From: Craspedostauros australis
Taxonomy: Eukaryota > Bacillariophyta > Bacillariophyceae > Mastogloiales > Achnanthaceae
DNA length: 64,000 nucleotides
NCBI GenBank assembly: GCA_026770025.1
Contig: JAMXDE010000003.1
Location: 2,852,001-2,916,000 of the forward strand
Direction: 5' to 3'
The notes under the pieces are model-generated. The model was not told the origin of the DNA, ran no database searches, and saw only the letters and a list, made by a program, of their open reading frames with translations. Made by a program: the position numbers and the translations under genes. The stretch's first letter is position 1. Every line of letters starts with the position of its first letter. This document shows, piece after piece, positions 1 to 64,000 of this stretch.

Positions 1-2123
1 GAGGAGTGCTCGTTCTCGTGTTGTTGTGGTACTACTATGCAGTCCTTGTGCTGTTGCTTGTGCCGTTGCTTGTGCTGTCACCCACACGAGTTGCTGCCTA
101 AGTACTGATTCGTATCGGATGCGCACTCTTTCAAAATACCGATGATGGCGAGACTGGCCACAACAGGGACAACGAAGAATGGAGTCGAATACTCCGCTCT
201 ACTCTGCTCAACAAGAGATCACAGTGATGGCAGACCAACACGGTGATGGTGACAGCGATGTCGACGGCGATAGATGGTGTTGATGTCAGTATCCGTGCCC
301 TTTCCTGGTCGCACTCGCACTCGTACTCGTACTCGTAATCGTAATCGTCACCTGACCCTCCCCTCCACTGTCCTGTACACGGGGATGATGGCTCGATTCG
401 ATACGAACAGATTGCCGCGAAGCGAAGTGAAGCAGTGCGCTGATACGAGTCTGGTATGCTGCCTCGTCCCGTCTTTCTGCGTCTCCCCTCCGAGCTGTTT
501 GCGTCGCCTCAGGATCTTCAGATTTCACGAGTCAAACGCGGGCGGCAGATGGCTCCTCCTTGGCTCTCCAGTTACGAGGATGATGAACGATTGAAGTGCT
601 GGGATGGGGGCAATCCGCAATGGTGGTGGTATCTCCGTCTCCTTCGCACGAACGGATGCTCGAGTTGGCGCCAATGAAACCGAATTGGCAACCTCCGTCC
701 ACACCTGGACTCTGTATGGTTTTGTGGTGTTGGTTTTGCTTCCGATCTCTCCAGTCGTTTTGCATTGGGATTCTCCCACTCTGTTTGCCGGCAGCTCTTT
801 GCTATCTGCTTCAGTCACTCTCCGGAAAAGAAGGCGCCATGTCAAGATGTCCCATCATCATCGTCTTCTTCACCTTCCATCACAACCACCACCTGCGACA
901 GCAGCAACAACAGCGACAGCAGCGGCAGCGACAAGGAACAACACAAGAGAAAGATCGCAAGAAGAAGAGCAGCCAAACCCAAGACAAGACACAAGAACGC
1001 AACAGCAAATGTCTCCGACCGCAAAAACATCACCCACCAAACGCCACAACCAACAAACACCCGCAACAAACCAATGAGAGTGCCGCAACGCAACTCGCGC
1101 AACCCGAAAAAACTGCTCTGCGCAAAACAGTGGCGTCTCTTAAGTAAAATTCGGCCAAGATTTAAATTTCCCGGCATTGGTCGACATCCGTCCACTGTTA
1201 TCCGATATACAACTCACGAACCTTCCCCGCACGAGTGGCGTGCTATGAACGGAATGATCCGCATGAAAATTGTCGGGCTCGATTGTTTCCCATGTGAATC
1301 CCATCGTCAGCCAGCCTGTGTGACACACATGGTGAAGCAAACGGAAGCGCCTCAACCATGACTCACAAGAACCCGTCAAATTGGGAAGGTATCCGAACAC
1401 GCACCATGATCAAAGAAGCCTCTTTCTGCGACTCTTGCCGGGAGCAAATTTCCAAAATGTGAGCAACGACGATCGTATCGCCTCTCTTCGAAACACAGCA
1501 CGGGATAACACGTCCTCTCGTTCTTCCATTTTACTGGGGAGCAGAACTGCCATCGTCGTCGTCGTCATCGCCACGAGCACACATGGGCGAAGAGCAAGAG
1601 ATCGTATTGCCATCATGGTAGGTACCCTGTGTCCTCTATTACATGCGGTCGCACGGCACACCGCAGCACATAGCATAGAGTGGAGCATGTACGAGCTACT
1701 ACTATGTATAGTATTATGGTACGGAGATGTGACTTTCTCCATCATCTCTCCTCCTGAGGAGGACACCTTCGTCAAGATGAGCGACTTGATGCCTCCCTGT
1801 GTTTCGCGCTCTCAGTCCTTCTTGTGGATGCTCGTCTGAGTCTCTATCAGGAAGCACTCCATTGGATCTCTCCCTACGTAGAGTACGATCTATGCATGTA
1901 CTATACGCAATGTACCATACTTCTATACCCACAGCGGTCGACTCTCTATCAATGTATCAATACGCCGACAGGAAAGGCACCGATACTCGGAAGAAGAGCG
2001 CCATCCATAGCTCCTACAAATATTAGTACGAGGAGTGCTCCAGAGGACGATAAAGTACTCGCATGGTAATAATACCATGCACTACCCAAGGACTCCAGCG
2101 CATAGAATCTTGCTCAGCGCCCA
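1..2123. other. No supportable gene (left flank)
   Basis: Several short frames are open on both strands, but none has a recognisable domain, convincing composition or a partner exon. The stretch from about 840 to 1080 is low-complexity (CAG/CAA- and ATC-rich) and gives Q/S/R-rich frames by composition alone. A perfect TTGGCGCCAA palindrome lies at 665-674. The right end is the 3' flank of the minus-strand ketoacyl synthase gene. Confidence 0.6.
311..350. repeat. Hexanucleotide microsatellite (CTCGTA-like)
   Basis: A run of degenerate 6-bp units of the type CACTCG, TACTCG and TAATCG, about six copies, in a region with no gene. It contains two overlapping copies of TACTCGTA, an octamer that recurs in other noncoding parts of the window. 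Confidence 0.8.
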
Positions 2124-3638
2124 TCATACCCTCCGAAAGACAAGCGAAGCGTTCGTGCCGCCGAACCCGAAGCTGTTGTTGATCGCTGTCTCAAGATCGC
2201 CATTGGTCGGCGTTGGCTCCGAGTTCAAACGGAAGAAATATTCATCCTGCGGTGGCGGCTCGTCCAGATTCAACGTCGGCGGTATCATTTGATCGACGAG
2301 GCTCTGCACTGTGAACGCTGCTTCCAACGCACCTGCTGCTCCCAGCAGATGTCCCGAGGCGCCCTTTGTACTGCTTACGTGAGGGGTGAATCCCGTTGAC
2401 GTTAATGTCGACGTCGATGTTGATGAAGATGTTGCCGATGATGACTGCTCCAGACTGCTCTGAAGCACGGACTGGATGACCCTGGCCTCGATGTCATCAC
2501 CTTTGGGCGTGGACGTTGCATGTGCATTGACGTATCCAACATGCAACGCAATGTTGCTCGTGAAACCGCCATCGCTGCGGACCGCAGCCCCAGGAGTGTG
2601 ACCACCAGTGCTTTCATTCCTTTGCAGCCCTTCTTTGGCCTGTTCCAATGCCATTCGCATGGCACGTTGTGCGCCGCTGCCATTCTCATCCGGCGCTGTG
2701 CTGTGGAAGGCATCGCCCGTCAACCCATACCCGCAGATCTCTGCCAGTATGGGCGCATCGCGTCGCAACGCATGCTCGTATTCCTCCAGCACCAACACTG
2801 CAGCACCTTCTCCCATCACAAATCCATCACGTTGGCCATCGAACGGCCGCGATGACTGCTGCGGCAACCATGCCGATCTTGCGTCACCCTCGCTACTCGT
2901 AGGCTGATACCTGGTGGATAAGGCGCGCAGCCGACAGAACCCAGCAATGCTCAGCGGATCGATGCAGGATTCGGCTCCCCCCGCCAACATGATGTCGGCA
3001 TTGTTGTATTGGATGCATCTCATGGCGTCGCCGATCGCATGCGATCCAGCGGCGCACGCCGTGGACACGGCATGATTGGGCCCCCGCAATCCGTGTTCGA
3101 TGGAGACCCGCCCAGCTGCCGAATTGGTGAGCACCTTCGGGACGAAATGAGGCGACAGTCTTCTGTACCCTCTCGTTTCCAGTGTCCGGTACGTGTCCAC
3201 CACCTCGCGTACGCTGGACATGCCCGATCCGATGCAAACACCGACGCGATCTTTCTTCAACACAGCATCATCCTTGCGCACATTATCATCGTCGTCGTCA
3301 TCGTCGTCCGCTGCCAACCATTCCTTCAACCGTGACGCATCCATCGCCCCATCTGCCGCACGCAGTGCCAGCTCCACAAACCGAGGCGTCTTGGTATCGC
3401 GGCATTTCACATTCGGCACGGACGCCGCCACTTGGCATGGGAGAGACCGAGCGTATTCCCAATCTTTCTGAAACGCTTCGCTGCTGGGATCGTTGCCGTG
3501 CTGGTGCAGCAGGGCCTCGCGCAGCGTCGTGATACCCGATTCGCTCGCCAGCAGGGACTTCCAGGAGTGTTCGAACGTTGGTCCGAGCGGAGTGATGGCA
3601 CCGATGCCTGTCACGACGACGCGGCGGTGAAACGACAT
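2124..3638 (-). CDS. Beta-ketoacyl-ACP synthase II (KAS II / OXSM-like)
   Basis: A 504-residue condensing enzyme that would elongate acyl-ACP with malonyl-ACP in type II fatty acid synthesis, in the mitochondrion or plastid. The Cys-His-His triad is visible: Cys195 in STACAAGSH, His373 in NAHATSTPKGD and His430 in KGASGHLLGAAGALEA. The end, NSFGFGGTNASLVFRRV, is typical of KAS II. Two lineage-specific insertions stand out, an eight-Asp run near 111-118 and a Ser/Thr stretch near 396-416 just before the second His. The start chosen is the Met of MSFHRRVVVTGIG, where the family's first strand begins. The same frame stays open to another Met at 3884, adding 82 Ser/Thr/Arg-rich residues that could be an organelle transit peptide, so the longer form is a real alternative. 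Confidence 0.93.
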   Translation of the reverse strand: MSFHRRVVVTGIGAITPLGPTFEHSWKSLLASESGITTLREALLHQHGNDPSSEAFQKDWEYARSLPCQVAASVPNVKCRDTKTPRFVELALRAADGAMDASRLKEWLAADDDDDDDDNVRKDDAVLKKDRVGVCIGSGMSSVREVVDTYRTLETRGYRRLSPHFVPKVLTNSAAGRVSIEHGLRGPNHAVSTACAAGSHAIGDAMRCIQYNNADIMLAGGAESCIDPLSIAGFCRLRALSTRYQPTSSEGDARSAWLPQQSSRPFDGQRDGFVMGEGAAVLVLEEYEHALRRDAPILAEICGYGLTGDAFHSTAPDENGSGAQRAMRMALEQAKEGLQRNESTGGHTPGAAVRSDGGFTSNIALHVGYVNAHATSTPKGDDIEARVIQSVLQSSLEQSSSATSSSTSTSTLTSTGFTPHVSSTKGASGHLLGAAGALEAAFTVQSLVDQMIPPTLNLDEPPPQDEYFFRLNSEPTPTNGDLETAINNSFGFGGTNASLVFRRV

Positions 3639-4265
3639 TGTCGTCAACAAAGGGACGATATTCGTACATGTACTCGTATGGTGATCGAGTCTGTTTCTTC
3701 CTCCTTCGGTTCGTGTGGATCTTGTTGTCTGTGTGCTCGGTACGTGGACGACCACAGGTTCCGGTATCCGCGTTGGTGTCGATGTTCCTGTTCGTGTTGT
3801 GGTTGGTGATCTCTGTGAGGAGTTGTGTGGATGAACAGTGACGAACAAGAGAGAGAGAGATGTGTGACAGTCCCGAGCCATCACGATTCACGAATGGAGA
3901 TTTGAGGAACGGAGAGGATGTTGTGTTCCGCTCATTTTCCGCCCATCCCAGGGTATGAACTATGTGTGCCCGTGTGTATTCGCAATACCTATCACCACAT
4001 CCATGGGAGCTACTCGAGCATACCTGCAATCGTTTAATAATAGTGTATTATACAATACTACTAATAGTATATGGCACTATACAACACCATGAATGAAATG
4101 ACGACTTTACACATGTACATATCTGTACCCCACAGATAGCGCCTGGCTATCTGCAGTGCTTGCGCACCTCCCTTGGTGAAGCAATTACATACGAGTACGT
4201 GGTCGAACTGTTCCCAACTTCCCCCAAGCTTCCCCACGTTCCCCACGTTCCCTACCCTTCTGATC
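3639..4265. other. Intergenic region between two minus-strand genes
   Basis: Holds the 5' leader (or an N-terminal extension) of the ketoacyl synthase and the 3' flank of the surface-protein gene. TACTCGTA lies at 3671-3678, 33 bp upstream of the chosen ATG, and TACGAGTA at 4190-4197. The part near 4030-4085 is AT-rich with an imperfect inverted repeat. No separate gene is seen. Confidence 0.6.
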
Positions 4266-6914
4266 CTAATTGTCGGAGGCGAATACCACCGTGAAGTTGT
4301 AGGAAACAATATCGCCCAGCACTCCGAATGTTGCGTCGCATACTGGCAGGATCATGACCTCCCAATCCCCCTCGACGAAATCGATCGGACTGTTCAACGT
4401 CCCCGGCAACGTGAAGGGAGGTAGCGTATCCGTTGTCGGGGTTGGAACTTGATTATTGGCATCGAAGGCGACCGCACCGACACGATTATTTCCCTGCGCC
4501 TCGAGCTGCAGATCCGCAACGCCGAAATTATCGAATACATCCTCTATCACAATGGTGTCACCGTTGTCGATCTCGAAAAGGCGAGTACCGTCCGTGGCGT
4601 CGATGAGCCACAGGGCGTCGATCCCGAGATTGGATGATGAGCATTCATCGTTGTCGCGAGTCACCTTGAATGATACCGATGCCATTGCTCCCATCGTCTG
4701 CATGGTCGAATCGCAGAACGGTGTCGCAACCAACGTCCACGATCCGGAAACCAAATCAAGCGAAAGGTTGGGGTCGATGGGGATCGAGAACGGCGCCTCG
4801 GTGTCCACTGTCATCGGGGCATCGGGGAGCGGCATGTTGGATTGGAACCCAACAGCACCGACTGTAGGCGTCGTTTCCACCTCGAACTTGAAATCCGTCA
4901 GGCCGATCATCGCCAGGGAGTCAACATTGAACGTATTCCCGTCCGTGATGGGCGCGATCCGCGAGCCGCTAGTTGCCTCCACGAGCCAGATGTTCACGAT
5001 CTGAAGCGCGGTGGGGTCGCAGCTCGTTGTGGGAGAGCTGGTAGGCAAGGCTCCGGTCACCTCGAACGTGATCGTCCTTGATTCTCCAGCTTCCGAACTT
5101 CCCGCTCCCACGAACGGTATGGCTGAGATGGTCTGTCTTCCAGGCACGAAGCTGAACGGTGTCCCGCTCGATTCTGGTGTCGTGTATGGCGCCGCGCTGT
5201 CCGCCAGCAATCCGATAAGGGGCCGGTCGGATCCAAATCGCACTATGCCAACTGTCGGAGGACTCGTCTCGGCTTCAATTTGGAATGCCGAGGTGCCGAA
5301 TGTCGTGGTCAGATCACCAAGATCAAGAACAGCACCGTTGCTGATTTTTTGCAGTCGTTCCTGCGTCGAGGCTCGGATCAGCCAAAACTCGACCACTGAA
5401 ATGATGCCTGTTGGTGCCACTGTGGGGGCTGTGGTTGGCAACGACGTTGGATTCACACTATCTACACCGGATGGCGAGGTCGAAGGTTCCATCGTGAGCG
5501 GACGTTGCGACGGAGCAGACGAATCGGCATTCGTTGGCGGTTGCGATAGAGCTGGAGTCGGCGATGCCGTAGGCGAAGACGTGCCACTTGGCGTTGGATT
5601 ATTTGATGGGGCTGCCGAATCCGGGGGCGTTGCAGACGGTGCAGCTGATTGATCCAACTGAGTTGGAGTGGAGGACTCCTGCGGAGTGGGCATGAGGGTT
5701 TCCTGAATCTGTGAAGGAACGGAAGATGGCCGCAGCGAAGGTCTGCTCGTGCCAAGGATCTCTGTTGGACTCTGCGATTGCTCTGGAGTGGGCATAGCCG
5801 TGGCTCCCATCTCTGTCGGGGAGAGAGACTGCTGGAGTGTGGGTGCGTCAGTTTGCTGCATGTCTGTTGGGCTTCCGCTAACATCTGGACTTGGGGCTGC
5901 CGTTGGTACATCCGTTGGCGCACCCGTCGGAGAGCTTGATGGGGAGCCTGATGGTATGCCTGTTGGGGACGACGTATCGACAGCATCGCTTTCGACCTGG
6001 AATGTCAGCGTTCTGGGCTGGCCGGCTGCTCCTCCTGCATCTCCCTCGCAGAATGGCGTCGCTACGATCTCCCAGTTCCCAGGCAATAGCGCCAGCTGAC
6101 GCTGCACCCCCACCATTTCGGACCCTGCGAAGTAGGGGTAATCATTCTCAGTCTTCGTCTGCACTACGGAGCCCATGGGGTTTGACAGGGTGTTCTGGAA
6201 TCGCACGCTCCCCACCATCTCTGGCGACGTCTGGGCCTCGATGTTGAAGGTCGTGGTGAAAAAGATCGCCGACAGGGCCTCCACAGATATCGTTTCTCCA
6301 TCGGTCAGCCGCCGCAGCCGCATCTCGGATCTGGTATCTATGAGCCAGAAGGATCGGATGCTGGTTTCGCATTGTGGAGCAGTCGGGGATTCCGTTGGAG
6401 AGACGGATGCGAACGTCGGGAGTGGCGTCACTTGCACCGGCATCGAGGTCGGCAGCATTATCTCCATCTTATCGCTGGAACTCGATGAGCTCTTGTCGCT
6501 CTTCGAAGACTTGTCCTTGCTACTGAAGCCGTTCTCGTCCCGTGATTTCGTGGATTTGGAGGTGCGACTCGGAGTCGACGCGACGGGTCCATGCGTGAGG
6601 TGTGGGAAGAACGAGTTGTTGTCATCGCTACTGCCACCATTCCCGCCATCTGTGCTTCCCCCGTTCGATTTGCTGCCCTTGCCAACCTTATCAGACTTGG
6701 CCGACTTGGCCGATTTCTGATTCTGGCTCTTCGGCAACTTGCCCTTTCCTCTCCCCTTTCCGCCATGATCTCCCTTGATCAGCTTCATTCTCCCATTGGG
6801 CTGACCGAATTCATGTCGTGCCCTCTGGATCCTCTTCTCCCTGGCATCCGCAATAGCGGAAACCACCAGCAGGAGCGCCCATATCATCAATGTCCCGCGC
6901 CTTCTCATAGTCAT
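4266..6914 (-). CDS. Secreted surface protein, four tandem beta-sandwich domains, Lys/Ser- and Pro/Thr-rich linkers
   Basis: An 882-residue protein with a signal peptide (MTMRRRGTLMIWALLLVVSA, ending near ADA). Residues about 45-150 are rich in Lys and Ser (KGKGRGKGKL, KSAKSAKSDK, SSKDKSSKSDK). A domain of about 115 residues then occurs four times, near 186-308, 508-625, 640-755 and 765-880. Each copy follows the pattern WLI-x-A-x(n)-NG, F-x-IEA-x-T-x-P-x-VG-x-V-x-F and TPFC-x(n)-F-x-V. This resembles a repeat I know from secreted bacterial and algal proteins that contain TVGSVRF-like strands. Residues about 312-505 are a Pro/Thr/Ser-rich linker of the kind common in diatom wall proteins. No membrane segment or anchor follows. 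A role in the cell wall or in adhesion is inferred; no enzymatic motif is seen. Confidence 0.85.
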   Translation of the reverse strand: MTMRRRGTLMIWALLLVVSAIADAREKRIQRARHEFGQPNGRMKLIKGDHGGKGRGKGKLPKSQNQKSAKSAKSDKVGKGSKSNGGSTDGGNGGSSDDNNSFFPHLTHGPVASTPSRTSKSTKSRDENGFSSKDKSSKSDKSSSSSSDKMEIMLPTSMPVQVTPLPTFASVSPTESPTAPQCETSIRSFWLIDTRSEMRLRRLTDGETISVEALSAIFFTTTFNIEAQTSPEMVGSVRFQNTLSNPMGSVVQTKTENDYPYFAGSEMVGVQRQLALLPGNWEIVATPFCEGDAGGAAGQPRTLTFQVESDAVDTSSPTGIPSGSPSSSPTGAPTDVPTAAPSPDVSGSPTDMQQTDAPTLQQSLSPTEMGATAMPTPEQSQSPTEILGTSRPSLRPSSVPSQIQETLMPTPQESSTPTQLDQSAAPSATPPDSAAPSNNPTPSGTSSPTASPTPALSQPPTNADSSAPSQRPLTMEPSTSPSGVDSVNPTSLPTTAPTVAPTGIISVVEFWLIRASTQERLQKISNGAVLDLGDLTTTFGTSAFQIEAETSPPTVGIVRFGSDRPLIGLLADSAAPYTTPESSGTPFSFVPGRQTISAIPFVGAGSSEAGESRTITFEVTGALPTSSPTTSCDPTALQIVNIWLVEATSGSRIAPITDGNTFNVDSLAMIGLTDFKFEVETTPTVGAVGFQSNMPLPDAPMTVDTEAPFSIPIDPNLSLDLVSGSWTLVATPFCDSTMQTMGAMASVSFKVTRDNDECSSSNLGIDALWLIDATDGTRLFEIDNGDTIVIEDVFDNFGVADLQLEAQGNNRVGAVAFDANNQVPTPTTDTLPPFTLPGTLNSPIDFVEGDWEVMILPVCDATFGVLGDIVSYNFTVVFASDN

Positions 6915-9900
6915 CGGTTGTTATTGAGTGCTCGTACGTGTATTGGAGGGCGTTGTTGCTTAGTTGTTGCTTAGTTGTTGCTCGTTTGTTGTGTCGTGAT
7001 TCTACTGGTCAGGAGATCCTGTAGTTGCGCTTGTCTTGGATGTGGCCTGGTGATGTAATGTGGTATGGTGGAGTGTGATGGTATTCCAAGATGATCTCAT
7101 CTGGAGACTGTGAAAGGATGTTGTGGTGTCGTTCCGGTCTTCTCGATATTCGATTATGTGGTGCTTTGTCGATGCTACGATGATGGTCCACTTGCCTGGA
7201 AATGGTCTCTAGGTGCAACCTTTGTTGTCTCATACAGCAGTGGCCGTGGCGGTGGCAGTGCGAGAAAATCTCACACCAGCATAATGATGATAGTGATGAT
7301 GATCACGCTGACGCCAATGCAGATTTGGATGTCAATCTCAGCGCTGGGTGGCCGCAGGTTGCGTTTGTTGGTCGCTGCATTTGAATCTGGGGAATGGATC
7401 AAATTGTGGCGAGGGATTCTTGCGACAGACGTTTTGGGGGACTGCGATGATGTGTCAAGAATGAGGGCGTTGTTGGATGGATACCTTGTTGTTCTTTCTT
7501 GTTGTTCTTCTTGTGTCCATGTCATTAGTTGTAAAACGAGCTTCTGGTCAGCTGATTCACATCGATCAGGTGAGTCGATTTCCGACGCAAAACGTCCTAC
7601 CTGTCATAACAGTCTAGATGCAGAGTGACGCTCCAGACAACCGCACCAACAAACGCGCAGAACTCCACAATCTTGGCCTGGGTCGGGTGAAAGCACGGGA
7701 CGCCAAGCCGATAGTTAATCCACCCGGTAGTTTCAGAGACGTCGAGATCAGAGCTTTGTGGGCAAGAGCGAGGCTCCAGAGAGAGAGCATCGGAGCGGGG
7801 TGTGGACAAGAGTACGCCCCAGTTTCGTTTTGGCTCTTGGTTGCAGCACACAATTTATCCAAAAGTCCGTCCGTATTGCTTCCGTCACTCCCGAAATAGG
7901 CTCAAATCAGTGCCAATTGGCCTATTTGAGTATTCCATTGGATTCCGATGCTGATGCAAACAGAAACGGCAAGTATGACGATGAGGAAGGACACACTTGA
8001 CATGAATCTGAAAATGAATGGTTGGCTTCGAGATGGTCCTTCGCGGTGCGAACTGTGAAGAGTGGTTCGTCAACGCACATGCGTCATTGCCGAAGACATT
8101 TGGAAGGCGACGGTTCCGAAACACAAGCCCTCGTGGAGAAACAGCACCAACCTTTTCGGTGTGGAGGTAATGGATGTCGCCGAATCCAAGACCAAACCGA
8201 ACAAAGAGTATCGGCCATGGACTATGCTCGGATAAATGCACACTCGCCGGCCGCTCTCTTTTCTGCCTCTTTGCAGGGATGTGTTGTTCGCTGAGATACT
8301 CGACTCCATGCTTGCAGGACATTGGCAGTTCGTAGATTGAGCATTGAGGTCTATGCCGTACTCGTACATACATACGTACATACATACATGGCACAAAACA
8401 CCCCCCACTGTTGCAATCACGAGCATTGTCCCATCATCGGAGTAAGCCTCCTGGTCGTAAAGAAATGTGCTTGTGCCAAAGTGCAGTACATCCTCAAGAG
8501 GACCTACGAAGAGGGAGGACTTGGATCGTTCGACGAGGAATATCAGTGGAGTGTAGTATAGTAGAGAAGAGACGAGAGAGTTACATTTGTTTCCCGAGAT
8601 TCCGTTCTGTGAGAGAAGGATGTTGGGCTTCTTTGATGGCAGCGCCAACTCTGGTTCCATGACTCGTCATGCATGAACTCTGTGCACATGCATACGTAGT
8701 GGCCGCTTCGGAACTCCTCGCACGAGCACCATGGTGTCCAGCGCAACCTGGCATCCCGAAAATGACTATTGACGAGAATGAGCAATAGTGTGTCTCTTCA
8801 AGAACTCCACTGGTCATTGCTCGAGGATCGAATGCGGGAGAGGTACCTCTCTCTACCAATACCTACGCACTCATGCGCAAAGAGAGACAAACAGACAGAG
8901 CCCTCTCCAGAGGAGAATACTCTACGAAAGAGTGCGCGCTTGGCACGTCATGCGCTCTCCCGAATGGATCTCGCCAGTGGGTGAGTTTCCACCCTCCGGC
9001 GATCACCTTCTGGGAGGGATGCCGATCCCAGGAACATCGGAAAGGGTGGGCATGTCTATTCGCACCTATGAAGCAGTACCGCAGGCTCCCAAGAGTGCGA
9101 AAGATGGAGCGTGGCACAGTCATTTGCATTTGCATTCTGTTTGCGATGCTCATGCCTTTACTGACTTTCTTGGACCCTGTGGGAGACATGAGCAGTTCAC
9201 GAGTAGATACATGCCCTGAGATATAGTATCACAGTTGTTAAAGAGCAGGGTATCACAGAGCACACGACAAGAGATTGTCGTTTGCTTTTATCTGCTCTGT
9301 TTGTTTCGTTAGAGAGAGAGAGAGGAATACCTACAGTCTGAGGTGCGGCATTGCTCTTTTGGTTGGAGAAGTCACGCCCAGGGGCTTCACCATCGGCGTC
9401 CGTCTTTTTCCGTTTCGCAAATCGCCTATCATGCGTCGCCAAAATGTGAGAGCCAAATGGCGACCCCACTTCCCAACGGGAGTGTGTCGTGCGCTTTGGG
9501 ACACGTGGACAATTAGTTCATGGACCAGAGCGCCTTCGTGAATCAGGAACAGAGAATGTTAGTGTCACACAACACATACTCGCTCGCCGTAGAACTCTCT
9601 GCTAAAGAGGCCCAACGCGAAGTGTCATTGATCGGCGTCGTGATCGGTCCGTGAGTCCAGCATTGATGGAACAGACACAGGAAGCGCGCTTGTCGAATGA
9701 TGCTTCACGTTCGCTGATGCACAACCGACATTCTTGTGGTACTCCAATCGCGCTTGCGTTCTTCACATCACGAGAGGGCAGGGCTTGTGATTTTTGTGTC
9801 GAAAGCAATCCACGCCCGATTTCTCATCACCACTCTACTATTCACGTGTCGAATTGTCGATTCGCCTCGAGCACAACATTCACACCAAACGCCCACGGAA

Positions 9901-10122
9901 AATCAGAATCCAATACTTAGGGCAAAGCCGCTTTATATCCTCATCCATGACGGAGGAATACCATAATTCTGGAGCAAAGCATGCACTCGCTTTCTGGAAA
10001 CACTGGCGTGGGGGTATTCGGCGACACTTCACTCACAGGTCGTAGAATTCTCAAACATTGGCTGCGTGCGCGGAGACACCGCAAATGCCAATGCTGGTCT
10101 CCCTTGGGTCGAGTTAGGGGTC

Positions 10123-10156
<34 letters not shown>

Positions 10157-10880
10157 AGTGTCGACTACGGTTGCGTAGAGTACTGCTTTGTATGTAACGC
10201 GCTCCGTCCGAAAGAAGAGTATGTGGTCTTGGATCAACTCACGATACCTGCAACTTTTGCGCTGGTGGGAACTCATGCTCAGCAAACGATCACGTCACGA
10301 TCTGTGGTTGGCGATTGGGGCGACTTTCTCTCCCGCCTCGATGTCGGCGCAAGAAAATCGTGATTGATCGGTCTTGTTGGGGCAAACAAACCATCCCAAA
10401 GGGTTTGTGTGGTGCTCGGCACCAGTGGAAAGGTGACCGTGAACGCAAACATCCAATTTCTGTTCTTTTGTCTCGTCCGCTTCCTTTTTGCTCACAATTT
10501 CTTCACTCGACCAAAGTGCGAAAGCCAAACTCGAGTGGTAAGTTTGCCGCATTGGAATCCTCGGTTTCCGCCATGCCTTCATATTGCGATGCACCTGCAC
10601 CAATTCTGCTCTGCTCTACTCGACTCTACTCTATGTCACCCCACCTCACCTCACTCACCATGCATCCACCCTGCTCGTCGCCCAACGCAAAAACAATACG
10701 CCTGCCGTTGCTTTCAATATCAGATCTTCCGCTTAGCGTCTCCAACGTGCCGCCAAGCCACTTCTCTTCCAACAGACTCCTTGCGACTTCGACATACAAC
10801 GTGTCGACCAACCACAAATCAAAGTAAAAGCTACCAACAAGCCAACAAACCAAACCAGACCAAACCAAACAACCATCACG
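6915..10880. other. 4-kb stretch with no supportable gene
   Basis: This separates two divergently transcribed genes for secreted proteins. Short frames of up to about 196 codons exist on both strands, but none has a domain or coding-like composition, and I could not join any across plausible introns. Simple repeats occur near 8359-8395 (TACA/CATA) and 10122-10160. The last 80 bp before 10881 are rich in CAACC/CAAAC and look like the 5' leader of the giant repeat gene. A noncoding RNA or an exon-rich gene cannot be excluded. Confidence 0.5.
10122..10160. repeat. 7-bp tandem repeat (GTTGAGA)n
   Basis: About five copies of a 7-bp unit, GTTGAGA, flanked by degenerate copies that include GTCGAG, about 720 bp upstream of the giant repeat gene. 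Confidence 0.85.
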
Positions 10881-13800
10881 ATGATGTTTGCCAGGAAGGG
10901 TGCTGTCTGGGCTTTGCTCGTATCCGCCCTTGCCGCCATTCCCGCTGTGTACGCTCAAGGCGACGCCGTAGCCACCAGCGATGAACCCGCATCTGGCACT
11001 GAGGTCTGTCCGTTGGACTATGAGCTCCTCCATTTCACGGAAGGCGCCAGCTACAATCTTCCTCCCATCGAGATTGTCAGCCAAGGAAAGACCTTCGTCG
11101 AGTTCAAGGTCTACAACGTGTTTTCCACGGCTGGATCCATCAAGGAGATCTACACCGAGTACCAGGAGAACAATCTCGATAGAGCCACGTGTACCATGGA
11201 CGCCGATCTGGAGCCCGGGAAGCCCGCAGATGGGGTCTTCCGCGCGGAATGCCTCTGCCTCAAGCCCGTCGCCCTCGTCTCCCTCTACGTCCGAGACCCA
11301 ACCATCAACGCAACCATTGGTACTGGCAAGACCCCAGAGTGCTGCCATGCCGATTTGACCAACGGATATCCAACCATCAAGTTCACCTTCCTCCTCGACT
11401 GCGTGCCAGACTGTGACCCCACCCCGTTCGCAGTCTGCGGCAACGGAAAGCTCGAAACAGGCGAGCTGTGTGACGACGGCAACGACGTCAACGACGACGG
11501 GTGCACCAACGAGTGCCTCCTCCCGAAGTGCGGAGATGGCATTGTGCAAGACGACGAAGAGTGCGACATGGGCGCAGCCAACTCCAACAAAGAGGACGCC
11601 GCCTGCACCGAAAGCTGCACAATCCCGAAGTGCGGAGATGGTATCCTCCAAGGCAGCGAGGAGTGTGACGATGGCAACACAATCAACGACGACAGCTGCT
11701 CGAACTCGTGCACTACCGAAGTTTGCGGTGACGGCATCAAACAAGAAGGCGAAGAATGCGACGATGGCAATGCCATTAACAACGATGAGTGCACCAACAA
11801 ATGCAAATTGCCAATCTGCGGCGATGGCATCAAGCAAGAAGGCGAAGAATGCGACGATGGCAATTCCGACGACGAGGATGGTTGCACATCTCAATGCAAG
11901 ATCCTTGTTTGCGGTGACGGCATCCTGCAGGGAGACGAAGAATGTGACGATGGAAACAAGGTCAGCAACGATGGATGCAGCGAAACCTGCAAATCGGAGG
12001 TGTGCGGCGACGGCATCAAGCAGGACGACGAGGAATGCGATCACGGATCGCAGAACTCCAACGGCCCGAACACCAGATGCAGCACTGACTGCGAACTTCC
12101 AGTGTGTGGAGACGGTTCCGTCAACAAGCGATTGGGCGAGGAATGTGACGATGGTAACGATGTGAACGACGATGAATGCACCGACGAATGTAAGCTCCCA
12201 CGGTGCGGCGACGGCATCCTGCAAGGCGACGAGGAATGCGACGACGGAAACAACGACGCCAGTGACGGCTGCACCAACGAATGCAAGCTGGCAGTTTGCG
12301 GCGATGGAATCACAGGACCAAATGAAGAATGCGATCTCGGATCGCAGAACTCCGACGGCCCCAACGCCCAGTGCACGAAGGATTGCAATCTCCCACGGTG
12401 CGGCGACGGCATCCTCCAAAATGGAGAGGAGTGCGACGACGGAAACAAGAACAACGGTGACACCTGCACCAACCAATGCAAGAAAGCACGATGTGGTGAC
12501 GGCATTGTCGGACCTAACGAACAGTGTGATCTCGGATCCCAGAACTCCAACTCCCCTGGTGCACAGTGCACAACCAAGTGTCAGAAGCCAAGATGTGGTG
12601 ATGGCATCAAGCAGCAAGGTGAGCAGTGCGATCTCGGACGAAGCAACTCCGACTCAACCAACAGCAAGTGCTCCACCACCTGCAAGCTCCCACGCTGCGG
12701 TGACGAGATCCTCCACCCATCCAGAAACGAGGAATGCGATCTCGGCGAAAACAACTCCAACGGACCCAACACCAGATGCAACGCCAACTGCAAGACCCCC
12801 AAGTGTGGTGACGGCATCATCAACAAGCGACTGGGTGAAGAATGCGACAAGGGCAGCAACAACTCCGACGGCCCCAACGCGCAGTGCACCACCACATGCA
12901 CCCTGCCCACTTGCGGCGATGGCATCGTTCAAGGCGACGAGGAATGCGACGATGGCAACGAGGACAACACCGATGGCTGCACCAACAACTGCAAGAAAGC
13001 AAAATGCGGCGACGGCATCGTCGGACCTAATGAACAGTGCGACCTCGGATCTCGCAACTCCAATTCCCCCGGTTCCCAGTGCACAGCCAAGTGCCAGAAG
13101 CCAAAATGTGGTGATGGCATCCGCCAAAATGGAGAGGAATGTGACGATGGTGACAAGATCAACAACAACGGCTGCACCAACACCTGCAAGAAGCCACGAT
13201 GTGGCGACGGAATCAAGCAGGCCAACGAAGAATGCGACAAGGGGCGGCACAACTCGAACGCAGCAAACGCCCAGTGCACCGCAGACTGTACCATCCCCAA
13301 GTGTGGTGACGGCATCAAGCACATCGGTGAACTATGCGACGATGGAGACAAGGTCAACAACGACGAGTGCACCAACAACTGCAAGGTCCCAACTTGCGGC
13401 GATGGCATCAAGCAGAACGGAGAGCAGTGCGACGACGGCAACAAGAACAACGCCGATGGTTGCACCAACAACTGCAGACTCCCACGCTGCGGTGATGGCA
13501 TCAAGCAAGCCAACGAGCAGTGCGACGATGGAAACAAGGACAACACCGATGGCTGCACCAACCAATGCAAGTTGGCTCGATGCGGCGATGGTATCAAGCA
13601 GGACAACGAACAGTGCGACCTCGGACCAAACAACAACAACGGCCCCAACACCAGCTGCTACACCGACTGCAAGGTCCCACGCTGTGGTGACAACCGTCTC
13701 AACAACAAATCGGGTGAGCAGTGCGATCTCGGAGGCCAGAACTCCAATGGTGCAAACACCAGATGCAACAAGAACTGCAAGCTCCCGCGCTGCGGCGATG

Positions 13801-16800
13801 GCCTTGTCAACAAGAGGCTCGGCGAGCAGTGCGATCGTGGAGCACAGAACTCTGACGGCCCCAACGCTCAGTGCACGAAGGATTGCAAGCTTCCGGTGTG
13901 TGGCGACGGTATCAAGCACAAGGATGAGGAATGCGATGATGGCAACAACGACAACAGTGATGACTGCACCAACCAATGCAAGAAAGCAGTCTGCGGCGAC
14001 GGCATTGTCGGACCAAATGAACAGTGTGATCGCGGATCGCAGAACTCCGACGGCCCCAACGCCCAGTGTACGGAGGATTGCAAGCTCCCGGCATGCGGAG
14101 ACGGCATCCTGCAAGGCGACGAACAATGCGATGACGGCAACAAGAACAACAACGATGGCTGCACCAACCAATGCAAGAAAGCACGATGTGGCGATGGCAT
14201 CGTCGGGCCTAATGAACAGTGTGATCTCGGATCCCAGAACTCCAACGGACCTAACGCCCGCTGCACTCTCGAATGTACCCGCCCCAAGTGTGGCGACGGC
14301 ATCAAGCAGCAAGGTGAGCAGTGTGATCTTGGACCAAACAACTCCGACTCAACCAACAGCAAGTGCTCCACCACCTGCAAGCTCCCACGCTGCGGTGACG
14401 AGATCCTCCACCCATCCAGAAACGAGGAATGCGATCTCGGCGAAAACAACTCCAACGGACCAAACACCAGATGCAACGCCAACTGCAAGACCCCCAAGTG
14501 TGGTGACGGCATCATCAACAAGCGACTGGGTGAAGAATGCGACAAGGGCAGCAACAACTCCGACGGCCCCAACGCGCAGTGCACCACCACGTGCACCCTG
14601 CCCACTTGCGGCGATGGCATCGTTCAAGGCGACGAGGAATGCGACGATGGCAACGAGGACAACACCGATGGCTGCACCAACAACTGCAAGAAAGCAAAAT
14701 GCGGCGACGGCATCGTCGGACCTAATGAACAGTGCGACCTCGGATCTCGCAACTCCAATTCCCCCGGTTCCCAGTGCACAGCCAAGTGCCAGAAGCCAAA
14801 ATGTGGTGATGGCATCCGCCAAAATGGAGAGGAATGTGACGATGGTGACAAGATCAACAACAACGGCTGCACCAACACCTGCAAGAAGCCACGATGTGGC
14901 GACGGAATCAAGCAGGCCAACGAAGAATGCGACAAGGGGCGGCACAACTCAAACGCAGCAAACGCCCAGTGCACCGCAGACTGTACCATCCCCAAGTGTG
15001 GTGACGGCATCAAGCACATCGGTGAACTATGCGACGATGGAGACAAGGTCAACAACGACGAGTGCACCAACAACTGCAAGGTCCCAACTTGCGGCGATGG
15101 CATCAAGCAGAACGGAGAGCAGTGCGACGACGGCAACAAGAACAACGCTGATGGTTGCACCAACAACTGCAGACTCCCACGCTGCGGTGATGGCATCAAG
15201 CAAGCCAACGAGCAGTGCGACGATGGAAACAAGGACAACACCGATGGCTGCACCAACCAATGCAAGTTGGCTCGATGCGGCGATGGTATCAAGCAGGACA
15301 ACGAACAGTGCGACCTCGGACCAAACAACAACAACGGCCCCAACACCAGCTGCTACACCGACTGCAAGGTCCCACGCTGTGGTGACAACCGTCTCAACAA
15401 CAAATCGGGTGAGCAGTGCGATCTCGGAGGCCAGAACTCCAATGGTGCAAACACCAGATGCAACAAGAACTGCAAGCTCCCGCGCTGCGGCGATGGCCTT
15501 GTCAACAAGAGGCTCGGCGAGCAGTGCGATCGTGGAGCACAGAACTCTGACGGCCCCAACGCTCAGTGCACGAAGGATTGCAAGCTTCCGGTGTGTGGCG
15601 ACGGTATCAAGCACAAGGATGAGGAATGCGATGATGGCAACAACGACAACAGTGATGACTGCACCAACCAATGCAAGAAAGCAGTCTGCGGCGACGGCAT
15701 TGTCGGACCAAATGAACAGTGTGATCTCGGATCTCGCAACTCCAATTCCCCTGGTGCACAGTGCACAACCAAGTGCCAGAAGCCAAGATGTGGTGATGGC
15801 ATCCTACAAGGCGACGAACAGTGCGACGATGGCAACAAGAACAACGGTGACACCTGCACCAACCAATGCAAGAAAGCACGATGTGGCGACGGCATTGCCG
15901 GACCTAACGAACAGTGCGATCTCGGATCCCAGAACTCCAATTCCCCTGGTGCACAGTGCACAACCAAGTGCCAGAAGCCAAGATGTGGTGATGGCATCCG
16001 CCAAAATGGAGAGGAATGTGACGATGGTGACAAGATCAACAACAACGGCTGCACCAACACCTGCAAGAAGCCACGATGTGGCGACGGCATTGTCGGACCT
16101 AACGAACAGTGCGATCTCGGATCTCACAACTCCAATTCCCCTGGTTCCCTGTGCACAACCAAGTGCCAGAAGCCAAGATGCGGTGATGGCATCCGCCAAA
16201 ATGGAGAGGAGTGCGACGATGGCAACAAGAACAACAACGATGGCTGCACCAACCAATGCAAGCGCGCACGGTGTGGCGACGGCATTGTCGGACCTAACGA
16301 ACAGTGCGATCTCGGATCTCACAACTCCAATTCCCCTGGTTCCCTGTGCACAACCAAGTGCCAGAAGCCAAGATGTGGTGATGGCATCCGCCAAAATGGA
16401 GAGGAGTGCGACGATGGCAACAAGAACAACAACGATGGCTGCACCAACCAATGCAAGCGCGCACGGTGTGGCGATGGCATTGTCGGACCTAACGAACAGT
16501 GCGATCTCGGATCCAAGAACTCCAATTCCGCCAGTTCACAGTGCACAACCAAGTGCCAGAAGCCAAGATGTGGTGATGGCATCCGCCAAAATGGAGAGGA
16601 GTGCGATGACGGAAACAAGAACAACAACGATGGCTGCACCAACCAATGCAAGAAAGCACGATGTGGTGACGGCATCGTCGGACCTAACGAACAGTGTGAT
16701 CTCGGATCCCAGAACTCCAACTCCCCTGGTGCACAGTGCACAACCAAGTGTCAGAAGCCAAGATGCGGTGATGGCATCAAGCAGCAAGGTGAGCAGTGTG

Positions 16801-19800
16801 ATCTTGGACCAAACAACTCCGACTCAACCAACAGCAAGTGCTCCACCACCTGCAAGCTCCCACGCTGCGGTGACGAGATCCTCCACCCATCCAGAAACGA
16901 GGAATGCGATCTCGGCGAAAACAACTCCAACGGACCAAACACCAGATGCAACGCCAACTGCAAGACCCCCAAGTGTGGTGACGGCATCATCAACAAGCGA
17001 CTGGGTGAAGAATGCGACAAGGGCAGCAACAACTCCGACGGCCCCAACGCGCAGTGCACCACCACATGCACCCTGCCCACTTGCGGCGATGGCATCGTTC
17101 AAGGCGACGAGGAATGCGACGATGGCAACGAGGACAACACCGATGGCTGCACCAACAACTGCAAGAAAGCAAAATGCGGCGACGGCATCGTCGGACCTAA
17201 TGAACAGTGCGACCTCGGATCTCGCAACTCCAATTCCCCCGGTTCCCAGTGCACAGCCAAGTGCCAGAAGCCAAAATGTGGTGATGGCATCCGCCAAAAT
17301 GGAGAGGAATGTGACGATGGTGACAAGATCAACAACAACGGCTGCACCAACACCTGCAAGAAGCCACGATGTGGCGACGGAATCAAGCAGGCCAACGAAG
17401 AATGCGACAAGGGGCGGCACAACTCGAACGCAGCAAACGCCCAGTGCACCGCAGACTGTACCATCCCCAAGTGTGGTGACGGCATCAAGCACATCGGTGA
17501 ACTATGCGACGATGGAGACAAGGTCAACAACGACGAGTGCACCAACAACTGCAAGGTCCCAACTTGCGGCGATGGCATCAAGCAGAACGGAGAGCAGTGC
17601 GACGACGGCAACAAGAACAACGCCGATGGTTGCACCAACAACTGCAGACTCCCACGCTGCGGTGATGGCATCAAGCAAGCCAACGAGCAGTGCGACGATG
17701 GAAACAAGGACAACACCGATGGCTGCACCAACCAATGCAAGTTGGCTCGATGCGGCGATGGTATCAAGCAGGACAACGAACAGTGCGACCTCGGACCAAA
17801 CAACAACAACGGCCCCAACACCAGCTGCTACACCGACTGCAAGGTCCCACGCTGTGGTGACAACCGTCTCAACAACAAATCGGGTGAGCAGTGCGATCTC
17901 GGAGGCCAGAACTCCAATGGTGCAAACACCAGATGCAACAAGAACTGCAAGCTCCCGCGCTGCGGCGATGGCCTTGTCAACAAGAGGCTCGGCGAGCAGT
18001 GCGATCGTGGAGCACAGAACTCTGACGGCCCCAACGCTCAGTGCACGAAGGATTGCAAGCTTCCGGTGTGCGGCGACGGTATCAAGCACAAGGATGAGGA
18101 ATGCGATGATGGCAACAACGACAACAGTGATGACTGCACCAACCAATGCAAGACGCCAATATGTGGTGATGGCATCCGCCAAAATGGAGAAGAGTGCGAC
18201 GATGGCAACAAGAACAACAACGACGCCTGCACCAACCAATGCAAGCGCGCACGATGTGGCGACGGCATTGTCGGACCGAACGAACAGTGCGACGATGGCA
18301 ACAAGAACAACGGTGACGCCTGCACCAACCAATGCAAGAAGGCACGGTGTGGTGATGGGTTCAAAGCACCCAATGAAGAGTGCGACGACGGCAACACCAA
18401 CAGCAACGACAGTTGCACCAACAACTGCAAGAAAGCACGATGTGGCGACGGCATTGTCGGACCTAACGAACAGTGCGATCTCGGATCCCAGAACTCCAAT
18501 TCCCCTGGTGCACAGTGCACAACCAAGTGCCAGAAGCCAAGATGTGGTGATGGCATCCGTCAAAATGGAGAGGAGTGCGACGATGGCAACAAGAACAACA
18601 ACGATGGCTGCACCAACCAATGCAAGCGCGCACGGTGTGGCGATGGCATTGTCGGACCTAACGAACAGTGCGATCTCGGATCCAAGAACTCCAATTCCCC
18701 TGGTGCACAGTGCACAACCAAATGCCAGAAGCCAAGATGTGGTGATGGCATCCGCCAAAATGGAGAGGAGTGCGATGACGGAAACAAGAACAACAACGAT
18801 GGCTGCACCAACCAATGCAAGCGCGCACGGTGTGGCGACGGCATTGTCGGACCTAACGAACAGTGCGATCTCGGATCTCACAACTCCAATTCCGCCAGTT
18901 CACAGTGCACAACCAAGTGCCAGAAGCCAAGATGCGGTGATGGCATCCGCCAAAATGGAGAGGAGTGCGACGATGGCAACAAGAACAACAACGATGGCTG
19001 CACCAACCAATGCAAGCGCGCACGATGTGGCGATGGCATTGTCGGACCTAACGAACAGTGCGATCTCGGATCCAAGAACTCCAATTCCCCTGGTTCCCTG
19101 TGCACAACCAAATGCCAGAAGCCAAGATGTGGTGATGGCATCCGTCAAAATGGAGAGGAGTGCGACGATGGCAACAAGAACAACAACGATGGCTGCACCA
19201 ACCAATGCAAGCGCGCACGATGTGGCGATGGCATTGTCGGACCTAACGAACAGTGCGATCTCGGATCCAAGAACTCCAATTCCGCCAGTTCACAGTGCAC
19301 AACCAAGTGCCAGAAGCCAAGGTGTGGTGATGGCATCCGTCAAAATGGAGAGGAGTGCGACGACGGTAACACGAGGACCACCGACAGCTGCACCAACCAA
19401 TGCAAGCGCGCACGATGTGGCGACGGCATCGTCGGACCTAACGAACAGTGCGATCTCGGATCTCGCAACTCCAATTCAGCCGGTGCACAGTGCACAACCA
19501 AGTGTCAGAAGCCAAGATGTGGTGATGGCATCCGCCAAAATGGAGAGGAGTGCGACGACGGAAACAACATCAACAACGATGGCTGCACCAACCAATGCAA
19601 GCGCGCAAAATGCGGTGACGGCATCGTTGGGCCTCACGAACAGTGTGATCTCGGATCTCGCAACTCCAATTCCGCCAGTTCACAGTGCACAACCAAGTGC
19701 CAGAAGCCAAGGTGTGGTGATGGCATCCGTCAAAATGGAGAGGAGTGCGACGACGGTAACACGAGGACCACCGACAGCTGCACCAATCAATGCAAGCGCG

Positions 19801-21497
19801 CACGGTGTGGCGACGGCATCGTCGGACCTAACGAACAGTGTGATCGAGGATCTCACAACTCCAATTCCGCCAGTTCACCGTGCACAACCAAGTGCCAGAA
19901 GCCAAGATGTGGCGATGGCATCCGCCAAAATGGAGAGGAGTGCGACGACGGCAACAAGAACAACAATGACAGCTGCACCAACCAATGCAAGCGCGCACGA
20001 TGTGGCGATGGAATCACAGGACCCAACGAACAGTGTGATCTCGGATCTCGCAACTCCAATTCCGCCAGTTCACAGTGCACAACCAAGTGCCAGAAGCCAA
20101 GGTGTGGCGATGGCATCCGTCAAAATGGAGAGGAGTGCGACGACGGTAACACGAGAACCACCGACAGCTGCACCAACCAATGCAAGAAAGCGCGGTGTGG
20201 CGACGGCATCGTCGGACCTAACGAACAGTGTGATCGAGGATCTCACAACTCCAATTCAGCCGGTTCCCAGTGTACAACCAAGTGCCAAAAGCCAAGATGT
20301 GGTGATGGTATCCGTCAAAATGGAGAGGAGTGCGACGACGGCAACACGAAGAACACGGACAGCTGCAGGAACGACTGCAAGAAGGCACGATGCGGTGATG
20401 GGATCGTTTCAACTGGCGAAGAGTGCGATGATGGAAACAATAACAACAATGACGGTTGCGACACCAACTGCAAGAGGCGTGCCATTGTATGCCCGGAGGT
20501 GAAGCTCGATTTCAACAACTATCCCAGTACAGGATTCATCTATGACGAGTGGTGGGGACCCAAGGGCGTCAAGGTGATCGCGAAGGCCAACAACAGAAAC
20601 GCCGGATACACCCCCCGACCACGATCAGGATGCCGATCTGGATCACTCACCTGCTACTGCAAGGACTGGAGGAGCAGCCGCCCTACAAGCTGCCCACGCT
20701 GGCAGAACACCAACAACGGCGGAGGAGCTGCCCGCGTGTTCGACACATGGAAACCAAGAGGATACAAGCGCGGTACGTACGAGGAGCGCAAGGGATGGAA
20801 CAACCCGCTCTGCGATGCCAATGACAAGTACGCTGGAGATGACGACTTGGGCGCGCCCAACAGATCCTGCGGTGGCCCTGGTATCGGCGACGGAGGCAAG
20901 AAGGGCAGGAAGTACCAGAACTGCCAAAAGCTCGGCAGAGTCCTCATCATCCAGGAGGGCAAGAAGACCTGCCCAGACGACGTCGGCTCCCCAGGAGGAA
21001 CCATCTCTTTCGAATTCGACACCAACAGGCTCGGCGGAGTCGAGGTCACACTGGGCAAGTTCATCGACATCGATGACGGACACACGAACCCGATCGTCGA
21101 TTTCACATTGGTCGGCAGGTCAAGTCCAACTCCCGGGCTCCGAAAGTACACCCAGATCACAGGAGGCAACGGAGTTTTCGACCTCAGGGTCTCCGTCAAG
21201 AACGTCAGACGCGTGCAGATCAGCTACAGAGGATCCGGCTGCATCGCCGAGGTGCGCTTCCGCCCCAGCAAGTGCCCACGACGTATGCTGCGTGTTGAGG
21301 AGGACGGATCGTTCAACCTTGGCAACTACACCAGCACCGAAGAGTATGACGACTTCCAGGACGACTACGAATCGGAATTCATCCAGCTCGGCGGCTCAGC
21401 GCAGGGTCATCAGTACGAAGACACTGAGCCAGCCATTGACACCGACCACGTCGTCTACGCCGAGGAGGCTGAGGACATGTTCCCCATGGATGCATAA
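10881..21497 (+). CDS. Giant secreted protein with about 92 cysteine-rich DUF4215-type repeats
   Basis: One uninterrupted frame of 3,538 codons. It has a signal peptide (cleavage likely after AIPAVYA), a unique N-terminal domain of about 160 residues containing six cysteines, and then repeats from about residue 184 to 3,205. Each repeat is 31-36 residues with the pattern CGDGI-x(2)-x-E-x-CD(D/L)G, then C-x(3)C; counting them by eye gives about 92. This matches the DUF4215 / Myxococcus cysteine-rich repeat, whose paired cysteines are expected to form disulphides. A unique C-terminal region of about 330 residues (from LDFNNYPSTGFIYDEWWGP) contains a probable beta-sandwich and ends in a very acidic tail. 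No membrane segment is present. Acidic DDGN motifs could bind calcium. It is probably a long, stiff extracellular or cell-surface fibre; that role is inferred. Confidence 0.92.
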   Translation: MMFARKGAVWALLVSALAAIPAVYAQGDAVATSDEPASGTEVCPLDYELLHFTEGASYNLPPIEIVSQGKTFVEFKVYNVFSTAGSIKEIYTEYQENNLDRATCTMDADLEPGKPADGVFRAECLCLKPVALVSLYVRDPTINATIGTGKTPECCHADLTNGYPTIKFTFLLDCVPDCDPTPFAVCGNGKLETGELCDDGNDVNDDGCTNECLLPKCGDGIVQDDEECDMGAANSNKEDAACTESCTIPKCGDGILQGSEECDDGNTINDDSCSNSCTTEVCGDGIKQEGEECDDGNAINNDECTNKCKLPICGDGIKQEGEECDDGNSDDEDGCTSQCKILVCGDGILQGDEECDDGNKVSNDGCSETCKSEVCGDGIKQDDEECDHGSQNSNGPNTRCSTDCELPVCGDGSVNKRLGEECDDGNDVNDDECTDECKLPRCGDGILQGDEECDDGNNDASDGCTNECKLAVCGDGITGPNEECDLGSQNSDGPNAQCTKDCNLPRCGDGILQNGEECDDGNKNNGDTCTNQCKKARCGDGIVGPNEQCDLGSQNSNSPGAQCTTKCQKPRCGDGIKQQGEQCDLGRSNSDSTNSKCSTTCKLPRCGDEILHPSRNEECDLGENNSNGPNTRCNANCKTPKCGDGIINKRLGEECDKGSNNSDGPNAQCTTTCTLPTCGDGIVQGDEECDDGNEDNTDGCTNNCKKAKCGDGIVGPNEQCDLGSRNSNSPGSQCTAKCQKPKCGDGIRQNGEECDDGDKINNNGCTNTCKKPRCGDGIKQANEECDKGRHNSNAANAQCTADCTIPKCGDGIKHIGELCDDGDKVNNDECTNNCKVPTCGDGIKQNGEQCDDGNKNNADGCTNNCRLPRCGDGIKQANEQCDDGNKDNTDGCTNQCKLARCGDGIKQDNEQCDLGPNNNNGPNTSCYTDCKVPRCGDNRLNNKSGEQCDLGGQNSNGANTRCNKNCKLPRCGDGLVNKRLGEQCDRGAQNSDGPNAQCTKDCKLPVCGDGIKHKDEECDDGNNDNSDDCTNQCKKAVCGDGIVGPNEQCDRGSQNSDGPNAQCTEDCKLPACGDGILQGDEQCDDGNKNNNDGCTNQCKKARCGDGIVGPNEQCDLGSQNSNGPNARCTLECTRPKCGDGIKQQGEQCDLGPNNSDSTNSKCSTTCKLPRCGDEILHPSRNEECDLGENNSNGPNTRCNANCKTPKCGDGIINKRLGEECDKGSNNSDGPNAQCTTTCTLPTCGDGIVQGDEECDDGNEDNTDGCTNNCKKAKCGDGIVGPNEQCDLGSRNSNSPGSQCTAKCQKPKCGDGIRQNGEECDDGDKINNNGCTNTCKKPRCGDGIKQANEECDKGRHNSNAANAQCTADCTIPKCGDGIKHIGELCDDGDKVNNDECTNNCKVPTCGDGIKQNGEQCDDGNKNNADGCTNNCRLPRCGDGIKQANEQCDDGNKDNTDGCTNQCKLARCGDGIKQDNEQCDLGPNNNNGPNTSCYTDCKVPRCGDNRLNNKSGEQCDLGGQNSNGANTRCNKNCKLPRCGDGLVNKRLGEQCDRGAQNSDGPNAQCTKDCKLPVCGDGIKHKDEECDDGNNDNSDDCTNQCKKAVCGDGIVGPNEQCDLGSRNSNSPGAQCTTKCQKPRCGDGILQGDEQCDDGNKNNGDTCTNQCKKARCGDGIAGPNEQCDLGSQNSNSPGAQCTTKCQKPRCGDGIRQNGEECDDGDKINNNGCTNTCKKPRCGDGIVGPNEQCDLGSHNSNSPGSLCTTKCQKPRCGDGIRQNGEECDDGNKNNNDGCTNQCKRARCGDGIVGPNEQCDLGSHNSNSPGSLCTTKCQKPRCGDGIRQNGEECDDGNKNNNDGCTNQCKRARCGDGIVGPNEQCDLGSKNSNSASSQCTTKCQKPRCGDGIRQNGEECDDGNKNNNDGCTNQCKKARCGDGIVGPNEQCDLGSQNSNSPGAQCTTKCQKPRCGDGIKQQGEQCDLGPNNSDSTNSKCSTTCKLPRCGDEILHPSRNEECDLGENNSNGPNTRCNANCKTPKCGDGIINKRLGEECDKGSNNSDGPNAQCTTTCTLPTCGDGIVQGDEECDDGNEDNTDGCTNNCKKAKCGDGIVGPNEQCDLGSRNSNSPGSQCTAKCQKPKCGDGIRQNGEECDDGDKINNNGCTNTCKKPRCGDGIKQANEECDKGRHNSNAANAQCTADCTIPKCGDGIKHIGELCDDGDKVNNDECTNNCKVPTCGDGIKQNGEQCDDGNKNNADGCTNNCRLPRCGDGIKQANEQCDDGNKDNTDGCTNQCKLARCGDGIKQDNEQCDLGPNNNNGPNTSCYTDCKVPRCGDNRLNNKSGEQCDLGGQNSNGANTRCNKNCKLPRCGDGLVNKRLGEQCDRGAQNSDGPNAQCTKDCKLPVCGDGIKHKDEECDDGNNDNSDDCTNQCKTPICGDGIRQNGEECDDGNKNNNDACTNQCKRARCGDGIVGPNEQCDDGNKNNGDACTNQCKKARCGDGFKAPNEECDDGNTNSNDSCTNNCKKARCGDGIVGPNEQCDLGSQNSNSPGAQCTTKCQKPRCGDGIRQNGEECDDGNKNNNDGCTNQCKRARCGDGIVGPNEQCDLGSKNSNSPGAQCTTKCQKPRCGDGIRQNGEECDDGNKNNNDGCTNQCKRARCGDGIVGPNEQCDLGSHNSNSASSQCTTKCQKPRCGDGIRQNGEECDDGNKNNNDGCTNQCKRARCGDGIVGPNEQCDLGSKNSNSPGSLCTTKCQKPRCGDGIRQNGEECDDGNKNNNDGCTNQCKRARCGDGIVGPNEQCDLGSKNSNSASSQCTTKCQKPRCGDGIRQNGEECDDGNTRTTDSCTNQCKRARCGDGIVGPNEQCDLGSRNSNSAGAQCTTKCQKPRCGDGIRQNGEECDDGNNINNDGCTNQCKRAKCGDGIVGPHEQCDLGSRNSNSASSQCTTKCQKPRCGDGIRQNGEECDDGNTRTTDSCTNQCKRARCGDGIVGPNEQCDRGSHNSNSASSPCTTKCQKPRCGDGIRQNGEECDDGNKNNNDSCTNQCKRARCGDGITGPNEQCDLGSRNSNSASSQCTTKCQKPRCGDGIRQNGEECDDGNTRTTDSCTNQCKKARCGDGIVGPNEQCDRGSHNSNSAGSQCTTKCQKPRCGDGIRQNGEECDDGNTKNTDSCRNDCKKARCGDGIVSTGEECDDGNNNNNDGCDTNCKRRAIVCPEVKLDFNNYPSTGFIYDEWWGPKGVKVIAKANNRNAGYTPRPRSGCRSGSLTCYCKDWRSSRPTSCPRWQNTNNGGGAARVFDTWKPRGYKRGTYEERKGWNNPLCDANDKYAGDDDLGAPNRSCGGPGIGDGGKKGRKYQNCQKLGRVLIIQEGKKTCPDDVGSPGGTISFEFDTNRLGGVEVTLGKFIDIDDGHTNPIVDFTLVGRSSPTPGLRKYTQITGGNGVFDLRVSVKNVRRVQISYRGSGCIAEVRFRPSKCPRRMLRVEEDGSFNLGNYTSTEEYDDFQDDYESEFIQLGGSAQGHQYEDTEPAIDTDHVVYAEEAEDMFPMDA
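12594..13991 (+). repeat. 14-repeat higher-order block, copy 1
   Basis: Encodes repeats 13-26 (466 residues) of the giant protein. Reading it beside the copies at 14289 and 16764 shows only a handful of base differences outside the first repeat, for example at 12892-12897 (ACATGC here and in copy 3, ACGTGC in copy 2). The first repeat differs more (GRSNSDS here, GPNNSDS in the other two). Confidence 0.9.
14289..15686 (+). repeat. 14-repeat higher-order block, copy 2
   Basis: Offset 1,695 bp (565 codons) from copy 1, so the reading frame is kept. It encodes repeats 30-43 in the same order as copy 1. Three different repeats (27-29) lie between copies 1 and 2. Confidence 0.9.
16764..18161 (+). 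repeat. 14-repeat higher-order block, copy 3
   Basis: Offset 2,475 bp (825 codons) from copy 2 and encoding repeats 55-68. Identity ends in the linker after the last repeat, where AAAGCAGTC of copies 1 and 2 is replaced by ACGCCAATA. Eleven other repeats (44-54) lie between copies 2 and 3. Confidence 0.9.
18441..20390 (+). repeat. Ten tandem 195-bp dimers in the giant repeat gene
   Basis: From 18441 the coding sequence alternates a 34-residue unit (CGDGIVGPNEQCDLGS type) and a 31-residue unit (CGDGIRQNGEECDDGN type). The period is exactly 195 bp for ten cycles (18441, 18636, 18831 and so on, to 20196). Variation is concentrated in the short segment after DLGS and after DDGN. A shorter stretch of the same dimer occurs near 16089-16670. 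Confidence 0.92.
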
Positions 21498-22465
21498 ACA
21501 CAAGGTATTCTCCAAAACACGAAGTAATACAAAACTCATAGTAACAAACAAACAAACAAACAAACAAACAAACAAACGAGAATTGACCCTCAAGAGCCAG
21601 GTTCCGACATGCGCGCGAGTACTCTACTCCACTTGACTCGACCTTCCTGAACCTCCCAAATTCATCAGCTGCGGAATTGACGATGGCGACATTCCAACAA
21701 CGTCACGGTATGCCCTCTACGGGTCCAGTGTGGCACTCTAATCTGTTGAGATTATTGTGCTGTGTTTCCTCATAGAGTGTGATACTCTGCTTCGCTCTGG
21801 CGTGAAGCATTATGACACTATGTAATGCAATAGTGGTCTAGTTGTGGTTGGGACCTGCATACCCATTATGATTTTCGCCCATGAAGTGTGCGCAGGTTTG
21901 AGTAACGGGAAACGAAACAGAGCAACAAGTTTGTGATCGGGATTTTATGCATGACTAAAAAGTCACCGTCATGCTGAGGAGAAGAGATCCATTCGACTCA
22001 AATGCGCAATGTGTGTGCCCAATCGAATCACGCCCTCTAAAGTACCGCTCGTGACTGGCAGGTGAGAATTCACTCCGAGCTCTTTCGGCAAACTTCGTTC
22101 CGTCAACATCTTTGCAGAGAGGTGGACACACAGAGACATGTGTCGTGCCATCTGCGAAACACCACGACCGCGTCCTTTTCGTGTGCAGAGAGAGAGAGAG
22201 GCCGCGCGAATGCGAACACACAAACCAACAGCAACTGGAGAACAAAGGCGCCAGTCTTCCTCTTCCCCACAACAAAGAAACAGAGAAAGAAAGGAACGTG
22301 GGCGGGAATGTAATACATATCATATTCTATTTTACTATTCTATTATACGACCTAATACAAGTAGATCAGAATAGGTACATTATTCTCTCCAAACACTCAA
22401 CTCCTCAGAACTGTCCAACCTCGGCCTCCTTCCTATCGCAGAACTGTCACCAAGCACGACCCACC
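21498..22465. other. Intergenic region with (AAAC)n microsatellite
   Basis: The 3' flank of the giant gene holds a tetranucleotide run of AAAC at about 21544-21577, some 50 bp after the stop. The rest is the upstream region of the next plus-strand gene, with an AT-rich stretch near 22310-22390. No gene is supported. Confidence 0.7.
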
Positions 22466-24319
22466 ATGGCATCGTCAGAGGCAACCGCAGCATCTATGAC
22501 TGCTGAATCACAATGCAAGGTGCCCGCCACCAACCAAGCAGCCGGGGCGGTGCGTTCGCATGCGGCGGTGTCAGAAGAATCCGAGGATCACGACGAACAA
22601 CTGAGCACCAAACGCCGCAAGATCGATGCTCCGGCGCCCGTCTCTTCTGACAGCAGTGAAGAGGGCCCCAAACAGGCAAAGTCAAAGGGAGGCGCGGAAA
22701 TGGACGTGGATGCGGATGCAAACAAGTCTGTGACGGATCCAGTCGAAGATTCACCGTCGGTGCGTCCATTCGACGATGTGTGGAACGAGCTGACGTACGA
22801 CCAGCCCAAGGTGTACGCAGGCCTGTCCAACCTCTTGGACATGACGGTGGAACATTGGGAGGAACTGATGGAGAGCTGCCCAGAGTACGCGTGGGATCAC
22901 TGGAAGCACTTCATCTCCAAGTGGTACTGCGTGAGGATGGGCAAGTCCATTTGGCTCAGCTGGACGGACATTTCATACTCGCAGGAGCAATGGCGTGCTT
23001 CGCAGACCGGCGCAGCAGCCGCAGCGGGCGCCGACTTGGAGCCATGCTTCACGTATGATTCTGTCCACGTTTACATCGACAAGAACGACGTGGATCGGAA
23101 GGAGGCAACAGGATTGCTCATGTCCCTGATGAAATTGATCGAAGCCAGCTGCAAATCTAGCACAACAACGAAGAACAAGACGATGACGGTCAAGTCCTCC
23201 ACCTTCCTCAGGGAGATTCTCCTGCAATCCACCATGGATTGTGACAAATTGTGTCTTCAGAACTGCACCATCGGCAACGACGCGCAGATCTCGCGGTGGC
23301 TCGCAACTCGTTCCAGCATCTTCTTTCGAGATTGTTGCTTCGAGCAACAGGGCGATGGGGCCGGCGACAGCAGCGACGACGACGACGACGACGATGGCAG
23401 CACCAACAACGTCAATGCCAGTGACAAACAGAGCGCTGCTGTGATGGTCAGAAATCTCCCGGGCTCCTGCAAATCCGACGACGCGGCATCCAGCATCTTC
23501 CAATCCATCTCAGACAACGCATCCTCTTTGGAGCATTTGGCGATTTGGAGTCCAAAGGGGCTGTTGGACCACGAGAAGATACCCTTCTTAACCTACGCGA
23601 TCAAGAAATGCACGAACCTAAAAAAGCTGGAAATCTGCGACTACGACAATACGATGTCCCAGAAGTCCTGGAACGCCATCGTAGATGCCACAACGAAATG
23701 CAAGGTGCTCGAGAAGATTTGCTTTCGCGGATACAGACCAACACCGTCCCATCGTCGGCAGAACAACAATGGTGATGCGGGTCGGGCAAGTCAGAACGCA
23801 GACAACGCTGATGGGCGTGGTACGACGGCAAGAGACGAAGGGGAGTGGCTTCGAGGCTTGTGCAAATTGATCGAAAGCAGCCACGATGTGTCCAAGCGGT
23901 TGTTTTCCATCACGTACCACTTCACGACTACTGAGGGGCACAGCGCTCCCGCGTTCCGCGATCAAAATGCCACAGCGCGCGGTTCTGATGAATTCACACT
24001 CGCAGAACGCAAACTCAACACCAAACAGCTGTGGAGCAGCATGCAGCACAGCGCCGCCATCTCGCATTTGGATTTGAATTGGAATGAATTCGACGACCCT
24101 GAAACCCTTGGCAAGCTTACTCAACGCATGGATATGAACCGTCTCCACAATATCAGCGAGGTTGTTGCTCTGGACGCGGCAAGGACCGACAACATGGCGC
24201 TGCTGGGCCATCTGTTGTGCCATTCGTCGGTGAGCAACAACCCAGAGATCATGCTGCACATCATCAGCCTCGCCAATCTCATGATCAAGGATTGTTGGGA
24301 GTTGGGCAAAGCTTCCTAG
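22466..24319 (+). CDS. Unrecognised 617-residue protein, possible leucine-rich repeats
   Basis: The start is the ATG in a CCACCATGGC context; the frame is open further upstream but codes for unlikely sequence there. Residues 1-90 are Ala/Ser/Glu-rich with a basic cluster (KRRKID) that could be a nuclear signal. An acidic run of about eight Asp lies near residue 307. Parts of the second half, such as LEHLAIWSP, NLKKLEICDYDN and VLEKICFRGY, are spaced like ribonuclease-inhibitor-type leucine-rich repeats, and LDLNWNEFDDPETLGKL resembles a later one. No catalytic motif or membrane segment is seen. Function is unknown; a protein-interaction role is the most that can be inferred. Confidence 0.75.
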   Translation: MASSEATAASMTAESQCKVPATNQAAGAVRSHAAVSEESEDHDEQLSTKRRKIDAPAPVSSDSSEEGPKQAKSKGGAEMDVDADANKSVTDPVEDSPSVRPFDDVWNELTYDQPKVYAGLSNLLDMTVEHWEELMESCPEYAWDHWKHFISKWYCVRMGKSIWLSWTDISYSQEQWRASQTGAAAAAGADLEPCFTYDSVHVYIDKNDVDRKEATGLLMSLMKLIEASCKSSTTTKNKTMTVKSSTFLREILLQSTMDCDKLCLQNCTIGNDAQISRWLATRSSIFFRDCCFEQQGDGAGDSSDDDDDDDGSTNNVNASDKQSAAVMVRNLPGSCKSDDAASSIFQSISDNASSLEHLAIWSPKGLLDHEKIPFLTYAIKKCTNLKKLEICDYDNTMSQKSWNAIVDATTKCKVLEKICFRGYRPTPSHRRQNNNGDAGRASQNADNADGRGTTARDEGEWLRGLCKLIESSHDVSKRLFSITYHFTTTEGHSAPAFRDQNATARGSDEFTLAERKLNTKQLWSSMQHSAAISHLDLNWNEFDDPETLGKLTQRMDMNRLHNISEVVALDAARTDNMALLGHLLCHSSVSNNPEIMLHIISLANLMIKDCWELGKAS

Positions 24320-24732
24320 TTGGCGGGATGGACTGCAGAAGTAGACGCAGGAGAGTCAAAAGTGGAAAGAGCAGAGCCAACAACACCACACCAGCAGAAC
24401 AGCGACGAACATGCAAACACAACCAGAGCACCAGAACTCTGCCATCGATCGAAGCAACCAACAATAACAACAGAAATACGTAGCAATGCCAACAACATCA
24501 TAACCGGCGCGGACAGCACCATCCACGAATGGTCATGCGCCAACGTAATCGAACAAAGGAGAATACTCTTGGCACATTTGGACTAATCTACTCAACGATT
24601 CAATGCCATTGTTGGCGCTGAGGACTCGGATTTGCAAGCTCTGTTTTAAACCATGATACTCGTGCGTTGCATTCTCCCACAGCATTTCAACTTTGTGTGC
24701 TGCTTCGTGTGGAGTAATAGCATACACGTTAC
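24320..24732. other. Convergent intergenic region
   Basis: This lies between the 3' ends of the plus-strand leucine-rich-like gene and the minus-strand sirtuin gene. It is A/C-rich with no supported gene and probably contains both 3' untranslated regions. Confidence 0.6.
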
Positions 24733-24760
24733 CGCAATCGCAATCGCAATCACAATCGCA
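24733..24760. repeat. (CGCAAT)n hexamer repeat spanning the sirtuin stop codon
   Basis: Four to five units of CGCAAT, one degenerate (CACAAT). On the minus strand the degenerate unit supplies the TGA that ends the sirtuin frame, so the C-terminal residue and stop lie within a simple repeat. Confidence 0.8.
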
Positions 24761-26180
24761 TGAACTCGTCTGCCACGCGGGACAAGATTTCACCTGCCGG
24801 ACCTTCCAATTTGAGGACGTCCGGATGACTGCCATCGTCTGGCAACAGCTCCTGCTCCACGCGCGTTGGCCCCACGCTGACGATTGCGATGGGCGTGTCG
24901 GATTGGAATGCCGCACGCACATGCCGAAAGGCGGAATGCACCGCCAGCGACGTCCCGACCACCAAGATCCCATCCGCGGATTGCACTGCCTGCTGGCATT
25001 TGGACACGCGATGCTTCGGCACGGTGTCTCCAAAGAAGACGACGTCGGGCTTGAGGATGCCCGTGCCGCACGACGGACAATGGGGCACGCAGACCTGCGT
25101 GAAATCCGTTGACTGAGATATCTGTGCATCGCCGTCGGGTCGCAGCGCGTCGTTCGGTTGGTGCTGGGACCGCAGCACGTTTTGCAACCAACCTTCGTTG
25201 ACGTCGTTCAACAATTTCTGGTACTCATTGCGCTCCGATGTGGCATCGCACTGCATGCAGCGGATGGTATCGCCACGTCCATGCAATGGCACGACGTGCT
25301 GCGAACCGGATCTCTCGTGCAGGGAGTCGACATTTTGCGTAATCACGGACAGGGACTGCTGACCGGACGAGAAGTAGATGTCGTCAGGGTTGCGATGGAA
25401 GCGCTCGGCATCGTCAAACGTGACGCCCACCTTGCCGCACTGCTCGAGCTGCGAGATGGCCCGATGCCCGCGGTTGGGTTGCGCTTGATGGAAGGTGGAC
25501 CAACCCACCATGGATCGACCCCAGTAGATCTGACGGCGGCGCTCGCTGCTCATGAATTCGGAATGCAAGATGGGCTTGTGACCACGGTGGTAGGATCCAT
25601 TGTGCCCGCGGTAGTCAGGAATTCCGGATTCAGTGGAGAGTCCGGCTCCGGTGATGCAAAGCACGGACGATTTGGGCAGCAGCCACTGCGCGAGCTGGTC
25701 GGCGTATTGCGTCATCTTGGCTTCAGATAGCAACGTGCTGGGGTCTGGCGGCGGCTGCTCATCTTTCGATAGCTGACCGATACGACGGTATCGGCGCCGT
25801 GGGGTGGGTGAAGCAGACCGAAGCATCGGCACCGACGATGACGCAGACGTTGATTCCCGAATGCCTGAGCTCTCCTTGGCGATGCTCAACAAACGTGTGC
25901 TGTCTCGGCCTCGAGCGAACATCCGAGCCGACTGGCTGTGAAATTTCACCATCCTAATCTTGTTGAAGCTATTGCTCTGCATGCCTCCGAGGGTTGAGCG
26001 CTGGCATGAGTGTGAGGATGAGTGCGAGGATGAGCGTGAATCCACTCTCCTGTGCGGAAGCCTCGTCGAATGCGTTGCGTGGGTTGGCGCGGGAAGTAGA
26101 GGCCGCAAAGACGACGCTGCTGTGATGTGGATTGCGAGCACAGCAAGGCAGAACAGATGAGTGAATCGAATGGAAGGCAT
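24750..26180 (-). CDS. Class II sirtuin (SIRT4-like NAD-dependent deacylase)
   Basis: A 476-residue protein with a complete Sir2 core. The NAD-binding GAGLSTESGIPDYRG is at 178-192, TQNVDSLH near 281-288, and catalytic His300 lies in VPLHGRGD. Zinc-binding cysteines are C308-x2-C311 and C368-x2-C371. LKPDVVFFGDTVPK and VVGTSLAVHSAFR follow. The RGH, GRSMVGW and IVSVGPTR signatures fit class II (SIRT4) better than the other classes. An insertion of about 25 residues (around 251-277) precedes TQNVD. The first 150 residues begin with a hydrophobic signal-like segment (FCLAVLAIHITAASS) followed by a Ser/Arg/His-rich, acid-poor stretch. That suggests organelle import, perhaps a bipartite plastid leader if the organism is photosynthetic. 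Confidence 0.93.
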   Translation of the reverse strand: MPSIRFTHLFCLAVLAIHITAASSLRPLLPAPTHATHSTRLPHRRVDSRSSSHSSSHSCQRSTLGGMQSNSFNKIRMVKFHSQSARMFARGRDSTRLLSIAKESSGIRESTSASSSVPMLRSASPTPRRRYRRIGQLSKDEQPPPDPSTLLSEAKMTQYADQLAQWLLPKSSVLCITGAGLSTESGIPDYRGHNGSYHRGHKPILHSEFMSSERRRQIYWGRSMVGWSTFHQAQPNRGHRAISQLEQCGKVGVTFDDAERFHRNPDDIYFSSGQQSLSVITQNVDSLHERSGSQHVVPLHGRGDTIRCMQCDATSERNEYQKLLNDVNEGWLQNVLRSQHQPNDALRPDGDAQISQSTDFTQVCVPHCPSCGTGILKPDVVFFGDTVPKHRVSKCQQAVQSADGILVVGTSLAVHSAFRHVRAAFQSDTPIAIVSVGPTRVEQELLPDDGSHPDVLKLEGPAGEILSRVADEFMRL

Positions 26181-27331
26181 CAGCCGCAGTACCGAGGCAT
26201 GGGTAGGGTGGAGTGGGGTAGAGCGGAGTGAAGCGAAGTGGTGTTTGCGAGAGACGCCGCTTCAGATGAGCATCCACAGAGAGGCAACAAACGAAGTTGA
26301 TGGAGCAAGGGGACAGAGAGACGGAAAGATGCGCAGCCGAACCTTTGGATGCAACCACGTTTCGGAATGAGCCAATCGAGTTGGAATTCATACTGGGACA
26401 GACTAGTTGCAAACGTCTTGTGTCCTACTTTGATACTCGAGAATAGCATCACACAGCATTCTGACCCACGGTCATGACACCCTCCTTCTCTTTTTCCTCC
26501 CCGTCCTTTAATCATTACCTGTATCTGCACCATGATCAATCTGATCCATACACTCTGCGCGCTCCTGATCTTTTGAATTGCAAACCTTCTCGATTCCTTT
26601 TTGAACTGTTAAACAATACCAACAGCATCATGACGGCAATGCATGGGAGACCCAACCTGCTTCAACGACGGGAGGGAATTCAATGGCAAATTCCGACAAC
26701 AACTGCAACAGAAACTATTACTTGGTTGCAACTGCAACAGAATGATATAATATTATATGTGATATGATCAATTATCCATTGCAGGACAACAACAGATTGA
26801 AGACGGAGTAGAAGAAGCAGTAGTCTGCCCTCAACACACTGAACCATGAGGATGAGTGCAGAGTCATGGCAACTGTGTGAACATCGTTTCTTCATCCAAC
26901 TATTACAACTAACTAATTCAAACAACACACAGAGGCAAGAGATTAGTACAACCAACATCACTCTTATTCATGGTTCTATCACTATTTCTCTACTTTGTAA
27001 AGCATGCTCCATGTGAACTGCATCAAACAGGGTTTCTGCAGTTTGCAAGGCTCTTCTTACGACCCATAGCAGTGAAGAGGACACGAATTCGACTCAACGC
27101 AGGTCAACACGCTAAGTGTGTAGCTCGTACTGCTCTCTGGATGGCAGGGTGCCTTGTACGAAAGATAAAATGCACGAAAGATAAAATGCTCCAATGACAA
27201 GCACGATACGAGCTACGACTCTCATGTCATCTAGAGTATGATATCATGCTGTACGTTCATGATCCTATAATGCCAATTATAAGAATGACATCATCACCAA
27301 GGACAGTGCAGAAAACCTACTCAACTCTGCT
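26181..27331. other. Intergenic region, 1.15 kb, no gene seen
   Basis: This contains the promoter side of the sirtuin gene and the 3' flank of the dioxygenase gene. The middle (26490-27000) is more AT-rich than the surroundings, with an ATATAATATTATATG patch at about 26747. The only frames are short and unconvincing. Confidence 0.6.
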
Positions 27332-30300
27332 CTACTTCCAGTGTCGCCGGATGCCATAGACGTTTTTGGCAGATGCAAGGTCTGTAAACTCGCGGCTTGG
27401 TCGGATGAACTTCCGCGCCAACCTCCTGTCTTCGTTGTTGTTGTCGTAGTTCACATCGTACGTGCCATCGCTGTGACGATTGATAACCGCGCCCTTCCAC
27501 CACCGTCTTGTCTTGCCCTTCCATCTGCCATCCACCCGATCACCGATCTCGAATGCAATACTCGTATCATCATTCTTCGACGCTGGGGAAGGCTGGGTGC
27601 TTCCTTCTGCTGCTGCCAGAAATATCGCCGTTGTTGCAATCTTCCCAACGTCGGGCAGGAAGGACCGAGGTAACAGAGATACGAGTAAGCTTGAAGCCGC
27701 CTCCTTCTTCATATTCGCCTTTGCCTCCGCCCTTTCATCATTGATGGTCGTTCCTGGCAGAAATGACGGTGGCATTGGCGATGGCGATAGCAAAAATGGC
27801 TTCGACACCAGCACTCGACAGATGGACATGCCATCGCGGTTGGCACACGGCCCTTTCCAGAAAGCGCCACCGTTAGGGACCACGGTGTACGGTCGAGACA
27901 GCAGCTTCACGATGTACTCCTGCGTCCATCGCAAGCTGTCCTCATCAGACAGAGCCACCCAATTGCCAAACTTGTTCTGGCGCAGGATCTGATGTCTGCG
28001 TTGGAACCCCGCATCACCCGTGGCTTGATCGGATGCCGACAATGCCTTCTCCAGGACAGACCAGCACACCGCCGTCTGAAAGTCTTTTGGTAGGCCAAGG
28101 TATCGCAACCACAGCCGATGGTGTCTCAATGCGGCCTTTGACAACCTCTTGTTGCCACGATGGTAATCCAACCATCTCGATTGCTCATACAGATGTGGTG
28201 CATGCAACCGGTCCGATACGAGCACATCTTCGAGACCGGGTGCGGCCAGGCTGTTGATGTATTGTGCCGTTTGTGTCACGCGCAGCCGGGATAAGTTCAT
28301 CTCCCATGGCCCCTTCGCGATGGATCCATCGTCGAGGTCCTTGCAGAATTGGGATTGCGATGTCAGCATGGAAAACATGAGGAATCCAATGCAAAAAACC
28401 ACCGTTGTAGTCATTACAGTCAACCCAAATAGACGGGGCGCATGGCGCAGCACCGGGTCGTTGGCTCCCATCGACTCAGAGGGGACCAGAGATGCGATAT
28501 ACATGGCGAATAGAATGGCGAGCACACAACCGTAGGTGTAGGCAACCTTATCTCTCACATTCTTCAACGTTTCCGACAAGAAGCGTGGCCATGGTGCGTA
28601 GTCGTCCTTCTCCTTATGATCCACCACGGTGCCAAGCATGGATGCTGGCATGTACTTCAATGGTCCGATCCTGGCCTTGACGAATGATTGCAGGTCGATG
28701 AACATGAAGCCACCCTGGTCATGCATCATTCGGAACGCCGTGCTGCGCCAGTACGTCCACCCCCATTGGCCAGCTGTTGAGGTGGCTGTGGTTCCGGTTG
28801 CTGGTAGTTGTGATGAGGAATGCGATGATTTGGTCTGTGCCGATGTGCCCGTGCTGGATGGTGCGCCGTCTGTTCGGGTTTTGGATATACCATACGCACT
28901 TTGATACGGCGCGTTGCCAATGGTCTGCGGGGCGTGCTTCAATTCTGGCCACGTGAAGCCCCAATGATCGTATCGAATGGCATACACTGGACCATCCGGC
29001 AAGGATCTGGAAAACTTGGAGAATCCTTGTGAGAGGTCGTGGTCCGGACGGCTCACGAAGGAGATGATCAAGACGGATCGTTCGTGACCGAGGCTGTGCC
29101 CGCCTCCTCTATGTTTCAATGCCGAGCTGTACAGCAGACCGTGTCCTGCGTTCCAAATGCTTGTCCCCGCGACAGGGAATCCTCCCTGCTGGTTGTTGTT
29201 CCTGCAGTAGTGAGTGCCAGGTGCCACCCACGTACTTCCCATCGTTGTGACTGCGAAGACATGGCAGCGATCGTGTGCGTACGAATGCATGTGTGTTAGC
29301 AACATAATTTGTCAGTCGTTGGTAGTCGTTAGAAGACGTTGGTTGGTTGATAGATCAGAGCATTGTACGAGTACTTAGAATTGTAGGATGGTGAAGGAGA
29401 AAATGTGAGTGACTGTGAAAGTGATTGTGCGGAGATTGTGACTAGAACCAAGTGCGTAGATGGTGCAAGGAACGGCGCTGAAGCCAGCCAGCCAGCCAAT
29501 CATCCATCCATACTGTGCAATACAAGAATCTACCCCCAATATTCGCACACCCACCTGCACTGATGCCCTCACTCACCTGTGTCCTGCAAGGGAATCAGCA
29601 ATGTGTACAAATGCGCAAAGCTTCGCCCGTACAGCACCGCGCTTCGCGATTCCCCCGAATCATGATGCCAGTACTGCTCTTCAGCACCTTCCTTGCTCGT
29701 GATGGTGCTGAGTTCCACCAGCGCAAAATCGGGCCCCAGCAATCCCTCCAGGACCTTCTCCAGCAGCGGATTCTGCGTCGTCAGCCGATGCAGCATCTCC
29801 TGGATGATGGGTTGCTCCGCGACGTCCAATCCGAAGGAGAAGCGGTTCTTGTAGGAAATGACCGGAATGTTCTCAGTGACGCGGATGCGTTCATTCTTCC
29901 ACAGTACGTAGTCACGCAGATTCCACAGGAATTGTTGGTCGAGGAGGCCGGGGAAGACGGCACCTCCGTGATGCAGCATGTGGTCCATGGCATGATCCAC
30001 CAGCGTATCCGAGATCGTGCTGCTCCCAGTCACGTTGGTAGGCGCACTTTCCTCCTTCCAATTGCTGTTTGCATCAGAAGCATCGCCTTCATCATCAGCA
30101 ACGCCGATTTCGCCGTTGGTGGCTTGTGCGGCCGTGGGCACCGCCATGGGGATAGTGATGGCATCTCGATCGTGGGCCGTGACGTCCGTGCAAACGAAGG
30201 ATTCGTATGTGAGCTCCTCTTCGGATCGCTTCGGCCATTGCGATGCGGGCTCCTCCTCCCTCCATTGCACGACCTCGGTCAGATACCTGTGGATGTACCT

Positions 30301-30534
30301 ATCATGGAACTGGACGGAAAAGTGAAGACTCGCGAGGATGCAGCATGATAGGAATACGACGCATTGGAATGCGATGTGGTTGATCGTGGCGATGGAGACG
30401 TGAGAGCCTGCCGCGGTGCTTGATCCGCGCGCACTCGCAGATGCGGTGCTGCTGCTGGTAACAACCCTGCGCTTCGTGACGACGCGACGAGTGGTCATTC
30501 TTGTTGTCCCTGGAGTCGACGTATCGTTCATCAT
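27332..30534 (-). CDS. Membrane-anchored 2-oxoglutarate/Fe(II) dioxygenase (PhyH-like) with C-terminal Tudor-like domain
   Basis: Two exons, 30534-29577 and 29250-27332, joined across a phase-1 intron, encode 958 residues. The join restores LLIPLQDT-VTTMGSTWVAPGTH, the usual core of phytanoyl-CoA-dioxygenase-like enzymes, so the model is well supported. Iron ligands are H290/H291-D292 (YWHHDSGES) and H366 (LKHRGG), and R377 probably binds 2-oxoglutarate. An N-terminal transmembrane segment (near 50-70, CVVFLSCCILASLHF) would anchor it to an endomembrane. Two more hydrophobic segments lie near 555-575 and 593-615. A Tudor/Agenet-like module (GDRVDGRWKGKTRRWW, GTYDVNYDNNNED) lies near 890-945. 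The hydroxylated substrate is unknown. The fusion of dioxygenase, membrane and Tudor-like parts is unusual. Confidence 0.85.
29251..29576 (-). other. Intron of the PhyH-like dioxygenase gene
   Basis: 326 bp. The donor on the minus strand is GTGAGTGAGG and the acceptor is TCTTCGCAG. Removing it keeps frame (phase 1) and restores a conserved motif across the junction. It contains TACGAGTA at 29366-29373 (plus strand). Confidence 0.9.
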
Positions 30535-31327
30535 GTTGTTGGCTCTCTCTCTCTCTCACTCTATCGTTCTATCGCTCTATTCGTACAGAGTGTGGAACTG
30601 GAGCTTCAGGGTGAAAGCATGCACCCTCGTGTGTATAATACGGAAGGTATGCTGAAGATGCAGACGTGCAGATGACCTCTCCTTGCTGCCAACGCCTCTT
30701 GCCCCCTCTCTGTTGTCGGTTGTGGGTCTCAGCGATCAATTGTTGAAGTTGCTCGCACTGGTAATCGTGACGAACACATCCTCAAATCGCACAGAACGAC
30801 GAAGATGAGAAGAGAGAAGATCCAACGAAGATTCGTTCGTTTTGGGAGATAGCCGTATCCACCGAAACTAGAAAAAAACGTTCAAGCCAACCTCCAGCCA
30901 TCCTGTTCGAAGAGTTGTCTGTCGCAAGACGTGGTGAATGTGACACAACGCACAGTCCTGTCCACCAAACAGTGATCATGGGCGTGCCTCTCTTCAGAGT
31001 GGAGCAAGAATGATACGAGGATACTGTAGGGTAGAGTGCAGGCAGCTATTATTCTGGAGTCCGCTGCTACTCCTGCTCCTTGCTTCTTTTCTCGAATCGA
31101 CTCCCTGTGTGTCATTTCGCCCTTCCCCATTCGAGATGCGAATTTGTATAATACTGTATCTTCGCAATGAACCAGTCGTACTAATATGTATCCCCAACAA
31201 CTTTCTCCTGAAGTGTGTGATGCGCGCATGCTTTTTGTGCAATGCACGGCAGACTACACCATCCCATCTGCATGCAAATATGGTCCCCATTCCACGCACA
31301 TGCTCACGTGGTCGCTGTCACACCCCA
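30535..31327. other. Intergenic region, no gene seen
   Basis: The upstream region of the dioxygenase gene and 3' flank of the pseudouridine synthase gene. A CT-rich run (CTCTCTCTCTCTC) sits just upstream of the dioxygenase start, near 30543-30560. No supported gene. Confidence 0.6.
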
Positions 31328-33481
31328 CTATCGATCCTCAAGCTGCTTCCTCGACCATGCCGCTCCTTGTGTGGACACCACCTGGCCCAGCCAGGACGGT
31401 TCGCCATCCATTCGGAATGTCATGTCTTCCCCCGTCTTGGGATGCGGCAACGTAATCTCCACAGCCCAAAGGCACAGTCTCGCATGCGGATTCTTGTTGG
31501 GATCCGACGTCTGCGCCAAAGGATCTGCGATGGGATGTTGGGTGTAGTGCCCGTATCGCACATCGCCCCAAATCGGATGCCCCATCTTCTTCATGTGCTT
31601 GCGCAGCTGATGCTTGCGTCCCGTGATGGGGAACAGATCCATGACCGTGATCCAACCGTCGGACTGGACCATCGTGCGATCGGAAGATCGCGAATACCGC
31701 ACGACGCTGTACTTGGTGTGCGCCGTCTTGCCGCCCATGCCGTCCGTGCACTCGCCATTCTTGGGTTCCACCTTGCCCGTCACCAGCGCCCTGTATCGTT
31801 TGTGACATTTCTTTTCAGCAAATGCCAGTTTGAGATTGCGTTCTGCCATCTTGGTTTTGGCAATGACGAGCAGTCCGCCGGTCGGGCTGTCGAGGCGATG
31901 GCACGGAACTGGTTTCGTCAGCACGTGATCGTCATCGTCGATCGTCGCGCATGGTGTTCCTTTGCGTCGATCTCCTTTGTGAGAAGGTATCGCCGTATCC
32001 TTCAACGCCATGAGCAAGTTGCTGCGGTAGAGACTGGGCGATTCCCCTTGCACCACCATGCCCTGCGGCTTGATGACGATCGCCATGTGCGGGTCTTGAT
32101 GCACGATCTGCAGTGGCGTGCTCCACATGGTGGTGGATTTGATTGCCTTGGCTGGTCCTGGCGGGAGCTGAGAATGAAAATGCTGCGACCGATGGTGGCA
32201 GATAACAGCGGTGGAGGAACGGAATGTCCGGATGCAGGTGGAACAAATAACGTGCGTGGCGTTCATGGCACCGATCTTGGATTCCATGGGCGCACCGAGC
32301 GAGTCGGCAGATTTCTTGGGTTGCTGCTGTTGCTGCTTCCGGATCTGTCCGTCGGCTGCAGCTGTAGCTGGTCGGGCCGTGTTGTTGCTGGCACCTTTCG
32401 CTCCCTTGCGACTGTGGTGGGCAGCAACAACGCACCACTTGACGAGGTGAACGAGCTGTTGGGAAAGCAACTGCTGGCGCATTTGACGGGTGTGACGAAT
32501 GGGATTTCCCTGCTCCATATCGACGTTGGTGTCGGTGTTGACATCGTCAGCGTCATTCTCAGACTTGCCTTCATGAGACTTGCGATTGTGCGCAACAAGC
32601 ACGATGGTGCCACGGGATAGGTAGAAGAGCTTCCCTACATTCACATTCGTCAGCTTGTCGAAAGACTTCTCGTCGTTTGCGTCGTTTGCGCTGTCCGCCC
32701 CTGCGTTCTTCTTGTGGCCCTGCTTCGGTGCTGCCTTGTGTTTGAGAGGCAAAGCGATGCGCTTGGTCGTGTCATCCTTGGGATACACCATGTACAGATC
32801 GTAGTCTCCGTCTTGGATGAGATCCTGGTTGCCCTGAACCCCCAGTCCAAACCCTATGCCGAACCACCCCTCGTAAGGAATGCGGATGCCATGTTTCAGC
32901 ACGAACTTTCGCATGCCCTTGGTCTTGGTTTGGTCAGCGGATTGGGCGTCCACGGCATCAGCATTGTACGGCGAGATGTGGCTGGATCTCCACAATCCCG
33001 GTTTGGGTGCTGGAGTGCGTCGCTTCTTCGCCTTTGGCTCGTCTGTGTGCTGCACATTCGAAGGAGCGGTGTCATTTCGGGAGGTCTGCGGACTTCTCTC
33101 CTCATCCTCTCTGTCAACGTGGTCACTTGGCTGGCTGTGTGACTGAGACTGCAGCGGAGCCGTTGGTTTGGCATTGCTTGACTTGTCCATCTGAATGGCG
33201 TTGCTTTCCACCTTGCGCAGGACTCTGGATGGAATCTTGGTCGTGCGCCCCTGCACTGGCTTTGACTCCGTTGTTGCAGGATGCTCGTCCATGAATGAGA
33301 CGGCTCGCACGCTGATTGGCTTGTCGTACGATGAACCGCGGCTACCGCCGTTATCATCACTGCCAGCGTGGACGCTGCTATCGTCAATGTTGGCATCGTC
33401 TTTGACGCCATCGCAGTCGGGCTGCTGCTGGTGTTCCTGCTGTAACATGATGCTGTGGTTGTGTGTCGCAAGTTCCCGCAC
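31328..33481 (-). CDS. RluA-family pseudouridine synthase with C2H2 zinc finger
   Basis: A 717-residue enzyme that would isomerise uridine to pseudouridine in RNA. The catalytic segment HRLDSPTGGLLVIAKT has Asp531. VHQDPHMAIVIKPQGMVV opens the catalytic domain near 460, and ITGRKHQLRKHMKKMGHPIWGD is the conserved late motif. N-terminal to the catalytic domain lies a C2H2 finger, C413-x2-C416 with His429/430 and His434/436. Further N-terminal are a possible nuclear signal (KAKKRRTPAPK) and an uncharacterised region near 190-350 interrupted by acidic and Gln-rich insertions. RluA enzymes in bacteria often carry an S4 domain; here a finger and a large N-terminal extension take its place. The target RNA cannot be told from sequence. 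Confidence 0.9.
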   Translation of the reverse strand: MRELATHNHSIMLQQEHQQQPDCDGVKDDANIDDSSVHAGSDDNGGSRGSSYDKPISVRAVSFMDEHPATTESKPVQGRTTKIPSRVLRKVESNAIQMDKSSNAKPTAPLQSQSHSQPSDHVDREDEERSPQTSRNDTAPSNVQHTDEPKAKKRRTPAPKPGLWRSSHISPYNADAVDAQSADQTKTKGMRKFVLKHGIRIPYEGWFGIGFGLGVQGNQDLIQDGDYDLYMVYPKDDTTKRIALPLKHKAAPKQGHKKNAGADSANDANDEKSFDKLTNVNVGKLFYLSRGTIVLVAHNRKSHEGKSENDADDVNTDTNVDMEQGNPIRHTRQMRQQLLSQQLVHLVKWCVVAAHHSRKGAKGASNNTARPATAAADGQIRKQQQQQPKKSADSLGAPMESKIGAMNATHVICSTCIRTFRSSTAVICHHRSQHFHSQLPPGPAKAIKSTTMWSTPLQIVHQDPHMAIVIKPQGMVVQGESPSLYRSNLLMALKDTAIPSHKGDRRKGTPCATIDDDDHVLTKPVPCHRLDSPTGGLLVIAKTKMAERNLKLAFAEKKCHKRYRALVTGKVEPKNGECTDGMGGKTAHTKYSVVRYSRSSDRTMVQSDGWITVMDLFPITGRKHQLRKHMKKMGHPIWGDVRYGHYTQHPIADPLAQTSDPNKNPHARLCLWAVEITLPHPKTGEDMTFRMDGEPSWLGQVVSTQGAAWSRKQLEDR

Positions 33482-34589
33482 GGAACGTCACGTTGATGAT
33501 GCTGGACGGATGGTGACACGGGCTGGCGTCACCGAATGATTTGGTAGAGTCGTGTCTCTCTGTCCAAACGGCGAAGATGATCAATCAGCGACCCCACAAG
33601 AAGTAATTTGCTTGCGTTGACGCCGGTATGGGAAGCAACGGAAGGGTAATTCCCGTGGAGTATTGGTACGAGGAGACCAGCAATGCGAAGGGAAGGGAGA
33701 ACAACAACTGATTCTATGACGATACCGAAACGCACAGTACGAGACGTGGAGGGTGCTCCACTCACACTCACAGCCGCGTCGCGGCACAATGATGAGCCAC
33801 GACAGCCGTTGAGAAACACAAACACGGCGCGAAAAATTCAGGATTTGCGCGTTGTTGGAGGTAGATTGGTCGAGTTAGTCCAATCGACCGGATCGACCGC
33901 TTGTCACTTTGGCGCCAAAATGTGTGCCTTGTGTTGTTTTCGTGTGGCGTTGGATGGTAGCCTCCTGTCATGCCTCCACGCTGTGATTGGAGGCGACGGA
34001 ATAGAGCGCATCGCAGATGACGCAGTGCCTTTCGCTGCCTGGAGAGAGACAAAGCAATCGCACGAGTATGCTCTCTAGAGTATTGTACAGTCCATTCCGA
34101 CAAGTGGCGCTGCTGAAGATGGTGCATCCAACTATCATTTCTCAGGAGAGAGAGAGAGTACGCAAGTGGAGTTCGACGACCAATGCATGGGCCTTGTTGC
34201 CAGCACGAACGACAATTTTGACAGATGACGACGCAAGGCGGAGAGTATTCGACTTGACCATGTGAAGGGTCTGGTTCTTGACTCAGAGCGTGATTGTTAT
34301 TCTGCGTCAGGTCGGGAATGTGCAAAACATGTCTGTCGATGTGAGGTGGATGGAAACTGCCATGAGTACTGATGTATGAGCTCAACCGGCAATGCGCCAA
34401 AGAACACCACCATGCGAGATGCATTCCTTGACTTTCCATTCAACCTTTGCATCTCACATCATGGAATTGGCATCAGATGAACTTTGGGTAGAATGTGGGT
34501 CCTGTTCTATTCCGCGACGTATCGGTGATTACCAGCGTTTGCGTGTCTGTTTCTGTGTCTGTGCGCGGGCTCATGTGCGATTTCTTCCA
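33482..34589. other. Intergenic region, 1.1 kb, with E2F-like sequences
   Basis: No frame here is convincing. Two sequences resemble E2F/DP sites: GGCGCGAAAAA at 33826-33836 and the palindrome-containing TTTGGCGCCAAAA at 33908-33920. They lie about 345-440 bp upstream of the pseudouridine synthase start. Their role is inferred from sequence only. Confidence 0.45.
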
Positions 34590-34930
34590 CTACCGAATCT
34601 TGCCCATCGTTTCCTCCGTCAATCCTGGCGACATTTCGATTTCACCAACGCATCCTTCCAGCACATTGAATACGCCATTCTTGTACATCAGGGTCTTGCC
34701 ACGCTTCAGCGGTGGACAGTTGTCATCGATGTGCACAAAGTGGACGAAACGTCCCTTGGATGTGCGGATTCCACCGAAGACCGGAACACCCGGTGGCAAC
34801 TTGGCGCTGATGGCCTCAACGCCGCCGCTTCCCTTCTCCAGCAGGGTCATGTCCGTCTTGGAAGCACCATCGTACCCGATCAGAATCCAGTCGACCTCAG
34901 TGTTTTCGTCATCACGGACCTCGGCCCATG
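34590..34930 (-). CDS. Coactosin-like ADF-H domain protein, 3' exon (first exon not resolved)
   Basis: This exon encodes 113 residues of an actin-depolymerising-factor homology domain of the coactosin type. It opens AWAEVRDDENTEVDWILIGYDG, matching the coactosin start AYNLVRDDGSAVIW-x-T-x-x-YDG, and continues FGGIRTSKGRFVHFVHIDD and LKRGKTLMYKNGVFNVLEG. Such proteins bind filamentous actin. A splice acceptor (TCAACCGCAG) immediately precedes it and leaves phase 1. The frame is also open upstream to a Met at 35111, but that stretch looks noncoding. A plausible first exon is the region from ATG 35324 (MSTVPIIAGTMQ), with a phase-1 donor among several GT sites; I could not choose it with confidence. 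Confidence 0.78.
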
Positions 34931-35809
34931 CTGCGGTTGATAAGATAAGGAATGGGGTGCATTGCAATACAGTGCGTGGCGTTACAGTGCGTTGTGTTGC
35001 ACAAGCGAAACAGAGGAACATTGCGAATAGAGTGATGGAAGAAGGCAACCAAAGGAATAATCGCGGGTGAGATTCCGTCATTGAGTTGTGGCATTGATTG
35101 CGCTCAGGCACCGTGGATTACATGTTCATATGCATGCATGCACTAATGCATTCTATGCAAAGCTGTGCGTGTGTGCCAATGTACACGTGCTCTTTGCGCT
35201 CGATCCCTCCGAGGCCCGCACCTTCTGCCACCACTGGAAGCACATTGACACCGCTCGATCGCTTGACACCACCCGATCGGGGGTCCGTCTGCATGGTTCC
35301 GGCAATAATTGGGACTGTCGACATGGTTGCACTGTATAGTGTTTTGGTATGCTTTAGGGTCTGTACGAGTACTACCGTAGATGTCGTATGGTATGGCTCT
35401 TGATGTGGATGGCAGGAGCAATCAGCAAGACATGTGGTCTTCTTCGGCGTTTGGCTGCTTTTGTGGTGCCTCTCTGTTGTGGTTGCGCCAAAGAGGAGTT
35501 GGATCGAGAAACAAAGGTCGTTGTTGGTTTGTGTTCTCCGGTCTCGCGGTCATTTTCGCAAAGATCCGCCGAATTCGAAGAATTGTGGCTTCCACCACGC
35601 TTCCATTGTGCATTTACCGCAACTCCCAAGATGCTTTGGCTTTCACGATCATCAAATCAAACAAAGAACAAGCACAAAGGCAGCTCACTTCATCTGTCCT
35701 CTCTTGTTTGCTTGATACTGCACAAGGAAGTACTTTATCCATCCTCTCCTTGCGCTCATGCCGAGGGAAAACTGGTAATACGAGTATCCTAGTCACATCA
35801 TCAGCGACG
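34931..35809. other. Region holding the unresolved coactosin first exon and the next gene's leader
   Basis: The minus strand should contain the coactosin intron and first exon. TACGAGTA occurs at 35364-35371 and again at 35779-35786, the latter 24 bp upstream of the next plus-strand ATG. No other gene is supported. Confidence 0.5.
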
Positions 35810-36718
35810 ATGAATGCGCAACGACGCACATTTCGAGGACGGGGAGGGCCGACAGATGGTCGACTTCCCAAACACAATGCCAGGAGGCGCAAGGTGATAC
35901 GTCCTCCAGAAAGCAGACGATCGAAGTACGATGATGACGACAACGACGAGCATGAGCGCGCGAACAGGAGTCTGGGTGTCGACGGAGCTTCCTCGATCAG
36001 CCATTCTGATGACGATCCGATGGACGATGGTTCAGAGGAAATTCAGAACGTGGACCCATCCACCCATGACATCGCGAATGAGCGGACGCACGTCGCAACA
36101 TTCATCTCGGAGGACGAAATGAAGCTGAGAGAGGAGATGAGGCATTTGCTTTCGAGGATCAAACGACTGAGAGAATCCATCCAGCTCTCGTCGGCAGCAA
36201 TTACAAACCCCACGACTTACGAGCGCAACGTCCTGAATGTCGTCACGAAATGCTACAATGAATACCATCAGATTCTGCGGCATCATCGTTCCACGATCGA
36301 AGAGATTCAGAAGCGTGAATCTGAGGATCCGGCTCAGCAGGATGCAAACAGCAGCAGTATCGCAAAAGCAATGTCCTTGCCAATGTTCGAACTCATTCAG
36401 CATTCCGTGCAATGTGGACCGCTGACCGGATCCAACGCAGGCTACTTCAAACGATGCGGCAGCGACGTGGCAGGAACGGTTCAGAAATACTTGAACACAA
36501 TCACCGATGAATTGGAAGCGTGTAATTTCACTGAGAAACAAACGCAGGCAATTACGAAATGGAAGCAGAATGCCGAGAAGGCTGCCAGCAACGCCAAGCC
36601 ACCATCCAAGTCCGCTCTGAGGAAGCAACAGCAAGCCGCGGCTGTCGTCTCCTCCGGCCAGAATGGAAAGAAGAAGCAGGGCAAGAAGAACGGCGGGAAA
36701 GCGCACAAAGGGAAGTGA
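35810..36718 (+). CDS. Unrecognised basic 302-residue protein
   Basis: The start chosen is the Met of MNAQRRTFRGRGGPTDGRLP; the frame continues upstream but reads like leader sequence. The N-terminus is Arg/Gly-rich (an RGG-like patch) and basic, followed by an acidic segment. The centre (about 105-190) is helical and may form coiled coil (LREEMRHLLSRIKRLRESI). A globular-looking part follows (FELIQHSVQCGPLTGSNAGY). The tail is very lysine-rich (KKKQGKKNGGKAHKGK). Composition suggests an RNA- or chromatin-associated protein, but no family was recognised. Confidence 0.7.
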   Translation: MNAQRRTFRGRGGPTDGRLPKHNARRRKVIRPPESRRSKYDDDDNDEHERANRSLGVDGASSISHSDDDPMDDGSEEIQNVDPSTHDIANERTHVATFISEDEMKLREEMRHLLSRIKRLRESIQLSSAAITNPTTYERNVLNVVTKCYNEYHQILRHHRSTIEEIQKRESEDPAQQDANSSSIAKAMSLPMFELIQHSVQCGPLTGSNAGYFKRCGSDVAGTVQKYLNTITDELEACNFTEKQTQAITKWKQNAEKAASNAKPPSKSALRKQQQAAAVVSSGQNGKKKQGKKNGGKAHKGK

Positions 36719-37138
36719 CATCATCAAGGTTATGGGATGCACCCACGACTTATCGTGGACACTAATAATAGGCTGACGCCCAACCTCTACACTATATCCT
36801 TTGATTGCTCTTCTCTGCTCAGCACACTCTGTGAGTATGTAGCAGTACGTATGTGTGGCACACGCATCAAAGCTTGCCGAGGAAACGACAGTGTTTTGTT
36901 GTCTCTCTTTTTAGATGAGGGACTTCTGAAGACCCTCGAAATCATCTCGATTGAGAAACTTGGCGAACCCCACCCATCACCAACCATCACCAACCATCAA
37001 CCATCACCATAGCCACACCCACCATTCTCATGGTCGTGCGAAACCCATCAACGCAGACGATGGCCCTTTTCCATACCACGCTCCGGTACGAGCATCCGAC
37101 ACAAGAAGGACCATTCATGTTCTACGAGAGCACCCTCC
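36719..37138. other. Intergenic region between two plus-strand genes
   Basis: A 420-bp gap with a CACC/ATCACC-rich patch at about 36967-37010 and no supported gene. It probably contains the 3' flank of the basic protein gene and the promoter of the RRM gene. Confidence 0.6.
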
Positions 37139-38548
37139 ATGATGGATGGACAACCAACAATGGGAGACAAGAACAACGGAAGCAGCTTGAGCTCTGTTGC
37201 GAAGAACCTGCCCCATGAGGCGTTCATTCTGCGCTTGCCCATCAATGCGCTGTTGAACGTGTCTGAAATCGTCCTACCACAGAACGTTCTCAGCGACGAC
37301 GATGGTGGTGGTGGTGGTCAAGCACCAGATGATCATCATCAGCAGGCGCAAGGCCAGCACGCAGCGATCCTTCTCGATGAAATTGGCGCCACGGTCGGTG
37401 CCAAATACGGTGCCCAATGCGACAGTTCACATGCCACCACCACCATCCTCCGCTTTCCTTCCGACACCGTTCAGAAGGAATCGGTCGATCTGTCATCATC
37501 TCAAGATCATGCAACGCAAACTGTCGGCAAACGAATCACCATCGAACCGAGAGCTCAGCTGAAGGAGTTGGGACAAAAGGCGAGAGCCCGACTGGAGAAT
37601 GAACGAGCACGGCGTCGAGAGATCGTCGTGTTGGAGGAAACTGACCAGCCGCTGCCACCACAGCAAAAGAAGGCCAAGCGCAAGGGACCAGGCTCATCCT
37701 TGATCCCAACCCGCAAACGAACACGGCGCGCGCATGCTTCGGACCCGGCGGCCACGCCGACGTCAGCAGGACGATCCAGACGTCGACGATCCAAGTCCAT
37801 CGATCATTACCAGCCCGACATTTCGCACATTCCATCGATCCCGCGTGAAACATGCTCCACGATCGTTCAGCTGCATGGCCTGCCAACCGACGCGACACCC
37901 GAAGCCATCCGTCGATTCTTTTCCGGTTTGAAAGTCGAGTCCATCTTCACCATCCTGCCGAATCCACATCGCATCCCCATTCTGGACGCGACGCAGGATG
38001 ATTACGTGACTCCTGCCATTGCACGGTTGCCCTCGACGACACGCATCTTTGCCAAATTCAAGTCCGCGCCCGCGGCCATGCTCGCCGTGCAACGATCGTC
38101 GGAGCCCATCGCGACATCGGCGTCTCAGGATGGCGTTATCACGAAGGCCACCATCGGCGTGACGGGGGTGGAAAAGGTCATTGGTGCCTTTCTGTTTCAG
38201 CATCTGAGCCGCACGGCGATGGTGCAGCATCCTGTCGTCGACGCAAAGGCCATCGGCGTTCTATGGTCGCATGTCAATCGAGAATTGCGACTGTTTCCAT
38301 CGTCGTCACCAGTGTTGCTGGCTAAGAACGTGGAACTATCCACGCCGCTGTCTCAGTATCAATTGCTCTCCAACTACTACAACGACATAGCAGATTTGGA
38401 GGACCGGATGGTCTATCAAGTAGCTTCGGGGGAGGATGCGCGATTTCTGGAGAAAGCAATTGGAATCACGAACTCTGAGCTGCAGCTCGTGGAGAAACGG
38501 CTGTACCGACTACGGTTGGCAGTCAAGGAACAACGAAAGCGCGCCTAA
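37139..38548 (+). CDS. RNA-recognition-motif protein
   Basis: 469 residues. One RRM begins near residue 240 (TIVQLHGLPTDATPEAIRRF, an RNP2-like strand and first helix). It continues through FFSGLKVESIFTILPNPHR to an RNP1-like strand (TTRIFAKFKSAPAAMLAVQ). Basic clusters upstream (QQKKAKRKGPG, RKRTRRAH, RSRRRRSKS) suggest nuclear localisation. A short Gly run and His/Gln stretch occur near 57-73. The C-terminal 100 residues are helical (LEDRMVYQVASGEDARFLEK, ELQLVEKRLYRLRLAVKEQ). Likely an RNA-binding protein in nuclear RNA processing; the specific role is unknown. Confidence 0.8.
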   Translation: MMDGQPTMGDKNNGSSLSSVAKNLPHEAFILRLPINALLNVSEIVLPQNVLSDDDGGGGGQAPDDHHQQAQGQHAAILLDEIGATVGAKYGAQCDSSHATTTILRFPSDTVQKESVDLSSSQDHATQTVGKRITIEPRAQLKELGQKARARLENERARRREIVVLEETDQPLPPQQKKAKRKGPGSSLIPTRKRTRRAHASDPAATPTSAGRSRRRRSKSIDHYQPDISHIPSIPRETCSTIVQLHGLPTDATPEAIRRFFSGLKVESIFTILPNPHRIPILDATQDDYVTPAIARLPSTTRIFAKFKSAPAAMLAVQRSSEPIATSASQDGVITKATIGVTGVEKVIGAFLFQHLSRTAMVQHPVVDAKAIGVLWSHVNRELRLFPSSSPVLLAKNVELSTPLSQYQLLSNYYNDIADLEDRMVYQVASGEDARFLEKAIGITNSELQLVEKRLYRLRLAVKEQRKRA

Positions 38549-38802
38549 TGATGGAGGACTCCGTTTGTCGAGTTGGTAATTCTCCATACAACGGAGAACA
38601 CTTCGCACTGTGTTTTTTTTACCCATTCGTAGTGGTTTTGTTTTATCGTTAGATTCGCTGTGTGAAAAAGGTGCTATGCGCGTCATGATCTCTGTTATTG
38701 CGATCATGAACATGAGCACGATCACCGCCATTGCCTTCGGCCTTGCCAGACGGCGGATTTCATCGTTCTCAACTCAACTCACTCCAACTCAAGTGTTTTC
38801 GT

Positions 38803-41800
38803 TCATGGGAAGAGCGCGTCCGTCCCAAACAGCGCCTTCTTTCTCTGAGACAATGTCATTTCGTTCATCGGGGTCTGTCTATTGAGCTTGATCAGACCCG
38901 TGACGAAGTCAGACCCGGTCATGATGCCCTCCAAGGACATCATGCCGTCCTGCTCATTGCCCCTTGTCCTCGCTATCGCACAAACCTCCATGACATCCTG
39001 GAGCGTCGGGAATGACAGCAGCAGCTCATCAAACGCATCCTCCCTCGACTTGATATCTTGTAGTGCGGGCGCAACCATGCGACCGGCAGATGCCTCCCGT
39101 GCGGCCAGCTTCTGCCCACGCTCGAAGACCTCCCTAAGCGCATACCGGCGGACGAAGGCAACGACGTAGTAAATGGCGGTGGATCTCATCTCATTCATCA
39201 TGATCTCGAGGGCTTTTGCCAGCACACGCCGTGCCGTGTCCGTCGGACCGTCTCTGCAATGGAACCACAACGATCCATAGTTCGGGTCTGCATTTGCGCA
39301 TCGCAGCTCAAGATTCGAGGTGTCCAGCATGTTCTCGTTGCTTTCCCAGCCAAGCCGCCCTCGGATGATGTCTGCGCATTCCCCATCGATGAATTCGCGG
39401 GTGCTTGATTCTTGCACCGCTTGCGATGTGTCGGTATTGCTGAAGAGATGGTGGATGGCATCATGCACCTTGGCGAGGTACGTCACCAATTCAGCATTTG
39501 TGTCAAGGTCAGGACTCGTGCGGAATTTTTGCAGCGTGGACTCCCACACGATCGTGGCCACGGGAAGGAGCCACTGATCGAGTATTTCCAATCGCAACGT
39601 TTCCAAAAATCCGTCTCCGTACTGCGGCGTGAAGCGCGTGGCAAAGTACAGATGCCTCCTCGCCTTGACGATGTCGAATGTGCGCGAGAATGGGTTGAGA
39701 TGGATGCGTGAGCCTTCGCACCAGACCTCGCCGCTCTTGGGCACTGCGTTGAGGGCCCCCTTCAGCGCTTCGATCTGGGCCTCTTCACCTCCATCGAAAT
39801 GGCACAGCTGCACCAGGGATGCCCAAAGCCTGCCGGTGCCGGAATGCAACCGGAGCGCGTGGCGGGCGAGCTCTACGGCTGTCGAATGGTCCTGGCGGCG
39901 AATCTCGAGGAGGACGCTCTCGAACCATACCTTCCAGTCGGAACCGCTGACGGAGCGGCTCTTGCAAAGGATGGCGGAGGCCAGCTCGTTGTCACCCACG
40001 AACTCTTCCAATCGCGCCCACTCCAGCAGCGCCACGGCTCTCCCCTTGTCCGGCACAACCTTGTGCGCGCGCAGGAACAGCTTGCGCGACACATCCGGAC
40101 GTCCGGCGGCGAGCTCCATGCGGCCAGCTGCCAACCAGACCTTCCACCGTAAGTTCGGTGGGCATGTGAAGATCGTCATTGCAAATCGCTGACGGCACTT
40201 GGCCATCAACTGCTTCTTCATGACATGATAATCTTGAATTGTTTCGCCCCCTTGGCTCGTGGCATCGTCGGCTTCGCTGAGGTGCTCGACTGCGCAACGC
40301 TCCAGAATCTGAGCGGCTTCGAGATGGACCTTCCAGATGAGCTCCTTGCTGATGCTGTTCGTCGCCTTGTCGATCATGGCCATGCTCTGCGAGAGGTTGA
40401 AGTCCTTCCGGTCCAGATCCATCGCCTCGCACAGGCGGAATGCGCCGAACCAGAGTGGTCCGTACTTTGGCAACGTGGCGAGGCCCTTGTTGACGACCAT
40501 CAGCGCCTCCTTGTGGCGTCCCAGGTCCTTCTCGAGACGGTAGGCCTCGAGGTACAGCGGTCCGTACCACTGGATGTGATGCATGATGTACTTGAGGACG
40601 CGCCGGGCCATGACGGTGTTGCCGGCACGTGCCTCGAGCAACGCGCCCTCCAGCACCGTGCGCCACACCTTCTCGATGCCGACATGCTTGAGCCGTGCGA
40701 GCAGCTCGCGGGCCTTCGGCAGGTCGCCCATCTTCTCCTTGTGCTTGATGGCGCGGATGAGGAGATTCTCGTTGTACTCGCAGTACTCGAGGCCAGCGTT
40801 CAGTATCTTGGAGCACGTGGACATGTTGCCACATTCTTCTTCGAGCTTGCTGTACTCCAGCCATCCCTGGTTGGCGTAAGGCTGTAGTTCGCATACTTTC
40901 TGGTAGAGCTGGCGCGCCTCCGTGAATCTGTTTGTGCGCTTGGATAGGTCTGCGAGCTCCAAGTACAGCCGCCAATGGACCTGCTGTGGCAAGCTGTCGC
41001 CGTTGAGCGTCTTGATGGCAAACTCTTCCGCTGCCTGTGACGACGTGCGCTCGAAGGTGCGGAACTTTCTGTAGAAGTCCCGAAAGGCAAGCTTGGTTGC
41101 CTGGCTTTCGTTGAGTTCCGCTCTCTTCTGATTGGATGGATCGTCCTTGGCATCTGCGCCCGTTGCGTTGTCTCCCGTGTTGCTGTTGCTGTTCGCATTG
41201 CTGCTGCCGGGGCGTGCACCCGTGCCTGTGACGTCTCTGGATGTGGATGATGCGCCGGATGTCGATCTGTCTTTGTTGGTCTTCTTTTTGGACTTGGAAT
41301 GCAGGGCCGGTGATTTCTTTCCCGAGAAATGTGTTGTCTGCTCTGAGTCGTTGTCCCGTTGCTGATGTCTATCTGATTTGTGTTGACTCTTCCCCCCTCG
41401 CCGCGCGGATCCCTTCCGCTGGTTTCTCCCCCGATTCTTGCCGCCGCTTCTCGACCCTCTGTCAGCGCGTGGTCGCCTTTGATTCTTCGACGACTCCAAC
41501 GCCACTGCGAATGGATTTGCCCCTGCATTCGGCACTGGATGCGACGGATTTTGTGTTTGAGTTTGCAAGTTTTGTTGTGACTGTGACTGTGATTGCGACG
41601 GTTCTTTGTGATGCTGCTGCCCATGCTGTGATTGCTGATGCTGTTGTTGCTGTGCCGTTTGTGCAGCAGTGAGGTTGGCATGAAAGCCTTGCTGTGACGT
41701 CTGCTGCCCGTGCTGCTGCCCATGTTGCTGTTGCTGCTGGTGTGTTGGTTGTTGTTGCTGCTGCTGCCCGTGCTGCTGCTGATGTGGTGGTTGACCGAAC

Positions 41801-44800
41801 CTAATTTCCCCGGTTGTTTCCCAACCCCGATTGGACCCTTTCCAATTCCCCTGGTTGAATGCAGTTGTATCAGACATCGTGTTGATGCCTTCGAAGTCTC
41901 CTCGTTGCGCAGCCTGTGGCATTGGTTGATGCCACACGCTCTGCTGCCCCGCAAAGCCAAACTGCGGTCCGCTGCCTTGTTGTGGTTGATGGTGCATGGG
42001 CACGGGATGCGGCATGTAGTCAGTCGCCGGTGGTTGCATCTGTGCCGGCGCGTGCCCGTGCGGGTGAGGATGAGCCGTGTGTGTATGCGCGTGTCCATGT
42101 CCCTGTGCGTGTGTATGTGCATGCGACTGCCCTTGCCCTTGTGCTTGCCCCTGACTCTGTGGCGGTGGTGTCGGTGCCGGCGGCAATCCTGACATGCTTT
42201 GCGGGTGCATGGCGTACGGCATCACAACTGCGTCGGGTGTAAATCCGAAATTCGGGCTTGGAGCCATGTTGTGTTGCGCCGCGAGCATGACCTCCTGCGG
42301 TGCAGGGAACCCTGGTCGATGTTGATGCTGATGTTGTTGGTGATGCTGAAGTTGATGGTGTTGTTGTGGTTGCTGATCAGAAGGCATGAATGCGTTCATT
42401 GACGCTTGCTGTTGGACCTGTTGTTGTTGCTGCTGCTGCGGATTGAGCATTGGCGAGGCCCTGAACGGATCGTGGTGAGGGAACGGACTCTGTCTGGGTG
42501 CCATGCCTGGGTGTGGTAGCGCAGGTTGGAAGGCGGAGTTCGTTGCTGCCATGTTCGATTGCGGCGGCAAGGCAGCCGCTGGGATCGGCCTTGCGAAGCC
42601 GGCCATGTAGGCATGCTCCGAGGTGGGCGTGAAGGAACCTCCGAAGTTGATCAGATGGGGCGAGGGAGCTTGAGTTGAGCCGTCCATGTTTCTTGCCGCC
42701 TGCTGATTCGAGTCCCCGTACGGAAAGCGCGTACCGTATTGGACGAACGGGCTTTGGCCGTCCTGCAGCCTGTTTGCGGCAGGCTGCATGAGCGGGACGA
42801 AGCCTGAGTTGGGCGCCGTCGGACCTGGGTGAACGGAGGGCGACGACGATGATGACGCGGATGAGTGAGATCTTGAAGTGTGCGATGCTCTGTCGTTGTT
42901 GCGCTGCCTGCGACTTGAATCGTTCCGTCCTCTGCGATTCCTCCCGCCGGCCCCGAAGGAGGTGCTTCCACCACCGCCGCCGCCACTGTGGCTGGAGAAG
43001 CTGCTGCGTGAGTCGCGCTGGTTCCCTCCGCCAGACTTTCCCGTTCTGCCGATGACGAAGGTTGAGGTCCAGCTCTCGCGACTGCCCGTGTTGGGGCGGA
43101 ATGCTGATCGCTTGGTGAAATCCGTGGATACGTGGGAAGCAGCAGACGTCGATGCAGTCGCCGAAGCAGCCGCATCGTCGTCGTCGAGGAGCAAGCTCCC
43201 TAGATCTGCCGTCAGTCGCAGAGTGTTTGGAGAGTACGAGTCTCTTCGAGCTTCCAACCTCTCGTCCCCCTTCATCGCCCAGGTGGGAGCAAATGCATTG
43301 GACTGGCGTTGTTGTTGTTGTTGTTGCTGCTGTGGCTGCCGACCGGTGCTGCTGCTGTCTCTTTGGCCGAACCGGCCGCCGATGACCTTGTGTGTCTGTG
43401 GAGTGCCGGAACTAGTGTTCGTGCTTGTACTTGAGGCGGTTCGTTGATCCGTGTTCCAGGCGGCTGATGCAGCACTTGAAGTTGTTCTGTTGTCGCTATT
43501 CGTCGTTGCGCCGGATCCGTGAGTGGGTGGCGTCATTCCCTCGACGTTGACTCCGGATGGAATGCCCGATGTCTTCGTTGATGCCGTGACCGGCGTCGAC
43601 AACGTCAATCCAAAGCCAAGGCCTGATGCGTCCCGGCGCACCTGGCTCTTCAATGGAGTTGGCTTGGGTGCCACCACTGGAATCTGTGATCTTTGTTGGT
43701 GATGATGATGTTGGTGCTGTTGGTGCTGCTGCTGCCTCTGTGCTTGTTGGTTCTGTGGATGGTGGCTGTGACCTTGGCCTTGACGTTGGCCGTGGGCATG
43801 GCCGTGGTGGTGCTGCTGCTGCTGTCGCAAGGATGCGGAGGCGTCATCCGCATCGATGGGACGCAAGGCGGACTTGTACATCCTCGCCCCGGGCGTTCTG
43901 CGCAGAGACGACTGATCCGCTGCGGAGAAGGCATCGCGAGAGCGTATCGAGGCCGGATCCAGCGCCAAAGAGATCATCTCCAGCTCGTCTGAATCGGGAT
44001 GCCCGCTGTCGCTGATCCCGCTGATGCCTGACAGATCGGCCATGCCCGCCCCCATGCCCATCAGGTCGTGCGACTCAGCGTAGTCGTCCTCGTCCATCAA
44101 AGTGGGAGTTGCGGCATTGTCGTACTTTCTACCCCCGAGACCGCCGCTTCCATCAGCATCGCCGCCGCCGTGCTGGTTGGATCTTGCGCGGAAGCGCTCG
44201 TCGTCGCTCGCGTCGTCCCACGAAGATGAGCGCACCGTGGGCAACGAGGATTGGAATCGCGAGGAGAAGGATTCGTCCAGGTTCCCGCCAATGCCAACGC
44301 CTGCGTCGAAATGATCCAACGCGTCCATGTTGTCCCCTGCCCCATCCGCGGCCGAATCATTGTTGCGCGCCATGCCGCTGCCACCCGCAGCTGCGCCCAG
44401 ATGGGGCGGTGCTCGGCGTCGTTGTTCTGAGGCAACCCCCTCGGCAGCGTCACCAGCGGTACGGATCGCACCAGAACCACGCGTGACCGGCATCAATTCC
44501 GCTCGGTTATCTCGACCATGCCCAGCGGTTGTCTGTCCTTCCTGGTGTCGATACTGTTGGTGCTGTTGATGCTGCTGTTGATGCTGCCGCTGCTGCTGCT
44601 GATCTCGTCCCTGTTCGTGAAGATAATGATCTTGCTGCTGGTGCTGATGCTGGTGCCTCCGCCTCTCTGTACCGTTTCGCTCCATCGCTCCACCAGTCTC
44701 GTGGAGGTTCCCCCTGCGGCGAAATGTTGTCGGTGGGTGTGTTCCTCCTCTCGCTTGTTCGTGCTGGCGTTGCTTCTGCCTCGTGTTGGTGCTGTTGCTC

Positions 44801-44874
44801 GTACTGTTGGCGCTCTGTCGCGGGAGCCGTCCCGCGTCTTTCCGTGTCTGCTTCACAACGCGCCGCACCCACAC
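38803..44874 (-). CDS. Large HAT/TPR-repeat protein with low-complexity N-terminal half
   Basis: 2,023 residues if the first Met is used. Residues from about 1255 to the end carry HAT (half-a-TPR) repeats, for example VHWRLYLELADLSKRTNRF, ANQGWLEYSKLEEECGN, GPLYLEAYRLEKDLGRH and GPLWFGAFRLCE. HAT arrays are scaffolds in RNA-processing complexes such as PRP6, CstF-77 and organelle mRNA-maturation factors. The end, MTLSQRKKALFGTDALFP, is shared with a family I know from protists and oomycetes. The first 1,250 residues are low-complexity (Gln, His, Ser, Gly) with poly-Gln tracts and RGG-like stretches, as in condensate-forming RNA proteins. The true start may be further in, for example MARNNDSAADGAGDN at 44373, because the first 165 residues could be leader. 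Confidence 0.85.
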   Translation of the reverse strand: MWVRRVVKQTRKDAGRLPRQSANSTSNSTNTRQKQRQHEQARGGTHPPTTFRRRGNLHETGGAMERNGTERRRHQHQHQQQDHYLHEQGRDQQQQRQHQQQHQQHQQYRHQEGQTTAGHGRDNRAELMPVTRGSGAIRTAGDAAEGVASEQRRRAPPHLGAAAGGSGMARNNDSAADGAGDNMDALDHFDAGVGIGGNLDESFSSRFQSSLPTVRSSSWDDASDDERFRARSNQHGGGDADGSGGLGGRKYDNAATPTLMDEDDYAESHDLMGMGAGMADLSGISGISDSGHPDSDELEMISLALDPASIRSRDAFSAADQSSLRRTPGARMYKSALRPIDADDASASLRQQQQHHHGHAHGQRQGQGHSHHPQNQQAQRQQQHQQHQHHHHQQRSQIPVVAPKPTPLKSQVRRDASGLGFGLTLSTPVTASTKTSGIPSGVNVEGMTPPTHGSGATTNSDNRTTSSAASAAWNTDQRTASSTSTNTSSGTPQTHKVIGGRFGQRDSSSTGRQPQQQQQQQQRQSNAFAPTWAMKGDERLEARRDSYSPNTLRLTADLGSLLLDDDDAAASATASTSAASHVSTDFTKRSAFRPNTGSRESWTSTFVIGRTGKSGGGNQRDSRSSFSSHSGGGGGGSTSFGAGGRNRRGRNDSSRRQRNNDRASHTSRSHSSASSSSSPSVHPGPTAPNSGFVPLMQPAANRLQDGQSPFVQYGTRFPYGDSNQQAARNMDGSTQAPSPHLINFGGSFTPTSEHAYMAGFARPIPAAALPPQSNMAATNSAFQPALPHPGMAPRQSPFPHHDPFRASPMLNPQQQQQQQVQQQASMNAFMPSDQQPQQHHQLQHHQQHQHQHRPGFPAPQEVMLAAQHNMAPSPNFGFTPDAVVMPYAMHPQSMSGLPPAPTPPPQSQGQAQGQGQSHAHTHAQGHGHAHTHTAHPHPHGHAPAQMQPPATDYMPHPVPMHHQPQQGSGPQFGFAGQQSVWHQPMPQAAQRGDFEGINTMSDTTAFNQGNWKGSNRGWETTGEIRFGQPPHQQQHGQQQQQQPTHQQQQQHGQQHGQQTSQQGFHANLTAAQTAQQQQHQQSQHGQQHHKEPSQSQSQSQQNLQTQTQNPSHPVPNAGANPFAVALESSKNQRRPRADRGSRSGGKNRGRNQRKGSARRGGKSQHKSDRHQQRDNDSEQTTHFSGKKSPALHSKSKKKTNKDRSTSGASSTSRDVTGTGARPGSSNANSNSNTGDNATGADAKDDPSNQKRAELNESQATKLAFRDFYRKFRTFERTSSQAAEEFAIKTLNGDSLPQQVHWRLYLELADLSKRTNRFTEARQLYQKVCELQPYANQGWLEYSKLEEECGNMSTCSKILNAGLEYCEYNENLLIRAIKHKEKMGDLPKARELLARLKHVGIEKVWRTVLEGALLEARAGNTVMARRVLKYIMHHIQWYGPLYLEAYRLEKDLGRHKEALMVVNKGLATLPKYGPLWFGAFRLCEAMDLDRKDFNLSQSMAMIDKATNSISKELIWKVHLEAAQILERCAVEHLSEADDATSQGGETIQDYHVMKKQLMAKCRQRFAMTIFTCPPNLRWKVWLAAGRMELAAGRPDVSRKLFLRAHKVVPDKGRAVALLEWARLEEFVGDNELASAILCKSRSVSGSDWKVWFESVLLEIRRQDHSTAVELARHALRLHSGTGRLWASLVQLCHFDGGEEAQIEALKGALNAVPKSGEVWCEGSRIHLNPFSRTFDIVKARRHLYFATRFTPQYGDGFLETLRLEILDQWLLPVATIVWESTLQKFRTSPDLDTNAELVTYLAKVHDAIHHLFSNTDTSQAVQESSTREFIDGECADIIRGRLGWESNENMLDTSNLELRCANADPNYGSLWFHCRDGPTDTARRVLAKALEIMMNEMRSTAIYYVVAFVRRYALREVFERGQKLAAREASAGRMVAPALQDIKSREDAFDELLLSFPTLQDVMEVCAIARTRGNEQDGMMSLEGIMTGSDFVTGLIKLNRQTPMNEMTLSQRKKALFGTDALFP

Positions 44875-46011
44875 AAACGAAGACGCGTAACTCTACGCGA
44901 GAATGCTACGGTGACCGTGTCCACCTCTCTTTTTCCTTTGTTGTTCCTCTTGGTGACATGTTCCGCAACGACGCCACAACCACGACAGCAGCCCCAACAG
45001 CGTTGGTGGCAGCAACAGGAGCCAAAACAGGCAAGACACCACACACAGAGAGGGACCAAGATGCGCACGGGCAGGCACAGAGATACACATACCCACACTC
45101 CAGCAACACCAGCAACACCATCAACACCGATGAACTCAGAACACCCCTTCCGGCGCGGCAGGCGGGCAGAGCACACGGGCATAGCCCATGCACCAACTCG
45201 TGAAGAACCCCTCTCTTTCTCCCTCACTCGTCTCCGCATCGCCCCTTTTCGAAGTCGAGCGACACGCCGCCGCGCCTCAACGAAGCACAAGATGTCCGAG
45301 TCTGTCCGCCTACCGATTTCTGATCACACGTTCTGTGACAGCGCGTCGCATGGATGCGCGCAGTCCCCCTCGTTGTCCTTGGGCTTGACTGGCTTGTCGC
45401 TCCCACGCGCGGCGGCATCTCCCTCCACGACCACGCATGCGCATTCGCCACTACGATTGTCGCATTGGACATGACACTCCGAGGATGACTCTTCAAGGAC
45501 CATAAATGGATGCTGTGACACCCCTTTCATACTTAACAGCAACCCGTCACACCGGCAGGCTTGCGTCTGAGAGGAGTCAAATCAGACCTCGTGTTGGTGC
45601 GCCGTCCGATCGTCACGATGTTCTGCATTCGGGTCCATTTGGTCCAGCCATCCAGACATGATCGTACCAGTCGAAGTTCTGCATTGTGGTCGAATGGTTC
45701 AAAAGATCCCCTTGGCTTCGTGGTTGTCCACCCATTTTATCGGCTTCTCGTTTCCACAAAACGCAGGAAACGGGAAATCGAACACAGGAAAAGAACGCAT
45801 CAAGGGAAGGAAGGATGCCAACAGGACCACATCAACATGAGCACGAGCATGAGCATGAGCATGAGCATGAGCATGGGCGGCGACAACATTCATGGCACAA
45901 ATACAACTACTCTCTGGATCATTGTCGCAGTGCATTTACATGCTGGACGACCTTCCATACACATAATCGCATAGACGGACTCGTGGACTGACCAGGAGCA
46001 ACGCGAAGAAG
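44875..46011. other. Divergent promoter region, 1.1 kb
   Basis: This separates the HAT-repeat gene (minus) from DBP9 (plus). Short frames exist, but none is convincing. A hexamer microsatellite is listed separately. Confidence 0.6.
45839..45876. repeat. (GAGCAT)n microsatellite
   Basis: About six hexamer copies (GAGCAC, then GAGCAT) about 140 bp upstream of the DBP9 start. Confidence 0.85.
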
Positions 46012-48235
46012 ATGGCGCTCCTCGATCCATCGGAGACGTTCAACTCGCTGGGCGAATCGGTGGGACTGGACATCCGGCTGCGCAAGGCGGTGCAACGCAT
46101 GGGACACATCCGACCAACGCTGGTGCAATCCAAGTGCCTTCCGCTGGCCATCAATTCGGGACGAGATCTCCTCATCCGAGCCAAGACAGGCAGCGGCAAG
46201 ACCTTGGCCTACTGCCTCCCGCTCCTGCAAAAGATCGTGCAGGCCAAGGACGATGGGGCTGCCGCCGCGAGCGGTGGGCGTGTGCGAGCCATCATCCTGG
46301 TGCCCACGCGAGAATTGTGCGCCCAGGTGTACCAAACACTGAAGCAGCTGATCTACTACTGCGATGACATCGTCTCCGTCGCCGTCCTCTCCGCCGCACG
46401 CGGACGCAGCGACAAGGCCAAGCAGGAGCTGGCCATGCAAAAGGCCATGCTGCGAGACTGTCCCGACGTTCTTGTGGCATCGCCGTCCGGGCTCATCACG
46501 CATGTGCGCAGCAAGGATGTGCAATTGAAGCAGTCGGTGGAGACCTTGGTGGTGGATGAAGCCGATCTCGTCATGTCCTACGGATACGCCGATGAAGTGA
46601 CGGAGATCATCAAGAATCTGCCAAAGATCTACCAAGGCTTCCTCATGTCTGCCACGTTATCACCAGAATTGAACTCCCTCAAGAAGGTCGTGCTGCATTC
46701 GCCGGTCGTGTTGAAGTTGGAACGCGAAGAAAAGAAGGAAGAAGGAAAGCTGACGCAATTTTACCTGCAGGTTCCCAAGAAGGACAAGAATCTTGTGGTG
46801 TATGTCTTCCTCAAGGTACGAGTATAGCATCGTACTCCCACCGCCCTTGGTTGGAATAATGTTGCGTGTCGAGTCTTCTCCTACAGCATTCGACCATGTT
46901 TTACTTTGCGTTGCATGGTCTCCGCCATCATTTCCTCACTCGCACAACACGCCTGGCTCACTTTGTACTATCCCACTTCATGTGACCACCATGTTTGATG
47001 CTCCTCTCGATACTCTTCGCCCACGATACTCGCAGCTTGGGCTCATGAAAGGAAAAGGCATCTTCTTCGTCAACACCACGGACGGCGGTTACAGGCTGAA
47101 GTTGTTCCTCGAGCAGTTTCACATCCGATCATCCGTTCTCAACGCGGAGCTGCCATTCCGCAGCCGAATGAACATCATCGAGCAATTCAACATTGGGAAC
47201 TTTGACTACCTCATCGCGACAGATGAAAGCACAGATGCAGCGCAGAATGGTTCGGACGATGAGGATAGCGACGATGACGACCACGTGGGACATGGTTCGG
47301 GCAGTAAGAAGAAGAAGAAGCAGATCAAGGGCAAGAAGAAGGATGAAGAGTACGGCGTGTCACGTGGTCTTGATTTCCGCAACGTCTCATTCGTTGTCAA
47401 CGTCGATTTCCCGCCAACATCGACATCGTACTCTCACCGTGTGGGACGAACAGCCAGAGGAGGTGCCAAGGGTGTCGCATTGAGCTTCGTCGAGAACGAC
47501 TCGCAGGCAGAGCATGACACTTTGCTCGATGTCCAGGCAGACCAACCCAAGATCTCGCTCGAGAACTCCAGGGACGGCGTGCTCCAGAGCGCCACCAACG
47601 AAGGCATGGAGATGGAGCTGACCGAACAGCCGCAACCCACGCCGTTGGATTTCGACCTGCGTGAAGTGGAGGGTTTCCGCTACCGTGTGGAAGACGTCTC
47701 CAGAGCCGTGACGCGAACGGCGGTCAAGGAAACGCGTGCTGCGGAGTTGCGAGCTGAGATCCTGAATTCGGAACGTCTGCAGAGCCACTTTGACGAGAAT
47801 CCTGCGGACCTTCAGATCCTGCGACACGACAGAGTCGCGACGCACGTCTCCAAGGTTCAGGAGCACTTGAAGCACGTCCCCAAGTACCTCCTTCCGAGAG
47901 GTATGCAGGCAGCGAACCTAAACAAGAAGCGGAAACGCAAACGCAACAAGGGTGGTACCGGCGGCCTGCGTCGATCCGACAACGATCCGCTCCAAACCTT
48001 CGATAGCGAAGTGGATCTCGATGGACTGGGCGGTGCCGATGCTGATGAAGATGGCGCGGAAGGAGAGTCGGAGATGCCAGACTTCACATCCGGTGCTGGC
48101 ACGGCAAGCTCCAGCGAGAGGCACGGCAAGAGCACTGCTGGCCGCAACGCATGGAAGGAGAAGCACCGCAAAGGAAAGTTCAGCAAGAAGAAGCGCAAGT
48201 CGGAACGCGGGAAGAAGGCGCCCCTCGGGATCTAG
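46012..48235 (+). CDS. DBP9: DEAD-box RNA helicase DBP9/DDX56
   Basis: Two exons, 46012-46815 and 47036-48235, encode 667 residues across a phase-0 intron. The enzyme belongs to the nucleolar Dbp9/DDX56 group, which acts in large ribosomal subunit assembly. Motifs are AKTGSGKT (57-64), LVPTREL, VVDEAD (DEAD at 182-185), SAT (213-215), and in exon 2 FVNTTDGGYRLKLFLEQF and HRVGRTARGG. The join YVFLK-LGLMKGKGIFFVN matches the conserved family sequence. Family-typical features are RGLDFRNVSFVVNVDFP and a basic C-terminal tail (KKRKRKRNKGG, KKKRKSERGKK). An acidic then lysine-rich insertion interrupts the usual ATDE-RGLDF stretch. Confidence 0.95.
46816..47035 (+). other. Intron of DBP9
   Basis: 220 bp, phase 0. 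The donor is GTACGAGTAT, an unusual 5' splice site, and the acceptor is GATACTCGCAG. Removing it rejoins a conserved helicase segment without a gap. Confidence 0.92.
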
Positions 48236-48738
48236 AGAGAGGGAGAAAAGAGAGAGAGAAAGCGCTCGTTTGCAGGAAATCAGAGGTTGTTGCAACCCAA
48301 CAACCGACAGTGTAGCAATTGGAAGGAAGAGGATTGCCGTGGACTGCCAGCCATAGTCCTAACATTGCATTATGACTGCTTGCTAAACAAATTGAACTCA
48401 GCGAAGAGTGCTCCAGAGGAGACTGAACCATCCTCGATTGTTGTCATTGTGTGTTGGGACTCTGACTGTAGATCGTAGAGTTTGGCACATCGCTGTGCAA
48501 GTACTGGACTGGGTCATAGAATACTTGGTTGTTGGGGACAAGGGTGATGACTGTCGTGCTATTGGTTGTTGGCGCCAAAATCACAACAACAACACAATCC
48601 AGAGAGCACGACAGTTCAAATCCAACGCATCGCCATTGTCCGAACAACAACATTCGACAAAGACACCACATACACATCACACACACATACACACACATAC
48701 ACACACATAACACTGCAAAAGCAAGATCACCCCAAGCC
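48236..48738. other. Intergenic region with TTGGCGCCAAAA and a 10-bp repeat
   Basis: TTGGCGCCAAAA lies at 48569-48580, about 160 bp upstream of the next start. A 10-bp tandem repeat ACACACATAC, about three copies, lies at about 48680-48710 in the probable 5' leader. No gene is supported. Confidence 0.6.
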
Positions 48739-50202
48739 ATGGCAGTGATCAAACGCGGCCGCGTTGCAGGGTTGTCACATGGCTTCACCTCCCCTAGTTC
48801 GCAAGGAGGAAGGCCCTTCTACAAGAATGGAAGAGCGTTGAGAACGAAGGTGGTCCTTGGTGCCGTTGGTGCTGCCTGCCTCCTCGTGCTGGCCTTGCAA
48901 TGGAGCTTCATCAGCCAGCTGACAGACCAATCGACGCAGCAGGCGATCGCCCACACAAAGACGATCGAGATTCATCCCAAATCCTTCGTTCATCTGGATC
49001 TGGCCGACAGCGAAGCGGTTGGCAACAACAGTGCAGCTGGCGTTCACAACGTCACGGCCGTCTTCGACGCAACGCAATGCGCCGAGCCCAACATCTGGGC
49101 CCGCGTCGAAGGCGATGCCTTGCTGGGCATTGACATGGCACGCAAAGTGAAGGATGGGGAGATCACGTGGCAGGGATCCTTCGAGATCCCGTTTGACGGA
49201 GACTTTCGCGTCGTGCTGCATTGGTACGGCTGTTCTCCAACCATCAATCCGGAGGAAAAGCAGGTGATCGAGCTGCATGCCTTCCACGCCAGAGCTTCGA
49301 AACCATTCCATGCGGTGGACACGCTCTACCCGCAACGCGAGATGTTCCCCCTTGCGGTGTGGCAGTCCATGAAGAGACTCTTCCCATTTGTGCAAACCGA
49401 ACAAGAGTACGTCTGGAACAAGGTTGAGACGCCGGACAACCCTGGCAAGATCTTGCGGGCGGCCGACACCGTCGTCGCCATGGATGGGACCATCGGCGCG
49501 AAGGGATATTACTCCTTCCCCGCCCTCAGCAACTACGAACTGGTGTGCTGGGTCGGTGACAAATCCGCCGAGGACCTGTGGGGCTCCTTCCGCGCACTGC
49601 GAAGCCAAATTGCCAGTTCTCAGCGTCCCTTCAAGTTCCACTACTACTCCAGCAAGTCCTTCGTGCACCCCGACGCCGAATGGGACGAGGAACGCAAATC
49701 CCGCTTCCGCAAATGCAAGCACGTGCTGGTCTCGCTGCACGAAGCGGCCGAGAATATGTCGTGGCACATGTACGTCCAGCAGGTCACGACCTTCATCCGG
49801 CATCTGACCAAGGCCTTTCCTGACGACAGCTTCCCCATCTGGCTGTTCACCACGACGGAATCCCCCGTCGGCACGACGAAATGCACGCAAGGCAAACGTC
49901 CCCTGCCCCGCACCTCCAACCATCCTTGCAACTTGGCTCTCAAGCTCATGTTTGAGAATCAGGCCAACTTTCCGGAGCGCGTGCGGTTGTTGGACAACAC
50001 CGATCTGTCCTTGCCGCAGCTGGGCGAGAATAAGGAGGCCACGCGCATGGTGATCGCGCATCGCATCTTCGTCTTCGTCGGCAAGCAGGTGGAGGAATGG
50101 CGGAGGTCGGGGCAGGTAGGCATGATCTCTGGTTTGAAGCGAGGCGACAAGATGGAGCCCAATTTCAAGCTGATGCCGTACGAGGATTGGGATCAGCCGT
50201 GA
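48739..50202 (+). CDS. Type II membrane protein of unknown function
   Basis: 487 residues, starting at the ATG in AAGCCATGGC. A basic cytosolic tail (IKRGR, KNGRALRTK) is followed by one transmembrane segment near 37-57 (VVLGAVGAACLLVLALQW), and the rest is probably lumenal. The lumenal part starts with a beta-rich domain (FEIPFDGDFRVVLHWYGC). A second region of about 250 residues contains DTVVAMDGTIGAKGYYSFPA, CKHVLVSLHEAAENMSWHMY and FPIWLFTTTESPVG. Ordered His/Ser/Asp residues there would be compatible with a lumenal esterase or transferase, but no catalytic motif is certain. Topology resembles Golgi glycan-modifying enzymes; the function is not known. Confidence 0.78.
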   Translation: MAVIKRGRVAGLSHGFTSPSSQGGRPFYKNGRALRTKVVLGAVGAACLLVLALQWSFISQLTDQSTQQAIAHTKTIEIHPKSFVHLDLADSEAVGNNSAAGVHNVTAVFDATQCAEPNIWARVEGDALLGIDMARKVKDGEITWQGSFEIPFDGDFRVVLHWYGCSPTINPEEKQVIELHAFHARASKPFHAVDTLYPQREMFPLAVWQSMKRLFPFVQTEQEYVWNKVETPDNPGKILRAADTVVAMDGTIGAKGYYSFPALSNYELVCWVGDKSAEDLWGSFRALRSQIASSQRPFKFHYYSSKSFVHPDAEWDEERKSRFRKCKHVLVSLHEAAENMSWHMYVQQVTTFIRHLTKAFPDDSFPIWLFTTTESPVGTTKCTQGKRPLPRTSNHPCNLALKLMFENQANFPERVRLLDNTDLSLPQLGENKEATRMVIAHRIFVFVGKQVEEWRRSGQVGMISGLKRGDKMEPNFKLMPYEDWDQP

Positions 50203-50622
50203 GCTCGTCGGCTGTGATTGCAGTGGCAATATCAATGGCGATGGCAATGCACAGAATAATGTGTAATACTTGTACAGATAATCTATTATTGAATTAAGAA
50301 TGGGTGATATGGCGCTCTGCATTTCGACTCCGCTATTCATGATTAAGAGTTGCACCGAGTCCCGTGATACTTGTTCGAACGAATCAACGACGAGATGCGT
50401 GGAAACAAGGCACAAAAATGACAAGCGTGGGCAACGAACGACACGAGGACAACCGTTCCACGTCTGTTGGATGTTCGCCGCTGTTGGGATCAGTCTGGCG
50501 CCATTCCATCCCCATACGAGCACCATCACCATTGATGCTATACAATACATAGCACAGCATAGCATAGCATAACATAGGCAGAACAAGAAGGATCACAAAG
50601 GAGAGAAAGAAAGAAAGAAAGG
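50203..50622. other. Intergenic region upstream of VPS53
   Basis: A 420-bp gap with a repetitive CATAGCATAG stretch near 50548-50576 and an A/G-rich leader (AAGAAAGAAAGAAAGG) just before the VPS53 start. No gene is supported. Confidence 0.6.
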
Positions 50623-53600
50623 ATGGCGAGAGCAGCAGGTGGAAAGAAGGCAGCGCCGAAGGCAGCATCGGCGGATGCCTCCACCATCGCTCCTCCCACC
50701 GCGACGCGCGTGATCCTGCCGTCTGTGGACAATTCTTCGACGGTGGCCTCGGATCCAAAGCTCCTGCTGGATGCCTTCGATGCCTTTGCCTCCTCTTCCA
50801 TGCGACAGGCAAAGTCGCAGTCGAGGTCTCAATCGCAGTCACAAGCCCAGGCAGCATCAGCAGGAGCAACGCTGGTGACCATGCCACCACACACGCAGCA
50901 GCCTCACCAATCAGCCAGCATCGACCCCATCGCGTTCTTGAACAAGTACTACAAGACGGAGGCCATGCTGGTGGCCATGCTGCCCGACATCCAACAGGCT
51001 GTCGCGGAGCGCATGGACCGCCTGGATGACCGCATCACCGGCGCATTGCAACGCCAATCGGAGACTGCGGAGGCCACGCAGAAGCACGTGCAGGATGCCA
51101 AGGTCAGCGTCGTCAGCCTCGAGCAGCGCATCCGCCAGGTCAAGCACAAGGCGTCGCAGAGTGAGAAGGCTGTGCGGGAGATCACCAAAGACATGAAGCG
51201 GTTGGATTGCGCCAAGCGCCATCTGCAACGCACCATCACCTCGCTCAAGCAGCTGCACATGCTCATTCATGCGGTCGAGCAGCTGCGCCTGTCATGCCTG
51301 CAACGTCCCTACCCCGACTACCGCAACGCCGCCAACCTCGTGGACGCGACCCGTCTCTTGCTCAACTACTTCGAAGCGTACACCAACAAGGTCGAACCCA
51401 TGCGTCTTCTGTCCCAAAAGATCACGGACTTGCAGGTTCAGCTGCGTCTCGAGCTCATCCACGGCTTTCGGTTGGTGGCCTTCGGTCCAGCACGCACGGC
51501 GGAGCTGGAAGAAGCGGAGCAGAAGCTTGCAAAGAAGAAGGGCATCAAATCCTTCCCAACGCGCGTCGTCTTGTCGGACGACCGCGAAGGTGGCGACGAA
51601 CAGAAGGTGCAGGCTGCCGAAGACAACAACGACGACGGGGCCAACAACATGACGCCGGATGTCATGGCCGGCGGCGCCCTCATGATCGACGCGCTGGGCG
51701 ACACCGTCCGTCGGGATTTCATTCGCACATTCGCGCAGGACCACCTTTCCGAATACCGCAAGCTCTTCCAGCCGTCCAGCAAGAAGCAAGTCAAGGAACA
51801 AAAGATCGTCTCCAGCTTCAAACCGCAGCCGGAGGCACCGCCGCCGCCCAAGACGGATGCTTGCTTGGAGCTCATCGACAAGCGATTTGCGTGGTTCCGT
51901 GCGTTGCTGCAAAACTTGCAACAAACCTATCCGCAAGTGTTTCCGCTCTATTGGAATTTGCAATACTCCGTCACCGTGCTATTTCTGCAATACGTGAGTG
52001 CCCCTATCGTGCTCAACTATGACGGTTGACCGTTGTCCTCTGTTGCTTTTGGACTTAGCTGCGTTTGGATTTGACCACGTTTGGATTTGATACATTGCTT
52101 TCTCGCGTTGGATCCGGCTAACACACTCCACTTCATTGACTTGCTGCGCACTGTTGTTGCTTTTTTGGCATGGACAACGAATCAAACGCAACACGAAATT
52201 GCAATCAATCGATCTCATTCAACAAATTCACCATCGCGCAGACCCGCAACCACATTCTCGCTTTGCTCCGAGGTGGGCCCACCAAAGATCCAGATTCATC
52301 GAACGCCACCATCTTGCTGAAGGCCTTGCAAAAGACGCTTCTGTTTGAGAAGGAAATGATGGCCGTCCTGCAGCGTGATTACAGCGTCACCTTCGTGGAT
52401 CCCAATGAGAAGGAGGAAGCGGCAGCTTCGGCTCCGAACATGAAGGCTCCACCACAGCCACCCTCCGTCGCATCGGTCGTTCCAAAGACGAAGCTTCCAG
52501 GCGCTGCAGGCGCGGCATCGTCAAAATCACCCAAGGACGATGGAAAGGCAACGACAGAACATCTGCCTGTCAAACCACTGTTTGGCATTGCGTCCTGCGC
52601 GTACGACAATCACATGGGCCCCTACATCGCATTGGAGGAATCTAGCATGGACGAGCAGCTCGTCGAGGCTCTGGAGGACAGGACCGTCGACACCCGTGGC
52701 GAGCTCCCTGTCTTCACCACGTCCACCAAGCTCTTCGTCTACATCAAGGGCAGCATCACGCGATGCACAGCCCTCACCAAAGGCAACGCATTCTTCCTCC
52801 TGCATCAGGCCTTCCAGGATTCCCTGCAAAAGTTCGCGCAGGTTCTGTCCAGCAAGCTACCGCCGCCCGTGACGCAGAGCAATTCCGTCGGTGGTCTCAA
52901 CCTGGCGAATGTGCAATTCGGAAAGCAGGAAGCCACGCCCTCGCAGGCGGCATCGTACAAGGTACCGAAGGGCGAAGAGGTCACCGTGTGCCAAGTCATC
53001 GCCACGTGCGAGTACTGCGCTGACACAGTGGAGGCACTGGAGGATCTCATCCGCGACACCATCGACGAGCCGTTCAAGTCTAAGATTGACATGATGAATC
53101 AGCAGGAGGCATTCCATGAGATCACCGCCAAATCCATCCGCGTGCTCGTCTCGGGTCTCGAGAACCGCCTGGAGGATGCTCTCAAGATGATGTCCTCAGT
53201 CAATTGGGGAGCATTCGACGAGGTCGGTGAGGAGAGTGATTACGTGCGTTACATGCACAAGGAGATCCAGCCCTACGTCACCACAGCCAGAGGCAATATC
53301 CCGACCGTCTACTTCCGCAGTTTCTGCGACAAGTTCGCCATGCTCTTCACCCAGACCTACTACGATTCCTTGATCCGTCTCAAGCGCATCAGCGAGGCAG
53401 GTACGCAGCAGCTGTTGCTTGACGTATACAACCTCAAAACCCTCTTCCTCAAGCTGCCCGTTTTGGAAACGGCCGCCGCCAGCGCCATGCGTGGCAAATC
53501 CATGCCGGCCGGATCCACCATCGCACCAGCCATGTACACCAAGATGGTGCAGAAGCAATTCAAGAGGGTCGAAACGCTCCTCAAGCTCACCGGCACCCCG

Positions 53601-53888
53601 ACCGACATGCTCATCGACGTCTTCCGCGTCCAGTGGGTGGGCGGCTCCGCGCTGGACCTGCAGACCGTCATGTCTCTGAAGGGAATCAAGCGCACCGACC
53701 AGGCATCCATGTTGGAGAAGTTCGGTCTCGACCCTGTGACGGCGCTCAAGGGTGCCACCGTCAACGTGACATCTGCCACCATCGTATCCGAACGCTTCCA
53801 GGCCGTGCAAGATCAAGCATCGAAGGTCAATCATGATTTCAGTTCCATGAAGATCAACTTCGATAAGTTCCGAAAGAATTTCACTTAG
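50623..53888 (+). CDS. VPS53: VPS53, GARP/EARP tethering complex subunit
   Basis: Two exons, 50623-51993 and 52242-53888, encode 1,005 residues. VPS53 tethers endosome-derived vesicles at the trans-Golgi network with VPS51, VPS52 and VPS54. The N-terminal coiled-coil part contains DPIAFLNKYYKTEAMLVAML and VREITKDMKRLDCAKRHLQ, matching the conserved family block KEITRDIKQLDHAKRHL. Exon 2 begins TRNHILALL and contains FGIASCAYDNHMGPYIALEE, ELPVFTTSTKLFVYIKGSI, CEYCADTVEALEDLI, QQLLLDVYNLKTLFLKLP and LKGIKRTDQASMLEKF, all in the family order. The first 100 residues are Ala/Ser/Gln-rich and poorly conserved. Confidence 0.93.
51994..52241 (+). other. Intron of VPS53
   Basis: 248 bp, phase 0. Donor GTGAGTGCCC, acceptor CCATCGCGCAG, with a CTAAC branch-like sequence near 52119. 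It contains a short tandem duplication, GTTTGGATTTGA, at about 52064 and 52080. Joining the exons keeps frame in a conserved VPS53 region. Confidence 0.88.
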
Positions 53889-54193
53889 ACTCGCATTATA
53901 GAGGAGGGCAAGGAGAACACAGAAAGAGCAAGAGAAAAGGAGAAAGAGAGAGAGCATTCAGAGTAGAGTATCACAATAAACACGACATGTACATGCACTC
54001 GTACCATGCATTGGAGTTCTGGAGTTTGGACAGTACGGGAGGCATGGCGCTTTGTTGTGTTTGAGTCGTTGCTTGTGCTATTAGTAATCGATGATCGCAA
54101 GGACGTCTTCGGGCCAAACCAGCCTTCACATTACTCCCCAGAGAGAAAGAGAGAGAGAGACTACCTATGTCTATCCCTACTCGTAGCTTCAGG
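53889..54193. other. Convergent intergenic region
   Basis: A 305-bp gap between the 3' ends of VPS53 and ROK1/DDX52, with an A/G-rich first part (AGAAAGAGAGAGAG) and no gene. Confidence 0.65.
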
Positions 54194-56275
54194 TTACCTC
54201 TTGCGACGTTTACCCTTCCTATTCTGCTTGTCAAACCGCGGCGTCGTATCGATCGTGGAACGCTTGATGGGTGGCGCCTTCTTATTGTTGCTGCCCGACT
54301 TCTTGAGCTGCAGCATCCAATCCTCGACTTCGCAACCGCTCTGCTTCATGACGTTGGCGATCGTGCGCAGATTCTCGAAATCCGCCTCGGTGAACATGGT
54401 GATGGCTCGCCCCGATCGTCCCGCACGTCCGGTGCGCCCGATGCGATGCACGTAGGTGATGCCCGACGTCGGCAGATCGTAGTTGATGACCATCCGCACC
54501 GCACGGAAATCGACACCTCGTGCCACGAGATCTGTGCAGATGAGGACCCAGGTTTCGCCCTTGCGAAATCGCGCGACGGCTGTGTCACGGGCGGTTTTGG
54601 ATCTGCCGGCGTGAATGACATCGACGTGGATGCCATCGTAGAGGAGTTCGGAGAAGAGGGCCTGGGCGCGTTCCTTGCTTTGGACGAAGACGATGGCGGG
54701 GGGTTTGAGTTCGCCGCGTTGAACGATCTGGCGCATGGCGAGGAGCTTGCCGTCCTCGCGGCCGACGAACATGAGCTTCTGGTCGATGCTGGTGTTGGCT
54801 CCGCCGTAGCTACCAGGTGCTGCGATCTTTAGATCGATGGGGTTGCGAAGGATGGATTCGGCCAGAGATTTGACGGTGCTCGTGACTGTGGCTGAGAACA
54901 AGGCTCGCACGGCAGTCGCAGGCACGGCGTGCAAGATGACATCCATTTGGGCCAGGAAGGAATGCGATTGAGACGATCCCGATTTGTAGAGAGTTGCACT
55001 CGTTCTCTGCTTGTCGTTGTCGTTGTTGCTGTTGCCGTCGCTGTCACTGTTTCCACCGCTGTTATTATCAGAGTCATTGGTGTTAGAGTCACTGTCACTG
55101 TCACCTCCGTTGTCCTTTTTGTCGTCACTGCCTTTGTTGTTGTTGCTGCTGCTGTTGTTGCTGTTGTTGTTGCCACCGTTGATGAGGGCATGTGTTTTGC
55201 CATCGGCAGCATCGAGCAGCCGATCCGCCTCATCTAGTACGACCATACGAGCAGAATCCAGGCGGAGACCCTTTTCGATGGCATCCACCAACCGCAAGGG
55301 CGTTGCGACGAGGACATCGATGCCGTTCTTGCCACCTGCCGTGCCAGAAATGATATGCGAGACGTTCGACTTGGACAACAGATGCGCAGATATACCACCG
55401 ACCTTGCCAATTCCCAAACGCTCTACTTCACGATGCAGCTGGGTTGCCAGCTCTCGAGCAGGTGCCAAGATGAGGACACGGATTTCGCCTTCTCTGCCAG
55501 ATTTGGATTGCTCATTCTTTGTGGATGCTTTGGCTTTCTTGCTCTTCTTCTTCTTCTTTTTGCTGGATTGTTGCTGCTGGTCCTGATCCTGCTCCTGCTG
55601 TTGTGTATTGTAGTACACGTTGTGAGGTGCGCTGCTGAGAAAGAGCGCAGGGATGATGAAGGCACCTGACTTTCCACTTCCCGTCGGTGCTGCACCGATG
55701 ACATCCCTGCGTTCCAACAGACCCGGTATGCTCTGCATCTGGATGGGCGTTGGTTCCTTCCACTTGCCAAGTTCAATGTTGCGTTGAGTGGCACGACGTA
55801 CACCCTGAAAGATGGATTCGGCCCCGTCCTGCTGCGGTTGATGTTCCTGCTGGTGCTGGTGTTCTTGCCACCACGATGGAGACTGAATGTCCTGAAAGGC
55901 AGCAATCGGATCTGGCAGATCCGGATCATGCTTGTTCGCCACTCGAATGACCATCGATCTGCGGAAGGCAGCAATCTCCTCCTTGTGGATCTGCTTGCGT
56001 TTGGCATCGCTCATGTCGCGCTTTCCTGTTCGATCTCTGCTTGCCATTCTGCCTTCCTCTTCATTCTGGCTGAAGTGATCGTCGCTGCCATGGCTCTGAT
56101 GTTCATCATCATCCTCGTCATCGTCGTTGTCATCGTTGTCATGGGCTCGCTTTCGTGATGTCACAGCTTCTTCCTCATCATCCTGTTGCTGCTGCTGCCT
56201 TCGGCTCCTCTTGCCTTTCCGATTGGACTTGTCGAACCTTGCGGACGATGACAAGATGTTGAAGAGCTCATCCAT
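54194..56275 (-). CDS. ROK1: DEAD-box RNA helicase ROK1/DDX52
   Basis: 693 residues. It starts MDELFNILSSSARFDK, the Rok1/DDX52-type N-terminus, and ends TTPRFDKQNRKGKRRKR. Rok1 acts in small-subunit rRNA processing. Helicase motifs in order are EPTPIQMQSIPGLL (Q motif), AAPTGSGKS (near 195-203), LAPARELATQLH, ATPLRLVDAI, VVLDEADRLLD, SATVTSTVKSLAE, CTDLVARGVDF and HRIGRTGRAGR. Two long low-complexity insertions interrupt the core. One, Gln then Lys-rich, lies between motif I and PAREL. The other, about 80 residues of Asn/Ser/Asp/Gly, comes directly after the DEAD motif. The acidic N-terminal region has Asp runs. Confidence 0.92.
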   Translation of the reverse strand: MDELFNILSSSARFDKSNRKGKRSRRQQQQQDDEEEAVTSRKRAHDNDDNDDDEDDDEHQSHGSDDHFSQNEEEGRMASRDRTGKRDMSDAKRKQIHKEEIAAFRRSMVIRVANKHDPDLPDPIAAFQDIQSPSWWQEHQHQQEHQPQQDGAESIFQGVRRATQRNIELGKWKEPTPIQMQSIPGLLERRDVIGAAPTGSGKSGAFIIPALFLSSAPHNVYYNTQQQEQDQDQQQQSSKKKKKKSKKAKASTKNEQSKSGREGEIRVLILAPARELATQLHREVERLGIGKVGGISAHLLSKSNVSHIISGTAGGKNGIDVLVATPLRLVDAIEKGLRLDSARMVVLDEADRLLDAADGKTHALINGGNNNSNNSSSNNNKGSDDKKDNGGDSDSDSNTNDSDNNSGGNSDSDGNSNNDNDKQRTSATLYKSGSSQSHSFLAQMDVILHAVPATAVRALFSATVTSTVKSLAESILRNPIDLKIAAPGSYGGANTSIDQKLMFVGREDGKLLAMRQIVQRGELKPPAIVFVQSKERAQALFSELLYDGIHVDVIHAGRSKTARDTAVARFRKGETWVLICTDLVARGVDFRAVRMVINYDLPTSGITYVHRIGRTGRAGRSGRAITMFTEADFENLRTIANVMKQSGCEVEDWMLQLKKSGSNNKKAPPIKRSTIDTTPRFDKQNRKGKRRKR

Positions 56276-57148
56276 GATAACTTAGAGTATGGGTTCGCTC
56301 AACGTGGAATTGAGCAGTCCAGAATAGGCAGATCCACGCTGGGTGATCGTGAAGTCAGTGCCGATGCCTCCTCGGAGCGCCGATTTCGTTCCGATCGAGT
56401 ACGCTACCACTGCTTTGGGTGATAATCGTGGAGATGTTTTATGCTGTGGTGTGGTGGTGTGATTTGTGACAACTGCGCCAGGGGCTGCAGTTGATGGGTG
56501 TTGTTGTGATCGATTCTGATTGTCACCAACAACAAACAACGACAAAAATCGTGTCAAGTTCGCATCCATGTGGTTTGTGAGCATCGCCATTTTGGTTGGT
56601 CGGAGACCGAATGCCGGTTTCCAGAATCGGAGGAGTCGCAAACACATGTAATTCCTCATCGCATCGCTACTTCCACGATCCAGGTCTGGAATTCAGTCCG
56701 GTCAAGGGTGTGACAGACATTCCTCGCGTTGGTTTTGCACGGAGAAGCACCAGAGGAACTGGCGAGAGGCTATGTCCTAACTTCGCCACTCACATTTTGG
56801 ATGCCTCTCACAACATCCTTGGCACACGAAAAGCTTCCTCGTTTCGCACAAACACACACACAAAGGCGAAAGAAAACCGAAAGCAAGCGCGCAAATCAAA
56901 CCCAAACCAAACGACACATTATTATTACACACGACACAATACAACACAGACACCCCACGCAACACGATAGCACAACACCGGCGACAACACGATTGAGTGA
57001 CGCCTCGTTTTTGGTCGCCGGGACGTCCACACATTGTTTCGCGCTGCGCCATCCGCACAAACCCATTCAATAATCTACCCATTGTTCGTTCGTTGAAGAA
57101 CATTCAACACCAACCATCATCGCTACCATCAAGTCATCCAACGCCACC
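56276..57148. other. Divergent promoter region, 870 bp, no gene seen
   Basis: This lies between ROK1 (minus) and the next plus-strand gene. The part near 56840-57000 is rich in ACAC and CAAA. No convincing frame. Confidence 0.6.
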
Positions 57149-58342
57149 ATGTCGCCGCAGAAGGACGGCGAGGAACACCACCGCCGGTTGGAAGAAATCC
57201 AACGCGCTATGACAGATGTATCGGTCGGGGCAACGGGCGGCCATGGTGTCAGTGACTCCCGCATCCTCCCGACACTCTTGGAACCTCCACGCCGACAGCA
57301 GCAACATCAACGCAATGGCAATCGCAGTCATCATGATCGCAAGCATCGCCATCGTCGTGCGGCGAGACCAACACCATCAGGCTCTATTGATCGCACTGGC
57401 TCCAAGGAACGCAAAATTCCCACCACCGCCACAAATACCACAAGCAGCAACAGCAACAGCAACAGCAACAACGACAACGACATCAATACGAAGGACATTA
57501 TCAACATCGATACTCGCACGAAGGACAGTATCAACATCAACAGCAGCAGCGACAACGAAACCCTCACTCCAACCGCAGTGGACGACAGCGACAAGAAGCA
57601 GAACACCAACGTCGCCGCTAAAATGAAGCTCATCGTGCGTTCCAAGTATTGGGGTCGTACATTGGAGGGCCGCACGCTCCCCAATCACAACCACGTCAAG
57701 GTCCTGTCGGCTCAGGCCTTCATCCACAAGACTGGCCCGTACTGGGGATGCTGCCCGCAGCAGGGTTCGCGTGTACTCGAGCTCACCAACGAGCATTTCC
57801 TCGAAGAGCACGCAGGGGCTTGGGAATTGCACCGCCTTGCTGATCAGACCTTCTGGTTGGCCCCGAGCGGAGGCATGCACACGACCCCGCTGGGCATCGT
57901 CATGGCAGAGTCTGCCCTGGAGGATCTGGGCACCCTGCTGGGCCCCTACTTTCAGATTTTGCAGCACGTGCATGTGCAGATCGTCATGCAGCGCGCGACC
58001 GACAAGGAGATGACGCGCAAGAGCAAGGCGTCGAAGGAGGCGGAGAGCCGCGACACCGATGCCACCAGCACGTCCACGGAATCACGATCCGTGCAAAGCG
58101 TGCGTTGGCAGCCACCGCCACCCAACGCCTATGTGGGCTGGTCGCACTTGGGGTACCTCACGCAACCGCCGCAGCCGCCGCCGCCACCACCGCAGCGCTT
58201 TGCGGCTTTCCAGCAAGCGCAGTACCATCCCATGTACGCCCATCCGCAGTGCATCTGGGTGGATGATATGAACTTGTATCCGTACATGGGGAATTGGGAT
58301 GGCCAGCACCACCCCTACAATGGACATTACATGTCCGGTTAA
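57149..58342 (+). CDS. Unrecognised 397-residue protein, low-complexity N-terminus and proline-rich C-terminus
   Basis: The start is the ATG in CGCCACCATGTCG. Residues 1-160 are low-complexity: a Gln/His/Arg-rich stretch, then Asn/Ser/Asp/Thr runs, some built from repeated AAC-AGC codons. Residues about 163-285 look globular (IVRSKYWGRTLEGRTLPNHN, YWGCCPQQGSRVLELTNEHF, GAWELHRLADQTFWLAPSGG). The C-terminal 80 residues contain a seven-proline run and are Tyr/His/Pro-rich (QYHPMYAHPQCIWVDDMNLY). No family was recognised. It may be an RNA- or protein-binding adaptor, but that is only a guess. Confidence 0.68.
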   Translation: MSPQKDGEEHHRRLEEIQRAMTDVSVGATGGHGVSDSRILPTLLEPPRRQQQHQRNGNRSHHDRKHRHRRAARPTPSGSIDRTGSKERKIPTTATNTTSSNSNSNSNNDNDINTKDIINIDTRTKDSININSSSDNETLTPTAVDDSDKKQNTNVAAKMKLIVRSKYWGRTLEGRTLPNHNHVKVLSAQAFIHKTGPYWGCCPQQGSRVLELTNEHFLEEHAGAWELHRLADQTFWLAPSGGMHTTPLGIVMAESALEDLGTLLGPYFQILQHVHVQIVMQRATDKEMTRKSKASKEAESRDTDATSTSTESRSVQSVRWQPPPPNAYVGWSHLGYLTQPPQPPPPPPQRFAAFQQAQYHPMYAHPQCIWVDDMNLYPYMGNWDGQHHPYNGHYMSG

Positions 58343-58519
58343 CACTTGCACACAGACACCCGAATCCTAAAACCCACGCACAAAGACACATGCCCTATTG
58401 ACAATACGACTTGAATTAAACTCAATTCACCACAAGCTCATAATAAACTATTATAGTAGAATACTCATAATAATAATAATGTTAACAAACAACCATACAT
58501 GCGTAATTGTCGTGACAAC

Positions 58520-60943
58520 TCAGTACAGCTTCTGCTTCTTCATGCTGATCTTGACGACGATGGTGGCGAAAAAGGAGACGACGCCCACGATGGCGCCGGC
58601 ACCCAAGGTCAGCAGGCCTGGTCGCTTGTTGGAGTAACGGAACAGCGAGACACCGACGTCGTTGCTCCAGTACGGTTCCGTGTACATGGCGCTGATGCCG
58701 GCGTCGTTCGCATCAATCTCGAAGAATCCGGGCTGCTTGTTGACGGCGGGAACGAAGGCCTCGTCGACTGCCTGGTGGAAGTGCGCTCGTGTGCACACGC
58801 AGACGTTGTTGTTGGCGGAGCATGTGGCAGAGTCTCCGTACGCGGCGCAGTATCCGACCTCCGCACAATCAGAGGCCTTTTTGCAGGATACGGCTTCCAC
58901 CTCGTTGCCATCCTCGTCGATCATGGCACCGCGGCCCAAGAAGTCATGCAGCATGTTGCGCAGAGCGAGTTCCAGCATGCGCGGCTGGATGCCGATGGCA
59001 TCGGTGCTCTTCTTGCCGTAATCCTCGCCGTTGTAGTTGCCATAGACCTTGTCTCCGACCTGCGCGAATGGCTGTCCGTAGCTCATGCTGTAGATGCTGA
59101 CGTAGTAGTTGGGCGGGGTGCCGAGCTGTTCTCCGGACTGGATGTTGAAGCCCGTGCGCGAACGTTCGTTGGCTGCCTCCATCGACGCGTGCTTCTTGAT
59201 CATGCTGCAGCTTCCATCGTCGAAGAGGCAGTCGGCGAGTTCGACAAGCAGTTCGTCGTCGTAGGAAAGGGCGGGGATGAGGTTGGCTGCGTACTGGGAG
59301 GCTGTGTCTGAGTCGAAGCTGCCATCGTCGTATGCGGCAGCAATGGCAGCACGCGCCATGATGGTCGCGGAAGCGGCCAATGCCTTGAAGTTCATTTGGA
59401 TGTTGTCCACGGTGTTGAGATGGGATTGGTACGGAGGACGCTTCGTGAATCTGTAGTCATATCCCGTGAGCACGGCACCATCGATCGCTCCTCCCGTGAG
59501 GGACAGCAACGAGGTCAGGGGTGTTGGTGGGTAGGGAAATCCGTCGCCGTTGTTGTTTTCTCCTGCCACAGATGCGATGGGGGTGTAGGTGTTCGTGTAC
59601 GTGGCCTTGAGGACGTTGGCGAGGAAGGCACCGAAGGTTCCGTCGTTGCCCTCATTGTGAACGAACAAGTTGTCATCCGCGAGGGGATATCCGACCTGGT
59701 CCACCGTGAGCATGCCAGCGATTTGGCCAATGTCCTGGAACTTGAGACTGTGCCTCATGGGATAGAGACATCCCTTCTGCGAGTCCTCGTTCTCGGAAAC
59801 AGATGGCACGGTGAGATCATCATCGCACTGGAAGTTGATGACGTCGTTGAGGAAGCTGCGGGAGCCGATGAATCCGTAGGAATCGCCCTGGAAGAACCCA
59901 AAGACGATGCGATTTGGCAACGCATCGAGGGTGGCGTCGTCGGCGTACTTGCCGATGAGGTTGGCAGCCATCAGGAGCGTGAGGGTGTTGGATGCAGCTG
60001 TGTTTGCTCCTGGCGCCAAGTCATGAAACATGGAGGTGGCATCGATGGCAGTGCCCACGACGACGGCAGGGCGACCATCGGCCTGCTGCTGCGCTTGATT
60101 TCCACCATCCTGATCGAGCTTACGACCGTTGTTGTCACCATTGTCGTCGTTGTTTGCGTTTGCGTTTGCGTTTGCGTTCATGGGAGGAGATCCGGCGTAG
60201 GCCCAAACGCTGGTGCCACCGAGCGGGAGGCACTTTGGGTTCCATTCTTCATCAGCAGCGTCCTTCCAAGCGAGGCACTGTTCCGAGTTGGTGTTGTCCG
60301 GTCCCATGTAGTAGTTGAATTGCGCCAGGACGCTGGGCGAGCTGGAACCATCCTGGGCAGCATCACGCACAGCATCCGAGGTGTCTTGTTCGTTGACGTA
60401 GACCATGGGGATGCCGTACAGATCGTAATTCGTCAGACTCTGTCCCTTCGCGTTCCATGGGAACTGGACGTTGCCGTATCCCAAGTTCGCGGACGGCGTG
60501 CCGTAGCCATTGGGGTACATGGGCGCTGGCGAGGTGTAGTCCTTCTTGTCCTCCGAGTCTTCGCTGTTGAGCACGACGATGCCCTGCAGGTAGCCGTTGG
60601 ACTTGGCCTGCAGGAGAGCATCGAAGATGTCCTTCTCCAAGTCGAACTCTTCGATGACGGCCACGAAGTTCCCCTTGACGTTGATGTCATTGGATCCATC
60701 GTAGTACAGCAACGGCCCTTCCTGCACGTCGTGATCAGCGGTTCCGCATCCCAGGCGTCCGTTGCGATGGAAGAGCGTGACGCAAGGAGAATGCTCGAGG
60801 TTTCGCAGGGAGGATTGGAAGGGTTCATCGAAGGAAACCGATTTGGATGTCGCTTCCACGAGGGATGGCGTGAGGGAGGACAGCGCAGTCAGCCCCACGA
60901 GACCAAGTCCCACGAATGTCGACGGCATGAATCTCCACATCAT
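58520..60943 (-). CDS. NCSTN: Nicastrin, gamma-secretase subunit
   Basis: 807 residues: a signal peptide, a large lumenal domain and one C-terminal transmembrane segment (near 778-797, GAGAIVGVVSFFATIVVKI). Nicastrin is the substrate-receptor subunit of gamma-secretase, with presenilin, APH-1 and PEN-2. Family marks are CVTLFHRNGRLGCGT near the N-terminus, VVVGTAIDATSMFHDLAPGA, and FGFFQGDSYGFIGSRSFLND, which aligns with FFQGETFDYIGS of the animal protein. Asp replaces the Glu and Phe the Tyr of the DYIGS region. A conserved-looking cysteine cluster (CKKASDCAEVGYCAAYGDSA) precedes the membrane segment. An Asn/Ala/Asp-rich insertion lies near 255-275. The gene is divergent from SLBP. Confidence 0.92.
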   Translation of the reverse strand: MMWRFMPSTFVGLGLVGLTALSSLTPSLVEATSKSVSFDEPFQSSLRNLEHSPCVTLFHRNGRLGCGTADHDVQEGPLLYYDGSNDINVKGNFVAVIEEFDLEKDIFDALLQAKSNGYLQGIVVLNSEDSEDKKDYTSPAPMYPNGYGTPSANLGYGNVQFPWNAKGQSLTNYDLYGIPMVYVNEQDTSDAVRDAAQDGSSSPSVLAQFNYYMGPDNTNSEQCLAWKDAADEEWNPKCLPLGGTSVWAYAGSPPMNANANANANNDDNGDNNGRKLDQDGGNQAQQQADGRPAVVVGTAIDATSMFHDLAPGANTAASNTLTLLMAANLIGKYADDATLDALPNRIVFGFFQGDSYGFIGSRSFLNDVINFQCDDDLTVPSVSENEDSQKGCLYPMRHSLKFQDIGQIAGMLTVDQVGYPLADDNLFVHNEGNDGTFGAFLANVLKATYTNTYTPIASVAGENNNGDGFPYPPTPLTSLLSLTGGAIDGAVLTGYDYRFTKRPPYQSHLNTVDNIQMNFKALAASATIMARAAIAAAYDDGSFDSDTASQYAANLIPALSYDDELLVELADCLFDDGSCSMIKKHASMEAANERSRTGFNIQSGEQLGTPPNYYVSIYSMSYGQPFAQVGDKVYGNYNGEDYGKKSTDAIGIQPRMLELALRNMLHDFLGRGAMIDEDGNEVEAVSCKKASDCAEVGYCAAYGDSATCSANNNVCVCTRAHFHQAVDEAFVPAVNKQPGFFEIDANDAGISAMYTEPYWSNDVGVSLFRYSNKRPGLLTLGAGAIVGVVSFFATIVVKISMKKQKLY

Positions 60944-61302
60944 CTTGTCGTCCGTGCTCTATTATCGATTGAATTGTTGTTGAATGCGTTGTTGAATGCG
61001 GTATCTGATGTGATAGGTGAATGAATGAATGAATGAATGAAGGCGGCTTTGGGTGTTTCAGCGCTTCGGCGGATGGTGACAACTCTGTGACTTTCTCTGC
61101 TTCTGCTTCTTCTGGCAGTCTGGGTCTGTGACGATAGAGCTCAATGCTATTGTTTGCTGCAAATGGTGCTGACAATGATGCTGACTGTGCTTCTGCGAGG
61201 TGTCGTCGAACCGGACCAACAGGTGAAGGGATCGCAGTTGAGATACGAGCTGATAGATGGAGACGGAGATGGAGAGGGAGAATGGCAGCATTGAAACGAC
61301 GG

Positions 61303-61317
61303 CTTGGCGCGCCAAAG
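61303..61317. promoter_or_regulatory. E2F-like palindrome
   Basis: CTTGGCGCGCCAAAG, a near-perfect palindrome matching the E2F/DP consensus TTTSGCGCSAAA on both strands, 432 bp upstream of the SLBP ATG. The match is seen in sequence; function is inferred. Confidence 0.5.
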
Positions 61318-61480
61318 TTCAATTTTGCCGTTTGTTTCTTCTCACGATACGGCTGCCACGATGCACACCGTTGTTGTCACGTTTTCTGCGCAATTTGAAT
61401 TGATGGAGTTCGAAAAGACGTTGCGACCGTTAACAGAGACTTCTCAATCATGAGTGAGGCCAAATCACGAGTTCGAGGCG

Positions 61481-61495
61481 TTCGCGCCAAAAAAA
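61481..61495. promoter_or_regulatory. E2F-like site
   Basis: TTCGCGCCAAAAAAA; its complement TTTTTTTGGCGCGAA fits the E2F/DP consensus. It lies 254 bp upstream of the SLBP ATG. Cell-cycle control of SLBP makes it plausible, but it is not shown here. Confidence 0.5.
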
Positions 61496-61748
61496 GAGAA
61501 AGCGACCACACACGCGCGCCGCAGAACAAGACATGCCATCGCAGATTTGTGAGGAAAGATCTGGTTGTGTTGTCGACGATGACAACCATCGCCAGGACAC
61601 GCAAAAAACCGTCCACAGTCACAAACGCAAAATCACATGCTGCACTCACAATCGCAACATCCGACGCAATACATCACAACATCCGACGCAACACATCACA
61701 ACATACGAAATTGAACGAACAGAACCAAAAGACCATTGTGACGACAAG

Positions 61749-62575
61749 ATGAAGCGCGACAGTCAAGAGAATCCAATTGCCAACATTGCCGCCGTTGGGG
61801 CGAACAACGCTCCCGCAGCTGCAAACAGGAGCTACGCAATGGTCTGCGGTGGTGCCAGCTGTGCGGAAAGTATGATGATTGGCAAGATGGACGACGGCAA
61901 CATTCGTGGCAAAGTTACTGAGTTCGGCGACTGCCCAAGTGGCACATCCAGACAGCAGTATTCCACATCCTCCGCAGCATCCACAGCATCGATGTCGTCG
62001 TCGTCGTCAGCATCATCGACATGTTCCAAGTCTGATTCATCGCAAGAGCAATTACGGAAACACAGTCCAAAGAGACTCAAGTTCAGCATGACGATCGAAA
62101 CAAGCGCACAGGCCACCGAGCCGGAATTCGCCAAACTCGATCACTCCAATCCCACGCATGCCAATCGCATGCAATCGCGACAACGCCAGATCCTCAAGGG
62201 CAAGAACACCATCGGGTACGAGGAGTACCGCCAGCGGGTTCCCAAGGAGCAGCGTCTATCACGGTCGATGAAGACGCCCTCCACGCCGGATCATACGTTG
62301 GAAATTCCCAACAAGCGATGGGCGGGGATGGTGCGCGCTTGGTAAGTGCATTGCTTGATACTATGGAGACGTGGAATACCGAACTGTTGTGTACGTGCCG
62401 ATGTGCATGCGCTGGCGCATGTAAGATCCATTCTCACGCACCCTACTCGTCTGTCCATTCATTCACTAAACCTATCCATTTCATTCCATCTCGCAGGCGT
62501 CGTGCACTGCATGACTACGATCCAGAAGATGTGGATATGGAACAGGTAGCACCAAACCCACACACAGTCCTGTGA
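61749..62575 (+). CDS. SLBP: Histone stem-loop binding protein (SLBP)
   Basis: Two exons, 61749-62341 and 62497-62575, encode 223 residues. SLBP binds the 3' stem-loop of replication-dependent histone mRNAs and directs their processing and translation. The RNA-binding domain (about 138-209) is clear: MQSRQRQILKGKNTIGYEEY, then RQRVPKEQR, a TP-containing segment (MKTPSTPDH), IPNKRWAGMVRAW and, after the intron, RRALHDYDPE. In animals the same block reads RQKQINYGKNTIGY and ends WKxxLHxWDPP. The N-terminal 110 residues are Ser/Ala-rich with no recognised motif. A splice is required to complete the domain, since unspliced reading stops just after VRAW. Confidence 0.9.
62342..62496 (+). other. 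Intron of SLBP
   Basis: 155 bp, phase 2. Donor GTAAGTGCAT, acceptor CCATCTCGCAG. The join completes the Trp codon of VRAW and continues with RRALHDYDPE. Confidence 0.9.
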
Positions 62576-62664
62576 CTCTTCCACTGTTGATGACGTACGT
62601 AGGACCAGTACAAAAACTTTTACGTAGAACACGTAGAAACACTACTAGCACAAAGTTGTTGACA

Positions 62665-64000
62665 ATGGTGCGCACAGACGACCAAAACGATGTTGGCAAA
62701 GCCAACCAGACCCCTCGAAAGCAATCGACAATGGGACGAGGACGTTCAGGAAGAGGAGGCCGTCAGGCCCGTGGTAAAGGCGCTCATGGGGGAGGCCGAG
62801 GAGGGAAGAGGCAGGCCAGAGACTCACCGACCAAAAAGTCTCCAAAAAAGGGTGCGATCCAAAACGAGAACCGTTGGATTTGGAGCCACCAGCACGAAAG
62901 AAGCTGGGGAGACATCCTCAGAGAGAGAAACTTGATGACCCGCGGAACAGAGCCGTTCACTGCAACCACCGGTGAAGATGGAGCGCTTGACGAGTCGATC
63001 GCCTTCGTGAGAGAGATGAGCGACGAGCTAGCAGACGGAGCAACCTTGGAACAATGGAAGGTGCTCTTTGAGGACGCGTACGATAACAAATTACCAGCGG
63101 AATCCAACCTGCAGGTGATCCAAGTCATGGTGCGGTTGGTGGCCACTTCGAACATCTTCTCGTCCTCAATGTGGAAATTGGGACAAATCAAAGCCACACA
63201 CGAGACATCGGCTTGGATCGCCGCCCGAGTGGTGTTCATGCAAGTGAAAGGAATCCGGTTCGACGACGACGAGGACAAGGATGAAGCGCAAGCAACCTCC
63301 CCGAACCCGTCTTCGAAGAAGAAGTCGCGCAAGCCACGCAGGAAGGTCATGGCGTACCCACGGAAGGCCCCACAGGCCAGGGAACTTCAGAGCGTAAACG
63401 ACGTCTTGAGCGACTTCCACAAAACGTTCTTCGACGTGCGTCTACCGATGTCCAGGGAGGGCAGCGAAACCCCATTGGTGCAAGTCATCGCGAGCCTCAA
63501 CGCCCTCAGAGCATTCATCTTCCGTGCGGACTCTAAAGCGCAAATTCTGGCGTGGCGGAAAAGCAAAGAACTACGGCCCTGGACGGTAGCAGATGTGGCC
63601 TGGACAAACAGGGAGACACTGAAACAGTTCGTGGAAAGTCTATACGCCCGGACTGGGTTCATGACTTACACCCGCATCTGGGTGGCCCACAAACAAGACC
63701 TGGACGTGTTCGAGGACGACGGCACCCTGGCAGCAGCTGCGATTTCCTTCCGCAAGTCCGACATCCAAGAACACAATGTCGTCGCGGCAGGTTGGCTGTT
63801 TGGAAGCCATAGCTCCATGAACACCGACGACCTTGCTGAAGTGATCAACGTCAATGAGCTGGTGAAAAACCAATTCGTGGTTCAGCTTCGGGTGAGGGAA
63901 ATCCAGCTGGTCAGAAGGCGCGGCCGCAGACCAGACACGGACGACTTCCGGAACCGACCCAGGGCGACCCACATCATGTGCGGGGAATCCAAGGCAAGGG
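62665..64000 (+). CDS. Unidentified open frame, 3' end outside the window
   Basis: The frame starts with ATG at 62665 and stays open for 445 codons to the window edge, so the protein is partial. It begins only 90 bp after the SLBP stop. The N-terminus is Gly/Arg-rich and basic (GRGRSGRGGRQARGKG, TKKSPKK), suggesting nucleic-acid binding. A helical-looking region follows (IAFVREMSDELADGATLEQW, IQVMVRLVATSNIF), then a second basic patch (KKKSRKPRRKV). A further region contains YARTGFMTYTRIWVAHKQDL and VVAAGWLFGSHSSMNTDDL. I do not recognise the family. The overall build, and the last motif, recall first frames of some protist mobile elements, but no transposase, reverse transcriptase or terminal repeat is visible. 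Confidence 0.6.
   Translation, partial: MVRTDDQNDVGKANQTPRKQSTMGRGRSGRGGRQARGKGAHGGGRGGKRQARDSPTKKSPKKGAIQNENRWIWSHQHERSWGDILRERNLMTRGTEPFTATTGEDGALDESIAFVREMSDELADGATLEQWKVLFEDAYDNKLPAESNLQVIQVMVRLVATSNIFSSSMWKLGQIKATHETSAWIAARVVFMQVKGIRFDDDEDKDEAQATSPNPSSKKKSRKPRRKVMAYPRKAPQARELQSVNDVLSDFHKTFFDVRLPMSREGSETPLVQVIASLNALRAFIFRADSKAQILAWRKSKELRPWTVADVAWTNRETLKQFVESLYARTGFMTYTRIWVAHKQDLDVFEDDGTLAAAAISFRKSDIQEHNVVAAGWLFGSHSSMNTDDLAEVINVNELVKNQFVVQLRVREIQLVRRRGRRPDTDDFRNRPRATHIMCGESKAR

What the first reader, a model, noticed from the sequence alone, without database searches (positions are those of the whole stretch)
10881..21497. A 3,538-residue intron-free secreted protein built of about 92 disulphide-type repeats
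A signal peptide, about 92 DUF4215-type repeats and a unique C-terminal domain in one uninterrupted 10.6-kb frame is extreme for this family, where I know mostly of short arrays. In a microbial eukaryote it would be a very long extracellular fibre and deserves structural and localisation work.
Basis: partly seen in the sequence, partly recalled or inferred. Interest (0 to 1): 0.75.

Follow-up and report, generated by a model that had tools for sequence, protein, structure and literature searches.

The report
Diatom surface protein with expandable stalk
What is very probably a diatom gene encodes a very long secreted protein in which 92 small cysteine-rich repeats separate two end domains; sister genes keep the ends but have 3 to 42 repeats, so it may be an adjustable stalk in the cell wall or its sticky coat, which nobody has yet tested in cells.

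Summary
Window 10881-21497 (+) is one open frame of 3,538 codons: signal-peptide-like start, N-terminal domain, 92 four-cysteine units (DUF4215 84 stretches; TIGR02232 82), C-terminal domain, acidic tail. The host is very probably a diatom (silicon transporters).

The C-terminal domain is not unique: 15 further matches in this genome and relatives at 31 prokaryotic loci, yet no Pfam or NCBIfam model reported it in the window protein.

The gene is the longest of a family with the same two ends and 3, 13, 15, 15, 42, 42, 42 or 92 units, plus a copy whose frame breaks after 27. Five further genes have the ends and no units. Three 1.26-kb blocks of the window array differ at 1-4 sites, all synonymous, so its length is recent. 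An RXL motif, known from diatom wall-protein precursors (PMC4557024, passages), follows the C-domain in 8 of 8 array genes with that domain and 0 of 5 arrayless ones.

Best reading: a secreted, length-variable spacer of wall or extracellular matrix. Function is inferred; the repeat fold failed.

The parts
10166..10880 (+). 5' flank (putative promoter and 5' UTR) duplicated with the gene
   Evidence: blastn: similarity at 77.6-84.4% runs out to 10166-10170 in the C5 and both C6 copies and to 9927 in the C10 copy
10881..21497 (+). whole open frame, 3,538 codons plus stop
10881..10955 (+). signal-peptide-like N-terminus, residues 1-25
   Evidence: hydropathy and sequence; no predictor run
10956..11435 (+). 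N-terminal Cys-containing domain, residues 26-185; related to DUF7633 (PF24636) through paralogues
   Evidence: 33 matches in the genome including itself; paralogue L052, 53% identical over 159 aa, scores DUF7633 E 4e-9; the window protein itself gave no DUF7633 hit at E<=1
11436..20483 (+). array of 92 DUF4215/TIGR02232 units, residues 186-3201
12644..13900 (+). near-identical block, copy 1 (within units 13-26)
   Evidence: 1-4 differences in 1,257 nt from the other copies
14339..15595 (+). near-identical block, copy 2 (within units 30-43)
16814..18070 (+). near-identical block, copy 3 (within units 55-68)
20487..21296 (+). C-terminal domain of about 270 aa, residues 3203-3472, without a Pfam or NCBIfam match
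   Evidence: 16 matches in the genome including itself; 31 prokaryotic loci; model pLDDT 74.3, pTM 0.73
21279..21290 (+). RRML (RXL-type) motif 3 residues after the last Cys of the C-domain
   Evidence: the only RRxL and one of two RxL in the protein; same place in 8 of 8 array genes that have the C-domain
21291..21494 (+). acidic C-terminal tail, 68 residues (11 Glu, 10 Asp, 1 Arg)
21498..21744 (+). 3' flank duplicated with the gene
   Evidence: blastn similarity to the C5 and both C6 copies ends at 21744

Best explanation
A secreted, disulphide-rich structural protein of the diatom cell wall or extracellular matrix. Shown by sequence: a signal-peptide-like start; a DUF7633-related N-domain; a DUF4215 array; a C-domain shared with prokaryotic proteins; and an RXL motif followed by an acidic tail. 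Inferred, in order: (1) the protein enters the secretory pathway; (2) each unit closes two disulphides, so the array is a protease-resistant stalk whose length grows with unit number; (3) the acidic tail is cut off at the RXL motif; (4) the C-domain, a beta-sandwich that may bind carbohydrate, and the N-domain hold the two ends to wall or mucilage partners; (5) unequal recombination between near-identical units lengthens or shortens the stalk, so that the gene family offers linkers of different reach.
For: Same two ends around 3, 13, 15, 15, 42, 42, 42 and 92 units and around none in five genes: the array is the variable part. Coding selection on the units: dN/dS 0.10-0.39 in 6 of 6 pairs. The near-identical blocks arose or were homogenised recently. 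RXL 3 residues after the C-domain in 8 of 8 array genes with that domain, and within 40 residues after the DUF7633 domain in 6 of 6 PT-linker proteins; RXL is described as a processing motif of silaffins, frustulins, cingulins and silacidins (PMC4557024, passages). No hydrophobic 19-mer above 1.5 beyond residue 40, so no obvious membrane anchor. DUF7633 relatives carry PT linkers above Pfam's cut-off in 1 of 3 scanned, and a frame holding a C-domain relative also has choice-of-anchor A (TIGR04215, E 2e-36) and PT linkers. Prokaryotic C-domain proteins carry SdrD_B in 3 and DUF11 plus Por_Secre_tail in 1 of the 10 scanned, which suggests surface or secreted proteins.
Against: No transcript, peptide or localisation data. 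Array model failed (pLDDT 39.7), so neither stalk shape nor disulphide pairing is shown. Foldseek matches of the C-domain model are weak: 0 of 1,779 at E<=0.001, query TM-scores 0.13-0.28 in the 50 rows shown. The C-domain is only mildly constrained (dN/dS 0.56-0.89 in 5 pairs). RXL motifs occur in proteins of several compartments and cleavage here is untested. Five genes with the same ends have no array, so the array is not needed for the ends to be kept.
Confidence: 0.57

Rival explanations
1. A frustulin-like coat: the array's acidic and Asn-rich loops bind calcium or other metals and the protein shields the silica; length is incidental.
For: The array is acidic overall (net -156, of which -66 lies in units 1-10). 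Frustulins are described as secreted diatom wall glycoproteins with repeated acidic Cys-rich domains that bind Ca2+ and with RXL motifs (PMC4557024, passages).
Against: Net charge fades along the array (-3 for units 71-80, -1 for units 81-90). A [DN]x[DN]x[DN]xC pattern, the EF-hand-like spacing I looked for, occurs in only 7 of 92 units. Units are 31-36 aa against about 50 in frustulin ACR domains (PMC4557024). No ACR alignment could be made here.
Confidence: 0.2
2. A recognition protein (mating, self/non-self or microbe binding) in which changing unit number and sequence gives diversity.
For: Tandem paralogues, fast change of unit number, and mildly constrained C-domain; C-domain model resembles lectin-type sandwiches weakly.
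Against: Units keep dN/dS well under 1 and the block differences are all synonymous: no sign of diversifying selection on the array.
Confidence: 0.12
3. The 92-unit length is an assembly expansion of a gene of roughly 40 units like its paralogues, or a decaying copy.
For: Three blocks at 99.7-99.9% identity; paralogues have 42 units; the C10 copy is broken, so decay does happen in the family.
Against: Copies differ at 4 sites in total; the array contains stretches outside the blocks not found in one-to-one order in the 42-unit copy; the frame is intact over 10.6 kb; contig of 3.87 Mb.
Confidence: 0.1

Closest known systems
DUF4215 (PF13948) / TIGR02232 myxo_disulf_rpt proteins
   Same: Unit sequence, four Cys, tandem arrangement.
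   Different: 92 units in one frame with a DUF7633-related domain before and the undescribed C-domain behind. An archaeal MAG frame (L076) has the C-domain with DUF4215 units on both sides, but few units.
Frustulins of diatoms
   Same: Secreted, repeated acidic Cys-rich domains, RXL motifs (from PMC4557024, passages).
   Different: Frustulin ACR domains are about 50 aa and bind Ca2+ (PMC4557024); here units are 31-36 aa and binding is untested.
Pleuralins of diatoms
   Same: Modular wall proteins with a Cys-rich repeat array between other domains (PMC4557024, passages).
   Different: PSCD repeats are 90 aa after a proline-rich domain; here 31-36 aa and no proline-rich domain.
Diatom adhesive proteins: trailins with choice-of-anchor A (recalled; only the title of Zackova Suchanova et al. 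2023 seen in a reference list) and GDPH/vWD proteins (PMC7335047, PMC8027222, passages)
   Same: A frame of this genome joins choice-of-anchor A with a relative of the window's C-domain.
   Different: The window protein has no choice-of-anchor A, no GDPH motif and no PT repeats.

Membership tests
DUF4215 / TIGR02232 | Score above the curated cut-off | tested here: met
   1,270.8 bits against 27; 1,246.1 against 20.8
DUF7633 (PF24636) | Score above the curated cut-off | tested here: inconclusive
   No hit in the window protein at E<=1. Its N-domain finds G000:C15:1352753 at E 4e-16, which is the genome's best DUF7633 match; paralogue L052 scores 37.1 bits against 27
Frustulins | ACR domains of about 50 aa | tested here: inconclusive
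   Units are 31-36 aa; only DUF4215 reported by Pfam at E<=1; no ACR reference was aligned and whether Pfam holds one was not checked
Frustulins | Calcium binding and cell-wall location | not testable with these tools
   needs protein and cells
Diatom RXL-processed wall precursors | RXL motif at a domain boundary | tested here: met
   RRML 3 residues after the C-domain's last Cys; cleavage itself untested
Pleuralins | 90-aa PSCD repeats | tested here: not met
   unit length 31-36 aa
Trailins / choice-of-anchor A proteins | choice-of-anchor A domain (TIGR04215) | tested here: not met
   not reported at E<=1
GDPH adhesive proteins | Gly-Asp-Pro-His motif | tested here: not met
   0 occurrences
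Carbohydrate-binding modules with galactose-binding-like or jelly-roll fold | C-domain fold match | tested here: inconclusive
   CBM6, CBM32, CBM51 and lectinolysin among the top rows, E 1e-3 to 5e-3, query TM 0.13-0.28; Fab, tailspike and other unlike folds in the same list

The most novel reading that the evidence does not exclude
An RXL-processed family of adjustable molecular stalks in the diatom wall: two fixed adhesive ends, one of them an undescribed domain shared with prokaryotic surface proteins, held apart by a DUF4215 rod whose length is tuned from 3 to 92 units by recombination, so that one genome carries a set of linkers of graded reach.
Probability: 0.33. Interest if true: 0.68.

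Novelty: new variant of a known kind. Interest (0 to 1): 0.52.

Why it matters
DUF4215 has no assigned function: no paper of the library searched names it (0 papers) and no solved structure matched by sequence (0 at E<=1; 0 at E<=10). A family with constant ends and 0 to 92 units in one genome is a natural length series, in which the role of unit number can be tested gene by gene. The C-domain, found in this genome and at 31 prokaryotic loci without a Pfam or NCBIfam assignment in the window protein, is a candidate new domain of surface proteins and connects the stalk family to a choice-of-anchor A protein of the same genome.

Tried and rejected
Overlapping gene in frame +1 (open 2,778 codons): rejected as a by-product of codon make-up and repetition. 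It does exceed 200 of 200 synonymous shuffles, but the shuffles break the repeat structure.

EF-hand-like calcium loops: only 7 of 92 units fit the spacing I looked for, so not claimed.

Viral or phage origin: the C-domain alone, five to seven units alone, the N-domain alignment and the C-domain alignment gave no confirmed relative in viral contigs; none in plasmids or phages.

Rusticalin-type cysteine-rich repeats (PMC7379824, passages): the passages name neither CGDG, DUF nor TIGR02232; no alignment was made, and I did not pursue it.

Structure of the array: alignments A4 and A5 were out of register or mis-cut and were dropped; A6 (11 four-unit windows) gave pLDDT 39.7. A sequence profile of the C-domain found three weak PDB matches, the best PfhB2 (6u8t) at E 0.0033 over 88 positions; not used.

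von Willebrand A domains seen by eye in L041-L044: Pfam did not report them at E<=0.1 in the three scanned, so they are not claimed.

Bacterial origin of the C-domain by transfer: the 15 rows of this genome form one side of a branch (97/94) apart from 27 prokaryotic rows; with no close prokaryotic relative and an unrooted tree, direction cannot be told.

Full report
What is there. The frame at window 10881-21497 on the + strand runs 3,538 codons without a stop and contains no N. It reads: signal-peptide-like residues 1-25; an N-domain (26-185); 92 units that begin CGD or CGN (186-3201); a C-domain (3203-3472); the motif RRML; and an acidic tail of 68 residues. Pfam reports only DUF4215 at E<=1 (84 stretches), NCBIfam only TIGR02232 (82 stretches). 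Unit lengths are 31, 33, 34 or 36 residues; 31- and 34-residue units alternate over long stretches.

Is it more than chance. Long open frames are cheap in this array: the +1 frame is open for 2,778 codons, against a mean of 1,209 and a maximum of 2,659 in 200 synonymous-codon shuffles. The coding claim therefore rests on other facts. Unit-to-unit differences fall at codon position 3 in 45-50% of cases. dN/dS for units 1-7 is 0.10-0.39 in six paralogue pairs, for the N-domain 0.26-0.45 in six pairs, for the C-domain 0.56-0.89 in five pairs. Three paralogues keep uninterrupted frames of 1,886 residues. Expression was not testable.

Host. The window lies in a genome of 74.8 Mb in 90 contigs with 88 silicon-transporter matches, 32 of them near full length and 28 of these without a stop. 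One of 14 control genomes gave a match below the cut-off. I take it to be a diatom.

The family. DUF4215 has 158 matches in the genome (150 of 257 candidates scored, so a lower bound); the listed rows fall on the window gene and on contigs C5, C6, C10, C12 and C37, and the 14 control genomes gave none. Read out, the genes have 92 (window), 42 (C5), 42 and 42 (C6), 15, 13 and 15 (C12) and 3 (C37) units between the same two ends. The C10 copy reads 27 units and then leaves the frame; six more units stand in another frame and no C-domain match was found there. Five genes on C31 (two) and C1 (three) have N-domain and C-domain next to each other with no DUF4215; the three on C1 continue into Ser-Asn-Gly repeats. 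In a tree of the C-domain the eight array genes form one group (100/98), which fits one gain of the array followed by expansion. Similarity of the C5 and C6 copies to the window extends about 0.7 kb upstream and 0.25 kb downstream, so whole genes were duplicated.

How the window gene got so long. Three stretches of 1,257 nt (12644-13900, 14339-15595, 16814-18070) differ from one another at 4, 1 and 3 sites, and the 4 variable sites are all synonymous. Against the C6 paralogue, dS is about 0.12-0.15 in the N-domain and units 1-7. The blocks are thus much younger than the gene split, or were homogenised by gene conversion. In the unit map each 42-unit copy has one counterpart of the block, and several window units map best to out-of-order units. 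Recombination between near-identical units is the simplest engine (inference). An assembly expansion is not excluded without reads.

The C-domain. It has 16 matches in this genome, the window included; one is a fragment and one is weak (E 1e-4). A profile scan of prokaryote genomes confirmed 31 loci, among them Acidobacteria, Planctomycetota, Bacteroidota, Verrucomicrobia, Gammaproteobacteria, a cyanobacterium and a Woesearchaeota archaeon; most records are metagenome-assembled, so single attributions may be wrong. Across 28 aligned rows a D-x-DLG-x-PN core and a GPG-x-G motif stand out. No NCBIfam model reached E<=0.001 in any of these 28 rows (best 0.0066, one row). Of ten prokaryotic frames scanned, three carry SdrD_B, one carries DUF11 and Por_Secre_tail, and one, the archaeal L076, carries DUF4215 on both sides of the C-domain. 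DUF4215 occurs in 3 of the 28 prokaryotic genomes that bear the C-domain, so the pairing is occasional, not general. The AlphaFold2 model has pLDDT 74.3 and pTM 0.73, with a low-confidence stretch around residues 30-80 and 90-120. Foldseek gave no match at E<=0.001 out of 1,779; the top rows mix MAM, CBM6, CBM32, CBM51, lectinolysin and Eph ligand-binding domains with unlike folds. A beta-sandwich of galactose-binding type is a fair guess, no more.

The N-domain. It has 33 matches in the genome. Paralogues score above the cut-off of DUF7633, and 26 DUF7633 places are found in the genome; the window's own N-domain falls below detection. Relatives sit in long frames with PT linkers. One frame of 8,027 aa contains choice-of-anchor A and a C-domain relative. 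Choice-of-anchor A is recalled from trailins, adhesive proteins of diatom trails; of that paper only the title was seen, in a reference list.

The RXL clue. In diatom wall-protein precursors RXL marks proteolytic processing, and silaffin repeats end in RRIL or RRNL (PMC4557024, passages; PMC5525289, passages). Here RXL lies 3 residues after the last Cys of the C-domain in 8 of 8 array genes that have that domain, and is absent in the 5 arrayless ones; the eight proteins hold 16 RXL in 12,963 residues, eight of them at this place. In six of six DUF7633 proteins with PT linkers that I read, RXL also follows the DUF7633 domain within 40 residues. The array genes are near relatives, so these are not eight independent observations.

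Mechanism. I commit to a secreted spacer: two ends that bind wall or mucilage partners, held apart by a disulphide-rich array, with the acidic tail removed at RXL. Shown: parts, order, variation of unit number, coding constraint, motif. Inferred: secretion, disulphides, shape, binding, cleavage. The one test of shape that I could run, a fold of four units, failed. Rivals are a frustulin-like metal-binding coat, a recognition protein, and an assembly expansion.

Known and new. The repeat is a known family of unknown function: 0 papers of the library for DUF4215 and for TIGR02232, and two papers, seen in the listing only, that use the words Myxococcus cysteine-rich repeat. The search listed ten of 32 papers, none with DUF7633. 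What is new is the architecture, the 3-to-92 length series in one genome, and the C-domain.

Noticed in passing
G000 genome, e.g. L053-L055: 88 silicon-transporter (PF03842) matches, 32 near full length and 28 of those without a stop: a very large expansion compared with the few copies I recall from model diatoms.
   Followed up: no
L023 (G000:C12 near 21353-21910, - strand): Frame of 8,027 aa with choice-of-anchor A (TIGR04215 E 2e-36), a C-domain relative, long PT linkers and, by eye, repeated DUF7633-like domains: a candidate giant trailin-like adhesive.
   Followed up: partly
L097 (G000:C23:342000-346000, - strand): End of a 9,808-aa frame with PT-Ser-Gly linkers, a DUF7633 domain and RRLL, then a Cys-rich end also seen in L041-L044.
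   Followed up: partly
L019-L021 (G000:C1 near 970 kb, 975 kb and 1,687 kb): Genes with the same N- and C-domains but a Ser-Asn-Gly repeat tail in place of the DUF4215 array.
   Followed up: no
L048 (G000:C10:445500-453000): Paralogue whose frame breaks after 27 units and lacks a C-domain match.
   Followed up: no
window 12172-20502 (+): A second + frame of 2,776 codons overlaps the array; its length exceeds 200 of 200 synonymous shuffles but probably reflects repetition.
   Followed up: partly
window 38803-44874 (-): A 2,023-codon frame with HAT/TPR repeats resembling PRP39-type splicing factors.
   Followed up: no
window 4266-6914 (-): An 882-codon frame with a PT-repeat match below the cut-off, possibly another secreted protein.
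   Followed up: no
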